Source: Mesorhizobium sp. M1E.F.Ca.ET.045.02.1.1 | GTDB lineage: Bacteria; Pseudomonadota; Alphaproteobacteria; Rhizobiales; Rhizobiaceae | DNA: 64,000 nt | Direction: 5' to 3' | Assembly (NCBI RefSeq): GCF_003952485.1 | Contig: NZ_CP034447.1 | Coordinates: 6,772,501-6,836,500, forward strand | Shown here: one piece after another, positions 1-64,000 of the stretch | Layout of the letters: every line of letters starts with the position of its first letter | Position numbering within the stretch: position 1 is the stretch's first letter | Made by a program: the position numbers and the translations under genes | Notes under the pieces: generated by a model | Databases searched by the model: none | Told to the model about the DNA's origin: nothing | What the model saw: only the letters and a program-made list of their open reading frames with translations

Positions 1-108
1 GATGTAGGTCCGATCGAGCCCCGCCTGGTGTGCAAGTTCCTCCTGTGACAGGCCCTTGGCCTGCCGCAAGGTTCTTAGGTTTCGCGCAAACACCTCTCGG
101 ATCTCCAT
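1..108 (-). CDS. XRE-family helix-turn-helix regulator, N-terminal part (runs off left edge)
   Basis: Only the first 36 codons are in the window. They read MEIREVFARNLRTLRQAKG followed by LSQEELAHQAGLDRTYI, a classic XRE/Cro HTH: helix 2 around LSQEELA and the recognition helix beginning LDRTYI. The open frame continues to base 1 with no stop. The ATG at 108 is divergent from the LysR gene at 201, so the two share a 92-bp promoter region. Small XRE proteins of this kind are common regulators on rhizobial mobile elements; the target is unknown. It could relate to QseC-type regulators, but too little is visible to say. Confidence 0.75.
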   Translation of the reverse strand, partial: MEIREVFARNLRTLRQAKGLSQEELAHQAGLDRTYI

Positions 109-200
109 GTATCCGAGAGCACCGCCTTGAAGAGTATTCCACCACGGAGTATTCTCTACAAACGCTCGTCCTAGTCTGCAGGGCTTGAGAAAAAGCAGGG

Positions 201-1181
201 ATGGCAATCAAGGAAATGGAGTTGCTGCAGAGCGGCCTGAAGCTCCGACAATTGCAGGTCTTTCGCGCGGTGCTGCGGGCCGGATCAACGAGGCAAGCAG
301 CTATCGCGCTTGGGATTAGCCAACCTGCGGTGAGTCAACACATCAAACAGCTTGAGGCGCTCCTCGGCATCGCGCTGTTTGAGAGATCCACCAACCGCAT
401 CCTTCCTTCGCGAGAGGCGTGGGAACTCCTGCGCAATGTCGATCTTGCGCTGACGTCCCTGGATCGTCTGGAAGCGTCGATCTTCGCGATGAAAAACGAA
501 GAGAGGCAACAGATCGCGATCGCCGCACCCGCGGTCTTCGGTTTCGTGACCTTGCCGAAGGTCGTCGCGACAATCCATTCGAAGACCGGTTCGAGCGTCC
601 GATCAATTTCAGGAAACTATCACCAGGTGGGCGAGCACATCCTGTCCGGTCGAGCGGACCTTGGCATCTCTCGGCTGCCTTTGGATCCTTGCCTGTTTGA
701 GTGGGCGCCGCTCGGCTCGGCGCGCAACGTATGCATCTTTCATCCAAAGCACCGCTTCTCAAAGCAGGCTTGTGTCGAAGCGAACGACCTGGCAGGCGAA
801 ACGATCGTTGATATTGACCCTGAATTCGCATCGCACCAAATGAACTTCAACGCCTTGCGCTTCGCTGGTGTCGAGCCGGACATAATGGTGGAATACGACT
901 CCAACGGTTACGAAGTTGGATTTGTTTCGGCCGGTCTTGGCGTATCCATCACCAACGAGATCATTGCGCGCGAGTATTCAGCGTTCGAGTTGGAAGCAAG
1001 ACCGGTCGACCCATCGGCGCTTTACCACTATGTCGCGGTCTGGCAGAGAGGCAGGGTCTTTTCCAACGTGTTGGAGGTCTCTCTCGAGGCCATGCTGGCG
1101 GCTTTTGACCCCATAGCTCAGAGCGGGCCGACTGTTCTTCCGATGCACGCTGGTGCCCGCGTCGTTGATCGTTCTTCCTAG
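201..1181 (+). CDS. LysR-family transcriptional regulator
   Basis: A 326-residue protein of normal LysR length. The N-terminal winged HTH spans about residues 15-75 (LRQLQVFRAV, then STRQAAIALGISQPAVSQH and a LERLG-like segment ending LFERS). A type 2 periplasmic-binding-like effector domain follows, about residues 95-300. It is convergent with the DUF2274 gene that closes the trb operon, with an 11-bp gap. A LysR gene next to DUF2274 at the end of trb clusters is a recurring arrangement on alphaproteobacterial conjugative elements, so a role in element or cargo control is plausible. The ligand is unknown. The SD before the ATG at 201 is weak; a start at 216 is possible. Confidence 0.85.
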   Translation: MAIKEMELLQSGLKLRQLQVFRAVLRAGSTRQAAIALGISQPAVSQHIKQLEALLGIALFERSTNRILPSREAWELLRNVDLALTSLDRLEASIFAMKNEERQQIAIAAPAVFGFVTLPKVVATIHSKTGSSVRSISGNYHQVGEHILSGRADLGISRLPLDPCLFEWAPLGSARNVCIFHPKHRFSKQACVEANDLAGETIVDIDPEFASHQMNFNALRFAGVEPDIMVEYDSNGYEVGFVSAGLGVSITNEIIAREYSAFELEARPVDPSALYHYVAVWQRGRVFSNVLEVSLEAMLAAFDPIAQSGPTVLPMHAGARVVDRSS

Positions 1182-1191
1182 CAGATCCAGA

Positions 1192-1416
1192 CTAAGACTT
1201 GCGCTCCTGCTTAGCTTTCGCGAAGCCACGATCTGTGGCGATAAATCGCTCAAGCATAGGTACGATCAAGCGTAGGGGATCAGCAGACGGCTGCCCCGCT
1301 TCTCGTCCAAGGATCTCGGCATATCTTGTCAGGTCGCGATGCAGGCGTGCGGGCAATTCCACAGAGACTTTGACCGGCTTGTCGTCGGCAATCGGCGCGA
1401 GCTTCAGCTTGGCCAT
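1192..1416 (-). CDS. DUF2274 family protein, terminal gene of the trb operon
   Basis: A 74-residue basic protein with an RHH-like central segment (KVSVELPARLHRDLTRYAE). DUF2274 proteins are typically encoded immediately after trbI. Two in-frame ATGs exist. The one at 1422 has a GGAGG touching it with no spacing, whereas the ATG at 1416 has the same GGAGG six bases upstream, so 1416 is chosen. The upstream trbI stop lies just before, which gives translational coupling. The ribbon-helix-helix look suggests a DNA-binding or regulatory function, but none is established. Confidence 0.8.
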   Translation of the reverse strand: MAKLKLAPIADDKPVKVSVELPARLHRDLTRYAEILGREAGQPSADPLRLIVPMLERFIATDRGFAKAKQERKS

Positions 1417-1418
1417 TT

Positions 1419-2558
1419 TCATCCTCCATAGGGTTCGAGCATGAGATCGCGCGTGACCAGGACGCGCACCGGAAAACCCGGGCGTATCGTCAGCGTCGGC
1501 GCTATTTCGAGCTGACGCTGGACGATCTGCTGACCGACCTGGCTAACACTGTCGGAAGCGCCGCTGCGCAGGGCCCGTAAGATGTCGCTTTCCTGGCCGG
1601 ACGAGCCAGCCTCGGCCCCGACACTGAGTATGGTGGAAAGCGCGGCCGCCTTGAACAATTCACCCCAATGATAGTCGACACCATCCTCGAGCCCGGCATA
1701 GCCCTGTGCGTCGGCGCCGGGCTGCCGCTCCAGAACAATCGAGCGGCCGTTCGGGAAGATAAGCCTGTTCCAGACAAGCAGCACTCGGCGTTGCCCGAAA
1801 CCGACCCCATTGTCGTACTGGCCAATGACGCGGGTGCCTTGCGGGATCAGAAGCGACCGACCGGTGGGAGTGTCGTAGACATTCTCCGTCACCTGGGCGG
1901 TGACCTGGCCAGGAAGATCGGAACGGATACCGGTTATCAGCGCGGCGGGGATGACGGCTCCGGCCTGAAGGACATAGGGCGATGCCGGGGGCACGACACG
2001 GTCTGGCGCCACGGTGCGCCGCTCGACGGCGGCGTTCAGGAATGCCACCTGGCGATCCTGCGATGTCTGGCCAGTCGCGTCCGGACCGGAAACCGGTGTT
2101 GCCAAGTTGCCTGACGGTTCGGCCGCAGCTCCGGTCATGGCCCCTATCTGGAAGAAGACCCGCGACGTCCGGGCCGCCTCCTCCTCTGCGCGTCGGCGCT
2201 GCTCCGCCTCGTCGACGGTCGCTGTCACGATCGTCGGCGGCACAACGGGCTGCCCTTTGTTCTGGGCATCGAGCATCGGCCGGCCGAGGTCGCCAGGCAA
2301 CGGCAGCCCGAGGACTGGGCCCGTATAGTCGCGTGGCAGGCTAGCAAGGCCATCGGCGGGCTGCCGATTGGAGGTCGAATAAAGTTCCTCGCTACGTGTA
2401 TCTGTATCGCGTGTCTGAAGCGCATAGATCAGCGCTGCGCCAACACCGAGCGACGCAACGAAGCCGATGCCGGCAAGGACCTTGCGCGACAGGCGGGTCA
2501 CTCGCGGCGGCTCGGCGCGAAGTCGCATTGGAGCAGCGGCGGTATCGTTCTCGGTCAT
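1419..2558 (-). CDS. trbI: Conjugal transfer protein TrbI (VirB10-like)
   Basis: A 379-residue inner-to-outer membrane channel component of the P-type (Trb) type IV secretion system. An N-terminal cytoplasmic tail is followed by one membrane segment near residues 27-47 and a proline-rich periplasmic linker. The C-terminal VirB10/TrbI beta-barrel domain is recognisable from IPQGTRVIGQYD, VWNRLIFPNG and HWGELFKAAALSTIL. The start at 2558 gives an ATGA overlap with the trbG stop and has a strong purine-rich SD (GGGGAGGGGGG). An upstream in-frame extension to 2627 would overlap trbG by 70 bp and was rejected. Confidence 0.95.
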   Translation of the reverse strand: MTENDTAAAPMRLRAEPPRVTRLSRKVLAGIGFVASLGVGAALIYALQTRDTDTRSEELYSTSNRQPADGLASLPRDYTGPVLGLPLPGDLGRPMLDAQNKGQPVVPPTIVTATVDEAEQRRRAEEEAARTSRVFFQIGAMTGAAAEPSGNLATPVSGPDATGQTSQDRQVAFLNAAVERRTVAPDRVVPPASPYVLQAGAVIPAALITGIRSDLPGQVTAQVTENVYDTPTGRSLLIPQGTRVIGQYDNGVGFGQRRVLLVWNRLIFPNGRSIVLERQPGADAQGYAGLEDGVDYHWGELFKAAALSTILSVGAEAGSSGQESDILRALRSGASDSVSQVGQQIVQRQLEIAPTLTIRPGFPVRVLVTRDLMLEPYGG

Positions 2559-3616
2559 GGCTGCCCCCCTCCCCTTTGCCTCGGTGCGTTCGTGAGTGTC
2601 GACGCTGGCCTCAAGCCTGGCATCCACGACGGTCGGCTCGCCCGCGTCCCATCGGTGCGGACGATCCTGACGGTCTGTTGTCGTTTGCCGCTGCCGAGAC
2701 GCAGTTCGGCCGCGCCGAAGAGGCGGTCGATGATCAAGATGTTTTGATAGGTCCGGCCGTTGGCGATCTCGGCTTCACCGTCTGAACCAATCACGAAGAT
2801 CGGCGGCATCTCGCCCTGCACGATTCCGCGTGGAAACTCGACATAGACGCGTCGGCCATCGTCATAGACGGCGACTGGCTTCCAGGGCGGAGTATCACCA
2901 GCGAGACCATAGCGGTAGTTGCGCGAGGCGACGTCCGGGACCATCGGTGTCCCAGGAACGGCTTGTCTCCGACCGCCGGACTGGACCGGATATGCCCATG
3001 CTACGGCCGGCATGTAGGGCTTCTCACCCGCCCGCAACTCGATCATGTAGCTGCGGCGGTCGGTCGTGATGACGAGATTGGTGGTGACATCAGCGCGCGA
3101 GGGCTTGACCAGCACATGGATGCGCCGGGTGTCGCCTGAACCGCTTTCGGTATCGCCGATGATCCAGCGCGCGGTGTCGCCCGCCGCGATCGGGCCCTCG
3201 CCGGTCAGGTTCTCGCCCGGCTCGAGCGCGATGTCCGTTATCTGCCCGGGAGCAGCATAGACCTGATAAAGCGCGCCCTCGCTCCAGGGATATATCTGGA
3301 TGGCGTTGAAATACCCCTCGCGGCGCGGTTGAATCCGGGCGGCCGCGTTGGCATTTTCGACGCGCGCCGTCGGCGAGTTGCCGGCAGCGCCACCCAACGC
3401 CGGGGTCCAGCCGGGCGGAACATGCAGCGGCTTCGGCTTCTCATCAGTCACGGGAGCGCGAGCGGCCGGTAACGGCGGAACGTAGGCATCGTAGGCAATC
3501 TGCGGCGGCTTCTGGGGCGTGGCACAGGCAACGAGCACGGCCCCCGAAAGCAGAAGCGCGGCGAGCATGGATCCACGAAAAGTCGCAATAGTGACAACAT
3601 GCGATGCCTGGTTCAT
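2555..3616 (-). CDS. trbG: Conjugal transfer protein TrbG (VirB9-like)
   Basis: A 353-residue periplasmic/outer-membrane core-complex protein. The N-terminal export signal ends near LVACAT, which resembles a lipobox. Conserved VirB9/TrbG features follow: NAIQIYPWSEGALYQVYAA, the TDIALEPGE segment, and a C-terminal VirB9 domain with RNYRYG and VYVEFP. It overlaps trbF upstream and trbI downstream by ATGA junctions, so translation is coupled along the operon. With TrbI and TrbF it builds the channel through the envelope. Confidence 0.95.
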   Translation of the reverse strand: MNQASHVVTIATFRGSMLAALLLSGAVLVACATPQKPPQIAYDAYVPPLPAARAPVTDEKPKPLHVPPGWTPALGGAAGNSPTARVENANAAARIQPRREGYFNAIQIYPWSEGALYQVYAAPGQITDIALEPGENLTGEGPIAAGDTARWIIGDTESGSGDTRRIHVLVKPSRADVTTNLVITTDRRSYMIELRAGEKPYMPAVAWAYPVQSGGRRQAVPGTPMVPDVASRNYRYGLAGDTPPWKPVAVYDDGRRVYVEFPRGIVQGEMPPIFVIGSDGEAEIANGRTYQNILIIDRLFGAAELRLGSGKRQQTVRIVRTDGTRASRPSWMPGLRPASTLTNAPRQRGGGQP

Positions 3617-4308
3617 TGACCCATCTCCCGCGACCAGTTAATGGCGTTGACGTAGATGCCGAGCGGATTGGCCCGCAGCCGTTCGGCGTCGCGCGGCGGC
3701 TGGACGACGATCGTCAGGATGGCGGTCCAGTGCTCGGCGACGGAGAGCTTGCCGTTTTCGTAATCACGCTCGGTCCAGGCGACGCGGAAGGAACCCGGTG
3801 AGGCGCGGATGACCGAGGAGACCTCGACCGCGACCTGCTGCTTGCCGACCTTGGAGAAAGGTTCATTGGCGCGGGCATAGTCGTTGAGCGCAGCAGCGCC
3901 CTGGTCGGTGGTCCATTCATAAGCGCGCAGCCAGTTCTGGCGCACGATGATCGGATCGGCTGGGATGGATCGGACCTGCTCGATGAAGCGGGCAAGATGC
4001 CAAGCTATCTGCGGATCGGTTGGTTTATAGTCCGTCGTCGCGGGCGCGACAGTCTGCGCTTGTCCGGTCGGATCGACCTGAACCACCCACGGCACGACCG
4101 TGCTCTGGGCCGATTGCCAGGCAAGGGAGCCAGCCAGCCCGGCCGACAGGATCAGCGATCCGAAGGCCATGGCGCGCCAGTTCCTCGCCTGGACGCGGGC
4201 CGAACCGATGCGCTCGTCCCAGACCTGGGCTGCCTTTTGATAAGGCGTTTCCGGTTGAGGCGTCTTGCCGTAGTGAACGGCAGGTCTTCGAAAGATGTTC
4301 ATGCTCAT
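3613..4308 (-). CDS. trbF: Conjugal transfer protein TrbF (VirB8-like)
   Basis: A 231-residue bitopic inner-membrane protein. It has a short cytoplasmic region, one membrane helix around residues 45-65 (MAFGSLILSAGLAGSLAW) and a periplasmic VirB8/TrbF NTF2-like domain (VVPWVVQVD, NWLRAYEWTTDQGA, FRVAWTE, WTAILTIVVQPP). Overlapping ATGA junctions occur at both ends. An alternative start at 4302 has better SD spacing, but the overlap with trbL favours 4308. VirB8-like proteins nucleate T4SS assembly. Confidence 0.95.
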   Translation of the reverse strand: MSMNIFRRPAVHYGKTPQPETPYQKAAQVWDERIGSARVQARNWRAMAFGSLILSAGLAGSLAWQSAQSTVVPWVVQVDPTGQAQTVAPATTDYKPTDPQIAWHLARFIEQVRSIPADPIIVRQNWLRAYEWTTDQGAAALNDYARANEPFSKVGKQQVAVEVSSVIRASPGSFRVAWTERDYENGKLSVAEHWTAILTIVVQPPRDAERLRANPLGIYVNAINWSREMGQ

Positions 4309-5681
4309 TTGCCTTCGGAAAGAGAGATCGAGGCGCCACCGCCGTGAGCCTCACCGGAGCGAACGGCGTGCGCAGCGGTCTGGACGCTGTGAGACAGGCG
4401 CTGGGAACGCTGCAAGCGTTTGGCCCACTCGGGTGGGCTTTGCGCCGCGGCGCCTGCTTGCTCGGCGCGGTGGAACGAAGGGTCGTTGGCCGACTTGGCG
4501 GCGCCTCCGAACGTTCCCATGGTCGATGAACCACCAGTGCTCTCAATGGCGGAATGTGCGCCGGCAGCAAAGCTCGATTTCATCGATTGGGTGGCCCGAG
4601 CGGTAGCGCGCTTGAGCGGCGAAGCGGCTGCGGACAAACCGGCACTTGCAGCGCCGCCCAGTCCGGAGGTGACGCCCGCACTGCCGCTCTGACCGGCGGA
4701 GCCGAGCGCATAGGCAGTCGATGCTCCACCCGCGAGGAACGAGCCGCTACGCGCGGCCGAAGCTGCTCCTGAAAAAGCGGCCGCGCCGCGCCGCATCGCA
4801 AGGCCACCAGCGCCGCCGGCTGCGAGTGCGGCTCCACCTGCGGCAAGGCTCGCGCCGACGGCGGCGCCGGCGCCAAGCTGTGGTCCGCCGGAGACCAGAC
4901 CGTTGGCGATGCCGGGGCCGAAGATGCCGAGGCCAAGCAACGACAGCGCCGCCAGAACGATCGCCATGGCTTGGTCGATGGTGGGGTTTTCGCCGCCGAA
5001 ACCTTGGGTGAATTCGCCAAAAAGCGTCGAGCCGATGCCAATGACGACGGCAAGAACAAGCACCTTGATGCCAGACGAGATGACGTTGCCGAGGACGCGT
5101 TCGGCCATGAAGGCTGTCTTGCCGAACAGGCCGAAAGGGATCAGCACGAAGCCGGCCAGCGTCGACAGCTTGAATTCGATCAGCGTCACGAAGAGCTGCA
5201 CCGCAAGAATGAAGAAGGCGAGCAGGACGAGCGCCCAGGCAAAGAGCAGGCAAGCGATCTGGATGAAGTTTTCGAAGAAGGACACGTAGCCCATCAAACC
5301 CGAGATCGCCTCGAGCAATGGTCGTCCCGCGTCGAGGCCGGTCTGCGCAATCTTGCCGGGGCGCAGCAGATCCTGGACGGAGAAGCCGGTGCCGCTCGCC
5401 TTGAGACCGAGACCGGAAAAGCTTTCGAAGACGATCTGGGCGAGACTGTTCCAGTTCGAAATCAGGTAGGCGAATACGCCGACAAACAGCGTCTTCTTGA
5501 CGAGCCGCGCGAGGATATCGTTATCGGCGCCCCAGCTCCAGAACAGCGCGGCGATCGTCACGTCAATGACAATCAGCGTGGTGGCCACGAAGGCGACCTC
5601 ACCGCCAAGCAGGCCGAAACCACTGTCGATATAGCGGGTGAAGGTGGCCAGGAACTGATCGATGACGCCGGTATTGCCCAT
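4305..5681 (-). CDS. trbL: Conjugal transfer protein TrbL (VirB6-like polytopic channel protein)
   Basis: A 458-residue polytopic inner-membrane protein. The N-terminal two thirds hold five or six hydrophobic segments (for example FVATTLIVIDVTIAALFW and LLFAWALVLLAFFILAV). The remainder is a long alanine/glycine/serine-rich low-complexity tail, about residues 265-458, as usual for TrbL. It lies between trbK-alt and trbF in the canonical order. It is the VirB6 equivalent that forms part of the inner-membrane translocation path. The tail is highly repetitive and its start codon is clear (ATG at 5681). Confidence 0.95.
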   Translation of the reverse strand: MGNTGVIDQFLATFTRYIDSGFGLLGGEVAFVATTLIVIDVTIAALFWSWGADNDILARLVKKTLFVGVFAYLISNWNSLAQIVFESFSGLGLKASGTGFSVQDLLRPGKIAQTGLDAGRPLLEAISGLMGYVSFFENFIQIACLLFAWALVLLAFFILAVQLFVTLIEFKLSTLAGFVLIPFGLFGKTAFMAERVLGNVISSGIKVLVLAVVIGIGSTLFGEFTQGFGGENPTIDQAMAIVLAALSLLGLGIFGPGIANGLVSGGPQLGAGAAVGASLAAGGAALAAGGAGGLAMRRGAAAFSGAASAARSGSFLAGGASTAYALGSAGQSGSAGVTSGLGGAASAGLSAAASPLKRATARATQSMKSSFAAGAHSAIESTGGSSTMGTFGGAAKSANDPSFHRAEQAGAAAQSPPEWAKRLQRSQRLSHSVQTAAHAVRSGEAHGGGASISLSEGK

Positions 5682-5683
5682 GC

Positions 5684-6010
5684 CTATCGGGCCTCCGGTG
5701 TGGCCGCATCAGGCGACTGCTGGATGGCCGGCTCGCGGGTCGAGCTGGCGGTCGGCTTTTCGAGGCCAAGGAAACGGTCGCGCTGTTCGGCCCACAGGTG
5801 CGCACACCCATCGTTACGCAAAGCAGCCTCGCCGAGAACCTGGCAACGGCGCAGACTGTCACGAAGCGGGTTAGGCATTGAGCCCGCTGGCGTGCGTGAG
5901 CCCTGCCCCGCCGACTTGTTCTCCTTCCGGCTCATCTCGAGTGCGGTCGCCGTGACGGCGACCGCTGCGAAGATGACAGCCACGATACGAGCGAGGGTCT
6001 TGCCGTCCAT
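5684..6010 (-). CDS. trbK-alt: Putative entry exclusion protein TrbK-alt
   Basis: A 108-residue protein with an N-terminal membrane anchor or signal segment (ARIVAVIFAAVAVTATA, residues 7-23), then a short polar domain containing the paired cysteines of RRCQVLGEAALRND and GCAHLW that mark the TrbK-alt family. Its place between trbJ and trbL is diagnostic. By analogy with TrbK of IncP plasmids it would reduce redundant transfer between cells that both carry the element; this is assigned by family and position, not shown. Confidence 0.85.
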   Translation of the reverse strand: MDGKTLARIVAVIFAAVAVTATALEMSRKENKSAGQGSRTPAGSMPNPLRDSLRRCQVLGEAALRNDGCAHLWAEQRDRFLGLEKPTASSTREPAIQQSPDAATPEAR

Positions 6011-6021
6011 GGCGATGACCC

Positions 6022-6780
6022 TCAGTGATTGAACATGTGGACGTTGCTGGCCTGATAGCTGGAGCCCGCAGTCAGGAAGCGTCGGCGTTGCTCGCGACCC
6101 TGTTCGGCCGCGGCAGCACGTTCGGCTTCGGTCAGCGCCTGGGCGCGACCATTGGCGGCGACAACGGCGGTCAGGTCAGCAAGCTGTTGGCCCTGAAGCG
6201 CAAGAAGCTGGTTGCCGGCTTGCGTGGCCTGCAGCGCTCCGGTCGCCGATTGGCTGGCGCCGACCAGTGCCGACATCTGCGCGCGACCGGTCTCGATGTT
6301 TGTGACGGCACCCGCCTGGACGCGCATGGCGTCCTGAAGACCTCCGACCGTGTTTTGCCAGCGCGAGCGCGCATCAGCGACGAGTTGCTGATCGGACGTG
6401 GACAGGGACACGCTGCCGTATTGCTGCTGGAAGATCTTGTCGACCTGCTGGACGTCGAAGGCGATGTTCTGCGCCTGGTTGAGCAGTTGCTGGGTGCGCT
6501 GCACCGATTGCTGCAATTGCTTGAGCGAGGAGAAGGGCAGGCTCGCCAGATTGCGGGCCTGATTGATCAGCATCTGCGCTTCGTTCTGCAGCGAGGTGAT
6601 CTGGTTGGTGACCTGCTGGAGCGATCTGGCAGCCGTCAGCACATTCTGGGCATAGTTCGATGGATCAAACACGATGAAGGCGTGCGCCGGCCTGACAACG
6701 ATGGGCGATACCGAGAGGGGCAAGGCGAGCATGGCCGCGGCCAGCGTAAGGGCGCGTGCGCGGGCGTGACGGGTAATCAT
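6022..6780 (-). CDS. trbJ: Conjugal transfer protein TrbJ (VirB5-like)
   Basis: A 252-residue exported protein. It has a cleavable signal peptide (about residues 1-38, ending PAHAF), followed by a long glutamine-rich helical region (LQQVTNQITSLQNEAQMLINQ, and repeated LLNQAQN-like heptads) typical of TrbJ/VirB5 pilus-tip adhesin-like subunits. The frame stays open far upstream into trbE, but the ATG at 6780 gives an ATGA overlap with the trbE stop and precedes the signal peptide directly, so it is chosen. Confidence 0.93.
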   Translation of the reverse strand: MITRHARARALTLAAAMLALPLSVSPIVVRPAHAFIVFDPSNYAQNVLTAARSLQQVTNQITSLQNEAQMLINQARNLASLPFSSLKQLQQSVQRTQQLLNQAQNIAFDVQQVDKIFQQQYGSVSLSTSDQQLVADARSRWQNTVGGLQDAMRVQAGAVTNIETGRAQMSALVGASQSATGALQATQAGNQLLALQGQQLADLTAVVAANGRAQALTEAERAAAAEQGREQRRRFLTAGSSYQASNVHMFNH

Positions 6781-9233
6781 GATTGGGGCTCCTTTTCGGG
6801 TTGCGGGGCAGAGATTTGCGGGGCGGAGATGAGGTCGGCGGCCCAGGCTACGTTTCTGGCGCGCAGCCAGGCCGCGAGGAAACCGTCGCGGCCATTCTCG
6901 GCGGCAACACTGGCGATGAGAGCCTGGTCGGTCTTGGACGAAGCGGTGCAGAGCGCGAGACCGACCTCGGACAGGGCAAGCTCGAACAAGCGGTTGCCGC
7001 GCCGCGACTGGCAATAGTAGTCGCGCTTGGGCGTTGCGCGCGCCAGAATCTCGATCTGGCGGTCGCTGAGGCCGAAGCGGCGGTAGATCGCCGTTATCTG
7101 CGGTTCGACGGCGCGTTCGTTGGGCAGCAGCAGCCGGGTTGGGCAGCTTTCGATAATCGCCGGCGCGATGCCGGAGTTGTCGATGTCGGACAATGACTGG
7201 GTGGCAAAGACGACGCTGGCGTTCTTCTTGCGCAGCGTCTTCAGCCACTCGCGCAACTGGCCGGCAAAACCTTCGTCATCAAGCGCGAGCCAGCCCTCGT
7301 CAATGATCAGAAGAGTCGGCCGTCCATCGAGCCGGTCGCCTATGCGGTGGAACAGGTAGGACAGAACAGCAGGTGCTGCTCCGGTGCCGACAAGACCCTC
7401 GATCTCGAAGGCTTGCACGGATGCCGCGCCGAGATGCTCGGCTTCAGAATCTAGCAGCCGCCCGTATGGGCCTCCAACGCAATATGGCCGCAGAGCCTTT
7501 TTCAAGTCGTTCGCCTGCAAGAGCACGCTGAGGCCAGTGATGGTGCGCTCGTCGACCGGCGCTGAGGCAAGCGATGTCAGAGCGGTCCAGATATGCTCCC
7601 TGGCCTCCGGGTTGATCGGGATCCCTTCACGCGCAAGGATCGAAACGATCCAGTCGGCCGCCCACGCGCGTTCATAAGTATCGTGTATGCGGGCAAGAGG
7701 CTGGAGCGAGACGGAGGTATCGCTGCCCTCGGTTAAGCCGCCCCCGAGATCGTGCCAGTCCCCGCGCATGGCGAGCGCCGCGGCGCGGATCGAGCCCCCG
7801 AAGTCGAAGGCGAAGACTTGGCTGTGCAGATAGCGTCGGAACTGCAGCGCCATCAGCGCAAGCAGCACGGACTTGCCAGCGCCGGTGGGTCCGACCACTA
7901 AGGTGTGGCCGACGTCGCCGACATGCAAGGACAACCGGAACGGGGTCGAGCCCTCGGTCTTGCCATATAGCAAGGGAGGACTACCAAGGTGCTCGTCCCG
8001 TTCCGGCCCCGCCCACACGGCAGAGAGGGGGATCATGTGGGCGAGATTGAGTGTCGAGATGGGCGGCTGGCGGACATTGGCGTAGGCATGTCCGGGCAAT
8101 GAGCCAAGCCATGCATCGACAGCATTGACCGTTTCCAGCATGGCGCTGAAGTCGCGACCCTGGATGACTTTCTCGACAAGGCGCAGCTTCTCTTGCGCCA
8201 AATGCGGATCGGCGTCCCAGACCGTGATGGTCGCGGTGACGTAGGCCATGCCCGAAACGTCAGCGCCGAGTTCCTGCAATGCGATATCGGCGTCCGCGGC
8301 CTGGTTGGCGGCGTCCGTGTCCAGAAGCACGGACGCCTCGTTCGTCATGACTTCCTTCAGGATCGCGGCGATGCTTTTCCTTTTGGCAAACCATTGCCGC
8401 CGGATCTTCGTCAGCAGCCTGGTAGCGTCGGGCTTGTCGAGCAGGATCGCGCGCGTCGCCCAGCGATACGGGAAAGCGAGCCGGTTCAGATCGTCGAGCA
8501 GGCCTGGCGTCGTTGCGGTCGGAAAGCCGACAATGGTGAGAACGCGTAGATGCTGGTCGCCAAGGCGTGGCTCGAGCCCGGCAGTCAACGGCTGCTCCGC
8601 CAGCAGCGCATCGAGATAGATCGGGGTCTCCGGGACGCGCACCCCATGGCGTTTCGTCGAGACAGTCGAATGCAGGTAGGTCAGCGTCTCGGCATCGTCG
8701 AGCCACTGGCATTCCGGCATGAAGCCGTCGAGAAGAGAGAGAACGCGATCCGTGCGGTCGACAAACGCGCGCAGGATCTCATGAGGATCCACGCCGGACT
8801 GTTCGCGTCCCTCGTAGAGCCAGGTCTCCGCCCGCGCCGCATCCTCGGCCGGCGGCAGGTAGAGGAAGGTGAGGAAGTAGCTCGATATGAAGTGGATGCC
8901 GTCCTCCTCGAAGTCGGCTTTGCGCTCGGCGTCGACCAGGCCGGAGGCGGGATCGGGAAATTGGCTGTCGGGATAGGTCGCCGCCTCATGGCGCTGCGCC
9001 TCGACGAAAATGCTCCAACCCGAGCCGAGACGACGGAAGGCGTTGTTGATGCGCGAGGCGACCGCCACCAGTTCTGCCGCCACGGCGGAATCCAGGTCCG
9101 GACCGCGAAACCTTGCGGTGCGCTGAAAGCTCCCATCCTTGTTCAACACCACGCCAGGCGCCGCGAGCGCAGCCCAAGGCAGGTAGTCGGCCAGACGGTT
9201 GGCGTCCCGGCGAAACTCAGCAAGATTCATCAT
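6777..9233 (-). CDS. trbE: Conjugal transfer ATPase TrbE (VirB4-like)
   Basis: An 818-residue cytoplasmic ATPase energising pilus assembly and transfer. An N-terminal CagE/VirB4 domain precedes a P-loop NTPase with Walker A GPTGAGKS (around residue 447) and Walker B LLIIDEGWLAL, followed by VVFATQSLSDID. The start MMNLAEFRRDANRLADYLPW matches the family's usual N-terminus, so the longer frame to 9293 is rejected. It lies 10 bp after trbD and overlaps trbJ. It is the largest and most conserved protein of the operon. Confidence 0.96.
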   Translation of the reverse strand: MMNLAEFRRDANRLADYLPWAALAAPGVVLNKDGSFQRTARFRGPDLDSAVAAELVAVASRINNAFRRLGSGWSIFVEAQRHEAATYPDSQFPDPASGLVDAERKADFEEDGIHFISSYFLTFLYLPPAEDAARAETWLYEGREQSGVDPHEILRAFVDRTDRVLSLLDGFMPECQWLDDAETLTYLHSTVSTKRHGVRVPETPIYLDALLAEQPLTAGLEPRLGDQHLRVLTIVGFPTATTPGLLDDLNRLAFPYRWATRAILLDKPDATRLLTKIRRQWFAKRKSIAAILKEVMTNEASVLLDTDAANQAADADIALQELGADVSGMAYVTATITVWDADPHLAQEKLRLVEKVIQGRDFSAMLETVNAVDAWLGSLPGHAYANVRQPPISTLNLAHMIPLSAVWAGPERDEHLGSPPLLYGKTEGSTPFRLSLHVGDVGHTLVVGPTGAGKSVLLALMALQFRRYLHSQVFAFDFGGSIRAAALAMRGDWHDLGGGLTEGSDTSVSLQPLARIHDTYERAWAADWIVSILAREGIPINPEAREHIWTALTSLASAPVDERTITGLSVLLQANDLKKALRPYCVGGPYGRLLDSEAEHLGAASVQAFEIEGLVGTGAAPAVLSYLFHRIGDRLDGRPTLLIIDEGWLALDDEGFAGQLREWLKTLRKKNASVVFATQSLSDIDNSGIAPAIIESCPTRLLLPNERAVEPQITAIYRRFGLSDRQIEILARATPKRDYYCQSRRGNRLFELALSEVGLALCTASSKTDQALIASVAAENGRDGFLAAWLRARNVAWAADLISAPQISAPQPEKEPQS

Positions 9234-9243
9234 GGCCGCGCCC

Positions 9244-9525
9244 TCAAACCGACAGGTGGCCGGGAAGGCGCAGATGTCTCCGGACGACTTCAACGAACAG
9301 GGGATCGCGCTTTGCGGCCCACACCGCCGTGAAGTGTCCGAGCGCCCAGAGAAGGAGACCGACCAGCCAGAGCCGCAGGCCGAGGCCGACCGCGCCTGCG
9401 AGGGTGCCGTTCATGATCGCTATCGAACGCGGCGCGCCGGCGAGCAGGATGTGCTCGGTCAGAGCTCTGTGAACGGAGACCACATATCCCGGCACCGCGT
9501 CGATCTGTTCGAAAGCGGTCGCCAT
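9244..9525 (-). CDS. trbD: Conjugal transfer protein TrbD (VirB3-like)
   Basis: A 93-residue membrane protein with two closely spaced hydrophobic segments in the middle (IMNGTLAGAVGLGLRLWLVG and LLLWALGHFTAVWAA), preceded by the characteristic HRALTEHILLAGAPR motif. Its ATG shares a base with the trbC stop (TGATG), so it is translationally coupled. VirB3/TrbD associates with the VirB4/TrbE ATPase at the inner membrane. Confidence 0.93.
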   Translation of the reverse strand: MATAFEQIDAVPGYVVSVHRALTEHILLAGAPRSIAIMNGTLAGAVGLGLRLWLVGLLLWALGHFTAVWAAKRDPLFVEVVRRHLRLPGHLSV

Positions 9526-9857
9526 CAGATCAGCGCTCCGCCGCCAAACGAGAAGAACGACAGAAAAAAGCTGGACGCCGCGAAGGCGATCGAGAGGCCA
9601 AAGACGATCTGGATCAGTCGCCGAAAACCTCCGGAAGTATCGCCGAAGGCGAGCGTCAGTCCGGTCACTATGATGATGATCACGGCAATGATCTTGGAGA
9701 CCGGACCTTCGATCGACTGGAGGATCTTCTCCAGCGGCTGCTCCCACGGCATTGACGATCCGGCGGCATTGGCGGCCGAGGCGGCCATGAGACTGATGAA
9801 GAGCGTCGTGCCTGAAGCGGCGATACGCCGGTAGCCTCGCGAGTGAGCGCGGATCAT
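9525..9857 (-). CDS. trbC: Conjugal transfer pilin TrbC (VirB2-like)
   Basis: A 110-residue major pilin precursor. A long signal peptide ends near AANA|AGSSMPW. It is followed by two hydrophobic helices (KIIAVIIIIVTGLTLAFGD and IVFGLSIAFAASSFFLSFF) separated by a short positively charged loop (GGFRR), the standard VirB2/TrbC hairpin. In IncP systems TrbC is cyclised by TraF, and a TraF homologue lies at 31.6 kb in the other half of the split element. ATGA overlap with trbB. Confidence 0.93.
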   Translation of the reverse strand: MIRAHSRGYRRIAASGTTLFISLMAASAANAAGSSMPWEQPLEKILQSIEGPVSKIIAVIIIIVTGLTLAFGDTSGGFRRLIQIVFGLSIAFAASSFFLSFFSFGGGALI

Positions 9858-10837
9858 GAATTGTCTCCTTCATTGTTCTGGCTGGCTTGGGAAGTGCGAT
9901 AGTCGCCGTCGGGACCAAGTCCTTCGACCCGGGTGAGCTCGGTGAGCCGGCGCGCAGAACCGCGTCCGGATAGAACGGCGACCATGTCTATGGTTTCGGC
10001 TATCAGGGCGCGCGGAACGGTGACGACGGCTTCCTGGATGAGTTGCTCGAGACGCCGCAGGGCGCCGATGCCGGAGCCGGCGTGGATGGTGCCGATGCCG
10101 CCGGGATGTCCGGTGCCCCAAGCCTTCAGAAGGTCAAGCGCCTCCGAGCCTCGCACCTCGCCAATGGGGATGCGGTCAGGACGAAGGCGGAGCGAGGAGC
10201 GGACCAGGTCGGCGAGCGATGCGACGCCATCCTTGGTGCGCATGGCGACCATGTTGGGCGCGGAGCATTGCAGTTCGCGCGTGTCCTCGATGATGACGAC
10301 GCGATCCGACCCCTTCGCCACTTCGGCGAGCAGGGCATTGGTCAGCGTCGTCTTGCCGGTGGAGGTGCCGCCCGCCACAAGGATGTTCGCGCGGCCTACT
10401 ACTGCGGCGCGCAACGTGGCCTTCTGGCCGGCGCTCATTATGCCCGCCGCGACATAGTCCTCGAGCGTGAATACAGCGACTGCCGGCTTGCGGATCGCGA
10501 AGGCGGGCGCTGAAACGACGGGCGGAAGCAGCCCCTCGAAGCGTTCGCCGGTTTCCGGCAACTCAGCCGAGACGCGCGGGGAACGGGTATGCACCTCGGC
10601 GCCAACATGGTGAGCGACCAGACGCACAATGCGCTCGCCATCCGCGGCCGGCAGCATCTGGCCCGTGTCAGCCAGACCCTCCGAAAGCCGATCCACCCAG
10701 ATTCGGCCGTCCGGGTTCAACATCACTTCGACGATTGCCGGATCGTCGAGGAACCGGCTGATGGCTTGACCGAGCGCGGTGCGCAGCATGCGCGAACTGC
10801 GCGCGCGTCGTTCGGTGTTGTTGTGCAAAGCTGCCAT
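9854..10837 (-). CDS. trbB: Conjugal transfer ATPase TrbB (VirB11-like)
   Basis: A 327-residue hexameric secretion ATPase. An N-terminal domain ([16 protein letters not shown]) precedes a RecA-like core with Walker [11 protein letters not shown] (around residues 151-160), the Asp box VIIEDTREL, Walker B-like region [12 protein letters not shown] and the His box [11 protein letters not shown]. It is the first gene of the trb operon, divergent from hipB. Normally copG directly precedes trbB. Here copG is 26 kb away, so this operon must use its own promoter in 10838-11009. Confidence 0.96.
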
Positions 10838-10872
10838 TTTGTCCCCGTTTCGGTCGGGAACAATGCAGGCGG

Positions 10873-10886
10873 TCCCCGGTCGGGGA
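10873..10886. promoter_or_regulatory. GC palindrome upstream of trbB
   Basis: TCCCC-GGTC-GGGGA lies 36 bp before the trbB start, and a degraded relative (GTCCCC...GGTCGGGAAC) lies closer to the gene at 10841-10861. This is a possible regulator site for the trb operon. Only the symmetry is seen; no binding protein can be named. Confidence 0.25.
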
Positions 10887-11009
10887 TGATTAAGAGAACG
10901 GTATTCTTAGCTGCTGCAACAGGTTTATCGAGGCGTAGTAGCGTGGCGTGTAAATACAGGAGAAGGACGGCGCTCGCGCGTACAGCCTTTCCATGAGGTT
11001 GGGGATTCC

Positions 11010-11106
11010 ATACGCGACCGCGTATATTGTCATATCATACGCATTTGCGTATAAGCTGCTTCCATACGTGATTACGTATATTGACAAGAAATACGCGAAT
11101 GCGTAT
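11010..11106 (+). promoter_or_regulatory. Four hipBA operator palindromes at an exact 27-bp period
   Basis: Four 16-bp palindromes precede hipB: ATACGC-GACC-GCGTAT (11010-11025), ATACGC-ATTT-GCGTAT (11037-11052), ATACGT-GATT-ACGTAT (11064-11079) and ATACGC-GAAT-GCGTAT (11091-11106). Start-to-start distance is exactly 27 bp each time, with 11-bp spacers. The E. coli hipBA promoter also carries four HipB operators, so these are almost certainly the autoregulatory sites of this operon. A 27-bp pitch is about 2.6 helical turns, so neighbouring sites face roughly opposite sides of the DNA. Confidence 0.85.
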
Positions 11107-11109
11107 ATG
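11081..11109 (+). promoter_or_regulatory. Predicted hipBA promoter embedded in the operators
   Basis: TTGACA (11081-11086) and TATATG (11104-11109) are separated by 17 bp. The -10 overlaps operator 4. A second candidate, TTGTCA (11027-11032) and TATAAG (11050-11055), also with 17-bp spacing, sits exactly two repeat units (54 bp) upstream and overlaps operator 2. Occupancy of the operators would block either one. Confidence 0.6.
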
Positions 11110-11127
11110 GCCCTCTGGAGGCTTGTC

Positions 11128-11382
11128 ATGACCGACCAGATCGCTCGCAACGAGAAGCAACTCGGCGCCATCCTGCGTCGCGCCCGCCGGCAGGCCGACC
11201 TCACGCAAGAGACGCTTGGCAATCAAATCCACCTGCGCCAGGCCACCGTGTCCCGCCTTGAAGCCGGCGAGCCAGCGGTGCGGCTCAGCACGTTGATGGC
11301 CGCTCTCTCCGCCCTCGACCTCGAACTCGTCGTTCGCCCGCGCAGCAAAAGCAGCGCCACCGAGATCGAAGACTTGTTCTGA
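11128..11382 (+). CDS. hipB: HipB-like antitoxin, XRE-family repressor
   Basis: An 84-residue DNA-binding antitoxin. The XRE HTH is clear at residues 7-60 (LGAILRRARRQADLTQETLG and HLRQATVSRLEAGEPAVRLS), followed by a short C-terminal strand (LELVVRPR) of the type that forms the HipB dimer interface. The ATG at 11128 has GGAGG seven bases upstream. The in-frame extension to 10993 is just the operator DNA and is rejected. Its stop overlaps the hipA start (TGATG). It should neutralise HipA and repress the operon through the four upstream palindromes. Confidence 0.9.
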   Translation: MTDQIARNEKQLGAILRRARRQADLTQETLGNQIHLRQATVSRLEAGEPAVRLSTLMAALSALDLELVVRPRSKSSATEIEDLF

Positions 11383-12692
11383 TGGCGAGGCGGCCGGCTC
11401 ACACACCGCTTAATGTCTTCCTGAACGGGCGTCTCGTGGGCGTGTTGCGCAGGCAATCAAACGGCGCCGTGGACTTCCAATACGCCCGCGAATGGCTGGA
11501 CTGGCACGGTACCTTCCCGGTTTCGCTCTCACTTCCTTTGCGGGAGGACCGCTATATTGGCGCGCCTGTGATCAACGTCTTCGACAACCTGCTTCCTGAC
11601 AATGAAGCCATCCGCAAGCGGGTTGCCGAACGCGTCGGCGCGGCTGGCACCGATGCCCACAGCCTGCTCGCCGTGCTGGGCCACGATTGCGTCGGTGCGC
11701 TGCAGTTCCTGCCTGACGGCATTGATCCTGGCAATCCGGGCAGCAGCGATGGCAAGCCAGTCAGCAAAAAGGACATAGCCGGAATAATCGAAAACCTTAC
11801 CGCCGCTCCTCTCGGCCTGGGTGAGGATGGGGATTTCCGCATCTCGATCGCCGGCGCCCAGGAAAAGACGGCGCTGTTGCGCAAGGACGGACGCTGGTTC
11901 AAGCCCATCCGCACGGCTGCCACCACCCACATCCTGAAGCCGCAGATCGGCAGGTTGCCCAACGGCATCGATCTCTCCAATAGCGTCGAGAACGAGTATC
12001 TGTGCCTCAAGCTGCTTGAGGCGTTCGGCGTTCCTGCCGCCAAGACGGAGATCGCGGATTTCGGGGAGCGCCGCACGCTGATCGTCGAGCGCTTCGACCG
12101 GCTTTGGGCCAGGGACGGCCGCCTCCTGCGCCTGCCGCAAGAGGATATGTGTCAAGCGCTGTCGGTCCCGCCGACACGTAAGTACCAGTCAGAGGGCGGA
12201 CCCGGTATGCGGGAGATTATCGACCTTCTGAAGGGCAGTGACCAGCCGGAAGACGACATAGCGGTCTTTCTGCGCGCTTGCATCGTATTCTGGCTGATCT
12301 CGGCGACCGACGGCCACGCCAAGAATTTCAGCATCTTTCTAAGTCCAGGCGGCCGGTTTCGCATGGCACCGCTCTACGACGTGCTGACCGCGCAGCCCAG
12401 CCTTGATGCCGGCCAGATCACTCGCAAAAAATTCAAGTTGGCAATGGCGGTCGGCAAAAGCCGGCACTATTCGGTGCATGAGATTGTGCCCCGCCACTTC
12501 ATACAGACCGCTGACATTGCTGGCGTGGGCACCCCTGTCATGCGCCGAATTTTCGAAGACATTGCCGGAAACGCGGAAAAGCAGGCTGATACCGTGATCT
12601 CCTCACTACCGCGTGGCTTTCCTGGACAGGTTGTCGATTCGGTCAGGTTGGCCATAGGCAGGCGTGCGATGCTTCTTGCTGGTGCAAATTGA
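11382..12692 (+). CDS. hipA: HipA-like serine/threonine kinase toxin
   Basis: A 436-residue toxin of full length. An N-terminal HipA N1 subdomain (FLNGRLVGVLRR) is followed by the kinase core with the Gly-rich loop SIAGAQEKTALL, a THILKPQ strand, ENEYLCLKLLEAFG and ERFDR. The catalytic DGHAKN is near residues 310-315, followed by the metal-binding MAPLYDVLT. E. coli HipA phosphorylates glutamyl-tRNA synthetase and induces dormancy; the substrate here is unknown. The catalytic residues are present, so it should be active. It lies beside the trb operon and probably acts as a stability module for this half of the mobile element. Confidence 0.93.
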   Translation: MARRPAHTPLNVFLNGRLVGVLRRQSNGAVDFQYAREWLDWHGTFPVSLSLPLREDRYIGAPVINVFDNLLPDNEAIRKRVAERVGAAGTDAHSLLAVLGHDCVGALQFLPDGIDPGNPGSSDGKPVSKKDIAGIIENLTAAPLGLGEDGDFRISIAGAQEKTALLRKDGRWFKPIRTAATTHILKPQIGRLPNGIDLSNSVENEYLCLKLLEAFGVPAAKTEIADFGERRTLIVERFDRLWARDGRLLRLPQEDMCQALSVPPTRKYQSEGGPGMREIIDLLKGSDQPEDDIAVFLRACIVFWLISATDGHAKNFSIFLSPGGRFRMAPLYDVLTAQPSLDAGQITRKKFKLAMAVGKSRHYSVHEIVPRHFIQTADIAGVGTPVMRRIFEDIAGNAEKQADTVISSLPRGFPGQVVDSVRLAIGRRAMLLAGAN

Positions 12693-13059
12693 TCCGAGAT
12701 CAGAAGAGGCATTCCAGGCCATCGATCGCCTACATGAACATCGACGATTCGGCTGGCATGCCATCGGATGGAGGCGGGCCGGCGCTGGAGGGGGGCATCG
12801 GCCGGGATCATGTGCGCACCTTGGCAATATCGATCGCGACCAGCACCGCGGCGGCGAGCGTAGGTACGCGCCTGCAGCGAGAAGCTGCGCTCGCCGCTGT
12901 CTCGGCTGTCGCGTTCCTTCATTCCGTAGGCACTAAGGCTCCTTCATCAGGTCATACACGACCAGCGCCGGCAGAAACGGGCTTCTAGCGGCAACCTCAA
13001 ATGCTAAATATTGCGGAGGGCGTCTGAATTTTCGCCGCTCCACTGTTTCAGGTAAGGCG
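12693..13059. other. Intergenic region without a clear gene
   Basis: No open frame with a good start and codon pattern is seen. On the minus strand about 12820-12846 the translation reads VLVAIDIAK, which resembles the start of IS110-family transposases, but the frame breaks within a few codons. At most this is a short transposase scar. A minus-strand tail ending LPALVVYDLMKEP near 12933 could be another fragment. Nothing here is assigned firmly. Confidence 0.4.
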
Positions 13060-13257
13060 CTATTCCGTCTTGGGCGGCGCTGGTTTCTTGATCTGCTGCG
13101 CGTCAGTTGTCTTCGCCACGTCGGATTTTTCAACGCTGGCCGTTTTGGTCGTGTCGACCTGTGCTGCTGATGCCATTGATTGGTGATACGCGCATTCTGC
13201 GGCTGCGCCCGACATCGACAGGCCCAATGCTGCGACTGTCGCAAGGAAGGTTTTCAT
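13060..13257 (-). CDS. Small exported hypothetical protein
   Basis: A 65-residue protein with a clear signal peptide (MKTFLATVAALGLSMSGAAA, residues 1-20) and a short mature part with one cysteine, Ala/Thr/Lys-rich, ending in a PAPPK tail. The ATG at 13257 has AAGGA seven bases upstream and places the signal peptide at the N-terminus; an in-frame start at 13299 would bury it and is rejected. Similar small secreted proteins are widespread in Mesorhizobium. Function unknown. Confidence 0.65.
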   Translation of the reverse strand: MKTFLATVAALGLSMSGAAAECAYHQSMASAAQVDTTKTASVEKSDVAKTTDAQQIKKPAPPKTE

Positions 13258-13354
13258 CCGATCGTCCTTATTCGTGGGTGACGCAGCGTAACCCGCCATG
13301 CACCGACCGCAAAATCACTTTCGGCAAGCTCGCTGCCGCAACGCGGACATCACG

Positions 13355-13665
13355 ATGCCAACACGCAATGTGTCCTGACCAAGCACCATGAAGAGGTGAT
13401 CGCCCACCTGGTGAAGACCGGGCGTTATCAGAACGCCAGCGAGGTGCTGCGCGAAGGTTTGCGTCTGGTCGAGCAGCGCGAAGCGCGAGAGGAAGCAAAG
13501 GTCGCCGCGCTCAAGGAGGTGGCAAGCATCGGGTTCCAAGACATCGAGTAAGGCCGGTTCAGGGAAATCGACGACGGCAGCGTGGATGAGTTCATTAGCG
13601 GTCTGGGTTGGCAGGCCGGCACGCTGGTCGAACGCCATTTGCCGACAAGCTACGGCGACGGTTGA
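13355..13665 (+). pseudogene. Decayed ParD-type antitoxin gene
   Basis: After MPTRNV the frame hits a stop at once. Restoring one base near 13370-13373 gives LTKHHEEVIAHLVKTGRYQN, then ASEVLREGLRLVE, the signature ParD ribbon-helix-helix and dimer sequence. A second lesion is TAA at 13549-13551, after which the family-like tail GRFREIDDGSVDEF continues to a TGA at 13663. No parE follows. So both a frameshift and a nonsense change inactivate it, and the toxin partner has been lost. The piece sits at the edge of the trb/hip segment, beside an integrase remnant. Confidence 0.75.
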
Positions 13666-13725
13666 CGGTGTGGCGCTAGATGTGCGGCGTGATGTCGGTG
13701 CAAAGGACACGCCCGCGTCAAAACG
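13665..13725 (-). pseudogene. Remnant of a tyrosine recombinase (integrase) gene
   Basis: The minus strand reads VLCTDITPHI-stop-RHTV, which aligns with the catalytic box VFRTDITPHVLRHTA of the intact integrase at 21982-23292; the DNA also matches closely (ACATCACGCCGCAC is shared). Only about 60 bp is recognisable, with a stop in the middle. It indicates that an integrase related to the intact one once lay here, at the boundary between the trb/hip segment and the carrier-protein operon. Confidence 0.55.
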
Positions 13726-13887
13726 CCGGATACAGGCCGATCTGAATCCGAACGCTACAAATTGTACGCGGTCCGTTACCGATCCTTAGGCATGGTTGAA
13801 ATTGGACGGCGGCGTTAACGCCACGGTTGCGCTCTCTCTGCGATATTGCCGCCTGCACAGCACGCAAACGCAAGGGTGGGGCCCTCC

Positions 13888-14133
13888 ATGATCGACCAGA
13901 TTCGCTCGCTGCTCGAGCAGCATCCGATGATTCCGCTGAATTTCGGCGCACTTGCCGACGACGCCAATCTCTACGACGCGGGGCTGACCTCCTTCGCCTC
14001 GGTGCAGATGATGCTGGCGCTCGAGGAAGAGTTCGACATCGAATTCCCCGAGACGATGCTGACGCGGCGGACCTTCTCTTCGCTGGCCAGTATCGCGGAC
14101 GCCGTTTCGCAATTGACGCGCAAGGCGGCGTAG
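13888..14133 (+). CDS. Acyl/aminoacyl carrier protein
   Basis: An 81-residue carrier protein. The phosphopantetheine attachment serine is S35 in DAGLTSFASVQMMLALEEEF, followed by the acidic recognition helix and the FDIEFPE segment typical of ACPs. The ATG at 13888 is chosen over an in-frame start at 13846 because of family length. It opens a six-gene plus-strand operon with the next gene 4 bp away. In Bradyrhizobium, carrier proteins of this kind receive glycine or alanine from a dedicated class II aaRS-like ligase; the ligase homologue is the third gene here. Confidence 0.88.
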   Translation: MIDQIRSLLEQHPMIPLNFGALADDANLYDAGLTSFASVQMMLALEEEFDIEFPETMLTRRTFSSLASIADAVSQLTRKAA

Positions 14134-14137
14134 CGCC

Positions 14138-15343
14138 ATGAACGTGTTGAGAAAGATCGAAACGGCTTCGGTCGCGGAGGCGCCGGAAGCCGCAACTGAA
14201 CGCATGTGCCGCGTCGCCGAGGTCGCCGCGAGCCATGCCGATCCCGTCGACAAGGAAGGCCGTTTCCCGGCGGAGACGATCGAGGCGCTGAAGCGCGAGC
14301 GCCTGCTCGGCGTGGCGATCCCGATCGAGCATGGCGGCGAGGGACTCGGCACGATGCAAATCGCCGACCTCATCGTCCAGCTCGGCCAGGCCTGCGGCTC
14401 GAGCGCGATGATCTATGCCATGCACCAGATCAAAACGTCGAGCTTCGTCACTCACGGCGGCGCCAGCGACTGGCATCGCGCCTATATGCGGCGCATCGCA
14501 GACGAGCAGCTTCTGATGGCTTCCGCGACGACGGAGGCCGGCATCGGCGGCAATTTGCGCAATTCGATCTGCGCGGTCGAGGTCGCCGGCGGGCGTTTCG
14601 CGCTGACCAAGGAAGCCACCGTCATCTCCTATGGCGACTACGCCGACGCCATCCTCGCCACGGCGCGGCGCGCGCCCGATGCGGCCAGCTCCGACCAGGT
14701 GATGGTGGTCATCCCGGTCGATGGCAACCGCACGCTGGAACGCACGTCCGTGTGGGACACGCTCGGCATGCGCGGCACCTGCTCCGATGGCTTTCATCTG
14801 GTCGCCACGGGTGACGCGACGCAGATATTCCCGAAGCCGTTCTCCGAGATCGCGGCGCAGTCGATGCTGGCCAGCTCGCACATCTTCTGGGCGGCGACCT
14901 GGTTCGGCATCGCCGCCGACGCCTTCAATCGGGCGCAGGCATTTGTCAAGGCGGCGGCGCGCAAGCAGCCCGAGGCCATGCCGCCGGGCGCGCTGAGGCT
15001 GGCCGAGGCGGCCGCGCTTTTACAGGAGATGAAAGGCCACCTGACGGCCGCCATCCACCGCTTCGAAGCGGCCAAGGGCGACGACGACGCTTTGTCTTCG
15101 ATCGGCTTCGCCGCCGAGATCAACGCGCTGAAGGTCGCGGCCAGCGAGAAGGCGGGCGCCGTGGTGCGCCTCGCCATGCTGGTCAACGGTATCCTTGGCT
15201 ACAAGAACGGCACCCCGTTCAGCGTCGGCCGGCACTTGCGCGATGTGACCTCGGCGCCGGTGATGATCTCCAACGACCGCATCCTTTCCAATACCGCGAC
15301 GCTCATGCTGATGAGCCGCTTCGACACTGGCCTGGGGGGCTGA
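14138..15343 (+). CDS. Acyl-CoA dehydrogenase-like flavoprotein acting in a carrier-protein operon
   Basis: A 401-residue protein with the ACAD fold. It has an N-terminal helical domain, the middle beta domain ([25 protein letters not shown]) and a C-terminal four-helix domain ([15 protein letters not shown]). The usual catalytic glutamate of acyl-CoA dehydrogenases (in Y-E-G-T) is not obvious; the corresponding region reads [13 protein letters not shown] binding looks intact. It may act on a carrier-protein-bound aminoacyl or acyl group as a dehydrogenase, oxidase or monooxygenase. The flanking genes, 4 bp before and 1 bp after, point to a shared pathway. The substrate is inference only. Confidence 0.8.
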
Positions 15344-15344
15344 T

Positions 15345-16268
15345 ATGGACGCCAAGACATTCGACTCCAAGTCGCTTCTCGACAGCCTGTTCGAGAACGG
15401 CATCCTGTTCGAATCCGGCATCGACGGCCTCTATGGCCGTTCGGGCGCATTCGAGGAAGTGATCGAGCGCTTCGAGCGTCTCGTCACCCGGCTAGGGGCG
15501 CCCGACAAGGCCACCCGCATTCATTTTCCGCCGGGCATGAGCCGCGCGACGCTGGAGAAGAGCGGCTATATGAAGAGCTTTCCGCAGCTGGCCGGCTGTG
15601 TGCATTCGTTCATGGGCGGCGAGCGGGAGCATGCGCAACTGCTCGGCATGATAGCGGATGGCGGGGACTGGACGGAGCTGCAGAAGGCGACGGACGTCGC
15701 GCTGACACCGGCCGCCTGCTATCCGCTCTATCCCACCATCGCCGCGCGCGGCCCGGTGCCGGCGCAGGGCCTGCTTTTCGAGCTCTCCTCGTACTGCTTC
15801 CGCCACGAGCCGTCGAAGGACCCGGCGCGCATGCAGCTCTTTCGCATGCGCGAGTTCGTCAAGATCGGCACGGCCGAGCAGGTGCGCTCGTTCCGCGAAA
15901 GCTGGCTGAAGCGCGGCAAGGCGATGATCGAGCAGCTCGACCTGCCCTGCGAAGTCGATCTTGCCAACGATCCGTTCTTCGGCCGCGGCGGCAAGATGAT
16001 GGCCAACAATCAGCGCGACCAGGGCTTGAAATTCGAGCTGCTGATCCCGGTGACCAGCATCGAGAAGCCGACCGCCTGTTTGAGCTTCAACTATCACCAG
16101 GACCATTTTGGCCGGACCTGGGGCCTGAAGTTCGCCGACGGGGAGTTCTGCCACTCGGCCTGCGTCGGCTTTGGGCTGGAGCGTGTGGCGCTGGCGCTGT
16201 TCCGCCATCACGGGCCGGACGCGGAGGCCTGGCCGGCCGCGGTCCGCGACGTGCTGTGGAGCGTGTGA
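15345..16268 (+). CDS. Amino acid:[carrier protein] ligase, class II aaRS-like
   Basis: A 307-residue protein related to the catalytic core of class II (seryl-type) tRNA synthetases without a tRNA-binding domain. Motif 2 is visible as CFRHEPSKD...[10 protein letters not shown] and motif 3 as [13 protein letters not shown] metal-ligand cysteine and histidine typical of the family are present around CVHSF and in CHSACVG. Characterised Bradyrhizobium and Agrobacterium homologues adenylate glycine or alanine and load it on the phosphopantetheine arm of a partner carrier protein instead of tRNA. Here the partner is surely the ACP-like protein at 13888. Amino acid specificity cannot be read from the sequence. 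Confidence 0.88.
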
Positions 16269-16269
16269 C

Positions 16270-17268
16270 ATGCGCGGAGCTATCGCCGGCCTCGATCCGG
16301 TCAGCTACCGGCCGCACTGGCTGCACGATCCGCAAAGGCGCTGGCCGCAGACCAACTGCTATGTCGACCTCCTGATTGAGGTACTGCACGCGACCGGCCA
16401 CGATCCGGTCGCGGCGCTCGGTTTCACCGTGGCGCAGGATTTCGAGGGCGATCAGTTCACCTTCTTCAAGTTCCCGACCGCCGACCTGCAGCAGTTGGCC
16501 GGGCTGGACATCCAGGAACTGGCGGTCTTCGACCGGCTGGAGACGCATGTGCTGGCGCAAATCGAACTCGGCCGGCTGCCGCTGGTCGAGGTCGACGCCT
16601 TCTACCTGCCCGACACCAGGGGCATCACCTATCGCAACGGCCATTCCAAGACCACGTGCGGCATCGATGCGCTCGATCCCGAGGGGCGGCGGATGCGCTA
16701 CTTCCACAATGACGGCTACTTCGCGCTCGAGGGCGAAGACTACGACGGCATCTTCGGCCAATGGGATGATGTGTCGGCCGGGGACCTGCCGCTGTTTCCT
16801 TACGCGGAATTCGTGAAGTTCGACGCCACGCGCCCGGCCCGTGACGCGGTCGGGACCGCAGCGGCGTTGCTTGCGCATCACTTGAAGCGGCGGCCGAAGC
16901 GCAATCCGCTTGGCGCCTATGCGGCCGCGTTCGGCCGCCACGCTGAAACGCTGGCGACGCGGTCGCCGGACTATTTCCATACCTATGCCTTCAACACGCT
17001 GCGCCAGGTCGGCGCGAATTTCGAACTTCTCGGCAGTCATCTCGAATGGCTGGGGCAGCACGGCGAAACCTGCCTGGCGGAGGCGGCGCAAGCCGCCGGC
17101 GACATTGCCGATGGCGCCAAGGTCATGCAGTTCAAGCTCGCCCGGGCGATGGCGCGGCAGCGTTTCGAGGGCTTGGCCGAGGCGATCGCGCCAATGGCGC
17201 AGGCCTACGAAACGGTGATGGACGTGCTGGACGCCCGCATGGCGGGTGTCGCCTCCAAGGCGGCGTAG
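16270..17268 (+). CDS. DUF1839 family protein, possible papain-like aminoacyl transferase
   Basis: A 332-residue protein of the DUF1839 family, encoded directly after the ligase. An N-terminal cysteine (C30 in QTNCYVDLL), an Asp in [10 protein letters not shown] (D109), a histidine in NGHSKTT (H125) and a downstream Asp (D133 or D136) follow the layout of papain-like acyltransferases such as BtrH. BtrH moves an aminoacyl chain from a carrier protein to an aminoglycoside in butirosin biosynthesis. That resemblance is my inference from motif order. The start at 16270 lies 1 bp after the ligase stop. It could be the enzyme that unloads the aminoacyl group to its acceptor. Confidence 0.8.
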
Positions 17269-17291
17269 GGCCGGGCGAGGCGCATTTGAAC

Positions 17292-19868
17292 ATGGGTGTG
17301 CGAATGGACGCCACGGTGTCGACCGCCGGCACTGTCGAGTTGCTGGAGGGGGGTTGGCGGATGGCCGTCTCGGCGGCCGGCGCTTGGGCTTCGCCGGATG
17401 ATATCGACGCAAACGCCGACTGGCTGGACGCGGCCTGTCCCGGCACGGCGGCGGGCACGCTGGAAAAGCATGGCCGCTGGGACCGCAAGCAGCCAACCCC
17501 GCTGCATGACCGCGATGTCTGGTACAGCCGCCGGCTCGACGCGACCGGCCCGGCGCGGCTGGTGTTCGAGGGACTGGCGACTGTCGCCGAGGTCTGGCTT
17601 GGCGACCGGCTGCTGCTTACCTCGACCTCGATGTTCGAGCGCCACGAGGCCGCGGTGACCCTTTCAGGCGGCGAGCCGCTCGCCATCGTCTTGCGCAGTC
17701 TCGACCGCCATCTGGAAACGGCGACCGGTCCACGCGCGCGCTGGCGTCCTCGCATGATCGACGATCAGCGGCTGCGGTTGGTGCGCACCACCCTGATCGG
17801 ACACATGCCGGGCTGGTGCCCGACCTTCGATGTCGTCGGGCCGTGGCGTCCCGTCAAGCTGATCCGCGAAAATGGCGGGCAGCGCATCCTCGATGCCGAC
17901 ATGCGCGCCAGCCTCGACGGTTCGACCGGGCATCTTGCCGTTGCGATCACCCTCGCTGAACCTATCGACGATGCGCAGACGGCGCATGTCAGCTGCGCTG
18001 GAGTGCGTGCGTGCCTCAAGGTCGAGACACCCACCCGGCTGACGGCGGAACTGGACATTGCCGATGTCGCCCCATGGTGGCCGAACAGTCATGGCGAGCC
18101 GGCGCTGCACGACGTGATGGCGACGATCGGCACGATGCGCAGCCGGCTCGACCGGGTCGGGTTTCGCCGTATCGAGATCGATCGCGGCGCCGACGGACGC
18201 GACTTCCGCCTCGTCGTCAACGGCGTGCCGGTATTCTGCCGCGGCGCGGTCTGGACGCCGTCCGATCCTGTGCGGCTGCCATGCGAGCGGGGCGAAATCG
18301 AGCTCGAGCTCGACCTCGTGCGTCGAGCCGGCGTCAACATGCTGCGGGTCGGCGGCACCTTCGCTTATGAGGGCGATGCGTTCCACGAGCTGTGCGACGA
18401 GATGGGCATTCTCGTCTGGCAGGACCTGATGCTCGCCAATTTCGACTATCCCGCGAAGAGCGAGGCCTGGCGGGCGGCGCTGTCGAGCGAGGTGGAAAAC
18501 CTGTTGAAGCGGCTTCGGCATTCGCCGTCGCTGGCGGTGCTGTGCGGCGGCAGCGAGGTGGCGCAGCAGGCTGCGATGCTCGGCATGCCGGCGGCGATGG
18601 ATCCGACACCCTGGCTCGACGCGGTCGTGCGTCCGGCCGCACAGGCGATCCTGCCCGATCTCGCGCTGGTGTCCTCGTCGCCCTCCGGCGGCAGTCTGCC
18701 CTTCGCCGCGGATGGCGGCCCGACGCATTATTATGGCGTCGGCGCCTATTGCCGGCCGCTGGAAGACGCGCGCCGCGCGGAGGTGCGTTTCGCCAGCGAG
18801 TGCCTCGCCTTCGCCAACGTGCCGGAACAGACGACGCTGGATGAGCAACTGCCCGTTCCGCCCGGCCACGATCCGCGCTGGAAGGCCGGTGTGCCGCGCG
18901 ACGCAGGTGCGTCGTGGGATTTCGAGGACGTGCGCGAGCATTATCTGGAGACGCTGTTCGGCGTCGATGTGCGCCGGCTGCGCATGGAAGATCCCGCGCG
19001 CTACCTCGACCTCTCACGCGCCGTCACCGCCGAGGTGGTTGAGCGCACGATCGACGAATGGCGCAGACCAGCTTCGCCGACGGCGGGTGCGCTGCTGTTT
19101 TTCTGGAAGGATCTGCGCCCGGGCGCAGGGTGGGGCATCGTCGATTCCACCGGACGGCCGAAATCGGTCTGGCATGCGCTGAGACGCGCCTTCGCGCCGC
19201 TCAGGCTGACGCTGAGCGACGAGGGCGTCAACGGGCTGGGCGTCCATCTCGTCAATGACGGAGCAAAGGCGGTCGAGGCGACGCTGTCGCTTGCCTGTTT
19301 GCGCGATGGCGTCACCCCGGTGGTGACGGCGCGCCAGCCGGTCACCGTGCAGGCGCGCGGGGCGCAGTTTCTGTCGGCGTTTTCGCTGCTCGGCGCCTTC
19401 TTCGACCTGTCTTATGCCTATCGCTTCGGCCCGGCGGGTCACGAGGTAACCGTGGCAAGGCTGGAAGGCCGCGACGGCGAAATCCTGGCCGAAGCCTTTC
19501 ATGTGCTTCCCGGCGCCATGACCGCGCGACGCGATGTCGGCCTGTCGGCGCGGTTGGTGCGGGGAGGAGAAGACGGCTGGCGCCTGCGGCTCGCCTGCAG
19601 GCGAGCTGCCTATCACATCGCCATCAAGGATGGGCTGTTCCTTCCGCGCGAGAACGGCTTCCACCTGATGCCGGGTGCGGAGAAGGAAATTGGCCTTGAC
19701 GGACCGGCCTCGTCCACGCCGGCCGGCATCGTGACAGCGCTGAACGGCGATCGCGACGTAACCTACGATGCGCCGCAAGCCGGCAATGCGGAAATCGGGG
19801 CGGAAACCGGGGCAGAAACCGGGGCAGAGATCATGCGGGCGTTGGAGCCCACTGGGAGCATGGCATGA
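17292..19868 (+). CDS. Glycoside hydrolase family 2 (beta-mannosidase-like) protein
   Basis: An 858-residue protein with GH2 architecture. An N-terminal galactose-binding-like sandwich ([26 protein letters not shown]) is followed by immunoglobulin-like domains and a TIM barrel ([48 protein letters not shown]). The probable acid/base glutamate is E422 in CGGSEV and the probable nucleophile E503 in FASECLAF. It has no signal peptide, so a cytoplasmic role is likely. It overlaps the next gene by 4 bp. Finding a glycosidase in an aminoacyl-carrier operon suggests that the acceptor or product is a sugar or glycan. An earlier in-frame start at 17046 overlaps DUF1839 and is rejected. Confidence 0.82.
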
Positions 19869-21655
19869 GGGGGATAGTCTTCGCCGACACGATCGGCTGG
19901 CTTCATGAAGGCAAGGGCAACGAGCGGCGCGGCCGGGGCGTCGTCATCGCCGGGGCGCATGGGCACGAGGACCTGTGCAGCCGGCGTTTCCTGAGGCTGC
20001 TGGCCGACAAGGTGGCCGAAAACGGTCTGAAGGTGCTGCAGTTCGACTATCCCGGCTGCGGCAATGCCGCCGGGGATCATTCAACGCCCAATCAGGTGCG
20101 ATCGTGGACGCAGAGCATAGGCGCCGCGATCGATCGGCTGAAGCGGGATTGCGGCGTGGCGGACGTCATTTTGGTCGGCTTCCGGCTTGGCGCTCTGCTG
20201 GCGCCGCTGGCGGCGGCCGGACGAGACGACGTGGCCGGTCTCGTGGTGCTCGCGCCGCCGTCCTCCGGCAAGGCCTATGTCCGCGAGATCACGGCCATGT
20301 CGCGCATGATCGACGCGCCGCTGGCCAGCCGTTCGGCGGGCGAAGGGGTTTTCACCGAGGGGCGCGAGGCCGCTGGCTTCCGGATTTCGCATGAGACGCT
20401 GGCCGACCTTTCGGCGCTCGACTGGCGGCATGCCGCGGCAAGCCTTCCACCCTTGCCGATGCTGGTGCTTACAAACGGCAAGCCGCTCGCCGCCGCCGAA
20501 ATCCGTGGCGGCGAGGCGGGCCCTGCGGATTTCGCCGAGGCCGAGTTCGATGGCTATCCTCTCTTGATGTGCGACCCGACCGCTAACCGGATTCCGGCCG
20601 CCGCTCTTGACCGCTGCGCAGGCTGGATAGCCGACCATAAAGGCGAAGCGGTCGCAGGAAAGGCCATGCCGCACGATGCGTCGGAGTCCCTGGACGGTCC
20701 GCATTATACGGAAAAGCCGGTCCTGATCGGACCGGAGCCGATGATCTGCGGCGTGCTTTGCCGGCCGCACGGACGCCAGGCCGCAGCCGAGCCGGTGATC
20801 TTCCTAAATGCCGGTGGCGTGCCGCATGTCGGCTGGGCGCGTGGCACGGTGGAAGCGGTGCGGGAGCTGGCGGCGGAAGGCGTAGCTTCGCTGCGCGTCG
20901 ACCTGCCCGGACTTGGCCTCAGCGATCCGACCGAGGAAGGGCGCCTGTTCCTCTATGACGGGCGCACGCGCCATGATGTGGGCCGTGCAATCGACTGGAT
21001 GGAACGAGCCGGCTACCCTACTGTCGGCTTGGTCGGCACCTGCGCCGGCGCATTCCAGGCTTTTCACACCGCACGGGCCGATCGGCGGGTGCGGACGCTG
21101 ACCATGATCAACCCGCTCTGCTTCGCCTGGAACAGTTCCTACGCGCTGGAGATGGCGGTCTGGAAGACTTACGAGACGTCCAAGGCCGTGCTCGGGCAGA
21201 ACGCCGCCGCCATTGAGGAGAGCCGCGAGCCGGACGCCCCGGCATGGCGCGGGATCGCTTCGCGCAGCGCCCGGCTGATTGTCCGGCGCGGGCTGGAGGC
21301 GATCAAGTCCACAGTGTCGATGCTGCATCCGGCCGCTCTATTGGGACAGCGGCGGGTGGAACGCTGGATGCGCGACCTTTGCGGCCGAGGCGTGCGGGTT
21401 CTCCTGGTGACCTCGGAAGGCGACCTGAGCCTGAAGGAGATCGCCCGCCATTTTGGGTCGGGTGAGGAGCGGCTCGACAGCATTCGTGGCGTGACCAGGG
21501 TCTCGCTGGCGAATGCCGACCACACGCTGACGCCGTACCATGCACGGCGCGCCGTGATCGCCCGCCTGATCGATCATGGCGGCATCAGGCGTGACGGCCA
21601 CGCTCGTTCCGAGCCGGTGCGTGCGACGACAAGTCCGTCCTTCCTGGCACCATAG
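19865..21655 (+). CDS. Tandem alpha/beta-hydrolase protein with non-standard nucleophile elbows
   Basis: A 596-residue protein with two alpha/beta-hydrolase domains, about residues 5-250 and 285-580. In domain 1 the nucleophile elbow reads GFRLG, with Arg107 where Ser is expected, so this domain is probably catalytically dead. In domain 2 the elbow reads GTCAG with Cys393 as the candidate nucleophile, and a late His occurs in ANADHTLTP. Cys elbows occur in acyl-transferring members such as PHA synthases and some thioesterase domains. It is the last gene of the operon. It could release or transfer the carrier-bound product; no substrate is known. Confidence 0.8.
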
Positions 21656-21762
21656 GCGCCAAGGACGCGCGGGGCGAGCATGTCCGCCTGAAATAGATCG
21701 GCGAGAGGCTGCATCTCAGGGCCGCCTGAGCAACCCGAGAACGGCAAAAGCCCCACATGAGA

Positions 21763-21788
21763 TGTGAGGCACCTCGCAGCGCCTCACA
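21763..21788 (+). terminator. Hairpin downstream of the carrier-protein operon
   Basis: TGTGAGGC (21763-21770) pairs with GCCTCACA (21781-21788) around a 10-base loop, about 108 bp after the last stop. No clear U-tract follows, so it may be a weak or Rho-assisted terminator. It lies just outside the tRNA-Pro att fragment. Confidence 0.4.
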
Positions 21789-21866
21789 TTCCGATAATGT
21801 TCCAAGTGCGGAAACCGGCCAAGCCGTTGGAATGTCGCCGGAAAACGTGGATTTTAGGTTTCGTTC

Positions 21867-21914
21867 TGGTCGGAGTGGCAGGATTTGAACCTGCGACCCC
21901 ATCGTCCCGAACGA
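21867..21914 (-). other. 3' fragment of tRNA-Pro, attachment site of the integrative element
   Basis: The minus strand reproduces the 3' half of a tRNA-Pro with anticodon CGG. It runs from the anticodon stem-loop (TCGTTCGGGACGA) through the T-arm (GGTTCAAATCC) to the acceptor end including CCA. Upstream of the anticodon stem the match stops abruptly, so the gene is not functional. This is the usual displaced 3' end left by tRNA integration. Because the missing 5' half would lie at higher coordinates, the element extends to the right (integrase first) and chromosome lies to the left. No intact tRNA-Pro is found in the window. Confidence 0.8.
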
Positions 21915-21981
21915 GCAGGCCAGCCAGCAAAAGCCCGGATTTCCGCCATTTCTTATGATGCCAGATAGCCTTCGTTCACGT

Positions 21982-23292
21982 TTATTTCCGGCGATTCTGT
22001 GGGGTAACTGTGGGGTAGTCGGAAAAGTTCTCCTTCTGTGCCACGAGCTTCCTGACTGTGTTTTTGGGCACGCTTCGCGAAGGTGACTTGGAGACGATCG
22101 CCCGGGTGGCATTGGCCTGAAAATCGGGGTGATGGTGCCCATAGGTCTCAATCAGCATTTCGACTGTCATGCCAAGAAAGCCCGCGGCCTCCCACGGGTC
22201 GGTACCCTGCTGCATCAGCCAGGTCGCCGCTGTGTGGCGCAAGACGTGCGGCGTGATGTCAGTTCGGAACACGCGCCGTATGCTACCGTCAGGTGCTGCC
22301 GCGTCGTCATACCAGCCGAGCCCGGCTGCCTCGACCACCGAGCGGAAGGCTTTCTTGATCGACTGCACTGGTTTGCCGTTCCACTCTACGACGTAGTCGT
22401 GCGCGATCATGCGGCCGATGCTTGCGCTCTTCCCGCGGTTCTTGGTCTTGATCTCCAATGGCGTTGCCGCCCAGCGACGCATATGTGCGAGCAGCCGGTC
22501 AGGCAACCTGACCGGTGGTTGGCGCTTGTTCGTGTCGCTGCGGCGGGCGGCGCGGCGGTAGAAAATGCCGTGTTCGAGGTCGACATATCCGGCACCCTCT
22601 GTTGGCCGGATGGCCGCTCCGCAGATCGCGGCCGACCGGGTGCCAGTGTACAGAGCAACCAGGATGAATCGCGCGACGTGGCGTGCGGTGCGGCGGTCGC
22701 TTGGCTTGCCCTTCCATGACTGGCGCATGCGCCATGCGGCGCGAAGCAGCGCGGCTGCTTCATCGCGTGTCAACCAACGGTCGCGTGGTAGAGGCTTCGC
22801 TGGCAGCACGATCGCGGGTGCACAGGTTATATAGCCTTCACGGTGATAGTTGTTCAGCGCCGCGCGCAGATCCTCCAACTGACGTCTGGCGCCGGCGCCA
22901 TTGCCGTGCGCCTTCGCGTAGTCACGACAGACCTTGCCATTGATGTCGCCGATTTTCGTGTTGCCGAACCACCTTAGCACGGCGATGAGCCGTTCGGCGG
23001 TTTCCTTTGGCTTGGCGTGTGAGAGCGCTACGTCGGTAAGATAAACACTAATGGCGTTGGCTATCGGGACGGTGGCCGGATCGCGGCCGCGCTCGCGGGC
23101 CGGCCGGTATTTTTCGATGATGTGTTGGGCGAGCCGTTTCTCAGCGCGTTCGCGGTCGCCAGTGCTACCGCAAGCGCTGATGAAGGTTGCTCCATCGCGG
23201 ATGAACCAGCCGGCTCCGTTGCGCAGGCTGCCGTCCGCCCTTCTGCTTTCGGCGCGCCAGACCAGGCGCGCCCCTTTCGACGTCCGCGGCAT
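21982..23292 (-). CDS. Site-specific tyrosine recombinase (ICE integrase)
   Basis: A 436-residue integrase. A SAM-like core-binding domain occupies about residues 75-165 and the catalytic domain about 175-395. Catalytic residues are Arg219 (YTGTRSAA), His349 and Arg352 (HVLRH), the histidine of GHHHPD, and the nucleophile Tyr384 (IETYG). All are present, so it should be active. It reads toward the tRNA-Pro att fragment 68 bp beyond its stop, as expected for the enzyme that integrates there. A remnant of a related gene lies at about 13.7 kb. Start ATG at 23292. Confidence 0.95.
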   Translation of the reverse strand: MPRTSKGARLVWRAESRRADGSLRNGAGWFIRDGATFISACGSTGDRERAEKRLAQHIIEKYRPARERGRDPATVPIANAISVYLTDVALSHAKPKETAERLIAVLRWFGNTKIGDINGKVCRDYAKAHGNGAGARRQLEDLRAALNNYHREGYITCAPAIVLPAKPLPRDRWLTRDEAAALLRAAWRMRQSWKGKPSDRRTARHVARFILVALYTGTRSAAICGAAIRPTEGAGYVDLEHGIFYRRAARRSDTNKRQPPVRLPDRLLAHMRRWAATPLEIKTKNRGKSASIGRMIAHDYVVEWNGKPVQSIKKAFRSVVEAAGLGWYDDAAAPDGSIRRVFRTDITPHVLRHTAATWLMQQGTDPWEAAGFLGMTVEMLIETYGHHHPDFQANATRAIVSKSPSRSVPKNTVRKLVAQKENFSDYPTVTPQNRRK

Positions 23293-23483
23293 AGCTCCCT
23301 CATCTTAGCGATCGCTGCCAAAGTCACATATTCCTTGCCTGCGACCAGCTCTGTCTGAAGGCGGCCAGCATCTCGTTCTTTTCGCAACCCTGCCGCACCC
23401 ATGGAGCCGTCCGGGAACGCGATCTCGGCAGCAATGTTGAGGCGGAGCGGCACATCGTCGTCCAACTGCTCTGGGATGCTCAT
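23061..23483 (-). CDS. Small protein of the type encoded before ICE integrases (possible excisionase or regulator)
   Basis: The first 80 or so residues (PLRLNIAAEIAFPDGSMGAAG, LRKERDAGRLQTELVAGKEY, TLAAIAKMRELCR) look like the HTH-bearing small proteins commonly found just upstream of tyrosine recombinases on alphaproteobacterial islands. The frame stays open for 140 codons and overlaps the first 230 bp of the integrase gene in another frame. That tail is Ala/Arg-rich and reads like a shadow of the integrase, so the true 3' end or a frameshift near 23290 is uncertain. A GAGAG precedes the ATG at 23483. Confidence 0.6.
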   Translation of the reverse strand: MSIPEQLDDDVPLRLNIAAEIAFPDGSMGAAGLRKERDAGRLQTELVAGKEYVTLAAIAKMRELCRGRRKGRAWSGAPKAEGRTAACATEPAGSSAMEQPSSALAVALATANALRNGSPNTSSKNTGRPASAAAIRPPSR

Positions 23484-24065
23484 TGCATGTCTCTCGTTTG
23501 ACGTCGGAGAACAAACTCGGCGTCATCGCCGCCCCTGAGATGATCCGGCACTGGCCAGAACAGTTGCCCGACATGACCGAAATTCTTCGCCTGTAAGCGC
23601 AGGATCCATCGGTATCGAACAGCTAAAGCATAGCTGGCACTCCGAGGTCATTCTCACCACCATGTGTTTATGCGCTCGAAGAGTACGCATCCAAGATGCC
23701 GTCTGTGAACAGCACTAGACCTCTAATGTGGTGATTAGGACACTCTGGCGTAAAAAACGGCTGTTTATCGGTCAGGAATAACTTATGAAAATCGCGCTGC
23801 CATTCGAGTCTATATTCAAAATTCAGTAGCAGCCAAGACATGAGGCCGCCTTCCAACGTCGTCACTGGGCAACTTCGGCGACGCGCTCTGAACGCCCAAC
23901 AAGACGGTTCACGAAGGTATCGCCAATGAGCTGCTCGCGCGGCGCCGGCGAAGGCGGCGATCTTGCGGCGACGTCACCGCGATAGAGTGAGAGTTTGGAT
24001 TGGCTTTTCCACGACGGGTCGAAAGCTGGGGAGAGTCCTCCAGCGCCTGTCGCGGAGAAATCACG
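23484..24065. other. Degenerate region between the integrase and ardC
   Basis: On the plus strand about 23505-23597 the translation ENKLGVIAAPEMIRHWPEQ and then LPDMTEILRL-stop reads like a genuine protein C-terminus, but no start or N-terminal part is present. It is probably a gene remnant. From about 23600 to 23860 the DNA is noticeably more AT-rich than its surroundings, suggesting recent acquisition or decay. Apart from the small minus-strand frame listed at 23668-23841, nothing else is recognised. Confidence 0.45.
23668..23841 (-). CDS. Hypothetical protein, 57 residues
   Basis: A short frame (MSWLLLNFEYRLEWQRDFHK, then FTPECPNHHIRGLVLFTDG) with a good SD (GGAAGG, spacing 7). Composition is AT-richer than its neighbours and rich in aromatic residues, unlike most shadow frames here. 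No family is recognised. It could be real or a remnant. Confidence 0.3.
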   Translation of the reverse strand: MSWLLLNFEYRLEWQRDFHKLFLTDKQPFFTPECPNHHIRGLVLFTDGILDAYSSSA

Positions 24066-25031
24066 ATGTCCAATCACTATCACCGACGCGGAGCCGCCGG
24101 CGGCCGGTCGAACCTCTATGACGAGATAACCGACAAGATCATCAAGGAGTTGGAGGCGGGCCGGCTTCCTTGGGTTCAGCCATGGGGGAGCGCGGCGGCC
24201 AAGGCGCCGCTTGCGCTGCCTCGGAACGCCAGCACCGGCAGAGCATATAGCGGCATCAATGTGCTTATCCTGTGGGGCGCCGTCGTCGAGCAAGGCTATA
24301 CGGGCCAAAGCTGGCTGACTTTCCGCCAGGCCCTCTCGCTCGGCGGAAACGTTCGGAAGGGCGAGCACGGCACAACCATCGTTTACGCCGATTGCTTTGT
24401 TCCTGACGATGAGAAGAAACGCGCCAGAGATACTGGCGAAGATGCCCGACCGGTTCCATTCCTCAAGAAGTTCACCGTGTTCAATGCAGAGCAATGTGAA
24501 GGTTTGCCGGAAGAAATCGAAGTCTCGCCGCTACCTGACCCGGCCCCGATCGAGCCCCGCGTCGAAGCCCTGATCAAGGCCACAGGCATCGAATTCCGCA
24601 TCGGCGGCGATCGAGCCTATTACTTGCCAATCCAGGACCGCGTTCAAGTACCCCCGCCTCAAGCCTTCTTCGAGCCTATCAACTGGCATCGCACGGCGCT
24701 GCATGAACTTGGCCATGCCACGGGCCATCCCTCGCGTCTTGCTCGCGACTTCTCCGGCTCGTTTGGAACCAGAAAGTATGCGTTCGAGGAACTCGTGGCA
24801 GAGATCAGCGCCGCCTTCTCGTGCGCTGCTTTGGGTATCGTTCCGACCGTGCGGCATGCCGACTACATCGGATCCTGGCTGGAGGTGCTGCGGGAGGACA
24901 ATCGCGCTGTCGTGCGCGCCGCCAGCCTGGCGGGCAAGGCGGCCGACTGGCTCCTCGGCCATCTGCCAGAAGAAGTCGCGCTGCCCATCGAGGTGGATGC
25001 CGATGCCGATCAGAGCAGGAGGGCAGCCTGA
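24066..25031 (+). CDS. ardC: ArdC-like antirestriction protein with zincin domain
   Basis: A 321-residue protein with an N-terminal ssDNA-binding ArdC domain (YDEITDKIIKELEAGRLPWVQPW, with GINVLILW and WLTFRQA), and a C-terminal zincin-like domain with HELGH at residues 213-217 and the downstream glutamate in FEELVAEIS. ArdC of IncW plasmids protects incoming single-stranded DNA from restriction. GGAGA sits eight bases before the ATG at 24066, so an in-frame start at 24000 is rejected. It overlaps the Toprim gene by TGATG. It is part of the establishment region of the element. Confidence 0.9.
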   Translation: MSNHYHRRGAAGGRSNLYDEITDKIIKELEAGRLPWVQPWGSAAAKAPLALPRNASTGRAYSGINVLILWGAVVEQGYTGQSWLTFRQALSLGGNVRKGEHGTTIVYADCFVPDDEKKRARDTGEDARPVPFLKKFTVFNAEQCEGLPEEIEVSPLPDPAPIEPRVEALIKATGIEFRIGGDRAYYLPIQDRVQVPPPQAFFEPINWHRTALHELGHATGHPSRLARDFSGSFGTRKYAFEELVAEISAAFSCAALGIVPTVRHADYIGSWLEVLREDNRAVVRAASLAGKAADWLLGHLPEEVALPIEVDADADQSRRAA

Positions 25032-26092
25032 TGTCACGGCGCAATATCTCCGAACTGGCATCCTTTCTCGGCCGACAGGCCGAGGCAGTGTGCCGACACT
25101 ATCTTTCCAATGGTCGTCGCGTGGGGCGGTATTGGGTGGTTGGCGATGCTCGCAATGCCTCGGGGCGCTCCATGTTCGTGCGCCTCAAGGGACCGGATTT
25201 CGGCAAGGGCGCGGCAGGCAAGTGGACCGACGCCGCCACTGGAGAGCACGGTGACCTGCTCGACGTCATTCGCGAATCACTAGGCTTGATCGACTTCAGG
25301 GACGTAGCCGACGAGGCGCGCAGCTTTTTATCCATGCCTCAGCTGACGTCCGATCCAGCCGAACGCAACACGCAAGCACCTCGCGCTGCAGCAGGCTCTG
25401 CCGAAGCGGCGAGACGGCTGGTTGCCATGTCGCGACCGATCTCGCGGACACTTGTCGAGACGTATTTGGGTGCGCGCGGTATAACGGCCTTCCACGAAAC
25501 CGGCAGCCTTCGCTTTCATCCGCGCTGTTACTATCGGCCCGACGAGGACGGCCCGACCCAAACCTGGCCTGCGATGATTGCGGCCGTTACCGACCTCAAC
25601 GGGAAACTCACCGGCGCGCACCGCACCTGGCTCGATCCGAACGGTTTCAGTGAGGCCTGTTTCGGCCGAGCTCCAATCGACACGCCGAGGCGAGCCATGG
25701 GCGAACTGTTGGGGCATGCGGTCCGCTTCGGCGTCGGCTGCGACGTAATGGCCGCTGGCGAAGGCATCGAGACCATGCTGTCGCAACGCTCGGTGCTGCC
25801 CGCCATGCCGGTAATCGCAGCCCTGTCCGCGGGACATCTATCAGCCATCCTTTTTCCTGACACGCTGCGGCGGCTCTACATTGCCCGCGACAATGATCCG
25901 GCGGGCGACGGAGCGATGGCGACCCTCGTTGAACGCGCCAGCTCGGCCGGGATCGAGGCGATCGTGCTGACGCCGCAACTCGGCGACTTCAACGAGGATC
26001 TGCGTCTGCTCGGTCCAGATGCCCTCAGGGCAACCTTGCGGGTTCAGATCGCACCGCAGGACGTCACCCGCTTCATGGTGCTCGCGGCCTGA
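25031..26092 (+). CDS. Toprim-domain protein (plasmid/ICE primase-like)
   Basis: A 353-residue protein found after ardC on many alphaproteobacterial elements. The N-terminal DUF7146-type region (HYLSNGRRVGRYWVVGD, GKWTDAATGEHGDLLDVI) is followed by a Toprim domain with the acidic motif AAGEGIETMLS and the DxD-like IARDNDPAGDGA. Zinc-ribbon cysteines typical of full primases are not evident. It probably supports DNA processing or replication after transfer. It is translationally coupled to ardC, so the longer frame beginning at 24821 is rejected. Confidence 0.85.
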   Translation: MSRRNISELASFLGRQAEAVCRHYLSNGRRVGRYWVVGDARNASGRSMFVRLKGPDFGKGAAGKWTDAATGEHGDLLDVIRESLGLIDFRDVADEARSFLSMPQLTSDPAERNTQAPRAAAGSAEAARRLVAMSRPISRTLVETYLGARGITAFHETGSLRFHPRCYYRPDEDGPTQTWPAMIAAVTDLNGKLTGAHRTWLDPNGFSEACFGRAPIDTPRRAMGELLGHAVRFGVGCDVMAAGEGIETMLSQRSVLPAMPVIAALSAGHLSAILFPDTLRRLYIARDNDPAGDGAMATLVERASSAGIEAIVLTPQLGDFNEDLRLLGPDALRATLRVQIAPQDVTRFMVLAA

Positions 26093-26212
26093 CGGGAGGA
26101 GAGAGCGACAGGCGGCAGCCGCGTCCTTGTGCTCATGGCGTTTCCTTCGTTTGGAAAGGACCGGCCCTCGGCCTTCCAGAGGGCGATCGGGCGACAGCCG
26201 GTCCGGACCGGC

Positions 26213-26327
26213 AATGGCTTCGCCCGGCTATTTTCCGGCGGCCCTCTTCCAGCCCATGCGGCGGGCCGCATGGGACCCCGTCTTCGGGCCTTTCCATCGC
26301 GAAGCAAAATAGCCGGGCTTTGCCATC
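26213..26327 (+). ncRNA. Candidate structured RNA or DNA element upstream of the DUF2493 gene
   Basis: A 13-bp perfect inverted repeat GCCCGGCTATTTT (26222-26234) / AAAATAGCCGGGC (26306-26318) extends to about 22 bp with one 3-base mismatch (ATGGC arms outside). Inside are a perfect 10-bp stem CCCATGCGGC/GCCGCATGGG (26253-26274) and a small hairpin CCCG-TCTT-CGGG (26277-26288). It occupies most of a 350-bp gene-free gap. A separate 14-bp palindrome CCGGTCCGGACCGG lies just upstream, about 26198-26211. The architecture suggests a folded transcript or a protein-bound cruciform; its role is unknown. Confidence 0.5.
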
Positions 26328-26442
26328 CTCCACTCCCGTTCCGGCCCTGCGCTGATGCTGCGGGTGCAAGTCCGGACCGGCCGTCGCCTTCGTCGCCATG
26401 AAGGCCGCGATGGGCGCGGCCGATCTGCCGAAGGAAGCCGCC

Positions 26443-27372
26443 ATGAGCAACCAGCACGACACCGAACCGCAACGCGCGTCATCGCCAATGGATCACGCCC
26501 TCCAGGAACTCCAGCTCTACGGTTACCGTCCGTTCGAAGATGAACCAGATCCGCGACCGCTTCCGGAGGCCCGTGTCATCGCAGCCAGCATCGCCGACAT
26601 TTTCGACGCCCTAGTAGTGGCGCTGTCGGACACGCGCCTCGAGCCCGACCTCGAGGAACTGCTTTGGGGCACGGTAAACCTCTTCCATCGCGCAACGGGT
26701 CGGATCGAACGCGAACTCGACGACAACGAACTCGCCCAGCGGCGCCTGCAGCGCGAACAGGACGGCTCCGAGGTCAAATCCGTGGAACTGGAGCTCCTTA
26801 TCGCTCAAGGGCAGACGTTCATCGAACGCCGCAACGCCTTCGAACTGATGCGAGATCAGGCCGCCGAACACTTCGAACGCCACACCTACTCGATCTGGCG
26901 TCCGCGTACTGGCTCCATGGTCAACCACCGCAACCTGACTGCCGCGATGATCGACAGCCGCGATTTCCTCGCCGCCAAGAAGCACGCCGACAATCAGGTC
27001 TTCCTGCCACCCGGCCCGAAGGTGGCCTTCACCGGTGGCCTCGACTTCAACGACTACGCTCTGATCTGGGCAAAGCTCGACCAAGCTCACGCCAAGCATC
27101 CAGACATGGTGCTGTTGCATGGTGGCTCGCCGAAGGGCGCTGAGTTGATCGCCGCGAAATGGGCCGACAATCGCAAGGTGCCTCAGATCGCCTTCAAACC
27201 CGACTGGACAAAGCATGCCAAGGCCGCACCCTTCAAACGCAATGACGCGATGCTAGATGCAATGCCGATCGGCGTCATCGTCTACCCGGGCACTGGCATC
27301 CAGGACAATCTAGCAGACAAGGCCCGCAGGCTTGGTATCCCGGTTTATCGCCTCGGGGCGGGAGGCGCGTGA
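26443..27372 (+). CDS. DUF2493 family protein
   Basis: A 309-residue protein. The N-terminal 170 residues are helical and charged. The C-terminal domain, from about residue 185, carries VAFTGGLDFNDYALIWAKLD, VLLHGGSPKGAELIAAKWA and GVIVYPGTGI, the SLOG-like/DUF2493 nucleotide-binding fold. AAGGA precedes the ATG at 26443; the in-frame start at 26398 lies in the structured leader and is rejected. It is a regular member of the ArdC-Toprim-DUF2493 block of rhizobial and sphingomonad ICEs. SLOG domains bind nucleotide derivatives, but no activity is established here. Confidence 0.85.
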   Translation: MSNQHDTEPQRASSPMDHALQELQLYGYRPFEDEPDPRPLPEARVIAASIADIFDALVVALSDTRLEPDLEELLWGTVNLFHRATGRIERELDDNELAQRRLQREQDGSEVKSVELELLIAQGQTFIERRNAFELMRDQAAEHFERHTYSIWRPRTGSMVNHRNLTAAMIDSRDFLAAKKHADNQVFLPPGPKVAFTGGLDFNDYALIWAKLDQAHAKHPDMVLLHGGSPKGAELIAAKWADNRKVPQIAFKPDWTKHAKAAPFKRNDAMLDAMPIGVIVYPGTGIQDNLADKARRLGIPVYRLGAGGA

Positions 27373-27493
27373 GCGTCGCCCTCTTCACCGATCCATGCCG
27401 ATCGACAAACCCTATGCAATGACGCCGAGAGTGAGGCTCACCTGATTTGGCCGGGCCTGACATCCCTGTGCCGACGCCGGAAGTTAAAGAGGT

Positions 27494-27532
27494 TTGCAAC
27501 ATTCCTGTATTTGCTGTATATTGCAGCAAATA
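27494..27532 (+). promoter_or_regulatory. Promoter and operator of the Phd-type toxin-antitoxin operon
   Basis: TTGCAA (27494-27499) and TATATT (27517-27522) are separated by 17 bp. The -10 lies in the loop of a perfect 9-bp inverted repeat TATTTGCTG (27508-27516) / CAGCAAATA (27524-27532). This is a compact autoregulatory arrangement: antitoxin binding would cover the -10. Confidence 0.65.
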
Positions 27533-27554
27533 TGAAATTCACAGGAGCGCCATT

Positions 27555-27824
27555 GTGCCCCAATCCCATATCTCCTACTCGACCAGCGATCTGTCCCGAA
27601 AGTCCGGTGACATCATCGCCGAAGCACTCCGGCACCCGGTGACGATCACCCAGCGCAACAAACCGCGCCTGGTGTTGCTCAACATCGAAGACTACGAGCG
27701 GCTGCTGCGCCAATCCGACCATCGGATGTCCGGGACAATCGAGACGATGCCAGATAGCCTGTTCAGCGAATTCGAGAGCGCGGTCGACACCTATGCTCAC
27801 GATGACGAAGGCAGCCGGTCTTGA
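27555..27824 (+). CDS. Phd/YefM-family antitoxin
   Basis: An 89-residue antitoxin. The N-terminal Phd/YefM DNA-binding fold reads HISYSTSDLSRKSGDIIAEA, TITQRNKPRLVLLNIEDYER, followed by an acidic disordered tail (FESAVDTYAHDDEGS) that would mask the toxin. The start is GTG at 27555 with AGGAG seven bases before; a frame extending to 27447 runs through the operator and is rejected. Its stop overlaps the TTG start of the toxin gene. It probably also represses the operon through the upstream 9-bp inverted repeat. Confidence 0.85.
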   Translation: MPQSHISYSTSDLSRKSGDIIAEALRHPVTITQRNKPRLVLLNIEDYERLLRQSDHRMSGTIETMPDSLFSEFESAVDTYAHDDEGSRS

Positions 27825-28234
27825 GCTATGACCTGATCCAGACAGCGACTGTCATCCACTATCCATACCTGTGGGCACGGCAGGCTAATGCTGGTGAAAC
27901 CGAAGGGCGCAAGCAACGTCCCGTCGCCGTCGGCGTGCGCCTCCAACGATCCAGTGGCGATCTGATCCTATTCTTTCCGATCACGACCAAGCAGCCCGAC
28001 CCCGGCCGTTTCAGCGCGGAAATTCCCGCCATCGAGAAGCGGCGCGCCGGCCTCGATCAGGATCTCCGCCTTTGGATCATTCTGGACGAGTTCAATACCG
28101 ACATCGTCGGAAAATCGTTCTACCTTGAACCCGATCCTCCAATTGGCCGTTTCGGCAAGGCGTTCTTCCTGCCGCTGCTGCGCGAATTCATTGCTCGCCG
28201 GAAATCCTTTACCGAAGTTACCCGCTTCCGATAG
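27821..28234 (+). CDS. Toxin partner of the Phd-type antitoxin, possibly PemK/MazF-like
   Basis: A 137-residue protein beginning at TTG in a TTGA overlap with the antitoxin, which should keep its synthesis below that of the antitoxin. It is basic, with GRKQRPVAVGVRL, a hydrophobic strand DLILFFPITTK, and LWIILDEFN. The GRKQRPVAV region recalls the conserved strand of PemK/MazF endoribonucleases, but the overall match is only suggestive. The position and small size make a toxin role likely; the biochemical class is open (PemK-like or a separate family). Confidence 0.65.
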   Translation: MSYDLIQTATVIHYPYLWARQANAGETEGRKQRPVAVGVRLQRSSGDLILFFPITTKQPDPGRFSAEIPAIEKRRAGLDQDLRLWIILDEFNTDIVGKSFYLEPDPPIGRFGKAFFLPLLREFIARRKSFTEVTRFR

Positions 28235-28870
28235 GCCTGAGCGGACAGAACACTGCGCCCGCCTATTCATCATCGCTGGCTATTTCAGGCAAATTGCGAG
28301 GGTAGAACACTTCCTTGTCGTCAAAATGACAGCAGGTATCCCGTTGAGCTGCGCGCGATCGGCAGGGGGCCCCTTGAGAACGCGTGCGTCGGGACGATAA
28401 CCGACGCGGCAAGGTCGAAAGCGGCCGGACACATCATCATGAGGCTGGAGCGCGTCACATATTGGTGCGGCCTGGTTCGGCAATGCGAACCCAAGGGCCC
28501 GGACGCAGGGAGAGCGAGACGATCGGCTGGGAGCCCGCTCGCCGGTTAGTGGTGAGGTTGCATTGGGGCGCAATCGCGGATCGCTTTGATCGTGGCCGTC
28601 ACAGCGAGCACACACGCGCGGTCTCATCGATGGGTGTATCTGGCCGCAGGACGGCTTTGCCTCGATCGCCTTTGACGCAACGGCGCGTCACGACTTTCTT
28701 CCCCTGACGGCTGCGCCGTCATTCCTCGCGAAGCAAGAAAGTCGCTTCCACGCCATCCTTCGCTGCCGCTTCGGCCCAAGGGTGCGCCAGCGATCGCCTT
28801 CGGCCTGTCTATCACCATCGAGACCGCAATGGTGCGGGCTCGAAAACAGACAGGATCAAGGAGAACTATC
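28235..28870. other. 636-bp gene-free region with a nested inverted repeat
   Basis: No coding frame with convincing start and composition is found on either strand. At 28691-28744 there is a perfect 10-bp stem CGACTTTCTT/AAGAAAGTCG enclosing a 6-bp hairpin GACGGC-TGC-GCCGTC (28706-28720). The design, an A/T-tailed outer stem around a GC hairpin with GCCATCCT just downstream, resembles the element at 26213-26327. It precedes the DUF736 gene by 126 bp and may be its leader or a protein-binding site. Confidence 0.5.
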
Positions 28871-29197
28871 ATGGCTACCATCGGCACCTTCAAGAAGTCC
28901 GGCAACAACGAGTTCACTGGCGAAATCGTCACGCTCAGCGTCCAGGCCCGTGGCGTCCGCATCGTCCCCGAAAATCGCGCCAACGGCGAAAACGCCCCCA
29001 GCCACCGGGTCTTCGTCGGCCGAGCAGAGATCGGCGCCGCCTGGGCCAAGCAGTCCAACGAGGGCCGCAACTATCTGGGCCTCAAGCTCGACGATCCGAG
29101 CTTCACCTCCCCGATCTTCGCAAATCTCTTCGACGACGAAGACGGTGAGGGCTACAGCCTGATCTGGTCCCGCCCGAGCCGCCGTAACGCAGAATAG
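28871..29197 (+). CDS. DUF736 family protein (first copy)
   Basis: A 108-residue protein of the DUF736 family. It has the usual MATIGTFKKSGNNEFTGEI start, a beta-rich centre (VRIVPENRANGENAPSHRVF, GAAWAKQS), LGLKLDDPSF and SLIWSRPSR. The ATG at 28871 has AAGGAGAA upstream. A second, more divergent DUF736 protein lies at 32174. DUF736 genes are among the most constant small genes of alphaproteobacterial ICEs, but their function is unknown. Confidence 0.9.
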   Translation: MATIGTFKKSGNNEFTGEIVTLSVQARGVRIVPENRANGENAPSHRVFVGRAEIGAAWAKQSNEGRNYLGLKLDDPSFTSPIFANLFDDEDGEGYSLIWSRPSRRNAE

Positions 29198-29202
29198 GAG
29201 GC

Positions 29203-29238
29203 AAAAAAAGGTTCCGCCCGGGCCAACCGGGCGGAACC
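29203..29238 (-). terminator. Strong intrinsic terminator (minus-strand reading)
   Basis: A perfect 12-bp stem GGTTCCGCCCGG (29210-29221) / CCGGGCGGAACC (29227-29238) with a 5-base loop GCCAA. The flanking A7 at 29203-29209 becomes a U7 tract only for minus-strand transcripts, so as an intrinsic terminator it would stop antisense transcription entering DUF736. On the plus strand it forms the same hairpin 13 bp after the DUF736 stop and may stabilise that mRNA. Confidence 0.7.
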
Positions 29239-29290
29239 TCAAGTGACCAACTGGAGTGGTACGGCGCACAGCCGCAGCGACGCCAGCACA

Positions 29291-29304
29291 GCATCGCGTG
29301 ATGC
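29291..29304. promoter_or_regulatory. GCATC-N4-GATGC palindrome upstream of the QseM-like gene
   Basis: GCATCGCGTGATGC, starting 92 bp before the ATG at 29383. The same palindrome in the opposite orientation lies at 29672-29685, 93 bp before the FseA-like start. The two sites and the matching CCT-CCGCCT tracts that follow suggest paired, co-regulated promoters. Confidence 0.6.
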
Positions 29305-29382
29305 CCTTTGAGCCCCTCCGCCTCCGAGGTGGCATCTGTCAGGATCGTGTTTTAGGTCTCGCATGTTGGGGATGTGCAAATC

Positions 29383-29643
29383 ATGATCGAGCCATTCGAC
29401 GACACCGCCCCCACGGGGGACGAACTCACAGACTATGATCGCAGCCACGTTAAGCTCTACATGCGCTTGTTCGACGCCGATGCCGACGGTGCTGATTGGC
29501 GTGAGGTGGTCAAAGTTCTCTTCGGGATCGACCCTGCAAAGGAGCCGCAGCGCGCTCGACATGTCCACGATACCCACTTGGCGAGGGCGCGCTGGATGAC
29601 GCGCACCGGTTACCGCCACCTTCTACGCCAAACTGACACCTAG
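29383..29643 (+). CDS. QseM-like antiactivator (single DUF2285 domain)
   Basis: An 86-residue acidic protein (MIEPFDDTAPTGDELTDYDR, WREVVKVLFGIDP, THLARARWMTRTGYRHLL) made of one DUF2285-type extended-turn HTH domain. In ICEMlSymR7A, QseM is a DUF2285-only protein with negative surface charge that binds the DUF6499 domain of FseA and blocks activation of excision. The acidic N-terminal half and the location just upstream of an FseA homologue fit that role. An alternative GTG start at 29374 exists. In R7A the qseM gene is elsewhere and paired with qseC; no qseC is seen here. Confidence 0.7.
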   Translation: MIEPFDDTAPTGDELTDYDRSHVKLYMRLFDADADGADWREVVKVLFGIDPAKEPQRARHVHDTHLARARWMTRTGYRHLLRQTDT

Positions 29644-29657
29644 CGAATATTTCCAGG

Positions 29658-29685
29658 GTGATGCTGAAAGAGCATCACGCGATGC
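29658..29685. promoter_or_regulatory. Compound palindrome between the QseM-like and FseA-like genes
   Basis: GTGATGCT-GAAAG-AGCATCAC (29658-29678) forms a perfect 8-bp stem. Its right arm is also the left half of GCATC-ACGC-GATGC (29672-29685). So three GATGC/GCATC half-sites stand in a row, allowing alternative dimer binding or a hairpin. A TTTT follows at 29687-29690, so weak termination of the upstream gene is also possible. Confidence 0.55.
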
Positions 29686-29764
29686 GTTTTGGGGGCCTTC
29701 CGCCTGTCGCCAGAGTCGGGAATCCATTCGTGCACAACTTGCAGTTTTAGCGAGGAGCTGCACG

Positions 29765-30530
29765 ATGAAGCCCGACACGTCGCATTGGCGAGACAACAGC
29801 AGCTACGAGTTCTTCGACGACTTGCCAATCGAAGGCCTGGCCTGGGAATGTCTTCGCCGCTCAGATTCTTATCAGCGGCATTATCTGGCACTTGTGCGTG
29901 AGGGAATTGAGAGGCATCCCTTACCAACCGAAGCACAGAAGCGCTGGGGGTTGCGATTTCGCGGCCCGACCCGACTTATCCGCATTGACGCAAGACGTTG
30001 TGTGGTCACCTCTCGCCAACCCCGCGGTGGTGACCCTTATGGCCTCGCCAGATTTCCTGTCCTGCGAATCTTTGACAGCGCCCGTTGAGGTTGGCAAACA
30101 GCACGAGAGTCCCCAGGGATTTCATGCCATTCGCCACGGTGGGATAGCGACACAGCTGCTCCTCCTTCCTGGGAGCGCAACGGGCCGGTCCCTCACGGCC
30201 TTGGTCCCGCTCGATTCCCAAACGCTCGGACGGGTTGAGGCCCTCGTGCGTTTCTGGCGCTCCTGTCATAGGCGGCCCGTGCCGCCGGACACACGAATGA
30301 CGATTCACCAGAGGCGCCGCCTGCGCCTCATGATGCAGGCCTCCGATGGCCATAAGAACGGCGCCAGCTACCGTGAAATCGCGACTGCTTTTTATGGCAC
30401 AGGGCGTGTTGCCTCCAATGCGTGGAAAACCTCGTCCCTTCGCGACACCGTGATCGGTCTCGTCAAGGGGGGCGGAGCCATGATTTCCGGCGGCTATCTG
30501 CAACTGTTGCGCCACCGCAGGCGGGCTTAG
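29765..30530 (+). CDS. fseA: FseA-like transfer/excision activator, DUF6499-DUF2285, requiring +1 frameshift
   Basis: Frame 1 encodes the DUF6499 domain (MKPDTSHWRDNSSYEFFDD, LAWECLRRSDSYQRHY, RWGLRF) but then leaves the family sequence and stops at 30088. The +1 frame supplies the DUF2285 part from RPDLSALTQDVVWSPLANPA to 30530 (LVRFWRS, RLMMQASDGHKNGASYREIA, LRDTVIGLVKGG). Skipping the C at 29966 in CGC GGC CCG ACC joins them into about 254 residues at the expected junction. In ICEMlSymR7A, FseA is made by programmed +1 frameshifting between two frames with this same domain split. So this is likely a regulated fusion and not a dead gene. GAGGAG precedes the ATG. Confidence 0.8.
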
Positions 30531-30658
30531 CGCCCTGGGGTGGCAATATCAGGCCCCCCAATCTTCCCCATCCCTCACGACGTCTCCTTTCCGCCACCGT
30601 GATCGCCGCCCGCCGCTGAGCGTCAGCGGTTCACCGAAGCCCCACGGAGGTTCGACAA

Positions 30659-30940
30659 ATGCGACCTGATCTAGCCGTTTTGCCGCCGCGCTTTCTGCGC
30701 ACCAAGGAAGCTGCCGAGTTCCTCAGCCTGTCGTCGCGCACGCTCGAAAAACACCGCACTTACGGCACGGGTCCCGCCTTCCGTAAACTTGGCGGCCGCG
30801 TCGTCTATGCAGTTGACGACCTTCAGGCCTGGGCCCAGCGCGGCGCTATGACTTCGACTTCTGACCCACGCGGCTCAGTGCTTCCCGCCAAGCGCCATGC
30901 CCCTGCAACTTCCACGCCGATCGGACGCTACGTGCGTTGA
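30659..30940 (+). CDS. RdfS-like excisionase / HTH regulator
   Basis: A 93-residue protein with a winged MerR-like/AlpA HTH (RFLRTKEAAEFLSLSSRTLE, HRTYGTGPAFRKLGGRVVY, VDDLQAWAQRG) and a basic tail. GGAGG lies eight bases before the ATG. In ICEMlSymR7A the recombination directionality factor RdfS is a protein of this type, its gene heads the operon leading to traF and rlxS, and its promoter is the target of FseA. The same gene order follows here. By analogy it would switch the integrase from integration to excision and help control the downstream transfer genes. Confidence 0.75.
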   Translation: MRPDLAVLPPRFLRTKEAAEFLSLSSRTLEKHRTYGTGPAFRKLGGRVVYAVDDLQAWAQRGAMTSTSDPRGSVLPAKRHAPATSTPIGRYVR

Positions 30941-31039
30941 GCTGCGCTCAATCTGTGCAAAGAGCGCCGCACTAACACACCGGCGCCAATCATCAATCAC
31001 GCATCGCGGTTGCTTTCCGCAAGATCAGGACAAAGGCCA

Positions 31040-31558
31040 ATGGGCACTGTCGTTGACTTTCGTTCATGCCGATCGGCGTCAGGCGCTGTTGCCGGCGAAG
31101 GCTTAACTGATGTCGAACTGACCTGGGTCGAGAAAAAGATCGAGTGCTGGATCCGCTTCGGTTCGGTCGCTCGGGAAAAGGTACTCGATCGGCGCCGGCG
31201 CATCGTCTCTTTTCGGCCCGGTGACATCTTCGCCTTCGTCAGATGGGCAGCGAACGACCACGACACGATCATCTCGCGCGCCGATATCGTGCGCGTGGTC
31301 GCCGAGGGCGAAGCCCATCAGACGCTGCCATTCGTGCGGCCCGGCGGTGACATTCTGCTCACGGCTCAAGGCTGGCCCAAGGTCGAGCGCGTGCTGCAGA
31401 CGATCGATGGCATCGAACAACTCGGCATCGATCCGGGAGCGATCTCGCCCGATCACTGGCGGCACATCCACAACCGAATGACGGTTGGGCAGGCGCCTCG
31501 TCTTTATACGATGGACCTTCACCGAGCCTACCTCCTGCGCCGGCGGGTCCAGCCATGA
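31040..31558 (+). CDS. DUF2840 family protein
   Basis: A 172-residue protein with DUF2840 hallmarks (TWVEKKIECWIRFG, RRRIVSFRPGDIFAFVRWAA, GGDILLTAQGWPKVERVL). It is a regular gene between rdfS and traF in rhizobial ICEs; function unknown. The ATG at 31040 has AGGA nine bases upstream; an in-frame TTG at 31010 is possible. Its stop overlaps the traF start (ATGATG region), so both are co-translated. Confidence 0.85.
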   Translation: MGTVVDFRSCRSASGAVAGEGLTDVELTWVEKKIECWIRFGSVAREKVLDRRRRIVSFRPGDIFAFVRWAANDHDTIISRADIVRVVAEGEAHQTLPFVRPGGDILLTAQGWPKVERVLQTIDGIEQLGIDPGAISPDHWRHIHNRMTVGQAPRLYTMDLHRAYLLRRRVQP

Positions 31559-32100
31559 TGCGGTCACCGATCGTCCTTGTGACGGCACTGGCGACCATGG
31601 GAGCGCTCTGCCCGGTTCTCAAGCATGTCCCGCCGAAGTTTGTCTGGAACGCGTCGGCCAGCGCAGCGATCGGTCTCTATCGGATCGATGCAAGGGGACC
31701 GTTTGGAGCCGATGACCTCGTCGCCGTCGAGCCGCCTGAAACGCTTACAACGTTCCTGGCTGACCGCGGCTATCTGCCGAAGGGCGTGCTGCTCATGAAG
31801 CATATCCTTGCAGTTTCCGGTCAAACCGTTTGCCGGAACAAGTTCACGATTTCGGTCGATGGCAGCGACGTCGGCGTTGCGCTTCAGCGCGACCGCGCAG
31901 GGCGTGAACTGCCGAGCTGGCAGGGCTGCCGAGGCATTCCGGTCGGCGCAGTTTTCCTCATGAACCGCCAGATCCGCGACAGCCTCGATGGTCGCTACTT
32001 CGGCCTCATCTCCACCGATCACATTATTGGCCGCGCGGTCCCGCTGTGGACCGACGAGCAGGGCGACGGCCGCTTCCAATGGTGCGCTTCAGCGCGGTGA
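31555..32100 (+). CDS. traF: TraF-like S26 family signal peptidase
   Basis: A 181-residue membrane-anchored serine protease. The N-terminal hydrophobic segment IVLVTALATMGALCPVL (residues 5-21) is followed by the Ser motif ASAAIGLYRI and the catalytic Lys in LMKHILAVSGQTV. C-terminal conserved segments are GAVFLMN, DSLDGRYFGLI and IIGRAVPLW. In the IncP system TraF processes and cyclises the TrbC pilin. Its substrate here is encoded 22 kb away in the trb half. It overlaps DUF2840. Confidence 0.92.
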   Translation: MMRSPIVLVTALATMGALCPVLKHVPPKFVWNASASAAIGLYRIDARGPFGADDLVAVEPPETLTTFLADRGYLPKGVLLMKHILAVSGQTVCRNKFTISVDGSDVGVALQRDRAGRELPSWQGCRGIPVGAVFLMNRQIRDSLDGRYFGLISTDHIIGRAVPLWTDEQGDGRFQWCASAR

Positions 32101-32173
32101 GCGCTTCACCGGCAGCGCCCCTTCGTGCCGCCACCCAATCGTCACCGCGCACATCAAAGACAGGAGAAATGAC

Positions 32174-32491
32174 ATGCCGCAGATCGGAGAATTCAACCGC
32201 CATCAGACTGGGCATTCGGGGCGAATTCAAACGCTCAGCCTCAACCTTGAGGTCGCAATTGTCGCGGCCGAAGCGAGCGATGCGGACAATGCGCCCGACC
32301 ATGGTGTGCATGCTGGTGGCGAAGATGGCGTCGTGATTGGCGCCGGTTGGATACACTCCAGCGAGAAGGTCGGCGAATTCATATCGCTGCAGACAGACGA
32401 CCCGACTTTCGCGCAGCCGATTCGCGCTTACGACAAGAAGTCCTGGTCTTTACAATGGTCGCGCCAGCGCGATCGCGCCGAGAAGGACTAA
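32174..32491 (+). CDS. DUF736 family protein (second copy)
   Basis: A 105-residue DUF736-type protein (MPQIGEFNRHQTGHSGRIQT, VIGAGWIHSS, ISLQTDDPTF, SLQWSRQ), clearly divergent from the copy at 28871. GGAGAAATGAC precedes the ATG at 32174. It lies between traF and the lytic transglycosylase, the usual place. Function unknown. Confidence 0.85.
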   Translation: MPQIGEFNRHQTGHSGRIQTLSLNLEVAIVAAEASDADNAPDHGVHAGGEDGVVIGAGWIHSSEKVGEFISLQTDDPTFAQPIRAYDKKSWSLQWSRQRDRAEKD

Positions 32492-32494
32492 GCG

Positions 32495-33268
32495 ATGTCG
32501 GCGCGCCGTCAGCCGGCGAGCCAAGCGGGAGCGCTCGCATTGCCTCGCGCGCTCTGGCGCTCGGCCTTGTTTGTGCTTGGCGGACTTTGCATCACCTGCG
32601 TGGTTGCCGCCTCTGCACCGGCGAAGAACCCGCCGGCTGTGATGCCGCCGGCCCGCAATCGTTACGACAATCACATTGCGGAAGCGGCGAAGCGCTTCCG
32701 CCTTCCGCCGACCTGGATCCGCGCCGTGCTTGGCGCCGAAAGTGCCGGCGACCAACGCGCCACATCGCGCAAGGGCGCTATGGGGCTGATGCAGATCGTG
32801 CCCAACACCTGGTCCGACCTGCGCGTTCGGTACCGACTCGGCGCCGATCCCTACGACCCGCACGACAATATCATCGCCGGCTCGGCCTATATCCGCGAGT
32901 TGGTTGATCGCTACGGATGGCCCGGCTGGATTGCCGCATATAATGCTGGCCCTCGGCGCTACGAAGCGTCGCTGAAAGGCAGGCGGCTGCCTCGGGAAAC
33001 GCTTGCCTATGTCGCTATCGTTGCGTCTGCCATCGGCAACACTGGTACGATGAAAGCTAACAGCCCGACGTTCTCCGGACGGTATGGCTGGAAGTACGCT
33101 CCGCTGTTCGTCGCGCAGCCGAGCGACACCCCGGGCGACCCTTCGACACGGCCGGAGCGCTCCCGCGATGACGCTTCAAAGACTGTGCCCAAGGAAGGAT
33201 TGGCCGACGCCGCACCTCGATCGACCGGCCTGTTCGTTCCCGAAGCGAGCAAAAAGTCCGCGCCATGA
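32495..33268 (+). CDS. Lytic transglycosylase (VirB1-like)
   Basis: A 257-residue exported muramidase. An N-terminal hydrophobic signal or anchor (LFVLGGLCITCVVAAS, residues 26-41) precedes an SLT domain with the catalytic glutamate in LGAESAGD, the KGAMGLMQIVPNTW motif, and AAYNAGP. The C-terminal 60 residues are low-complexity. It opens the peptidoglycan for the conjugation channel. It is placed right before the relaxase gene and 3 bp after DUF736. Confidence 0.92.
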   Translation: MSARRQPASQAGALALPRALWRSALFVLGGLCITCVVAASAPAKNPPAVMPPARNRYDNHIAEAAKRFRLPPTWIRAVLGAESAGDQRATSRKGAMGLMQIVPNTWSDLRVRYRLGADPYDPHDNIIAGSAYIRELVDRYGWPGWIAAYNAGPRRYEASLKGRRLPRETLAYVAIVASAIGNTGTMKANSPTFSGRYGWKYAPLFVAQPSDTPGDPSTRPERSRDDASKTVPKEGLADAAPRSTGLFVPEASKKSAP

Positions 33269-33372
33269 GCCGCCCCGACGCTCTTCGCCCCATCTCGTGG
33301 TTCTGCGTGCCATGGCGTACGGACCGGGTAGGTGCAGGCAACCCGACCGAGCGATGGCAGGATAAAAGGGCG

Positions 33373-33500
33373 CACATTGCGCGCCGGTCGAACGGTAGGA
33401 TTTGCCAGGTTTTCGGGCCCACGTCGCACATTGCGGCCCCTATGGGCAATGTGCGCGGAGCGCCAGAAGCCTTGTGTTCGCGTCGTCTTTTCCACATTGC
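33373..33500 (+). other. Candidate oriT upstream of rlxS
   Basis: The 243-bp gap before rlxS carries three direct copies of CACATTGC (33373-33380, 33427-33434, 33493-33500) and one inverted copy. One direct and the inverted copy form a perfect 10-bp inverted repeat CGCACATTGC (33425-33434) / GCAATGTGCG (33446-33455) with an 11-base spacer GGCCCCTATGG. Inverted repeats next to the relaxase gene are the usual anatomy of an oriT; the nick site is not identified. Confidence 0.5.
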
Positions 33501-33511
33501 CGGACAGCGCC

Positions 33512-35251
33512 ATGGCTGATGAGCGCGCGTTTCGCATTCGGCCAGGTCGCATCCGCTCGACCCGCGCTCAAGCGGCACGGCCCTTCATCGCCCAGGCGCT
33601 AGCGGCGGCGAAAAAAGCTGGCGGTGGCGTCTCGCGCTCGGGAAAAGTCATTTCCGGCAGCCGCTCCCGGTTTGGTCACGGACAGCGCGCAAGTATCCAG
33701 GCCAATCGCCTTATCACCTCGCGGTCGCGCGGCGCAGTCGTAAAGGCTCGCGTCGTCCGTCGTACCGCAAGCGCTGCCTCACTCGCCACTCATCTCAGTT
33801 ATTTGCGTCGCGAGGGCGTGACCCGGAACGGAGAGAAGGCGGGGTTGTTCGGGCCGCAGACGGGGGATGCCGACGGCGCGGCCTTCGCCGCGCGCGCCAA
33901 GGATGATCGGCATCATTTCCGTTTCATCGTCTCTCCCGACGACGCCCTCGAGATGGAGGACCTCAAATCCTTCAGCCGCAATCTGGTGGGGCAAATGGAG
34001 AAGGACCTCGGCACGCGGCTCGACTGGGTCGCGGTCGATCACTGGAACACCGAGCATCCGCACGTTCATCTGATCGTGCGCGGCCTGCGCGACGACGGCC
34101 AGGATCTGGTCATCTCGCGCGATTACATCAAGGAAGGCATGCGAGACCGGGCTCGCGACCTGATCACCCAGGAACTGGGGCCGCGAACCGATCTCGACAT
34201 CCGCCGCTCACTCGAAAGCCAGATCCAGTCCGAGCGCTGGACCCAACTCGATCGCCAGTTGCTTTGCGACAGCCGCGACACCGGGGTCATCGATTTAGCC
34301 CAACGCCCTCACAACCAGCCCGACGAATATCATGCGCTCAAGATTGGCCGTCTGCGGAAGCTTGAAGCGCTTGCTCTCGCCGACCAGGTCGGCCCGGGCC
34401 AATGGGTCCTCGACGACCAGGCCGAAGCGAGGTTGCGCGAGCTTGGCGAGCGTGGCGACATCATAAAGCGCATGCATCGCGCACTGTCCGCGCGAGGGAT
34501 CGAGCGGCGTTCGGCCAGGTATGTGTTGGCCGCCGAAAGTCTCGATACACCCATTGTCGGCCGGCTGGTCGAACGCGGACCCGATGATGATCTGGGCAGT
34601 GCGGCTTACGCGGTTGTCGATGGTATTGACGGACGTATCCACCACATCAGACTTTGCGCTCTGGACGCCGCTGGCGACGGCCCGCCGGGATCGATTGTCG
34701 AGCTGCGCAAGTTCGATGATGGGCGTGGCCAGCGCCGGATCGCGCTTGCCGTGTGCTCCGATCTCGCTGTGGATGAACAGGTTGCCGCACCGGGTGCGAC
34801 CTGGCTCGACCGCCAGGCAATCGCCGGCGAGCCTGCAGCTCTTGCGGAGGGGGGCTTCGGCGCCGAGGTCGGCGACGCCTTAGACCGCCGGGCCGAACAT
34901 CTGGTCAATCATGGGCTCGCCGAGAGGCAGGGCAACCGGATCATCTTCACCACTAACCTGATCGATACGCTGCGCCGCCGCGAGCTGGAGATGATTGGCG
35001 ACAAGCTCGCGTCCGATAGCGGACGGCCCTTCAACCGTGCCGCCAGCGGCGACTACGTCGCCGGCACCTATGGCCAGCGCTTGTCCCTCGCATCCGGCCG
35101 TTTCGCCGTGATCGACGACGGCCTTGGGTTCCAACTTGTACCCTGGACGCCCTGCCTCGAAAAACATCTCGGCCAGCATGTCTGCGGTGTCGCTCGTGGT
35201 GACGGCGGCATCGACTGGAGCTTTGCCCGCAAGCGCGGGCTCGGTCTCTGA
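33512..35251 (+). CDS. rlxS: Relaxase RlxS (VirD2-like N-terminus, DUF3363)
   Basis: A 579-residue relaxase. The N-terminal VirD2/MobA-type domain includes the metal-binding histidines HPHVH at residues 182-186 (NTEHPHVHLIVRG) and a preceding HHFRFIVSP strand; the long C-terminal part is DUF3363. RlxS is the relaxase of ICEMlSymR7A, required for transfer. The chosen ATG at 33512 begins MADERAFRIRPGRI, as in homologues; the frame open from 33332 runs through the candidate oriT and is rejected. It nicks oriT, remains covalently attached, and is recruited by TraG. Confidence 0.92.
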   Translation: MADERAFRIRPGRIRSTRAQAARPFIAQALAAAKKAGGGVSRSGKVISGSRSRFGHGQRASIQANRLITSRSRGAVVKARVVRRTASAASLATHLSYLRREGVTRNGEKAGLFGPQTGDADGAAFAARAKDDRHHFRFIVSPDDALEMEDLKSFSRNLVGQMEKDLGTRLDWVAVDHWNTEHPHVHLIVRGLRDDGQDLVISRDYIKEGMRDRARDLITQELGPRTDLDIRRSLESQIQSERWTQLDRQLLCDSRDTGVIDLAQRPHNQPDEYHALKIGRLRKLEALALADQVGPGQWVLDDQAEARLRELGERGDIIKRMHRALSARGIERRSARYVLAAESLDTPIVGRLVERGPDDDLGSAAYAVVDGIDGRIHHIRLCALDAAGDGPPGSIVELRKFDDGRGQRRIALAVCSDLAVDEQVAAPGATWLDRQAIAGEPAALAEGGFGAEVGDALDRRAEHLVNHGLAERQGNRIIFTTNLIDTLRRRELEMIGDKLASDSGRPFNRAASGDYVAGTYGQRLSLASGRFAVIDDGLGFQLVPWTPCLEKHLGQHVCGVARGDGGIDWSFARKRGLGL

Positions 35252-35273
35252 CAGTTTTGGAAAGGATCACGCC

Positions 35274-37256
35274 ATGTCCGCCACGAAAATCCTCTGGGGT
35301 CAGATCCTCACTGTCTTCGGAATTGTCCTGTTGACGACCTGGACGGCGACGCAATGGACCGCATGGCGGCTTGGGTTCCAGGCGCAACTCGGACCGACCT
35401 GGTTCGAAGTCGCCGGCCTGCCTGTCTATTATCCACCCGCCCTGTTCTGGTGGTGGTACTTTTATGATGCCTACGCCCCAACCATTTTCGTGGAAGGCGG
35501 ACTGATCGCCGTGTCCGGCGGCTTTCTCTCGATCATTGTAGCAATCGGCATGTCGGTGTGGCGCGCACGTGAAGCCAAGGACGTCGTGACTTACGGTTCG
35601 GCGCGATGGGCCGTCAGGAGACAGATAGAGGCTGCCGGGCTGCTCGGCGCCGACGGTGTGGTGCTCGGGCGCTATCACCGTCATTACCTTCGCCATGATG
35701 GTCCCGAGCATGTGCTGTGCTTCGCCCCGACCCGCTCGGGCAAGGGCGTTGGCCTGGTGGTGCCATCGCTGTTGACCTGGCCGGGCTCGGCGATTGTCCA
35801 CGACATCAAAGGCGAGAATTGGCAAATCACCGCCGGTTTCCGTTCTCTGCACGGTCGAGTCCTGCTCTTTGATCCCACCAATTCGAAATCGTCGGCCTAC
35901 AACCCTTTGCTGGAGGTCCGCCGTGGTGAATGGGAGGTCCGCGACGTCCAGAACATCGCCGACATTCTCGTCGATCCGGAAGGCAGCCTGGAAAAAAGAA
36001 ACCATTGGGAAAAGACCAGTCACGCACTGCTGGTCGGCGCGATCCTTCACGTCCTCTATGCCGAGAAGGACAAGACGCTCGCCGGCGTCGCCGCCTTCCT
36101 TTCGGATCCGAAGCGCCCGATCGAGTCCACGCTGGCGGCTATGATGAAGACCGCCCATTTGGGAGAAGCAGGCCCGCACCCGGTCATCGCCAGTGCGGCG
36201 CGCGAATTGCTCAACAAATCTGACAATGAGCGGTCGGGCGTGCTCTCCACGGCGATGTCCTTCCTCGGTCTCTATCGCGACCCCGTCGTCGCCGAGGTGA
36301 CGAGGCGCTGCGATTGGCGCATCAGCGACATCGTCGGCGGCATCAAACCAGCGACACTTTACCTGGTGGTGCCGCCCTCGGACATCAATCGGACCAAGCC
36401 GCTCATTCGCCTTATCCTCAACCAGATTGGGCGTCGCCTGACCGAGGACCTTCGGGCGAAAGGTCATCGGCATCGGCTTCTGCTCATGCTCGACGAGTTT
36501 CCTGCGCTCGGCCGCCTCGACTTCTTCGAAACTGCCTTGGCTTTCATGGCCGGCTATGGGCTGAAGAGCTTCCTGATCGCGCAATCGCTTAACCAGATCG
36601 AGAAGGCTTACGGCCCGAACAACTCCATCCTCGACAATTGTCATGTGCGCGTGAGCTTCGCAACGAATGATGAGAGGACCGCCAAACGTGTGTCTGACGC
36701 GCTCGGCACTGCAACCGAGATGCGGGCGATGAAGAACTATGCCGGTCATCGGCTTTCGCCTTGGCTCGGACATTTGATGGTGTCGCGGCAAGAGACCGCC
36801 CGCCAACTGTTGACGCCTGGCGAGATCATGCAGCTTCCGCCGACCGACGAGATCGTCATGGTGGCGGGAACCCCACCGATCAGGGCGAACAAGGCACGCT
36901 ATTACGAGGATGTTCGCTTCCGGGAACGCGTCTTGTCGCCGCCCGAGCTGATCCGAGCCGAGAAGGCTTTTGCTTGTGATTGGAGCAGCCCACCGGTCCT
37001 GAAACGCCCCGAGGTCGACGAAGCCCCCGGCGCGCGGGGCGATGAAGATCCGACCGGGTCCGAACGGCGCCTGCAACCCGAACTGAACCGTGCGCGGGCG
37101 TTCGAGAAGGCGGCTCCGATCGAAAATGAGTTCGAGATCGGTCCGGTAGACGATAGCGACGACGACGGTGCTGTGCGCAATCGGCGCCTCGCCCGCCTCA
37201 TGCAGGGCGTGGCACGGCAGGTCTCGCTCGACCGAGATGACGGCATGGAGTTTTAG
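35274..37256 (+). CDS. traG: Type IV coupling protein TraG (VirD4-like)
   Basis: A 660-residue coupling ATPase. Two N-terminal membrane helices (ILTVFGIVLLTTWTATQW and GGFLSIIVAIGMSVW) are followed by the nucleotide-binding domain with Walker A APTRSGKG (residues 151-158), Walker B LLLMLDEFPALG and the QSLNQIEKAYG motif. It is of normal length with an acidic C-terminal tail. GGAAAGGAT precedes the ATG at 35274. It links the RlxS-DNA complex to the Trb channel, whose genes are 26 kb away in the opposite orientation. Confidence 0.96.
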   Translation: MSATKILWGQILTVFGIVLLTTWTATQWTAWRLGFQAQLGPTWFEVAGLPVYYPPALFWWWYFYDAYAPTIFVEGGLIAVSGGFLSIIVAIGMSVWRAREAKDVVTYGSARWAVRRQIEAAGLLGADGVVLGRYHRHYLRHDGPEHVLCFAPTRSGKGVGLVVPSLLTWPGSAIVHDIKGENWQITAGFRSLHGRVLLFDPTNSKSSAYNPLLEVRRGEWEVRDVQNIADILVDPEGSLEKRNHWEKTSHALLVGAILHVLYAEKDKTLAGVAAFLSDPKRPIESTLAAMMKTAHLGEAGPHPVIASAARELLNKSDNERSGVLSTAMSFLGLYRDPVVAEVTRRCDWRISDIVGGIKPATLYLVVPPSDINRTKPLIRLILNQIGRRLTEDLRAKGHRHRLLLMLDEFPALGRLDFFETALAFMAGYGLKSFLIAQSLNQIEKAYGPNNSILDNCHVRVSFATNDERTAKRVSDALGTATEMRAMKNYAGHRLSPWLGHLMVSRQETARQLLTPGEIMQLPPTDEIVMVAGTPPIRANKARYYEDVRFRERVLSPPELIRAEKAFACDWSSPPVLKRPEVDEAPGARGDEDPTGSERRLQPELNRARAFEKAAPIENEFEIGPVDDSDDDGAVRNRRLARLMQGVARQVSLDRDDGMEF

Positions 37257-37261
37257 CCGCC

Positions 37262-37717
37262 ATGATCAGCCGCAAGAAGAAAGCGCAAATCTCCGTCTAT
37301 CTCGACGGGGCGATCATGAAGATGCTGGCCGAGTATGCGGCCCGGCGCGATCAGCCCCAATCGATGATTGCAGAGGCCGCGATCGCGTCGTTTTTGTCGC
37401 CAGATGCTGACGAACGTCGCGAGGCTGCTATCGCCAAACGCCTCGATCAAGTTGATCGCCGCCTCGCCCGGCAGGAGCGCGATATCGGCATCGCGGTCGA
37501 GACCCTGGCGGTGTTCGTGCGGTTCTGGCTAGCGACCACGCCAGCGTTGCCGGAACCTGCGGCCCAGGGGGCTCGCGCCAAGGCGATCGAACGCTATGAG
37601 GCTTTCGTCTCAGCCTTGGGCAGACGTTTGGCCAAGGGTCCAAAACTGCGGCAGGAGATATCGGAGGATATCGATCCAGTTGACGATAAGGGAATGCCGT
37701 CCCCAGCCGGAATGTAG
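37262..37717 (+). CDS. CopG/ribbon-helix-helix protein (normally precedes trbB)
   Basis: A 151-residue protein with an N-terminal RHH domain (KKAQISVYLDGAIMKMLAEY, QSMIAEAAIASFL) and a helical C-terminal region (FVRFWLATTPALPEP, YEAFVSALGRRLAKG). In related elements this gene sits between traG and trbB. Here the last dozen residues, after EISEDID, no longer look like the family, and no trb gene follows. The recombination breakpoint that separated the two conjugation modules therefore probably lies at about 37.67-37.70 kb. Confidence 0.85.
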   Translation: MISRKKKAQISVYLDGAIMKMLAEYAARRDQPQSMIAEAAIASFLSPDADERREAAIAKRLDQVDRRLARQERDIGIAVETLAVFVRFWLATTPALPEPAAQGARAKAIERYEAFVSALGRRLAKGPKLRQEISEDIDPVDDKGMPSPAGM

Positions 37718-38143
37718 GCTCTTGTTGGCCCATGAGTGCCAGAGATTTTCCTCTGCCGTTTGCCCGCCATTGATACCCAACCAGCGGGGAGTATTGGTTG
37801 TCGTCCCCGACATGCCTCGAACTGCCAATTCCCCGACAAAGCGACTGAGCGGCACCATATTGCGTGCTCGAGTGCGGGCATGAATTCGGCGCGGCCTTGC
37901 ACGGAATGACGGCGCAGGGATAGCCACCGGCCGCAGCCTGACGTTCGATATGGACTACTGCGACCAGAAAAAAGCAAGCACTTGGGCGCTTGTCGCCCCC
38001 GCCCTGCGTTAACGTCCAGCACCGAACAATAAGCTTGAATAGCAGTTGCCGATCATTGTGCTGGACGGGGAACCCTTATCTTGGCCTAATGGCGTCTTGC
38101 CTGAATAAAAGAGGCGATCGGGGCGGCGAGACAAGGTGGACGT
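37718..38143. other. Right boundary region of the mobile segment, no gene
   Basis: No convincing coding frame, no tRNA and no tRNA-Pro repeat is found. A perfect 10-bp inverted repeat CGTCCAGCAC (38013-38022) / GTGCTGGACG (38058-38067) surrounds a 35-bp AT-richer spacer, 76 bp before the lipoprotein gene. Downstream genes are ordinary chromosomal transport and storage genes, so the mobile segment ends somewhere here. Confidence 0.55.
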
Positions 38144-38479
38144 ATGAAGTTCGCGCCGACGACTATTTTGCCGCTGACGGCGGTGCTGACTCTCGCAGCA
38201 GGCTGCTCCTCGACCGTTGCATCGATCGATCCGGGGAAATACGACAAGATGAGCTGCGCCGAGCTCAACAGCGCGCTCGGCGACACGGCGACCGACATTT
38301 CGCGGACGGCGATCAGCCGCGGCAAGGTCGCCAACACCAGCGTGCCGAGCTGGCTGCTCGGCGGCGAGCGCGTCAAGACGGTGGTGGCCAATCGCGATAC
38401 CGCCCGAATCGAGAAGCTGCAGCAACAGCAGCAGGCCATTGTCGCGGCAAGGAAGCAAAGGTGCCCATCATCGCAATGA
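38144..38479 (+). CDS. Small lipoprotein of unknown function
   Basis: A 111-residue protein with a type II signal peptide. The lipobox is LAAGC with Cys20, after a hydrophobic stretch TTILPLTAVLTLAAG. The mature part is polar and helical (MSCAELNSALGDTATDIS, RIEKLQQQQQAIVAARKQ). It is convergent with the oppDF gene (24 bp gap). No characterised family is recognised. It is probably an ordinary rhizobial chromosomal gene. Confidence 0.75.
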   Translation: MKFAPTTILPLTAVLTLAAGCSSTVASIDPGKYDKMSCAELNSALGDTATDISRTAISRGKVANTSVPSWLLGGERVKTVVANRDTARIEKLQQQQQAIVAARKQRCPSSQ

Positions 38480-38502
38480 GCTAGCAGCGGCCGGTGGCGG
38501 TC

Positions 38503-40119
38503 TTATGCGCTGATCCGGAACCTAGTCGTATCGATCGCGGCGTTCATCAGCGTCCGCGTGTAGGCTTCGCGCGGATCGCCGAAGATCTCCTCGGTCGGCC
38601 CTTGCTCGACGATCTTTCCCTGCTTCATCACGATGATGTAGTCAGCCATGGCGCGCACCACCGCGAGGTCGTGGCTGATGAAGAGGTAGGACAGCTCGTT
38701 GTCGGCCTGCAGCTTGCGCAGTAATTCGACGATCTGCTTCTGCACGGAGCGGTCGAGCGCCGAGGTAGGCTCGTCGAGCACCACCACTTTCGGCTTCAGG
38801 ATCATGGCGCGGGCAATGGCGATGCGCTGGCGCTGGCCGCCCGAGAATTCGTGCGGATAGCGGTTGCGGGCGTTGGGGTCGAGGCCGACCTCGCGCAGCG
38901 CCTCGACGGCGCGATGGTCGCGCTGCTTGCTGCTCAGCGAGGGCTCGTGCACCAGAAGCCCCTCGGTGATGACTTGGCCCACCGTCATGCGCGGCGACAG
39001 CGAGCCGAACGGGTCCTGGAAAACCAATTGCAATTCGCGCCGCAGCGGCCGCATCGCCTGGCGGTCCGCTTCGGAGATGTCGCGGTCGCCGAACCGGATC
39101 ACGCCATCGCTGGGCAGGAGCCTGAGCAGCGCGCGGCCGAGCGTCGACTTGCCGGACCCTGACTCGCCGACGATGCCGATCGTCTGATTGCGCTTCAGCC
39201 GGATCGAGATCTTGTCGACGGCGCGCAGCATCAGCGGCTCGCCGCCGAGGAAGCCGCCGCCGATCTTGAAGACGACCTCGACATTCCTGCCTTCGAGCAG
39301 CACCGGCGAATTTGTGGGCGGCGCCGCCTTGGTGCCGGTCGGCTCGGCCGCGAGCAGCATCTTGGTATAGGCATGCTGCGGATTGGCGAAGAGCGATTCC
39401 GCATCGCCCTCCTCCACCACCTCGCCCTGGCGCATCACATAGACGCGGTCGGCGAAGCGGCGCACGATGCCGAGATCGTGGGTGATGAAGACGATCGCCA
39501 TGCCGAGCTTGCGCTGCAATTCGGCAAGCAGCATCAGGATCTGCGCCTGGATGGTGACGTCGAGCGCCGTCGTCGGCTCGTCGGCGATCAGAATGTCGGG
39601 ATCGTTTGCCAAAGCCATGGCAATCATGACGCGCTGGCGCTGGCCGCCAGACATTTCATGCGGATAGGATTTCATCCGCCGCTCGGGATCGGGGATGTGC
39701 ACCAGTCTTAGGAGCTTCAGCGCTTCCTCACGCGCGGCCTGCGCGTTCAGGCCGCGATGCCGGCGGATCGGTTCGATGAGCTGATTGCCGATCGTATAGA
39801 GTGGATCGAGCGAGGTCATCGGCTCCTGGAAGATCATGCTGATCTTGCGACCGCGAACCTTGTTGAGCTCGCTCTTGGTCATCTCCAGAAGATTGCGGCC
39901 GCGATAATCGACTTGGCCGCTCGCCTCGCCATTGGAGGAGAGCAGGCTCATCGCCGCCATCATCGTCTGGCTCTTGCCGGACCCGGACTCGCCGACCACG
40001 GCGACGGTCTCTCCTGCCTTCACGTTGATATTGATGCCCTTGACCGCCTCGACCGTGCCGTCGAGGGTCTGGAAGCGGACGCGCAGGTCCTTGACGCTGA
40101 GGATCGTTTCGGAAGCCAT
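38503..40119 (-). CDS. Peptide ABC transporter, fused ATPase (OppD-OppF type)
   Basis: A 538-residue protein with two complete ABC ATPase domains in tandem. Domain 1 has [17 protein letters not shown] and [12 protein letters not shown]; domain 2 has [17 protein letters not shown] and [11 protein letters not shown]. Each is followed by an oligopeptide C-terminal extension. This fusion of the two ATPases (as in YejF-type systems) supplies both nucleotide-binding sites. The ATG at 40119 has GGGGA eight bases upstream; starts at 40134 and far upstream are less likely. It is the last gene of the oppA-B-C-DF operon. Confidence 0.92.
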
Positions 40120-40136
40120 GTCAGCGATCCCCATCT

Positions 40137-41261
40137 TTATCGATCTTTCGGGTCGAGCGCGTCGCGCAGACCGTCGCCGACGAAGTTCAGCGCGAACAAC
40201 GTCGAGACGAGGAAGAAGGCCGGGAACAGGAGCAGCCAGTTGGCGTAGCCGATGTTCTTGGCGCCGACCGAGATCAGCACGCCCCAGCTTGTCATCGGCT
40301 CCTGCACGCCGAGGCCAAGGAAGGACAGAAAGCTCTCCAGGATGATCACCTGCGGCACCAGCAGCGTCATGTAGATGACGACCGGGCCGAGCAGGTTCGG
40401 AATGACGTGGCGCACGAGGATGCCGCGATGGCCGACGCCCATGGCTTCGGCTGCCTGGACATATTCCTGCCTGCGGATCGACAGCGCCTGGCCGCGCACG
40501 ATACGCGCCATGTCGAGCCACAGCACCGCGCCCACCGCCAAAAACATCAGCACGAAGTTGCGGCCGAAGAACACCACCAGCATGATGACGAAGAAGATGA
40601 ACGGCAACGAGTAAAGCACGTCGACGATGCGCATCATCACCTCGTCGACCCTGCCGCCGGCAAAGCCGGACGTCGCGCCGTAGATCACGCCGATGACGCC
40701 GGCGACGACGCCGGCAAGCAGGCCGATGGCTAAAGAAATGCGCCCCGCCATCAGCGTGCGCGAGAGCAGGTCGCGCCCGGTGTTGTCGGTGCCGAAGAAG
40801 AAATATTGCTGTTTGACCGCGGAGCTCATCGTCAATTCGAGCCCGTCGGGCGACTTGCTTTCGATCCTGGTGTCGTCGAAGGCGTCGGAGCGATCGAGAT
40901 AGCGGATGTTTCGCTCGTCGACCGGCTTCTTGGACGTGACGGTGACGATGACGCGGCTGCCGTCCTGGTGCCATTCCTTGATGTCGACGCGCATGCGCTT
41001 GATCGCATCGCTCAGAGCGCCCTGGATCATGTCCGGCTTGGGATAGGCCGAAAGGCTCGGCGGCGTGCGGACATAGTCGCCGTAGATGGTCGTGTATTCG
41101 TGCGGCACGACCATCGGGCCGAACACGCTGATGATGGAGATAAACGCCAGGTAGTAGAGGCTGAACATGGCGGCGCGGTTGCGCTTCAGCCGCGCCCAGG
41201 CATTGCCCCAGAGCGAGCGGCCGACGATCGGGTCCGGAACGGCTACGGCGAGCTCAGTCAT
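40137..41261 (-). CDS. Peptide ABC transporter permease, OppC-type
   Basis: A 374-residue permease with a cytoplasmic N-terminus, a first membrane helix (AAMFSLYYLAFISIISVFG), a long periplasmic loop and a five-helix BPD_transp_1 core. The EAA-type loop is visible in QEYVQAAEAMGVGHRGILVRHVIPN. The starting ATG at 41261 (MTELAVAVPDPIV) overlaps oppB by 8 bp. The inserted periplasmic region, about residues 60-150, is longer than in E. coli OppC, as in YejE-type permeases. Confidence 0.92.
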   Translation of the reverse strand: MTELAVAVPDPIVGRSLWGNAWARLKRNRAAMFSLYYLAFISIISVFGPMVVPHEYTTIYGDYVRTPPSLSAYPKPDMIQGALSDAIKRMRVDIKEWHQDGSRVIVTVTSKKPVDERNIRYLDRSDAFDDTRIESKSPDGLELTMSSAVKQQYFFFGTDNTGRDLLSRTLMAGRISLAIGLLAGVVAGVIGVIYGATSGFAGGRVDEVMMRIVDVLYSLPFIFFVIMLVVFFGRNFVLMFLAVGAVLWLDMARIVRGQALSIRRQEYVQAAEAMGVGHRGILVRHVIPNLLGPVVIYMTLLVPQVIILESFLSFLGLGVQEPMTSWGVLISVGAKNIGYANWLLLFPAFFLVSTLFALNFVGDGLRDALDPKDR

Positions 41262-42177
41262 AGCGCACCCTCGGATCAACGACCGCGTAGAGGAGATCGA
41301 CGATCAGGTTGAAGACGATGGTGAAGAGCGCGATCACCACCACGGTTCCCATGACCAGCGTGTAGTCGCGGTTGAGCGCGGCATCGACGAAGTAGCGGCC
41401 GACTCCCGGGATGGAGAAGATGGTCTCGACGATGATCGAGCCGGTAAGCAGCGCCGCGGCCGCCGGGCCGGTGAAGGAGACGATCGGCAGGACCGCGCCG
41501 CGCAATGCGTGCTTGACCACCACCGACCAGTCGGAGAGGCCGAGCGCGCGGGCAGTGCGGATATGGTGCGAGCGCAGGCTCTCGATCATCGAGCCGCGCA
41601 TCAGGCGGGCGACGATCGCGATCTGCGGCAGAGCGAGCGTCAGCACAGGCCCGACCTTGTTGATTAAGGCGCCATCACCCCAGCCGCCGATCGGCAACAG
41701 CTTCCAGGAAAGTCCGAAGACGAGCTGGATCACCGGCGCGGTGACGAAGGTGGGGATCGTGCTGCCGGCGGTGGCTAAAGCGATCACCGAATAGTCGGCG
41801 ATTTTGTTCTGGTTGAGCGCCGCGATCGTGCCGAGGATGGAACCCAGAATCAGCGCCAGCACCAATGCCGACGTGCCGATCTGCACCGAGATCGGCAGGC
41901 CCTTGGCGAAGAGTTCGGTGACGGTGAAATCCGGCAGGTTGTAGCTCGGGCCGAAACTGCCGCGCAAAAGATTGCCGAGATAGTGGACATATTGCAGCCA
42001 GAGCGGATCGTTGAGGCCGAACTGGGCTTCGAGATTGGCCCTGATCTCGGGGCTCAGGCCCCGCTCCTGGTTGAACGGGCCGCCCGGCGCGACACGGATC
42101 AGGAAGAACGCCACTGTCACGATGACGAACAGCGTCGGGATGGCGGTCAAAAGCCGCCGGAAGACATAACGCAGCAT
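41254..42177 (-). CDS. Peptide ABC transporter permease, OppB-type
   Basis: A 307-residue inner-membrane permease with six predicted helices. The N-terminus MLRYVFRRLLTAIPTLFVIVT is typical of OppB/DppB. The motif RVAPGGPFNQERGLSPEIRA and the cytoplasmic EAA loop (IRTARALGLSDWSVVVKHALR) are present. It pairs with the OppC-type protein encoded next. A 176-bp gap containing a stable hairpin separates it from oppA. Confidence 0.93.
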   Translation of the reverse strand: MLRYVFRRLLTAIPTLFVIVTVAFFLIRVAPGGPFNQERGLSPEIRANLEAQFGLNDPLWLQYVHYLGNLLRGSFGPSYNLPDFTVTELFAKGLPISVQIGTSALVLALILGSILGTIAALNQNKIADYSVIALATAGSTIPTFVTAPVIQLVFGLSWKLLPIGGWGDGALINKVGPVLTLALPQIAIVARLMRGSMIESLRSHHIRTARALGLSDWSVVVKHALRGAVLPIVSFTGPAAAALLTGSIIVETIFSIPGVGRYFVDAALNRDYTLVMGTVVVIALFTIVFNLIVDLLYAVVDPRVRYD

Positions 42178-42305
42178 CGGCGCCCCGCTTCAGCCAGGGC
42201 GACAGCTCTCCAGACGAGATCGTAGCGCGCTGGCATCTCTGATCTTCGCACCGGGATGCCCGAAAATCCAATCCGACTTTCGGCCCGGCACGACGACAGA
42301 CCGCG

Positions 42306-42336
42306 GCCGCCGCTCCCAAAAAAAGAGAGCGGCGGC
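42306..42336 (-). terminator. Stable hairpin between oppA and oppB (attenuating or mRNA-stabilising)
   Basis: GCCGCCGCTC (42306-42315) pairs with GAGCGGCGGC (42327-42336), a perfect 10-bp stem with an 11-base loop, 18 bp after the oppA stop. There is no U-tract after it on the minus strand. It likely protects the oppA transcript or partly stops transcription, so that the binding protein outnumbers the permease. Confidence 0.6.
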
Positions 42337-42353
42337 ACGGCCAAGGTTTCTTG

Positions 42354-43946
42354 TCAGTCCTTGGAGATGAAGCGGGACGGATGAATGTCCATGACATTGT
42401 CGTCGAAGCCATGCACCTTCGAGGAAACGATGTCGTGGTAGCTGTAGTAGAGAAGCGGAATCTCGCCGACGTCGTCGACGAGGATGCGCTCGGCTGCGGC
42501 GAGCTCCTTCATGCGCTCCTCAGGCTTGCCGCCGGCGGCGGCCGCCTTGTCCATGGCAGCCTCATAGGCCGGGCTGTTGTAGTTCGAGTAGTTGTTGCCG
42601 CTCGCCTTGCGTGAGATGCCGAGGAAGGTCTCGGGATCCTTGTAGTCGGCGATCCAGGCGGCGCGGGCGACGTCGTAGTTGCCCTTCTGCTCGAGGAAGC
42701 CGTAATGGGTCTTGGTGTCGGTGTTGAGCAGCGTCACCTCGACGCCGAGTGGCTTCAGTTGTTCCTGGATGGCGACCGCCGTGTTCTTATGGTTCTCCGA
42801 GGTGTTGTAGCGGATTTCCATCTTCAGCGGATGCTCAGGCGTGTAGCCCAGCTTTTCCAGGATCTTCTTGGCCGCATCCTCGCGGTCGATCTGCGACATG
42901 TCGGCGTATTTGGCCAGTGCCGGCGTGTAGCCCTCGATGCCCGGAGGCACCATCGAATAGCCAGGCAGCATCGAGTTCTGCCAGACCTTCTCGGCGAGGA
43001 AGTCGCGATCGATCGCCATCGAGATGGCGTTGCGCAGCTCGACATTGTCCCAAGGCGCCTTGTCGGTCTTGACCGCATAATAATAGGTGCCGAGATATGG
43101 CCCCACACGGACCTGGTCACCGAATTTGGTTTTGAGATCGGCAAGCTGTTCGGTCGGCAGGTCACCATAGCTGTCGAGTTCACCGGCCTCGAAGCGCTTC
43201 ATCGCCGACGAGCGATCCTCGGTCGGGATGTAGTTGACCACGTCGAGCTTGACGCTCGCGGCGTCCCAGAACTTCGGGTTCTTGACCAATTTCATATGGT
43301 CGTTGGGAACCCACTCCGCCAGCGTATAGGCGCCGTTGGAGACCAGCTTGCCCGGCTTGATCCAGTCGGCGCCGAGCTTGTCGATGGAAGCCTTGTTGAC
43401 CGGATAGGTCGCCTGGTGGGTCAGCATCTCGAGGAAGTAGGGCGTCGGAGCCTTCAGCGTGACTTCAAGCGTGTTGGCGTCGATCGCCTTCACGCCCATA
43501 TCCTCCGGCTTGCCTTTCTTGGTGTTGAAGTCCTCGGCGCCCTTCACCGGATAGAGCATCGAGGCGTATTCGGCAGCTGTTGCCGGATCTTCCAGCCGAT
43601 GGAACGAATAGACGAAGTCGTCCGCCGTCACCGGGTTACCATCTGACCAGAGGCCGTCCTTGCGCAGCTTGAAGGTGTAGACAGTGCCGTCGTCGGATAC
43701 CGTCCAGCTTTCGGCGGCGCCCGGAATGAGGTTGGTCTTCTGGTCATGCATGACGAGGCCCTGGAACAGGTCGCGTATGATATCGGCTTCGTAGACCGTC
43801 GACGTCTTGTGCGGATCGACCGTCTCCGCCTCGGCGGCGGATCCGCGGTTGTAGACGGTTTCGGCGAAGGCCGGCGCGTAGAAGGCGCCGGTCGCCAAGG
43901 CCATGGTGGTGGCGAACACAGTCGCCTTCAGCAGATTTTTCAGCAT
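42354..43946 (-). CDS. Peptide-binding periplasmic protein (SBP family 5, OppA-like)
   Basis: A 530-residue solute-binding protein with a cleavable signal peptide (residues 1-30, ending AFA|ETVYNRG). It has the family 5 signature (AAEAETVDPHKTSTVYEADI, LFQGLVMHD), and typical elements KLRKDGLWSDGNPVTADDF and NAISMAIDRDF. Overall it resembles OppA of proteobacteria. The ATG at 43946 has a strong AAAGGGAG SD. It is first in the operon and divergent from the TadE gene. It captures oligopeptides for the OppB-C-DF transporter. Confidence 0.93.
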   Translation of the reverse strand: MLKNLLKATVFATTMALATGAFYAPAFAETVYNRGSAAEAETVDPHKTSTVYEADIIRDLFQGLVMHDQKTNLIPGAAESWTVSDDGTVYTFKLRKDGLWSDGNPVTADDFVYSFHRLEDPATAAEYASMLYPVKGAEDFNTKKGKPEDMGVKAIDANTLEVTLKAPTPYFLEMLTHQATYPVNKASIDKLGADWIKPGKLVSNGAYTLAEWVPNDHMKLVKNPKFWDAASVKLDVVNYIPTEDRSSAMKRFEAGELDSYGDLPTEQLADLKTKFGDQVRVGPYLGTYYYAVKTDKAPWDNVELRNAISMAIDRDFLAEKVWQNSMLPGYSMVPPGIEGYTPALAKYADMSQIDREDAAKKILEKLGYTPEHPLKMEIRYNTSENHKNTAVAIQEQLKPLGVEVTLLNTDTKTHYGFLEQKGNYDVARAAWIADYKDPETFLGISRKASGNNYSNYNSPAYEAAMDKAAAAGGKPEERMKELAAAERILVDDVGEIPLLYYSYHDIVSSKVHGFDDNVMDIHPSRFISKD

Positions 43947-44000
43947 GAAGTTCTCCCTTTGGACGCGGCCCCTCAACCACGCCTTGAGTGTTGACGCTCC

Positions 44001-44052
44001 GGAACCGTTCAACGGGTTCCTTCTGAGCGTGCCGCCGGTCCCTTCCGGCGGC
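44001..44052 (-). promoter_or_regulatory. Two hairpins in the oppA leader
   Basis: GGAACC (44001-44006) / GGTTCC (44015-44020) and GCCGCCGG (44031-44038) / CCGGCGGC (44045-44052) would fold in the oppA 5' UTR. Rhizobial binding-protein mRNAs are often controlled by small RNAs acting near the ribosome site; a leader of this kind fits, but no sRNA is identified here. Confidence 0.35.
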
Positions 44053-44235
44053 TGGTGACGGGAGACTAGACAGAGGAATATCTTATTTCAACTGCCCACT
44101 GCTTGACGTTGAGTGAGCGGCACCCCGCTAAAACAGCGAAATCTAAAACTAAAACCCGTCATTCAACTTAGTGCACCTTTCGGTTGTTCCAGCCGTTTTC
44201 TGTTTTTGCAGGCAGGTCTTGGCATTCTCCGGACC

Positions 44236-44682
44236 ATGCTGAAGAACCGAAAATTCCTTGCTCCTTGGTCTTGTTTCCGGGCTGACGCCACGGGTACGTC
44301 AGCGGTCGAATTCGCCATGCTGGCGCCGATCTTCATCCTGCTATTGCTCGGAATGGTTGCATATGGAATCTATTTCGGCGCCAGCCATTCGGTGCAGCAG
44401 ATCGCCGCCGATGCGGCGCGGACGGCGATTGCCGGTCTCAACCAGACGGAGCGCCAGGCACTGGTCAGCGATTTCATCGCGCATGATGTCGACGGCTATG
44501 CTTTCGTCGACCCCAACAAGCTGACGGTCAACGCGCAGGACAGCGCGGCCGACGGCAGCCAGTTCGTCGTCTCGGTCAGCTATGACGCGCGCAACTTGCC
44601 GATCTGGAATCTTTTCCCGAAACTGCCGCTGCCGGGCACCACGATCCAGCGTCAATCGACGATCCGGGTCGGGGGCATATGA
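44236..44682 (+). CDS. TadE-like membrane protein
   Basis: A 148-residue protein with a short N-terminal cytoplasmic segment, then the TadE motif ATGTSAVEFAMLAPIFILL with the conserved Glu, a single membrane helix (about residues 25-45) and a periplasmic domain. The ATG at 44236 is chosen because homologues start a few residues before the SAVEFA motif; no strong SD is seen. It overlaps the next gene by 4 bp. TadE proteins are minor pseudopilins of Flp/Tad pili, but no tad machinery is nearby. Confidence 0.82.
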   Translation: MLKNRKFLAPWSCFRADATGTSAVEFAMLAPIFILLLLGMVAYGIYFGASHSVQQIAADAARTAIAGLNQTERQALVSDFIAHDVDGYAFVDPNKLTVNAQDSAADGSQFVVSVSYDARNLPIWNLFPKLPLPGTTIQRQSTIRVGGI

Positions 44683-46436
44683 TGCGCAAACGCGCGGGGG
44701 GTTTGATGGGCGCGACGCGACGGCTGATCGCCGACCGGCGCGGCAACTTCGCGGTCATGACGGCACTCTGCACGCCGGTGGCGCTGGTGCTGACCGCATT
44801 CGCGGTCGATGAGGGCTCGCTCTACAACGAGCGCCGCGCCGCGCAGTCGATCGTCGACCTCGCCGCGATCACCGCCGCCGCCCATATCAACAATGCCGAG
44901 CAAGCGGTGCTGACGACGCTGAAGGATAACGGAATCACCTCCGTGGCCGTGCAGCAGCAGGGCGCCGACATCGCGCCGACCGGCAGCAAGGCGGTCGTTC
45001 AGGTTGTGCCCGGACGCTATTCCGCGATCAGTTCCATAGCCGCCGGCAGCCGCTTCGAGGCCGGCAAGCTGCCCTACAATGCCGTCCAGGTGTCGCTGAA
45101 GAAGCAGGGCACACTCTATTTCGCCGCTTCGATGATGACGCCGCCGGTGATCGGCACGACCGCCACCGCAAGCGCCCAGCCCGAAGCGGCATTCTCGGTC
45201 GGGTCGCGGCTCGCCAGCGTCAATGGCGGCATTCTCAACGCGCTGCTCGGCGGACTTCTCGGCGGCAACATCTCGCTCAGCGTGATGGACTACAATTCGC
45301 TGATCTCGGCCGATGTCGACGTGCTCTCCTTCACCGACGCGTTGGCGACGCAACTGCATCTGACCGGCGTCACCTATTCGGACGTGCTCGCCTCGAAAGC
45401 GACGATCGGCCAGATCGCCACCGCCATGGCCAACGTGCCCGGGCTCGACCGCACCGCCAAGCTCGCGCTGCAGACCATGGCTTCCAGCGCCACGAATAAC
45501 GTCAAGATCCCGCTCAGCCATCTCGTCGACCTCGGCTCGGTGGGTAGCCTCGGCCTCGGACAGAAACCTGCCGGGCTTTCGGTCGACGCCAGCGCCATGA
45601 GCATGCTGAGCGCGGCCGCGGCGCTCGCCAACGGAACCAACCAGGTGTCGGTCAATCTTGGGGCGACAATACCCGGGCTGACATCGACGACGCTCCAGAT
45701 CGCCATCGGCGAGCCGATGCAGAACTCGCCCTGGCTGGCGGTCGGAGAAATGGGCACGGTTGTGCGCACCGCGCAGACGCGCATCAAGCTCAATGCCAGC
45801 GTCACCGTCGGCACGTCCAACCTTGGCGGCGGCATCAAGCTGCTCGCCGTCAACCTGCCGCTCAATGTCGAAGTCGCCTATGCCGAGGCGAAGCTGACCG
45901 ACATAAGCTGCCCGACTGGCCCCTCCAGCATCAAGGTCTCCATCGCCGCACAGCCCGGCGTCGTCGAAGCGCACCTTGCAAACAGCAATGCCAGCGGCTT
46001 TGCCGACTTCACGCACCCGCAGTCCTTCTCTAACGCCGACATCGCGGACCTAAAGCTGTCGCTCATTCCGCTGCTGCAGGTAACCGGCTCCTCGGCTTTT
46101 TCGGCCACCAACATGACGCCGACGAACCTCAGCTTCAGCGCCACCGATATCGCCAACAAGGCGGTCAAGACGGTGTCGACGAAGAACTTGACGCAGTCGC
46201 TCACCACCTCGCTGGTCAATAACCTGTCGCTGACGGTCAACGCGCTCGGCCTCGGCATCGATGTGACCGCACTGCTCGGCACGGTGAAGCCGGCGGTGAC
46301 GACGCTGCTCAACGGCGTGACTGCGCCGGTCGACAACCTCGTCTACAACGTGCTTGCAGCACTTGGCGTCCATGTCGGCGAGGCCGATGTGCGCGTCACC
46401 GGCGCGGTCTGCGGCCGTTCGGTGCTCGTCCAGTAA
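44679..46436 (+). CDS. TadG-like protein
   Basis: A 585-residue protein. The N-terminal RRGNFAVMTALCTPVALVLTA membrane segment (Tad_N/TadG type), followed by VDEGSLYNERRAAQSIVDLA, is diagnostic. The long extracytoplasmic part is rich in Ala, Ser, Thr and Val with repeated SLA/NLS-like strands, suggesting beta structure or a surface location. It has no von Willebrand domain, unlike some TadG proteins. It is translationally coupled to the TadE-like gene and convergent with the alpha-glucosidase gene, 8 bp apart. Confidence 0.82.
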   Translation: MMRKRAGGLMGATRRLIADRRGNFAVMTALCTPVALVLTAFAVDEGSLYNERRAAQSIVDLAAITAAAHINNAEQAVLTTLKDNGITSVAVQQQGADIAPTGSKAVVQVVPGRYSAISSIAAGSRFEAGKLPYNAVQVSLKKQGTLYFAASMMTPPVIGTTATASAQPEAAFSVGSRLASVNGGILNALLGGLLGGNISLSVMDYNSLISADVDVLSFTDALATQLHLTGVTYSDVLASKATIGQIATAMANVPGLDRTAKLALQTMASSATNNVKIPLSHLVDLGSVGSLGLGQKPAGLSVDASAMSMLSAAAALANGTNQVSVNLGATIPGLTSTTLQIAIGEPMQNSPWLAVGEMGTVVRTAQTRIKLNASVTVGTSNLGGGIKLLAVNLPLNVEVAYAEAKLTDISCPTGPSSIKVSIAAQPGVVEAHLANSNASGFADFTHPQSFSNADIADLKLSLIPLLQVTGSSAFSATNMTPTNLSFSATDIANKAVKTVSTKNLTQSLTTSLVNNLSLTVNALGLGIDVTALLGTVKPAVTTLLNGVTAPVDNLVYNVLAALGVHVGEADVRVTGAVCGRSVLVQ

Positions 46437-46444
46437 GTGGGCTG

Positions 46445-48094
46445 TCAGCCAATTCTCCCAACGAAGCAACCCACCGGCGGCAGCGCCAGCGCAATCTCTT
46501 CAAGAACCCCGCCAAGAACGCCTGCGACATCAAGAGGCGTTATTTCGACATCCCTGATCTCCGCCGGCAGCGTCCAATTCACCGGCTCAACGGCGAAGTT
46601 GAAGACGCATAACAATTGCTCGTCTTCGTGCTCGCGTACAAAAGCCAGCACATCGCCCTCGGCATCGAGAAAACGGATCGAGCCGCCGATCAGCGCCGGA
46701 TGGCGCTTGCGCAAGGCAAGGATCGAGCGATAGGCGGCAAGCACGGAACCATCTTCGCCGTTCTGCACATCGACCGCGCGAGCGCGATGCGCCTGCGGCA
46801 CCGGCAGCCAGGGCTTGGCCGTGGTGAAGCCGCCATTGACGGCGCCTGCCTCCCAGACCATCGGCGTGCGGCAGCCGTCCCTGCCCTTCACGCCCGGCCA
46901 GAAGCGGATGCCCAACGGATCGCGCAGGTCCTCATAGGCGAGCTCGGCTTCCTCTAGCCCAAGCTCTTCACCCTGGTAGATGCAGATCGAGCCGCGCAGA
47001 GAGCAAAGCAGCGCGATTGCGAATTTCGCCAGCGCATCCGGATCCTCGCCGGGCCGCGTCCAGCGGCTGACATGGCGCACCACGTCGTGGTTGGAGAAGG
47101 CCCAGCAGACCCAGCCGTCGGCAACCGCGTTCTCGAAGGCCTCGACGCAGCCGCGCATGTGAGCGGCCGAGAATTGCGGACCGAGCAGGTCGAAGGTGTA
47201 GCACATCTGCAGCTTGTCACCGCCGGACGTGTAGGCGGCGAGCGTCTGCAGCGAGCGCTCCTCGTCGCCCACCTCGCCGACCGCGGCGCGGTCCGGATAT
47301 TCGTCGAGCAGTGCGCGGAGACGTTTCAGGAAGTCGAGGTTTTCCGGCCGCGTCTTGTCGAACAGATGCTCCTGGAAGGCGTAGGTGGTGGTCGCCATGT
47401 TGGTGCCGGCAACGCTCGAAGCCAGCGGCGGGTTGTCGCGCAGCCAGCGGTCGTGGACATAGTAGTTGACCGTATCCAGCCGGAAGCCGTCGACGCCGCG
47501 CTCCAGCCAGAAGCGCACCGTATCCAGCAGCGCGTCCTGAACCTGCGGAGTGTGGAAGTTGAGGTCCGGCTGCGCCGCCAGGAAATTGTGCATATAATAC
47601 TGCCGGCGGGTCGCGTCCCATTCCCAGGCCGGCCCGCCGAACAGCGACAGCCAGTTGTTGGGCGCGCCGCCATCAGGCTTCGCATCGGCCCAGACATACC
47701 AGTCGGCCTTGGCGTTGTCGCGGCTGGCGCGGCTCTCGACGAACCATTCATGCCTGTCGGACGAATGCGAGATCACCTGGTCGATGATGAGCTTCAGGCC
47801 GAGCCGGTGCGCCTCGGCGACCAGCGCGTCGAAATCGTCCAGGGAGCCGAACATCGGATCGATGTCGCGATAGTCCGACACGTCATAGCCCATGTCGGCC
47901 ATGGGTGACTTGAAGATGGGCGAAAGCCAGATGGCATCGACGCCAAGCGAGGCGACATGGGCAAGCCGCGACGTGATGCCCTTGAGATCGCCGCTGCCGT
48001 TGCCGGTCGTGTCCTGGAAGGAGCGCGGATAGATCTGATAGATCACGCAGCCGCGCCACCACTCGACGCCTCGCTCCGCATTTTCGCTAGCCAT
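46445..48094 (-). CDS. GH13 alpha-glucosidase / amylase-family enzyme
   Basis: A 549-residue GH13 enzyme with VIYQIYPRSFQDTTGNGSGDL at the start. Conserved regions are region I IIDQVISHSS, region II GFRLDTV (nucleophile Asp), region III AVGEVGDEE (acid/base Glu) and region IV AFSNHDVVR. It resembles alpha-1,4/1,6-glucosidases of the oligo-1,6-glucosidase type found in rhizobia. The ATG at 48094 shares its first base with the glgX stop (TGATG), so the two are co-translated. It would degrade the malto-oligosaccharides released from glycogen by GlgX and GlgP. Confidence 0.9.
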   Translation of the reverse strand: MASENAERGVEWWRGCVIYQIYPRSFQDTTGNGSGDLKGITSRLAHVASLGVDAIWLSPIFKSPMADMGYDVSDYRDIDPMFGSLDDFDALVAEAHRLGLKLIIDQVISHSSDRHEWFVESRASRDNAKADWYVWADAKPDGGAPNNWLSLFGGPAWEWDATRRQYYMHNFLAAQPDLNFHTPQVQDALLDTVRFWLERGVDGFRLDTVNYYVHDRWLRDNPPLASSVAGTNMATTTYAFQEHLFDKTRPENLDFLKRLRALLDEYPDRAAVGEVGDEERSLQTLAAYTSGGDKLQMCYTFDLLGPQFSAAHMRGCVEAFENAVADGWVCWAFSNHDVVRHVSRWTRPGEDPDALAKFAIALLCSLRGSICIYQGEELGLEEAELAYEDLRDPLGIRFWPGVKGRDGCRTPMVWEAGAVNGGFTTAKPWLPVPQAHRARAVDVQNGEDGSVLAAYRSILALRKRHPALIGGSIRFLDAEGDVLAFVREHEDEQLLCVFNFAVEPVNWTLPAEIRDVEITPLDVAGVLGGVLEEIALALPPVGCFVGRIG

Positions 48095-50091
48095 CAAGAA
48101 CCCTTCCTGGCGCGGGTCTTCACCCGGCGCTCGATCATGAAATACACGCCGCGGCCAGGCAGCGGCCGCGCAAGATCGACCGGCTGTGTCTCGATCGCCG
48201 GTCGCCACTCGAACCCGTCCCGCGCCGGCAAGGTGAAGACACATTGGCGGCGGTCGCCGTTGACCATGACGGCAAGGCGTCCGTCTCTGCTATCGCCGAG
48301 CATCATGACGAAGCGATGTCGACCGGGATCGTTCCACTCGGCCTCGCCGAGCGGCGCGCCCGTCTCTGTCAGCCACTCGACGTCCGGGATGGCTGAGGCA
48401 TAGGATGACTCCCCGGTGAGGAAATGCGTGTCCGACAGCGCCGGAAAGGCGCGGCGCATCGCGGAGAGAGCCGAAGCGTAGCACTCGAGCGCCTCATCTC
48501 GGCCGGCCCAATCGAGCCAGGTGATGGCGTTGTCCTGCGCATAGGCGTTGTTGTTGCCCTGCTGTGTGCGGCCGAACTCGTCGCCGGCGGTCAGCATGAT
48601 CGTGCCGCGCGAGGCAAAGAGCGTCGCGAGCAGCGCGCATTGGTCGTTGAAGCGGGCCTTGGCGACCGTGGCGTCGTCCGTCTCGCCCTCGACGCCGTTA
48701 TTCCACGACAGGTTGTCGTCGTGACCGTCGCGGTTCTGCTCGCCATTGGCCGCGTTGTGCTTCTCCTCATAGGCAACGAGGTCGGCCAGCGTCATGCCGT
48801 CATGGGCGGCTATGAAATTGACGCTGCGGCTCACCGGCTGCCCTTCCCTGCCGAACACGTCGGACGAACCGGCAAGCCGCGTGGCCAAAGCGCTGATCGC
48901 GCCCGCGTCGCCACGCCAGAAGCGCCGGACGTCATCGCGGTAGCGGTCGTTCCATTCCAGATATGGCGGCCGGAAATTGCCGAGCTGGTAGCCGCCCGGC
49001 CCGACGTCCCAGGGCTCGGCGATCAGCACCCGGTCGGCGAGCAGGGGATCGCCAGCGATGGCCTGGAGCAGCGGCGCGTCCGGATCGAACGCGCCGTCGA
49101 CCCGACCGAGCACCGGCGCCAGATCGAAGCGGAAGCCGTCGACGCCCGCGAAGCGTACGAAATGGCGGAGCGTGTCGAGCACCATTTCCCGCACGACCGG
49201 ATGGTCGCAGGCGACCGCGTTGCCGGTGCCGGTGTCGTTGGCCAGTCGGCCGTCCGGCAGATGCTTGTAATAGGCCTGCGCGTCGAGCCCGCGCAGCGAC
49301 AGCGTCGGGCCGAGCCGGTCGCTCTCGCCGGTGTGGTTGAAGACGAGGTCGAGGATGGTGCCCATGCCGGCCTCGCGCAGCGCCGCGACCGTGTCGCGCA
49401 ATTCCATAAGGCCGCCGGGCGCCAGGCGCGGGTCGAGCGTCATGAAGGTGACGGGGTTGTAGCCCCAGACGTTGCTCAGCCCGAGCGGCGGAAGGTGCCG
49501 CTCGTCGATCGACGCCGTGACCGGCATCAACTCGACCGCGGAGACGCCGAGACGCTTCAGATGTTCGATGATGGCAGGATGGGCAAGCGCCGCGACGGTG
49601 CCGCGCTGCGCTTCGGGAACATCCGGATGCAGCTTGGTGAAGGAGCGGACGTTGAGTTCATAGATGAGGCCGCCGGGCTGGAACAGCGGTGGCTTCGAAG
49701 CCAGCGGCTTGGGCAGCGGACGCGCTATCGTCTTCGGCATCAGTGGGGCGGTGTCGACACCTTCGCTGCGTTTGGCTGCAAGCCGCCAGTGGTACTGATA
49801 GGGCCGGTCGATCTCGACGGCGTAGGGATCGCTCAGCAGCTTGTCCGGATCGAACCAGAGGCCGCTTTCGGGTGCATAGTCGCCGTCGGCGCGAAAACCG
49901 TAACGGGTGTCCGATGCGAGGCCGGAGACAAAGAGCGCATGAACGCCCTCGCCTTCCGGCTTCAGCTCCGGCCTCTCGACCTCGTGCGTGCCGCTGTCAT
50001 CGAAGATCGAGACCCACAGGCGTCTCGCCGACGACGACCATGCGGCGAAGCGAATGCCTTCGCTGGTAACGGTTGCGCCGAGGTGAATCAT
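48094..50091 (-). CDS. glgX: Glycogen debranching enzyme GlgX
   Basis: A 665-residue GH13_11 enzyme with an N-terminal CBM48 domain (IRFAAWSSSARRLWVSIFDD) and the catalytic barrel. Residues visible are GFRFDLA (nucleophile), LIAEPWD (acid/base) and IAAHDGMTL. It cleaves alpha-1,6 branches of phosphorylase-limit glycogen. The ATG at 50091 is only 27 bp from the left end of an IS481-type insertion, so the native promoter or operon read-through from pgm has been cut off. Expression may now depend on IS-borne signals. Confidence 0.93.
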   Translation of the reverse strand: MIHLGATVTSEGIRFAAWSSSARRLWVSIFDDSGTHEVERPELKPEGEGVHALFVSGLASDTRYGFRADGDYAPESGLWFDPDKLLSDPYAVEIDRPYQYHWRLAAKRSEGVDTAPLMPKTIARPLPKPLASKPPLFQPGGLIYELNVRSFTKLHPDVPEAQRGTVAALAHPAIIEHLKRLGVSAVELMPVTASIDERHLPPLGLSNVWGYNPVTFMTLDPRLAPGGLMELRDTVAALREAGMGTILDLVFNHTGESDRLGPTLSLRGLDAQAYYKHLPDGRLANDTGTGNAVACDHPVVREMVLDTLRHFVRFAGVDGFRFDLAPVLGRVDGAFDPDAPLLQAIAGDPLLADRVLIAEPWDVGPGGYQLGNFRPPYLEWNDRYRDDVRRFWRGDAGAISALATRLAGSSDVFGREGQPVSRSVNFIAAHDGMTLADLVAYEEKHNAANGEQNRDGHDDNLSWNNGVEGETDDATVAKARFNDQCALLATLFASRGTIMLTAGDEFGRTQQGNNNAYAQDNAITWLDWAGRDEALECYASALSAMRRAFPALSDTHFLTGESSYASAIPDVEWLTETGAPLGEAEWNDPGRHRFVMMLGDSRDGRLAVMVNGDRRQCVFTLPARDGFEWRPAIETQPVDLARPLPGRGVYFMIERRVKTRARKGS

Positions 50092-50117
50092 GGGCGCGCC
50101 TTCCCTTCTCCCCTTTG

Positions 50118-51385
50118 TTTGGACCGGGGACATCGCGAACAGGTGTGCGAAGACATCGCGAACAGTTTTGCGCGTTTTGCGCGAGGGGGTTCGGGATGCC
50201 ATTCGAGGCCAGAAGCGTGATGAGCCAGAAAGAAGAGTTCGTGAGATTGGCGCTGGCGCCTGGCGCCAATGTGAGCGCGTTGTGCCGGCGCTTCGGCATT
50301 GGCCGGACCTGTGGCCACAAGTTGCTTTCGCGCTATCGGATGGAAGGGGCGGCCGGCCTGGCGGAGCAGTCTCGGCGACCACTGTCGAGCCCGGCACGCA
50401 GCGCGCCGGAGGTGGAGGCGGCAGCCGTTTCGGTGCGTGTGGCGCATCCAGCCTGGGGTGGGCGCAAGATCGCGCGGGTGCTTGCCCGCGAAGGCATCGG
50501 CACGCCGGCGGCCTCGACGGTCACCGGCATCCTGCGCCGCAACGGTATCGAGCTGGGGGCTTTGGGCGGCGGAGCCCAGCCTTTCATTCGCTTCGAGCAT
50601 GCCGCCCCCAACCACCTGTGGCAGATGGACTTCAAGGGCCACGTTGCCTTGCGCGCCGGCCGGCTGCATCCGCTTACCGTGCTCGACGACCATTCGCGCT
50701 TCTCGATCGCGCTGTCGGCCTGCGCCGACCAGACCACCGAAACCGTAAAAGCCCGGCTGATCGCCGCCTTCCGTCGCTATGGCCTGCCGTGGCGCATCGC
50801 CACAGACAATGGTCCGCCTTGGGGCGATGGCGGCCGCAACGACTTCACCTTGCTCACCGTCTGGCTGATCGAGATTGGCATCGCCGTCAGCCACTCCAGG
50901 CCTTGCCACCCGCAGACGCTCGGCAAGGACGAGCGCTTCCATCGTTCGCTCAAGGCCGAGGCATTGCAGGGACCGCCCTTCGCCAATCTCGCCGAGGCTC
51001 AGGATGCATTCGACCAGTGGCGCCACGTCTACAACGCCCAGCGTCCCCACGATGCCTTGGGCGGCGGCGTGCCGCTCGATCGCTACCAGGCCTCGCCGCG
51101 CCAGTATCGCGAAACAGTCGAGCCGTTCGAATATGCCAAGGACGATCTCATCCGCCGCGTTCAGCAGCACGGCTTCGTCTCCATTCTCGGCCGAACCATA
51201 CGCTTGTGCCGGGCCTTCGCCGGAAAGTCCGTCGCTTTCCGCCCCACCGCCACCGACGGCGTCTTCGACGCCTGGTTCAGACATCAGAAAATAGAAACCA
51301 TCGACCTCAATGCCCTCGCCCGATAGCATGCAAAACTGTTCGCGATGTCTTCGCACACCTGTTCGCGATGTCCCCGGTCCAAACA
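50118..51385 (+). mobile_element. IS481-family insertion sequence, complete, 1268 bp
   Basis: The ends are a long, near-perfect terminal inverted repeat. Left: TGTTTGGACCGGGGACATCG from 50118, continuing through the AACAGGTGTGCGAAGAC region to about 50171. Right: its reverse complement ending CCAAACA at 51385. A 5-bp target duplication CCCTT flanks both ends. The single transposase gene is intact. The element split an intergenic palindrome (CTTCTCCC...GTGGGAGAAG) between pgm and glgX. Perfect ends and the target duplication suggest recent insertion. Confidence 0.95.
50196..51326 (+). CDS. IS481-family DDE transposase
   Basis: A 376-residue transposase. The N-terminal HTH (EEFVRLALAPGANVSALCRR, FGIGR) is followed by a second HTH (ARVLAREGIGTPAASTV) and the rve integrase core with Asp in WQMDFKGHVAL, Asp in ATDNGPPWG and Glu in GKDERFHRSLKAE, the DDE triad. 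The C-terminal extension is normal. The ATG at 50196 is 78 bp inside the left end. It is transcribed against the glycogen genes. Confidence 0.95.
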   Translation: MPFEARSVMSQKEEFVRLALAPGANVSALCRRFGIGRTCGHKLLSRYRMEGAAGLAEQSRRPLSSPARSAPEVEAAAVSVRVAHPAWGGRKIARVLAREGIGTPAASTVTGILRRNGIELGALGGGAQPFIRFEHAAPNHLWQMDFKGHVALRAGRLHPLTVLDDHSRFSIALSACADQTTETVKARLIAAFRRYGLPWRIATDNGPPWGDGGRNDFTLLTVWLIEIGIAVSHSRPCHPQTLGKDERFHRSLKAEALQGPPFANLAEAQDAFDQWRHVYNAQRPHDALGGGVPLDRYQASPRQYRETVEPFEYAKDDLIRRVQQHGFVSILGRTIRLCRAFAGKSVAFRPTATDGVFDAWFRHQKIETIDLNALAR

Positions 51386-51390
51386 CCCTT

Positions 51391-51535
51391 GTGGGAGAAG
51401 GTGGATCGGCGCGCAGCACCGAGACGGATGAGGGGTGTTGGACGAAGTGAGGCGTCGGTGTTCTGGGCGCCGGTCTGCGCCAAGCTGGAGCACCCCTCAT
51501 CCGTCCGAGCTTCGCTCGGCCACCTTCTCCCACAA
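51391..51535. repeat. Rhizobial intergenic palindromic element (IS target)
   Basis: GTGGGAGAAGGTGG at 51391 mirrors CCACCTTCTCCCAC at about 51522-51535, with further inner arms GGATGAGGGGTG and CACCCCTCATCC. This is the common alphaproteobacterial CCCTCATCCG...CCACCTTCTCCC intergenic repeat. It lies just downstream of pgm, and part of another copy (CCCTTCTCCCC) remains left of the IS. Confidence 0.75.
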
Positions 51536-51565
51536 GTGGAGGAGGAGAAGCCTCCGCCTCCACCC

Positions 51566-53197
<1,632 letters not shown>

Positions 53198-54643
53198 TCA
53201 GGCAGCCCTTTTCGAAAGCAGCAAGCGATAGAGTTCGATATATTTCTCGGCGCTCTTGTCCCAGGAGACATCGGCCTTCATGCCCTGGCGCTGGATCGAT
53301 GCCCAGGCGGCGGGCCTGGCATGAACCTCTACCAACTGGCGAATGGCATGCAGCAGCGCGCCGCCATTGTTCGGGGCGAACTGGAAGCCGGTGGCGACGC
53401 CCGCCGAAAGCGCCGCCTCATTGGCATCGATGATGGTGTCGGCAAGGCCCCCGGTGCGGGCGACGACCGGCACGCAGCCATAGCGCAGACCGTAGAGCTG
53501 GGTCAGCCCGCAGGGCTCGAAACGCGACGGGATGACGATGGCATCGCAGCCGCCCTGCATGATGTGGGAGAGGCCTTCATCATAGCCGACAACGACGCCG
53601 ACGCGGCCGCGATGGCGGGCGGCGGCGGCAAGCAGCGAGCCCTCGAGGCCGGCATCGCCCGAGCCCAGCACCGCCAGCCGGGCGCCGCGCTGAACGACGC
53701 CGTCGACGACCGCGGCCAGGATATCCATGCCCTTCTGCCAGGTCAGCCGGCTGATGACGCAGACAATCGGGCTGTCGTCGCTCTCAAGGTTGAAGCGATC
53801 CTCGACGGCCTTGCGGTTGAGGCCGCGGGCCTCAAGCGTATCGGCCGAGTAGTTGGCCACTAGATGCTTGTCGGTCGCCGGGTTCCAGATATCGACATCG
53901 ATGCCGTTGACGATGCCGTGGAGGTCGACGGCGCGCATGTTGATCAGGCCGTCGAGGCCCATGCCGAATTCCGGCGAGCGGATCTCCTGCGCGTAGGTCG
54001 GGCTCACCGTGGTGATCGCCCAGGCGGCCTGCAGGCCGGCCTTGAGATAGCCGACGCCGCCATAGTATTCGACGCCGTCGAGCTGCATCGCCACGCCTGG
54101 CAGGCCGAGCTCGCCGAAGATGCCGGCGCCGAACTGGCCCTGGAAGGCAAGGTTGTGCACGGTGATCAGCGACGGCACGCCGACGGCCTTGCCGTAGCGC
54201 ATATAGGCGAGCGTCATCGCCGACTGCCAGTCATGGGCGTGCACGATGTCGGGCTGGTAGCCGGAGATCGCGCCGCCGGCGATGTCGCCGCCGACCTGGC
54301 TCAGCGCCGCGAAGCGCCGCCAGTTGTCGGACCAGTCGGCACCCGAGGAGTTGCCGTAGGGTCCGCCCACGCGGTCGAAGAGATGCGGCGCATCGAGCAC
54401 GAAAAGGTCGAGCTCGCCGATCTTCACGGCATGGACCGAAGCCTTGCCGCCCTGCAGCAGCGGATACTGGTAAACGGCCTTCTTTTTCTTGAAGGCCTCC
54501 ATCACCACCGGATAGCCGGGAACCAGCGTGCGCATCGCCACGCCCTTGCCGGCGAGCGCGATCGGCAGCGCGCCGGTCACGTCGGCAAGCCCGCCGGTCT
54601 TGATCAGCGGGAAGATTTCGGGCGTGACCGACAGAACCTGCAT
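53198..54643 (-). CDS. glgA: Glycogen synthase GlgA
   Basis: A 481-residue GT5 ADP-glucose glycogen synthase. N-terminal KTGGLADV is the ADP-glucose-binding motif, and the C-terminal Rossmann domain contains [30 protein letters not shown] and RTGGLADTI. The ATG at 54643 begins [13 protein letters not shown], the family start; a GTG at 54652 is also in frame. It elongates glycogen from ADP-glucose made by GlgC, encoded 67 bp upstream. Confidence 0.95.
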
Positions 54644-54665
54644 GCGCCTCACATTCCGACGTTAA

Positions 54666-54732
54666 AGTGACAGCTTGCTGATCAAATTGACAGCTTGTTG
54701 ATCGACCTTGTCAGGTCGACAACTTGTTGATC
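54666..54732 (-). repeat. Three near-copies of the glgC 3' end
   Basis: The last glgC codons (GATCAACAAGTTGTCGAC, 54715-54732) are followed by two close copies on the minus strand: GATCAACAAGCTGTCAAT (54686-54703) and GATCAGCAAGCTGTCACT (54666-54683). TCGACC/GGTCGA around the stop adds a 6-bp hairpin. It looks like local duplication of the gene's tail in the glgC-glgA spacer. Confidence 0.65.
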
Positions 54733-55976
54733 ATGTCCTGGGTGATCAGGCAGATGCCCTTTTCCGAAACGCGGAAGCGCTTGGCGTCGAGTGCCGGGTC
54801 CTCGCCCACTACCAGTCCCTCCGGAATGTGGACGCCGTGGTCGATGACGACGCGCGTGAGACGCGCTTTGCGGCCGACCTGGACGTCGGGCAGCATTACC
54901 ACTTCCTCGAGCTTCGAATAGGAATTGATGCGCGCGCCGGTGAAGATCAGGCTGCGGCGCAGCGATGCGCCGGAGACGATGCAGTCGCCGGACACCAGCG
55001 AGGATATCGCCTCGCCGCGGCGGCCGTCCTCGTCATGCACGAATTTTGCCGGCGGCTTCAATTCGGCATACGTCCAGATCGGCCAGTCGCGGTCGTAGAG
55101 GTCGAGCTCTGGGGTGACGTCGGTGAGGTCGATATTGGCTTCCCAATAGGCGTCCACCGTTCCGACGTCGCGCCAGTAAGGCTCGGCCTCATGCGAGGAG
55201 CGCACGCAGGACTTGGCGAAGCGGTGGGCGATCGCCTTACCGTGCTGGACGATATAGGGGATGATGTCCTTGCCGAAGTCGCGGCTGGAGCCGGGTTCGG
55301 CGGCGTCGCGGCGCAACTGCTCCATCAGGAACTTGGTCTTGAAGACGTAGATACCCATCGATGCCAGGGCGAACTCCGGCTTGTCGGGGATGCCGGGCGG
55401 ATCGGCGGGCTTTTCGACGAAAGCGATGATGTTGTCCTTGGCGTCGACATGCATGACGCCGAAACCGGTCGCTTCCATGCGCGGCACTTCGAGACAGCCG
55501 ACGGTGACATCGGCGCCGGCGTCGACATGCTGGCGCAGCATCAGCTCGTAATCCATCTTGTAGATGTGGTCGCCGGCAAGGATGACCATGTATTCGGGGC
55601 CGTAGGCCTCGATGATGTCGATGTTCTGGTAAACGGCGTCGGCCGTGCCTTCATACCATTGGGTTTCGGACACGCGCTGCGAGGCGGGCAGGATGTCGAA
55701 GCTCTCGTTTCGCTCCGGCCGCAGGAAGTTCCAGCCGCGCTGCAGATGGCGGATCAGCGAATGCGCCTTGTACTGGGTGGCGACGCCGAGACGGCGGATG
55801 CCCGAGTTGAGGGCATTGGACAGCGCGAAATCGATGATGCGCGTCTTGCCGCCGAAATAGACCGCGGGCTTGGCGCGCCGGTCGGTCAGTTCCTTGAGGC
55901 GGCTGCCGCGGCCGCCGGCAAGCACATAGGCCATGGCATCGCGCGCCAGCGGCTGGGTTCTCTTGATCTCTGCCAT
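54711..55976 (-). CDS. glgC: Glucose-1-phosphate adenylyltransferase GlgC
   Basis: A 421-residue ADP-glucose pyrophosphorylase. Nucleotide-binding [12 protein letters not shown], the substrate loop [17 protein letters not shown], the glucose-1-phosphate site FVEKP and a C-terminal left-handed beta-helix regulatory domain ([19 protein letters not shown]) are present. GGGAGGG sits seven bases before the ATG at 55976. It performs the committed, allosterically controlled step of glycogen synthesis. Its stop is followed by partial repeats of its own 3' end. Confidence 0.95.
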
Positions 55977-56037
55977 TGTTACCCTCCCAAGTAAGCTGCA
56001 CGGAACATTGCTGGAGCAACATGAGATATCATCTGCT

Positions 56038-58251
56038 TCAGTCCGCGACGAATTCCAGCATGATCGTCGAGAGCGGCGGCAACAGCATCGTCGCCGACGT
56101 GCCACCCCCTTCCCCGCTGGCTGCGACCCTGCCGCCATTGCCCATGCCGGAGCCGCCATAAACGGCTGCGTCAGTGTTCATGATCTCGCGCCACTCGCCC
56201 GCCTTCGGCAGCGGCACGCGATAGTTCTCGCGCGGCACCGGCGTGAAATTGGAGATGACAGCGATCGGGTTGCCGTCCGGCGCGCTGCGCAGCCAGGCAA
56301 AGACCGAATTGTCGCGATCATCGACGATCAGCCAGGAGAAGCCTTCCGGCTCGCAGTCGCGCGCATGCAGCGCCGGGCGCGAGCGGTAGAGGTAGTTCAG
56401 GTCCCGCACCACCTGCCAGACGCCGCGATGCGGAGCATAGTCGAGCAGGTTCCAGTCGAGCGCGCGCGCCTCGCTCCACTCGCGGCGCTGGGCGAACTCC
56501 TGCCCCATGAACAGAAGCTTCTTGCCGGGATAGCCCCACATGAAGGCGTAGTAGGCGCGCAGCGTGGCGAATTTCTGCCAGTCGTCGCCGGCCATCTTGT
56601 GAAGCAGCGTGCCCTTGCCGTGCACGACCTCGTCATGGGAGAGCGGCAGCACGAAATTTTCCGAGAAAGCGTAGGTCAGGCCGAAGGTGATGTCGTTGTG
56701 ATGGTGCTTGCGGAAGATGGGCTCCTTGGAGAGATACTCCAGCGTGTCGTGCATGAAGCCCATGTTCCACTTGAAACCGAAGCCGAGCCCGCCCTCATGC
56801 ACGGGGCGCGAAACTTTCGGCCATGAGGTCGATTCCTCGGCGATCGTCATCACGCCGGGATGATGGCCGTAAAGCTCCTTGTTCATCTTTTGCAGGAAGC
56901 TGACGGCCTGCAGGTTCTCGCGCCCGCCCTTCTCGTTGGGGATCCACTCGCCCGCCTTGCGCGAATAGTCGAGGTAGAGCATCGAGGCGACGGCGTCGAC
57001 GCGCAGGCCGTCGACATGGTATTTTTCGGCCCAGAACAGCGCATTGTTGACGAGGAACGACACCACCTCGCGGCGGCCGAAATTGTAGATCGCGGTGTTC
57101 CAGTCGGGATGGAAGCCCTGGCGCGGATCGGCATGCTCGTAGAGCGCGGTGCCGTCGAATTGAACCAGCCCGTGCTCGTCGACCGGGAAATGTGCCGGCA
57201 CCCAGTCGAGGATCACGCCGACGCCGGCGCGGTGGGCGCCGTCGACGAAGCGGGCAAAGCCGTCGGGATCACCGAAGCGGGCAGTCGGCGCATAGAGCCC
57301 GGTCGTCTGGTAGCCCCAGGACGGGTCATAAGGATGCTCGGAGACAGGCAGGAACTCGATATGGGTGAAGCCGGCGTCCACCACATAAGGGATCAGCCGC
57401 GCGGCGAGTTCGTCCCAGGTGAGGAACGTGCCGTCGTCGCGACGCTGCCAAGAGCCTGCATGGACCTCGTAGATCGAGATCGCCTCACGTCTCGGATCGA
57501 CGTCTTGCCAGAATTTGTGGTGCGCTTCGTCGCCCCATTGATGCGCCATCGGCGGCGCCGTCACCGACGCAGTCGCCGGACGCATCTCGGATTCGAAGGC
57601 GAAGGGATCGGCCTTGAGCGGCAGTCTGACGCCGTCGGGGCCGATGATCTCGAACTTGTAGGGCTGGCCGGCGCGGAGATCGGGAATGAACAGCTCCCAG
57701 ATGCCGGTGTCCTTGCGGTCGCGCATGGTGTGCCGGCGGCCGTCCCAGTCGTTGAAGGCGCCAACCACCGAGACGCGCCTGGCATTCGGCGCCCAAACGG
57801 CGAAATGCACGCCGGTCGCGCCCTCATGCTCGATGATATGGGCGCCGAGCTTGTCGAAGAGCCTCAGGTGCGAGCCCTCGGCCATGTAGTAATCGTCCAT
57901 CGGTCCCAGCACCGGGCCGAAGGAATAGGGGTCGGTCAGCCACCAGTCGCCGCCGGCATTTCTCGCGTGATAGCGCAGCGGCTGACGCTTGCGGATCGAA
58001 AGCCTGCCCTCGAAGAAGCCGGCATCGTTGCTGCGTATGAGTTGCCCGACTTCCTTGCCGGTCAGCGTATAGGCGGTGACGAATTCGGCGTTGGGCACAA
58101 AGCAGCGGGCGACGAAACCCTTGTCGGCCTCATGCACGCCCAGAACCGCAAAAGGATCGCCATGCGTTCCGGCGACAATCGCCGCGACATCGCCGGCTTG
58201 CGCCAGTCCGTCCGGCCCGCTTGTCGCAGCGGTCGCGCGCGGCTTCCTCAT
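56038..58251 (-). CDS. glgB: 1,4-alpha-glucan branching enzyme GlgB
   Basis: A 737-residue GH13_9 enzyme with two N-terminal CBM48-like domains ([31 protein letters not shown]) and a catalytic barrel. It has [15 protein letters not shown] (nucleophile), IAEEST (acid/base) and [12 protein letters not shown]. The ATG at 58251 begins MRKPRA, with GGGGAGGG upstream. The frame is open to 58395, but that stretch is the palindromic repeat DNA and is rejected. It introduces alpha-1,6 branches into glycogen. A glycine-rich insert near residue 715 is unusual but minor. Confidence 0.94.
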
Positions 58252-58285
58252 CAGGCGGTCGCCCTCCCCGGGCACCTTTTGTTTT

Positions 58286-58400
58286 GGTGCATGCCGTGAT
58301 CCCAAAAGCGTTGTGCACTTTTGGGCGGCATGCACCAGTCTTTGTTTTGGCGCATGCCGTGATCCCAAAAGCGCTGTGCACTTTTTGGGCGGCATGCACC
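58286..58400. repeat. Tandem pair of palindromic intergenic repeats between glgP and glgB
   Basis: Two copies, 63 bp apart (58286-58336 and 58349-58400). Each is a hairpin with outer arms GG(T/C)GCATGCC / GGCATGCACC and inner arms CCCAAAAG / CTTTTGGG around a short GC loop. They differ at only a few bases. Such GCATGCCGTGATCCCAAAA elements are frequent in Mesorhizobium genomes. In the glgP-glgB mRNA they would form two consecutive stem-loops. Confidence 0.85.
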
Positions 58401-58435
58401 GGGGGCCACATCGTTCGTGACCTTATGCAATCACA

Positions 58436-60898
58436 TCAGACAGGTACGTTCCAGATTTCTTTCGCATATTGGCGGATGGTTCGATCGGACGAGAACCAGC
58501 CGACGCGGGCGACGTTGCGGATGGCGCGCGCGTACCAGTCGGGACTGTTGCGCCACACGGCGTCGACCTCGCGCTGGCAGGCTGCATAGGAATCGAAATC
58601 GGCCGCAACCATGAACCAGTCGCCCTGATAGAGGCCATTCATGAGATCGCGGTAGCGGTTGGGATCGTCGGGCGAGAAGACGCCGGACGAGATCGCCGAC
58701 ACCGCCTGCGACAGCTCCGGCGAAGCCTCGATCACGCCACGCGGATCGTAGCCGTTGGCGCGCCGGTCGGCGACCTCGGCGGTGGTGAGGCCGAAGATGA
58801 AAATGTTGTCGTCGCCGACATGCTCCTTGATCTCGACATTGGCGCCGTCGAGCGTGCCTATGGTCAGCGCGCCGTTCAGCGCGAACTTCATGTTGCCGGT
58901 GCCGGAGGCCTCCATGCCGGCGGTCGATATCTGCTCGGAAAGATCGGCGGCCGGCATCATCACCTCGGCCAGGCTGACATTGTAGTTCGGCATGAACACC
59001 ATTTTCAGCAGGCCGCGCACCGAGGGATCGCCGTTGATGACCCTGGCGACGTCGTTGGCCAGTTTGATGATCAGCTTGGCGTTGTGGTAGCTGGGCGCCG
59101 CCTTGCCGCCGAAGAATTTCACCCGCGGCATCCACTCCCGCTCCGGATGCGAGCGGATCTGGTCGTAAAGCGCGATCGCCTCCAGGATGTTGAGAAGCTG
59201 ACGCTTGTATTCGTGGATGCGCTTGACCTGGATGTCGAACAGCGCCGACGGATCGAGCCTGATGCCCAGCCGGTCGGCGACGAGGTTCGCGAGCCTCGCC
59301 TTGTTCTGCCGCTTCACGGCGGCGAACTTCTCGCGGAAGGCGGCATCGTCGGCGAGAGGATCGAGATCCTTGATCGCCTCGATGTCGTCCATGAAACGGT
59401 CGCCGATCGCCTCGCGCGCAAGCGCGGTCAGGCCGGGATTGCACTGGATCAGCCAGCGCCGCGGCGTGATGCCGTTGGTCTTGTTGTTGATGCGGTCCGG
59501 GTAGAGCTTGTGGAGATCGGCGAACACCGTCTCCTTCATCAGCTCGGTGTGGAGGGCAGAGACGCCGTTGATCGAATGCGAGCCGACGAAGGCGAGATTG
59601 CCCATGCGCACCCGGCGGTCGCCGTTTTCCTGGATCAGCGAGATGCGGGCGATCTGCTCGCCCGAGAACTGGCTGGTGGCGCGAGCCTCGAGCAGCACCT
59701 GCGCGTTGATGGCGTAGACGATCTGCATATGGCGCGGCAGCAGGCGCTCGAAGAGCGGCACCGGCCAGCTTTCCAGCGCCTCCGGCAGCAGCGTGTGGTT
59801 GGTGTAGGCGAAGGTGCGCTTGGTGACGTCCCAGGCAAGGTCGAAGTCCACGCCATGGACGTCCATCAGAAGCCGCATCAGCTCCGCCACGGCAATCGCC
59901 GGATGGGTATCATTCAAATGGATCGCGGCCTTGTCGGGTAGCGATTTTAGGTCGCCATACTGGCTGAGATGCCGCTGGATGATGTCCTGCAGCGAGGCTG
60001 TCGAGAAGAAATACTCCTGTCTCAGCCTGAGCTCTTGGCCGGCCTTGTGGGAATCGGCGGGATAGAGCACGCGCGACAGCGCGTCGGCCTTGTTGCTTTC
60101 GGCGAGCGCACCGATGTGGTCGCCGGCGTTGAACTTGTCGAGCAGGATGGGGTCGATCGGCATGCCCGACCACAGGCGCAGCGTGTTGACGCGCCTGGCA
60201 CGCCAGCCGGCGACCGGTGTGTCATAGGCGACGGCCAGCACATGCTCGGTCGGCTTCCAGACATGGCGCTCCAGCCGGCCGTCCTTGGAAGTGATCGATT
60301 CCACCGAACCGCCGAAGCCGACCTCGAAGGAGCGCTCGCGCCGCTCGAACTCCCATGGATTGCCGTGGTCGAGCCAGGTTTCCGGCAATTCGACCTGCCA
60401 GCCGTCGTGGATCTCCTGGCGGAACATGCCGTTGGCGTAGCGGATGCCGTAGCCGTGCGCCGGGATATCGACGGTCGCCATGCTTTCCATGAAGCAGGCG
60501 GCGAGCCGGCCGAGGCCGCCATTGCCGAGCGCAGCATCCGGCTCGAGCCCGGCGATGAGGTCGAGGTCGACGCCAAGCGAGGCGAGCGCCTCGCGCATGT
60601 TCTCCATCAGGTCGAGATTGGAGAAGGCGTCGCGCATCAGGCGCCCGATCAGGAATTCGAGCGAGAGGTAATAAACGCGCTTTTCCTGCTGGTCGTAGGC
60701 TTCCTTGGTCGCCTGGATCCAGTGATCGACGATGCGGTCGCGCACGACCTTGATCGAGGCGGTGAGCCAGTCATGGGGCGTGGCAACCGTGGTGTCCTTG
60801 CCGAGCCGGTATTTGAGCGACATCAAGACTTCTTCGGCGAGCGTCTTGGGGTCGGGATGGTCGAGAGCGGGAGCTTCGATCGTCATGGCGGGTGTCAT
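58436..60898 (-). CDS. glgP: Glycogen phosphorylase GlgP
   Basis: An 820-residue GT35 enzyme releasing glucose-1-phosphate from glycogen. Conserved YYLSLEFLIGR, DAALGNGGLGRLAACFMES, HLNDTHPAIAVAELMR, NGITPRRWL and the pyridoxal-phosphate lysine region EASGTGNMKFALNGALTIG are all present. The ATG at 60898 begins MTPAMTIEAP. It is first of the glg cluster, 145 bp after frcA on the same strand, with a palindromic operator candidate in that gap. The gene set implies that synthesis and breakdown of glycogen are expressed together. Confidence 0.95.
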   Translation of the reverse strand: MTPAMTIEAPALDHPDPKTLAEEVLMSLKYRLGKDTTVATPHDWLTASIKVVRDRIVDHWIQATKEAYDQQEKRVYYLSLEFLIGRLMRDAFSNLDLMENMREALASLGVDLDLIAGLEPDAALGNGGLGRLAACFMESMATVDIPAHGYGIRYANGMFRQEIHDGWQVELPETWLDHGNPWEFERRERSFEVGFGGSVESITSKDGRLERHVWKPTEHVLAVAYDTPVAGWRARRVNTLRLWSGMPIDPILLDKFNAGDHIGALAESNKADALSRVLYPADSHKAGQELRLRQEYFFSTASLQDIIQRHLSQYGDLKSLPDKAAIHLNDTHPAIAVAELMRLLMDVHGVDFDLAWDVTKRTFAYTNHTLLPEALESWPVPLFERLLPRHMQIVYAINAQVLLEARATSQFSGEQIARISLIQENGDRRVRMGNLAFVGSHSINGVSALHTELMKETVFADLHKLYPDRINNKTNGITPRRWLIQCNPGLTALAREAIGDRFMDDIEAIKDLDPLADDAAFREKFAAVKRQNKARLANLVADRLGIRLDPSALFDIQVKRIHEYKRQLLNILEAIALYDQIRSHPEREWMPRVKFFGGKAAPSYHNAKLIIKLANDVARVINGDPSVRGLLKMVFMPNYNVSLAEVMMPAADLSEQISTAGMEASGTGNMKFALNGALTIGTLDGANVEIKEHVGDDNIFIFGLTTAEVADRRANGYDPRGVIEASPELSQAVSAISSGVFSPDDPNRYRDLMNGLYQGDWFMVAADFDSYAACQREVDAVWRNSPDWYARAIRNVARVGWFSSDRTIRQYAKEIWNVPV

Positions 60899-60978
60899 GC
60901 TGCCTCTCGTTCGGTTGGCCTGATCATACCGGCTTTCACCGCTTCTCCTACCCCACTTTGCCGCGCTGCAGCATACGT

Positions 60979-60990
60979 TAAATCGATTTA
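60979..60990. promoter_or_regulatory. LacI-type operator candidate upstream of glgP
   Basis: TAAATCGATTTA is a perfect 12-bp palindrome 81 bp before the glgP start. A central CG in an AT-rich palindrome is the usual form of LacI-family sites in sugar-utilisation regulons. A TATGAT, plausible as a -10, lies closer to the gene on the minus strand. The regulator is not in the window. Confidence 0.5.
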
Positions 60991-61043
60991 GGCAGTGATG
61001 TCCATCTGGCGCCTCTGCGGCTATTTACCGTGGTGCGTGGAGA

Positions 61044-61826
<783 letters not shown>

Positions 61827-61828
61827 GG

Positions 61829-62893
61829 TTACACCGAAACCTTTCTGATCCACTGGTCGATCGCGACGGCGCCGATGATCAGGACACCGGTGAGCAGCAC
61901 CTTCCATTGCGGATCGGCACCGAGCATGTTGAGACCCATCGAGACGACACCGACGATCATGGCACCGAACAGCGTGCCGAGGATCGAGCCGCGGCCGCCG
62001 AAGAGCGAGATGCCGCCGATCACCGTCGCGGTGATCGCCTGCAGATTGTAGTCGGTGACGGCGGCGGACGGCGAAATCGAACCGTTGCGGCCGATCGAGA
62101 CCCAGGCCGCGAAGGCGGCGATCAGGCCGGCAAGCGTATAGACGGCCATCAGCACCTTCTTGGTCTGGATGCCGGAGAGCTTGGCCGCTTCCGGATCGTC
62201 GCCGACGGCATAGACGTGGCGACCCCAGGCGGTGTGGTTGAGCACGTACCAGAGCAGCATCACCAGCAGGACCATCGCGATGACGCCGGCCGTCAGCACG
62301 GCGGAACCGACCCTGAAGCTCAGGGCGAAGAAGTGCAGCAGCGGCGCCTGGGCATCGACGTCGGCGTCGCGGATCGTCTCATTGGCCGAATAGATGAAAT
62401 TCGTCGCCATGACGATATTCCAGGTGCCGAGCGTGACGATGAAGGGCGGCAGCTTCATGTAGGCGACCAGCAGACCGTTGAGCAGGCCACAGGCGCTGCC
62501 GGCGGCAAGCCCAACGATCACCGCGAGAAGGGTCGGCATCCCGTAAGTGAGAGCGCAGTTGCCCATGATCACGGCCGAAATCACCATGATGACGCCAATC
62601 GAGAGATCGATGCCGGCGGTCAGGATGACCAATGTCTGGGCAGCGCCCAGAATACCGACGATGGCGATCTGCTGCAGGATCAGCGTCAGCGTGTAGGACG
62701 AAAAGAAACGTCCGCCGATCGCGATACCGAAAATGATGATTGACAGCACCAGCACGATCAGCGGGACCGCCGCCGGCGTGGAATGCAAAAAATGCTGGGC
62801 GCGCTTGACGAACGACTTGCCGTGCTCCTCGAAGGCTGCGACGCTGCTGTCGCTGCCGGTGAGCACCTTTTCGAATTCCTGCATCTGAGACAT
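61829..62893 (-). CDS. frcC: Sugar ABC transporter permease FrcC
   Basis: A 354-residue CUT2-family permease with about ten membrane helices. Conserved GAAQTLVILTAGIDLSIGVIM, PPFIVTLGTWNI, GDDPEAAKLSGI and the last-loop GRNGSISPSAAVTDYNLQAI, GGISLFGGRGS are typical of RbsC/FrcC. The N-terminal 40 residues form an extra cytoplasmic segment, as in FrcC. It lies between frcB and frcA. Confidence 0.93.
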   Translation of the reverse strand: MSQMQEFEKVLTGSDSSVAAFEEHGKSFVKRAQHFLHSTPAAVPLIVLVLSIIIFGIAIGGRFFSSYTLTLILQQIAIVGILGAAQTLVILTAGIDLSIGVIMVISAVIMGNCALTYGMPTLLAVIVGLAAGSACGLLNGLLVAYMKLPPFIVTLGTWNIVMATNFIYSANETIRDADVDAQAPLLHFFALSFRVGSAVLTAGVIAMVLLVMLLWYVLNHTAWGRHVYAVGDDPEAAKLSGIQTKKVLMAVYTLAGLIAAFAAWVSIGRNGSISPSAAVTDYNLQAITATVIGGISLFGGRGSILGTLFGAMIVGVVSMGLNMLGADPQWKVLLTGVLIIGAVAIDQWIRKVSV

Positions 62894-63003
62894 GTGACCT
62901 CCCGTCTGCGCGGAGCTTGCTCATTGCTCCACGCGCCGTTCACGCATTCCGGTCTATTGCCGGGATTATCAGCGCTTACGAAAGCGCATCGTCCACCCGA
63001 TGG

Positions 63004-63025
63004 GGCCGGGGATCAAGCCCCGGCC
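63004..63025 (-). terminator. Hairpin between frcB and frcC
   Basis: GGCCGGGG (63004-63011) pairs with CCCCGGCC (63018-63025) around a 6-base loop, 30 bp after the frcB stop. There is no U-tract, so as in the oppA-oppB gap it is more likely a stability or partial-termination element that favours the binding protein. Confidence 0.5.
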
Positions 63026-63054
63026 GCAAGGTTTATGCGCCTGTCAGGCCGGCA

Positions 63055-64000
63055 TCAGCCCCAGCACTTGGCCAGGCCTTCCTTGGTGTCGATGGACTTC
63101 ACGCCGTTGGCCGGCTTGTCCGTCACGAGATTGACGCCGGTGTCGAAGAAGTTCTTGCCTTCGGTCGGCTTCGGCTTGGTGCCGTCCTTGGCATAGGCGG
63201 CGATCGCCTCGATGCCGAGCGCCGCCATCTGCAGCGGATATTGCTGCGAGGTGGCGCCGATCACGCCTTCGGTCACCGACTTCACGCCGGGGCAGCCGCC
63301 ATCGACCGAGACGATCAGCACCTGCTTTTCGAGACCGACGGCCTTGAGTGCCTGGTAGGCGCCGACAGCGGCGGGCTCGTTGATGGTGTGGATGACGTTG
63401 ATGGTGTTGTCCTTCTGCAGAAGGTTCTCCATCGCCTTGCGGCCGCCTTCCTCGTTGCCGTTGGTGACATCATGACCGACGATGCGCGGATCGTCCTCGT
63501 CGCCGATCTTGTTCGGGTCCTTCACGTCGATGCCGTAGCCCATCATGAAGCCCTGGTCGCGCAGTACGTCGACGGTCGGCTGCGAGGGGGTGAGGTCGAG
63601 GAAGCCGATCTTGGCGTCCTTGGCCTTGTCGCCGAGCGTGGCGGCGGCCCAGGCGCCGATCAGCTTGCCGGCCTCCAGATTGTCGGTGGCGAAGGTCGCG
63701 TCGGCGGCGTCGATCGGGTCGAGCGGCGTGTCGAGCGCGATCACCAGCAGGCCGGCGTCGCGCGCCTTCTTGACCGTCGGCACGATACCCTTGGTGTCGG
63801 AAGCGGTGATCAGGATGCCCTTGGCGCCGTCGGCGATGCAGCTTTCGATCGCCGCGACCTGGCTCTCGCTGTCGCCGTCGATCTTGCCGGCATAGGTCTT
63901 AAGATCGACGCCGAGTTCCTTGGCCTTGGCTGTCGCGCCCTCCTTCATCTTGACGAAGAAGGGGTTGGTGTCGGTCTTGGTGATAAGGCAGGCGCCGACG
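63055..64000 (-). CDS. frcB: Periplasmic fructose/sugar-binding protein FrcB (5' end outside window)
   Basis: The visible 315 codons lack the signal peptide and begin [20 protein letters not shown] at the right edge. The sequence closely follows Sinorhizobium Frc[82 protein letters not shown] and C-terminal KCWG. It is a periplasmic-binding type 1 fold and delivers fructose, mannose or ribose to FrcC/FrcA. An internal ATG at 63948 is not the start. Confidence 0.94.

Follow-up and report, generated by a model that had tools for sequence, protein, structure and literature searches.

A conserved six-gene operon of Mesorhizobium predicted to attach carrier-bound amino acids to amino sugars of exported glycans

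A six-gene operon in the window, the 64,000-nucleotide stretch of Mesorhizobium DNA analyzed here, probably encodes a cytoplasmic system that uses a carrier protein to aminoacylate an amino sugar destined for an exported glycan, a reading to which we assign a probability of about 0.6. The encoded proteins, listed in Table 1 with two adjoining features, belong to the Pfam families PP-binding, Acyl-CoA_dh (N and C domains), tRNA-synt_2b, DUF1839, Glyco_hydro_2_N2, and Abhydrolase, and all six look soluble. The genes lie on a single strand with ATG starts and with gaps of 4, 1, 1, 23, and -4 bp, as the first-pass annotation had stated; these gap sizes depend on start choice, since the list of open reading frames starts three genes further upstream (carrier protein, TTG 13846; DUF1839, TTG 16171; GH2, ATG 17046).

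Table 1. Coordinates of the operon genes and of the adjoining features in the window
Feature	Position	Strand	Details
Carrier protein (CP)	13888-14133	+	81 aa, phosphopantetheine Ser35
ACAD-like flavoenzyme (acyl-CoA-dehydrogenase fold)	14138-15343	+	401 aa, PF02771/PF00441
Amino acid:[carrier protein] ligase	15345-16268	+	307 aa, class II aaRS-like, NF005479
DUF1839 protein (PF08893)	16270-17268	+	332 aa, papain-like; C30, T128, H146
GH2 protein	17292-19868	+	858 aa, PF22666 (Glyco_hydro_2_N2); Ser421-Glu422 / Glu503
Double alpha/beta-hydrolase	19865-21655	+	596 aa, two stretches matching PF12697 and PF12146
49-bp sequence, probable attachment site adjoining operon	21866-21914	-	identity with other loci
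Tyrosine recombinase (Phage_integrase) beside operon	21982-23292	-	PF00589 1.5e-7

The first-pass annotation regarded the six genes as one unit, and their order at other DUF1839 loci bears this out. In surveys that excluded the window itself (locus L001), the genes for the carrier protein, flavoenzyme, ligase, DUF1839 protein, and GH2 protein followed one another in the same order and on the same strand within 6 kb at 77 of 80 DUF1839 loci, which rules out a chance cluster or a strain-specific oddity. Two of the three exceptions (L020 and L063) start at a contig end where the carrier protein gene would lie, and the third (L044) is without a ligase match. The ligase gene adjoins the DUF1839 gene in all 26 DUF1839 genomes of the order sample (n = 199 genomes). 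The double hydrolase is present in 31/31 genomes with DUF1839 (one partial) versus 0/30 without it, the search cut-offs being E 0.001 in the former and E 1e-12 in the latter, at which short matches of the former set (about 38 bits) would drop too; both counts are comparable for the full protein. Its gene lies directly after the GH2 gene at 19 of the 80 loci, convergent beside it at 27, and elsewhere at 8, and is absent from the stretch examined at 26. A survey of co-occurrence, which the annotation had proposed as a check, found the genes together outside this strain, and all six stand in identical order on annotated plasmids of Azospirillum (two) and Mycetohabitans (one). The laboratory strain Azospirillum brasilense Sp7 carries a six-gene copy (L118). 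Many bacteria of soil and plants share this clustering. Several of the hydrolase matches in DUF1839 genomes cross one or two stop codons; in the case inspected, G234 (L095), the stop is the gene's own end.

The carrier protein matches PF00550 (5e-9) and scores 97.7 bits on NF005480 against a cut-off of 72, and its Ser35 is kept in 96/96 sequences. The solved chains closest to it are 4h2w_C, named "Aminoacyl carrier protein", and 2jq4, which is Atu2571. The ligase scores 492.4 bits on the NCBIfam model NF005479, "amino acid--[acyl-carrier-protein] ligase" (curated cut-off 357), and its tRNA-synt_2b Pfam match falls below cut-off. It matches 4h2w and 3mey (Bll0957) at E 1.4e-98 or better, and residues C125, E170, and C273, which align to the Bll0957 chains and which we take to correspond to the Bll0957 zinc ligands, are kept in 100/100 sequences. 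The NF005479 score and the homology to Bll0957 support the earlier annotation of this protein as an aaRS-like ligase that probably belongs to the carrier-loading family. Homologues of this ligase use Gly or Ala. Peptide synthesis of the NRPS type was rejected, as no Pfam condensation or AMP-binding domain was found in the six proteins.

Loci of the Bll0957 type resemble the operon in the homology of the ligase, in an ACAD-like gene adjoining it, and in a carrier protein gene nearby. Unlike the operon, these ligase-only loci (L082-L092, 11 genomes) are without DUF1839 and without the double hydrolase, and the carrier protein gene is divergent in the eight listed cases (none is shown in L088 and L089, and the table of L091 is partial).

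The DUF1839 protein scores 411.9 bits against a Pfam gathering cut-off of 22.5, and a 2023 paper assigns the family to the papain-like proteins (PMC10318531). What is new here is that its predicted model matches CcbD, AziU3, and CtaG along its length (about 9-330 of 332; Foldseek TM-scores 0.53-0.61), so pointing to a bond-making protein. The two-domain fold of the BtrH/CcbD/CtaG condensing enzymes, papain-like plus helical, is present in the model; BtrH itself is absent among the fold matches, an absence that carries no weight. CcbD couples an amino acid held on a carrier with an amino sugar. The shared fold proves no function, because the acceptors of AziU3 and, according to the part of its description available, CtaG are non-sugar. 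At the sequence level, the BtrH_N Pfam profile has no match in the protein, DUF1839 being the sole listing at E up to 0.1, and the DUF1839 profile gave just an unrelated match (E 3.6) against the sequences of solved structures.

The predicted active site is likewise distinct. Alignment and counting on place C30, T128, and H146 where the triad order would be Cys-His-Asp/Glu, in agreement with the C(T/S)H pattern in PMC10318531, whereas CcbD of lincosamide synthetase (CcbD/LmbD) has Cys-His-Glu. In BtrH_N relatives (PF14399, the type of BtrH in butirosin and CtaG in closthioamide), C12, H125, and D141 are invariant in the nine sequences aligned out of 12 places (two, L103 and L104, were excluded for an unclear start and one, L111, because it was cut); compared with these by the same alignment and counting on, Thr replaces His and His replaces Asp in DUF1839, and the exchange may alter the chemistry. 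The carrier of CcbD is loaded by a stand-alone NRPS adenylation enzyme, and that of the operon would be loaded by the aaRS-like ligase. From the fold and these residues we infer that DUF1839 is a papain-like, carrier-protein-dependent acyl transferase that forms an amide. Short copies were excluded from the alignments (ACAD, L063 and L020; DUF1839, L070; GH2, L005, L006, and L014), and the structure and profile alignments used subsets of the sequences (A1, 44/89; A2, 45/61; A3, 31/99).

The ACAD-fold flavoenzyme matches PF02771 and PF00441 above cut-off, with the middle domain PF02770 below its cut-off. Among 99 sequences, position 377 is Ile in 97, Val in one, and a gap in one, and position 247 is Ser, Ala, Thr, or Cys in all. 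No acid therefore stands at the MCAD or the isovaleryl-type position of the catalytic Glu, as mapped from two same-genome paralogues only (L123, Glu at 377; L122, Glu at 247; L121 was not used). For want of the base, a desaturase or a prolyl-carrier-type dehydrogenase was rejected. Because both catalytic glutamates of the dehydrogenases are missing, the flavoenzyme is probably an oxygenase, and its profile matches include nitrososynthases.

The solved chains that best match the GH2 protein are beta-mannosidases. S421 is kept in 86/87 sequences and E422 and E503 in 87/87, and Ser-Glu thus replaces Asn-Glu at the acid/base, a trait of GH2_14 (PMC12243196). Position 354 is equated by a single sequence alignment with the loop-2 site at which GH2_14 has Gly instead of His/Trp; the window has Gly there, as do 65/87 sequences, with Pro in 14 and Ala in 8. 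No obvious signal peptide was seen in the eight N-termini inspected by eye. Two characterized GH2_14 enzymes were only slow beta-galactosidases on pNP-Gal, a point against the reading preferred here. In the double hydrolase (AF2 model, pLDDT 84.1), the Cys elbow pointed out in the first-pass annotation is real: Cys393 (61/61), Asp520 (60/61), and His553 (61/61) of domain 2 form Cys393-Asp520-His553. Domain 1 is without a nucleophile, position 107 being Gly in 38 and Arg in 23 of the 61.

Gene order, co-occurrence, folds, and residue conservation were computed, and from them we infer the reactions of the pathway and a lipid-linked oligosaccharide as acceptor. The ligase would activate a small amino acid (Gly or Ala) and load it onto the phosphopantetheine of the carrier. 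The aminoacyl thioester would then be altered by the flavoenzyme; as this protein is without the dehydrogenase base, the change is probably an oxygenation, which could fall on N or C-alpha, for example. Cys30 of DUF1839 would accept the acyl group and pass it to a sugar amine with formation of an amide, as CcbD does in lincosamides. The GH2 protein may bind or trim the glycan acceptor, its Ser-Glu pair suiting a C2-amino or C2-substituted sugar. The double hydrolase would act at the glycan end of the pathway, close to the flippase step, in a second transfer, in release, or in proof-reading of a wrong acyl group.

The link to glycans made in the first-pass annotation is supported by the neighbors of the operon, which include flippase-family, Wzz, and glycosyltransferase genes. 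Of 26 genomes, 20 have a flippase-family gene no more than 20 kb from DUF1839 or the hydrolase, where about 0.9 would be expected by a simple density estimate, with no permutation, over genomes that are related. Each flippase frame was counted once, five second pieces being left out, and at the Pfam cut-off the count is 18/26, the matches in G083 and G341 falling below it. The other six genomes, among them that of the window, have no flippase-family gene nearby. Wzx- or Wzz-like neighbors also occur beside four ligase-only trios (L085, L086, L090, and L092; one Pfam-confirmed), so a link to glycans is not peculiar to the branch with DUF1839.

The same chemistry could act on a free or nucleotide-linked amino sugar to yield a small, diffusible aminoacyl-sugar metabolite resembling a lincosamide or aminoglycoside. 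The closest structural relatives of DUF1839, CcbD, AziU3, and CtaG, are natural-product enzymes; three of six plasmid loci (L114, L115, and L117), whose gene tables are incomplete, list no gene for glycan export within 12 kb; an integrase can adjoin the operon; and within the genus the operon is patchy (5/25 genomes of one sample, the window's own included). We nevertheless consider such a metabolite unlikely, given the flippase-family genes, which are found also near hydrolase genes unlinked from the operon (3/5; G144, G293, and G417), and given a wide, conserved distribution over 557 places, unlike that of most secondary metabolite loci.

Aminoacylation of a glycan could also be assigned differently among the proteins. 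For the transfer, the earlier annotation named either DUF1839 or the Cys hydrolase; the first choice is upheld by the CcbD/AziU3/CtaG fold, and for the hydrolase a separate step is favored. That the hydrolase transfers the amino acid, with DUF1839 as a carrier thioesterase or structural partner, would accord with its conserved Cys-Asp-His residues and its strict co-occurrence with DUF1839. Its gene is, however, the one of the six whose place and strand vary most, whereas DUF1839 is favored as the bond maker because it is fixed beside the ligase and matches CcbD, a maker of such bonds, and this alternative appears quite improbable. Breakdown, in which the GH2 protein and hydrolase would cleave an imported (amino)acylated glycan and the carrier genes recycle the amino acid, is suggested by the two hydrolase-type proteins and by glycosidases and transporters listed near the Azospirillum operon L114, but it is very improbable, as a ligase that consumes ATP and an enzyme with the CcbD fold serve assembly, and the flippase, Wzz, and glycosyltransferase neighbors point to synthesis.

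The core idea of glycan aminoacylation is already published and hence not new. A 2010 note in proof predicts, in the passages available, that the DUF protein couples an amino acid with a cell-surface sugar through the sugar's amino group, and these passages name an ACP, a redox enzyme, the conserved uncharacterized Atu2574, a glycosidase, and liposaccharide genes near the aaRS-like ligase (PMC2922099). The first-pass annotation, which held that what follows loading is not known, overlooked this prediction and the 2023 papain-like assignment. By our own reading, Atu2571-Atu2575 of Agrobacterium tumefaciens are five of the operon genes in the same order. In those passages of PMC2922099 there is no mention of the double hydrolase or of a CcbD-type fold, nor of the Ser-Glu pair and the loss of the dehydrogenase base. 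Tests of the prediction were not apparent in the literature searched for DUF1839 and the locus tags, with subscription journals mostly outside; a transcriptome paper lists Atu2573 once (PMC11941606). A search on aminoacylated rhizobial polysaccharides led nowhere, with mostly general reviews among the matches listed.

The nearest analogy in logic is Dlt D-alanylation, in which a carrier-bound amino acid is likewise placed on an envelope polymer, and the operon carrier protein weakly resembles DltC. The Dlt system uses an AMP-binding ligase and membrane proteins and forms an ester, whereas no Pfam domain of such a ligase or membrane transferase was found in the six proteins at E up to 0.1. More tentatively, and at somewhat under even odds, exported glycans may be decorated with an oxidized aminoacyl group by way of a tRNA-synthetase relative and a papain-fold, Thr/His-exchanged amide maker, the GH2_14 "galactosidases" acting on the glycan side; this would be a widespread bacterial pathway, comparable in logic to the D-alanylation of teichoic acids and assembled in Gram-negative bacteria from unrelated components. 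The available part of a 2022 review calls the role of amino acids on such carrier proteins unknown (PMC9437257). If the proposed pathway is true, the operon supplies such a role, assigns a natural function to both DUF1839 and GH2_14, represents a second route to aminoacylated envelope glycans, and offers sugar chemists a new carrier-dependent amide-forming enzyme.

Downstream of the operon, the 49-bp sequence resembles the 3' terminus of a tRNA gene, and ARAGORN found no whole tRNA in the window. The sequence is identical over 49/49 bp in the downstream flank of L011 and over 45-47 bp in L003, L004, and L007. DNA similar to that of the tyrosine recombinase gene adjoins the operon also in L003 and L004 (66%) and in L007 (88%).

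The six-gene operon is a widespread unit. The six open reading frames that the first-pass annotation had placed in the window, separated by 4, 1, 1, 23 and -4 bp, are all present in an ORF listing of the window (see the table), and the genome containing it is a single contig of 7.35 Mb. The carrier protein, the ACAD-fold protein, DUF1839, the GH2 protein and the two-domain alpha/beta-hydrolase are assigned by Pfam and NCBIfam profiles. The ligase matches the NCBIfam amino acid--[acyl-carrier-protein] ligase model with 492 bits against a cut-off of 357, and the DUF1839 protein scores 412 bits on the DUF1839 profile. DUF1839 relatives were sought across 84,980 species genomes and found in 557 places, the nearest named loci to the window belonging to Mesorhizobium. 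Among the best 80 of the 557, the order carrier-ACAD-ligase-DUF1839-GH2 is kept on one strand within 6 kb in 77; a contig end falls where the carrier gene would be in two of the three exceptions (L020 and L063). The third, L044 9907-10001, is the Roseibium denhamense copy, with carrier, ACAD, DUF1839, GH2 and hydrolase genes and no ligase match in the surveyed stretch. In the same 80 loci, the hydrolase gene immediately follows GH2 on the same strand in 19, adjoins it convergently in 27, lies elsewhere in the surveyed stretch in 8 and is absent from that stretch in 26. Annotated plasmids (6 of 59 matching records) add Azospirillum and Betaproteobacteria to the hosts; three of these loci (L114, L116, L118) carry all six genes in the same order and three (L115, L117, L119) the first five in order. 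A protein database search yielded 2,385 DUF1839 relatives among 7,999 scored candidates. Within the genus, the matches in genomes G005 and G018 and in locus L070 are short or split into two pieces, and are possibly decaying genes.

Features of the operon and the DNA that follows it (window coordinates)
Feature	Position	Strand
Carrier protein	13888-14133	+
ACAD-fold protein	14138-15343	+
Ligase	15345-16268	+
DUF1839	16270-17268	+
GH2 protein	17292-19868	+
Double alpha/beta-hydrolase	19865-21655	+
49-bp sequence, tRNA-3'-end-like by appearance, after operon	21866-21914	
Integrase, after operon	21982-23292	

Of 249 genomes sampled across the phylum, 7 carry DUF1839, with the ligase adjoining it in every one; the ligase itself is above cut-off in 15 and gives a weaker match in 15 further. 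An order sample of 199 genomes, which shares some genomes with the first, contains 26 with DUF1839 (ligase adjoining in 26/26) and 36 with the ligase above cut-off (weaker match in 4 further), and thus 10 genomes with the ligase without DUF1839. The double hydrolase was found in all 31 DUF1839 genomes tested, near full length and with at least 506 bits in 30, and in the other (G023) as a fragment scoring 207 bits where a contig ends; second full copies occur in G228 and G034, and the remaining matches in these genomes reach about 38 bits or less. No match at E 1e-12 turned up in any of 30 genomes lacking DUF1839, a set that includes 12 ligase-only genomes. The double hydrolase therefore accompanies the DUF1839 branch rather than the trio of carrier, ACAD and ligase.

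DUF1839 is predicted to be an amide-forming transferase (probability roughly 0.75); the one paper that names it in the literature searched yielded no experiment on it. Loading of the carrier by the ligase is very likely. The ligase is a relative of Bll0957, and the residues aligned to what we take to be the zinc ligands of Bll0957 are kept in 100/100 sequences. The carrier, whose closest relatives are the A. tumefaciens carrier 2jq4 and the carrier in 4h2w, keeps Ser35 in 96/96. In 99 sequences of the ACAD-fold protein, the MCAD-type Glu position holds Ile (97), Val (1) or a gap (1), and the isovaleryl-type position holds Ser, Ala, Thr or Cys throughout. Paralogous ACADs of the same genome do have Glu, at the MCAD-type position in L123 and at the isovaleryl-type position in L122, which supports the mapping of the catalytic positions. 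The lack of Glu at both argues against dehydrogenation, and a dehydrogenase role is disfavoured. The better matches to the ACAD profile include amino-sugar nitrososynthases; ordinary ACADs score higher. Flavin oxygenation by the ACAD-fold enzyme has about even odds, and the wording of the 2010 note in proof, 'probably via monoxygenation' (PMC2922099), agrees with an oxygenase. The same Glu-less positions occur in four loci with the trio without DUF1839 (L082, L085, L087, L088), which makes the aminoacyl carrier a more likely substrate than the sugar.

The acceptor is predicted, with somewhat better than even confidence, to be an amino sugar of an exported glycan. Neighbour clusters, named by Pfam from one representative each, include GT4 and GT2 glycosyltransferases, a GumK-type glucuronosyltransferase, Wzz, Wzx-type Polysacc_synt and GH5. 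As a control, all matches to the flippase family PF01943 were mapped in the 26 DUF1839 genomes, with expected counts taken from their density. In 20 genomes a match sits no more than 20 kb from DUF1839 or the hydrolase (about 0.9 expected), a count that becomes 18 of 26 with above-cut-off matches only. For a limit of 10 kb the count is 14, against about 0.5 expected. In 6 of 26, the window's own genome included, there is no such neighbour. The hydrolase is unlinked to DUF1839 in 5 of the 26, and in three of these (G144, G293, G417) the flippase adjoins the hydrolase. An O-antigen ligase, GumC and cellulase-family genes are listed near the operon on the Shinella plasmid (L119); an acyltransferase, an ArnT-like gene and an LTA-synthase-family gene lie near the Mycetohabitans copy, and GT9 and a sulfotransferase near that of A. 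brasilense. Like the 6 genomes lacking such a neighbour, plasmid loci L114, L115 and L117, which have no glycan-export gene listed within 12 kb, count against the link. Wzx- or Wzz-like genes also adjoin trios without DUF1839 (L085, L086, L090 and L092, the last confirmed by Pfam), and the glycan link may therefore be a property of the trio as a whole.

Sulfur amino acid genes lie nearby in the ligase-only loci checked (L082, L089, L092): a PNP_UDP_1 phosphorylase, which we take to be of the methylthioadenosine type, in L082, and a Cys/Met PLP enzyme in L089 and L092. L092 also has a homoserine O-succinyltransferase, an AMP-binding enzyme and an SDR near the trio, and a small protein resembling a second carrier that has no Pfam match. 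The product of this branch may differ from that of the DUF1839 branch.

The GH2 catalytic residues Glu422 and Glu503 are both kept in 87/87 sequences, and the residue before the acid/base is Ser in 86 and Asn in one (L096). The A. tumefaciens protein AAL43556 is, we believe, the GH2 protein of the six-gene operon. PMC1976428 groups it with AAU48942, one of two GH2_14 enzymes, as having 'a different catalytic doublet'. According to PMC12243196, the Ser-Asp of beta-glucosaminidases fits a C2 amine and the Ser-Glu of GH2_14 perhaps lets in substituted substrates; the two GH2_14 enzymes, which lack signal peptides, are slow on pNP-beta-galactoside, one is also weakly active on two galactosides, and neither attacks mannobiose.

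The structure model of the double hydrolase (pLDDT 84.1, good apart from the tail) resembles lipases and esterases. In 61 sequences, the nucleophile position of domain 1 is Gly (38) or Arg (23), and Cys393 of domain 2 is invariant. The protein falls below cut-off on the NCBIfam exosortase-A-associated hydrolase 1 and 2 models and looks like a fusion of two genes of that type. New here are the CcbD/AziU3/CtaG fold of DUF1839, the absent dehydrogenase bases of the ACAD-fold protein and the Ser-Glu of GH2, together with this sixth gene and the order and co-occurrence counts.

At blastn E 1e-20, only about 13.63-21.67 kb of the window is common to the loci L002, L005, L006 and L011; DNA identity of 13628-21672 to several relatives stops at the operon borders. 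Loci L003, L004, L007 and L070 share extra, partly rearranged pieces at the same threshold, and in L070 the operon sits between pieces matching 32310-37729 and 38198-44397 of the window. L003, L004, L007 and L011 also have the 49-bp sequence on the downstream side of the operon, and DUF1839 is present in 5 of 25 genomes of the genus, the window's own included. The borders of shared DNA, the tRNA-like end with its integrase and the 5/25 presence together make the operon seem a mobile cassette. The genes at 9854-12692 and 24000-25031, which encode T2SSE (a type II/IV secretion-type ATPase), HTH and HipA-like proteins and an ArdC-like anti-restriction protein, are mobile-element surroundings that flank the operon.
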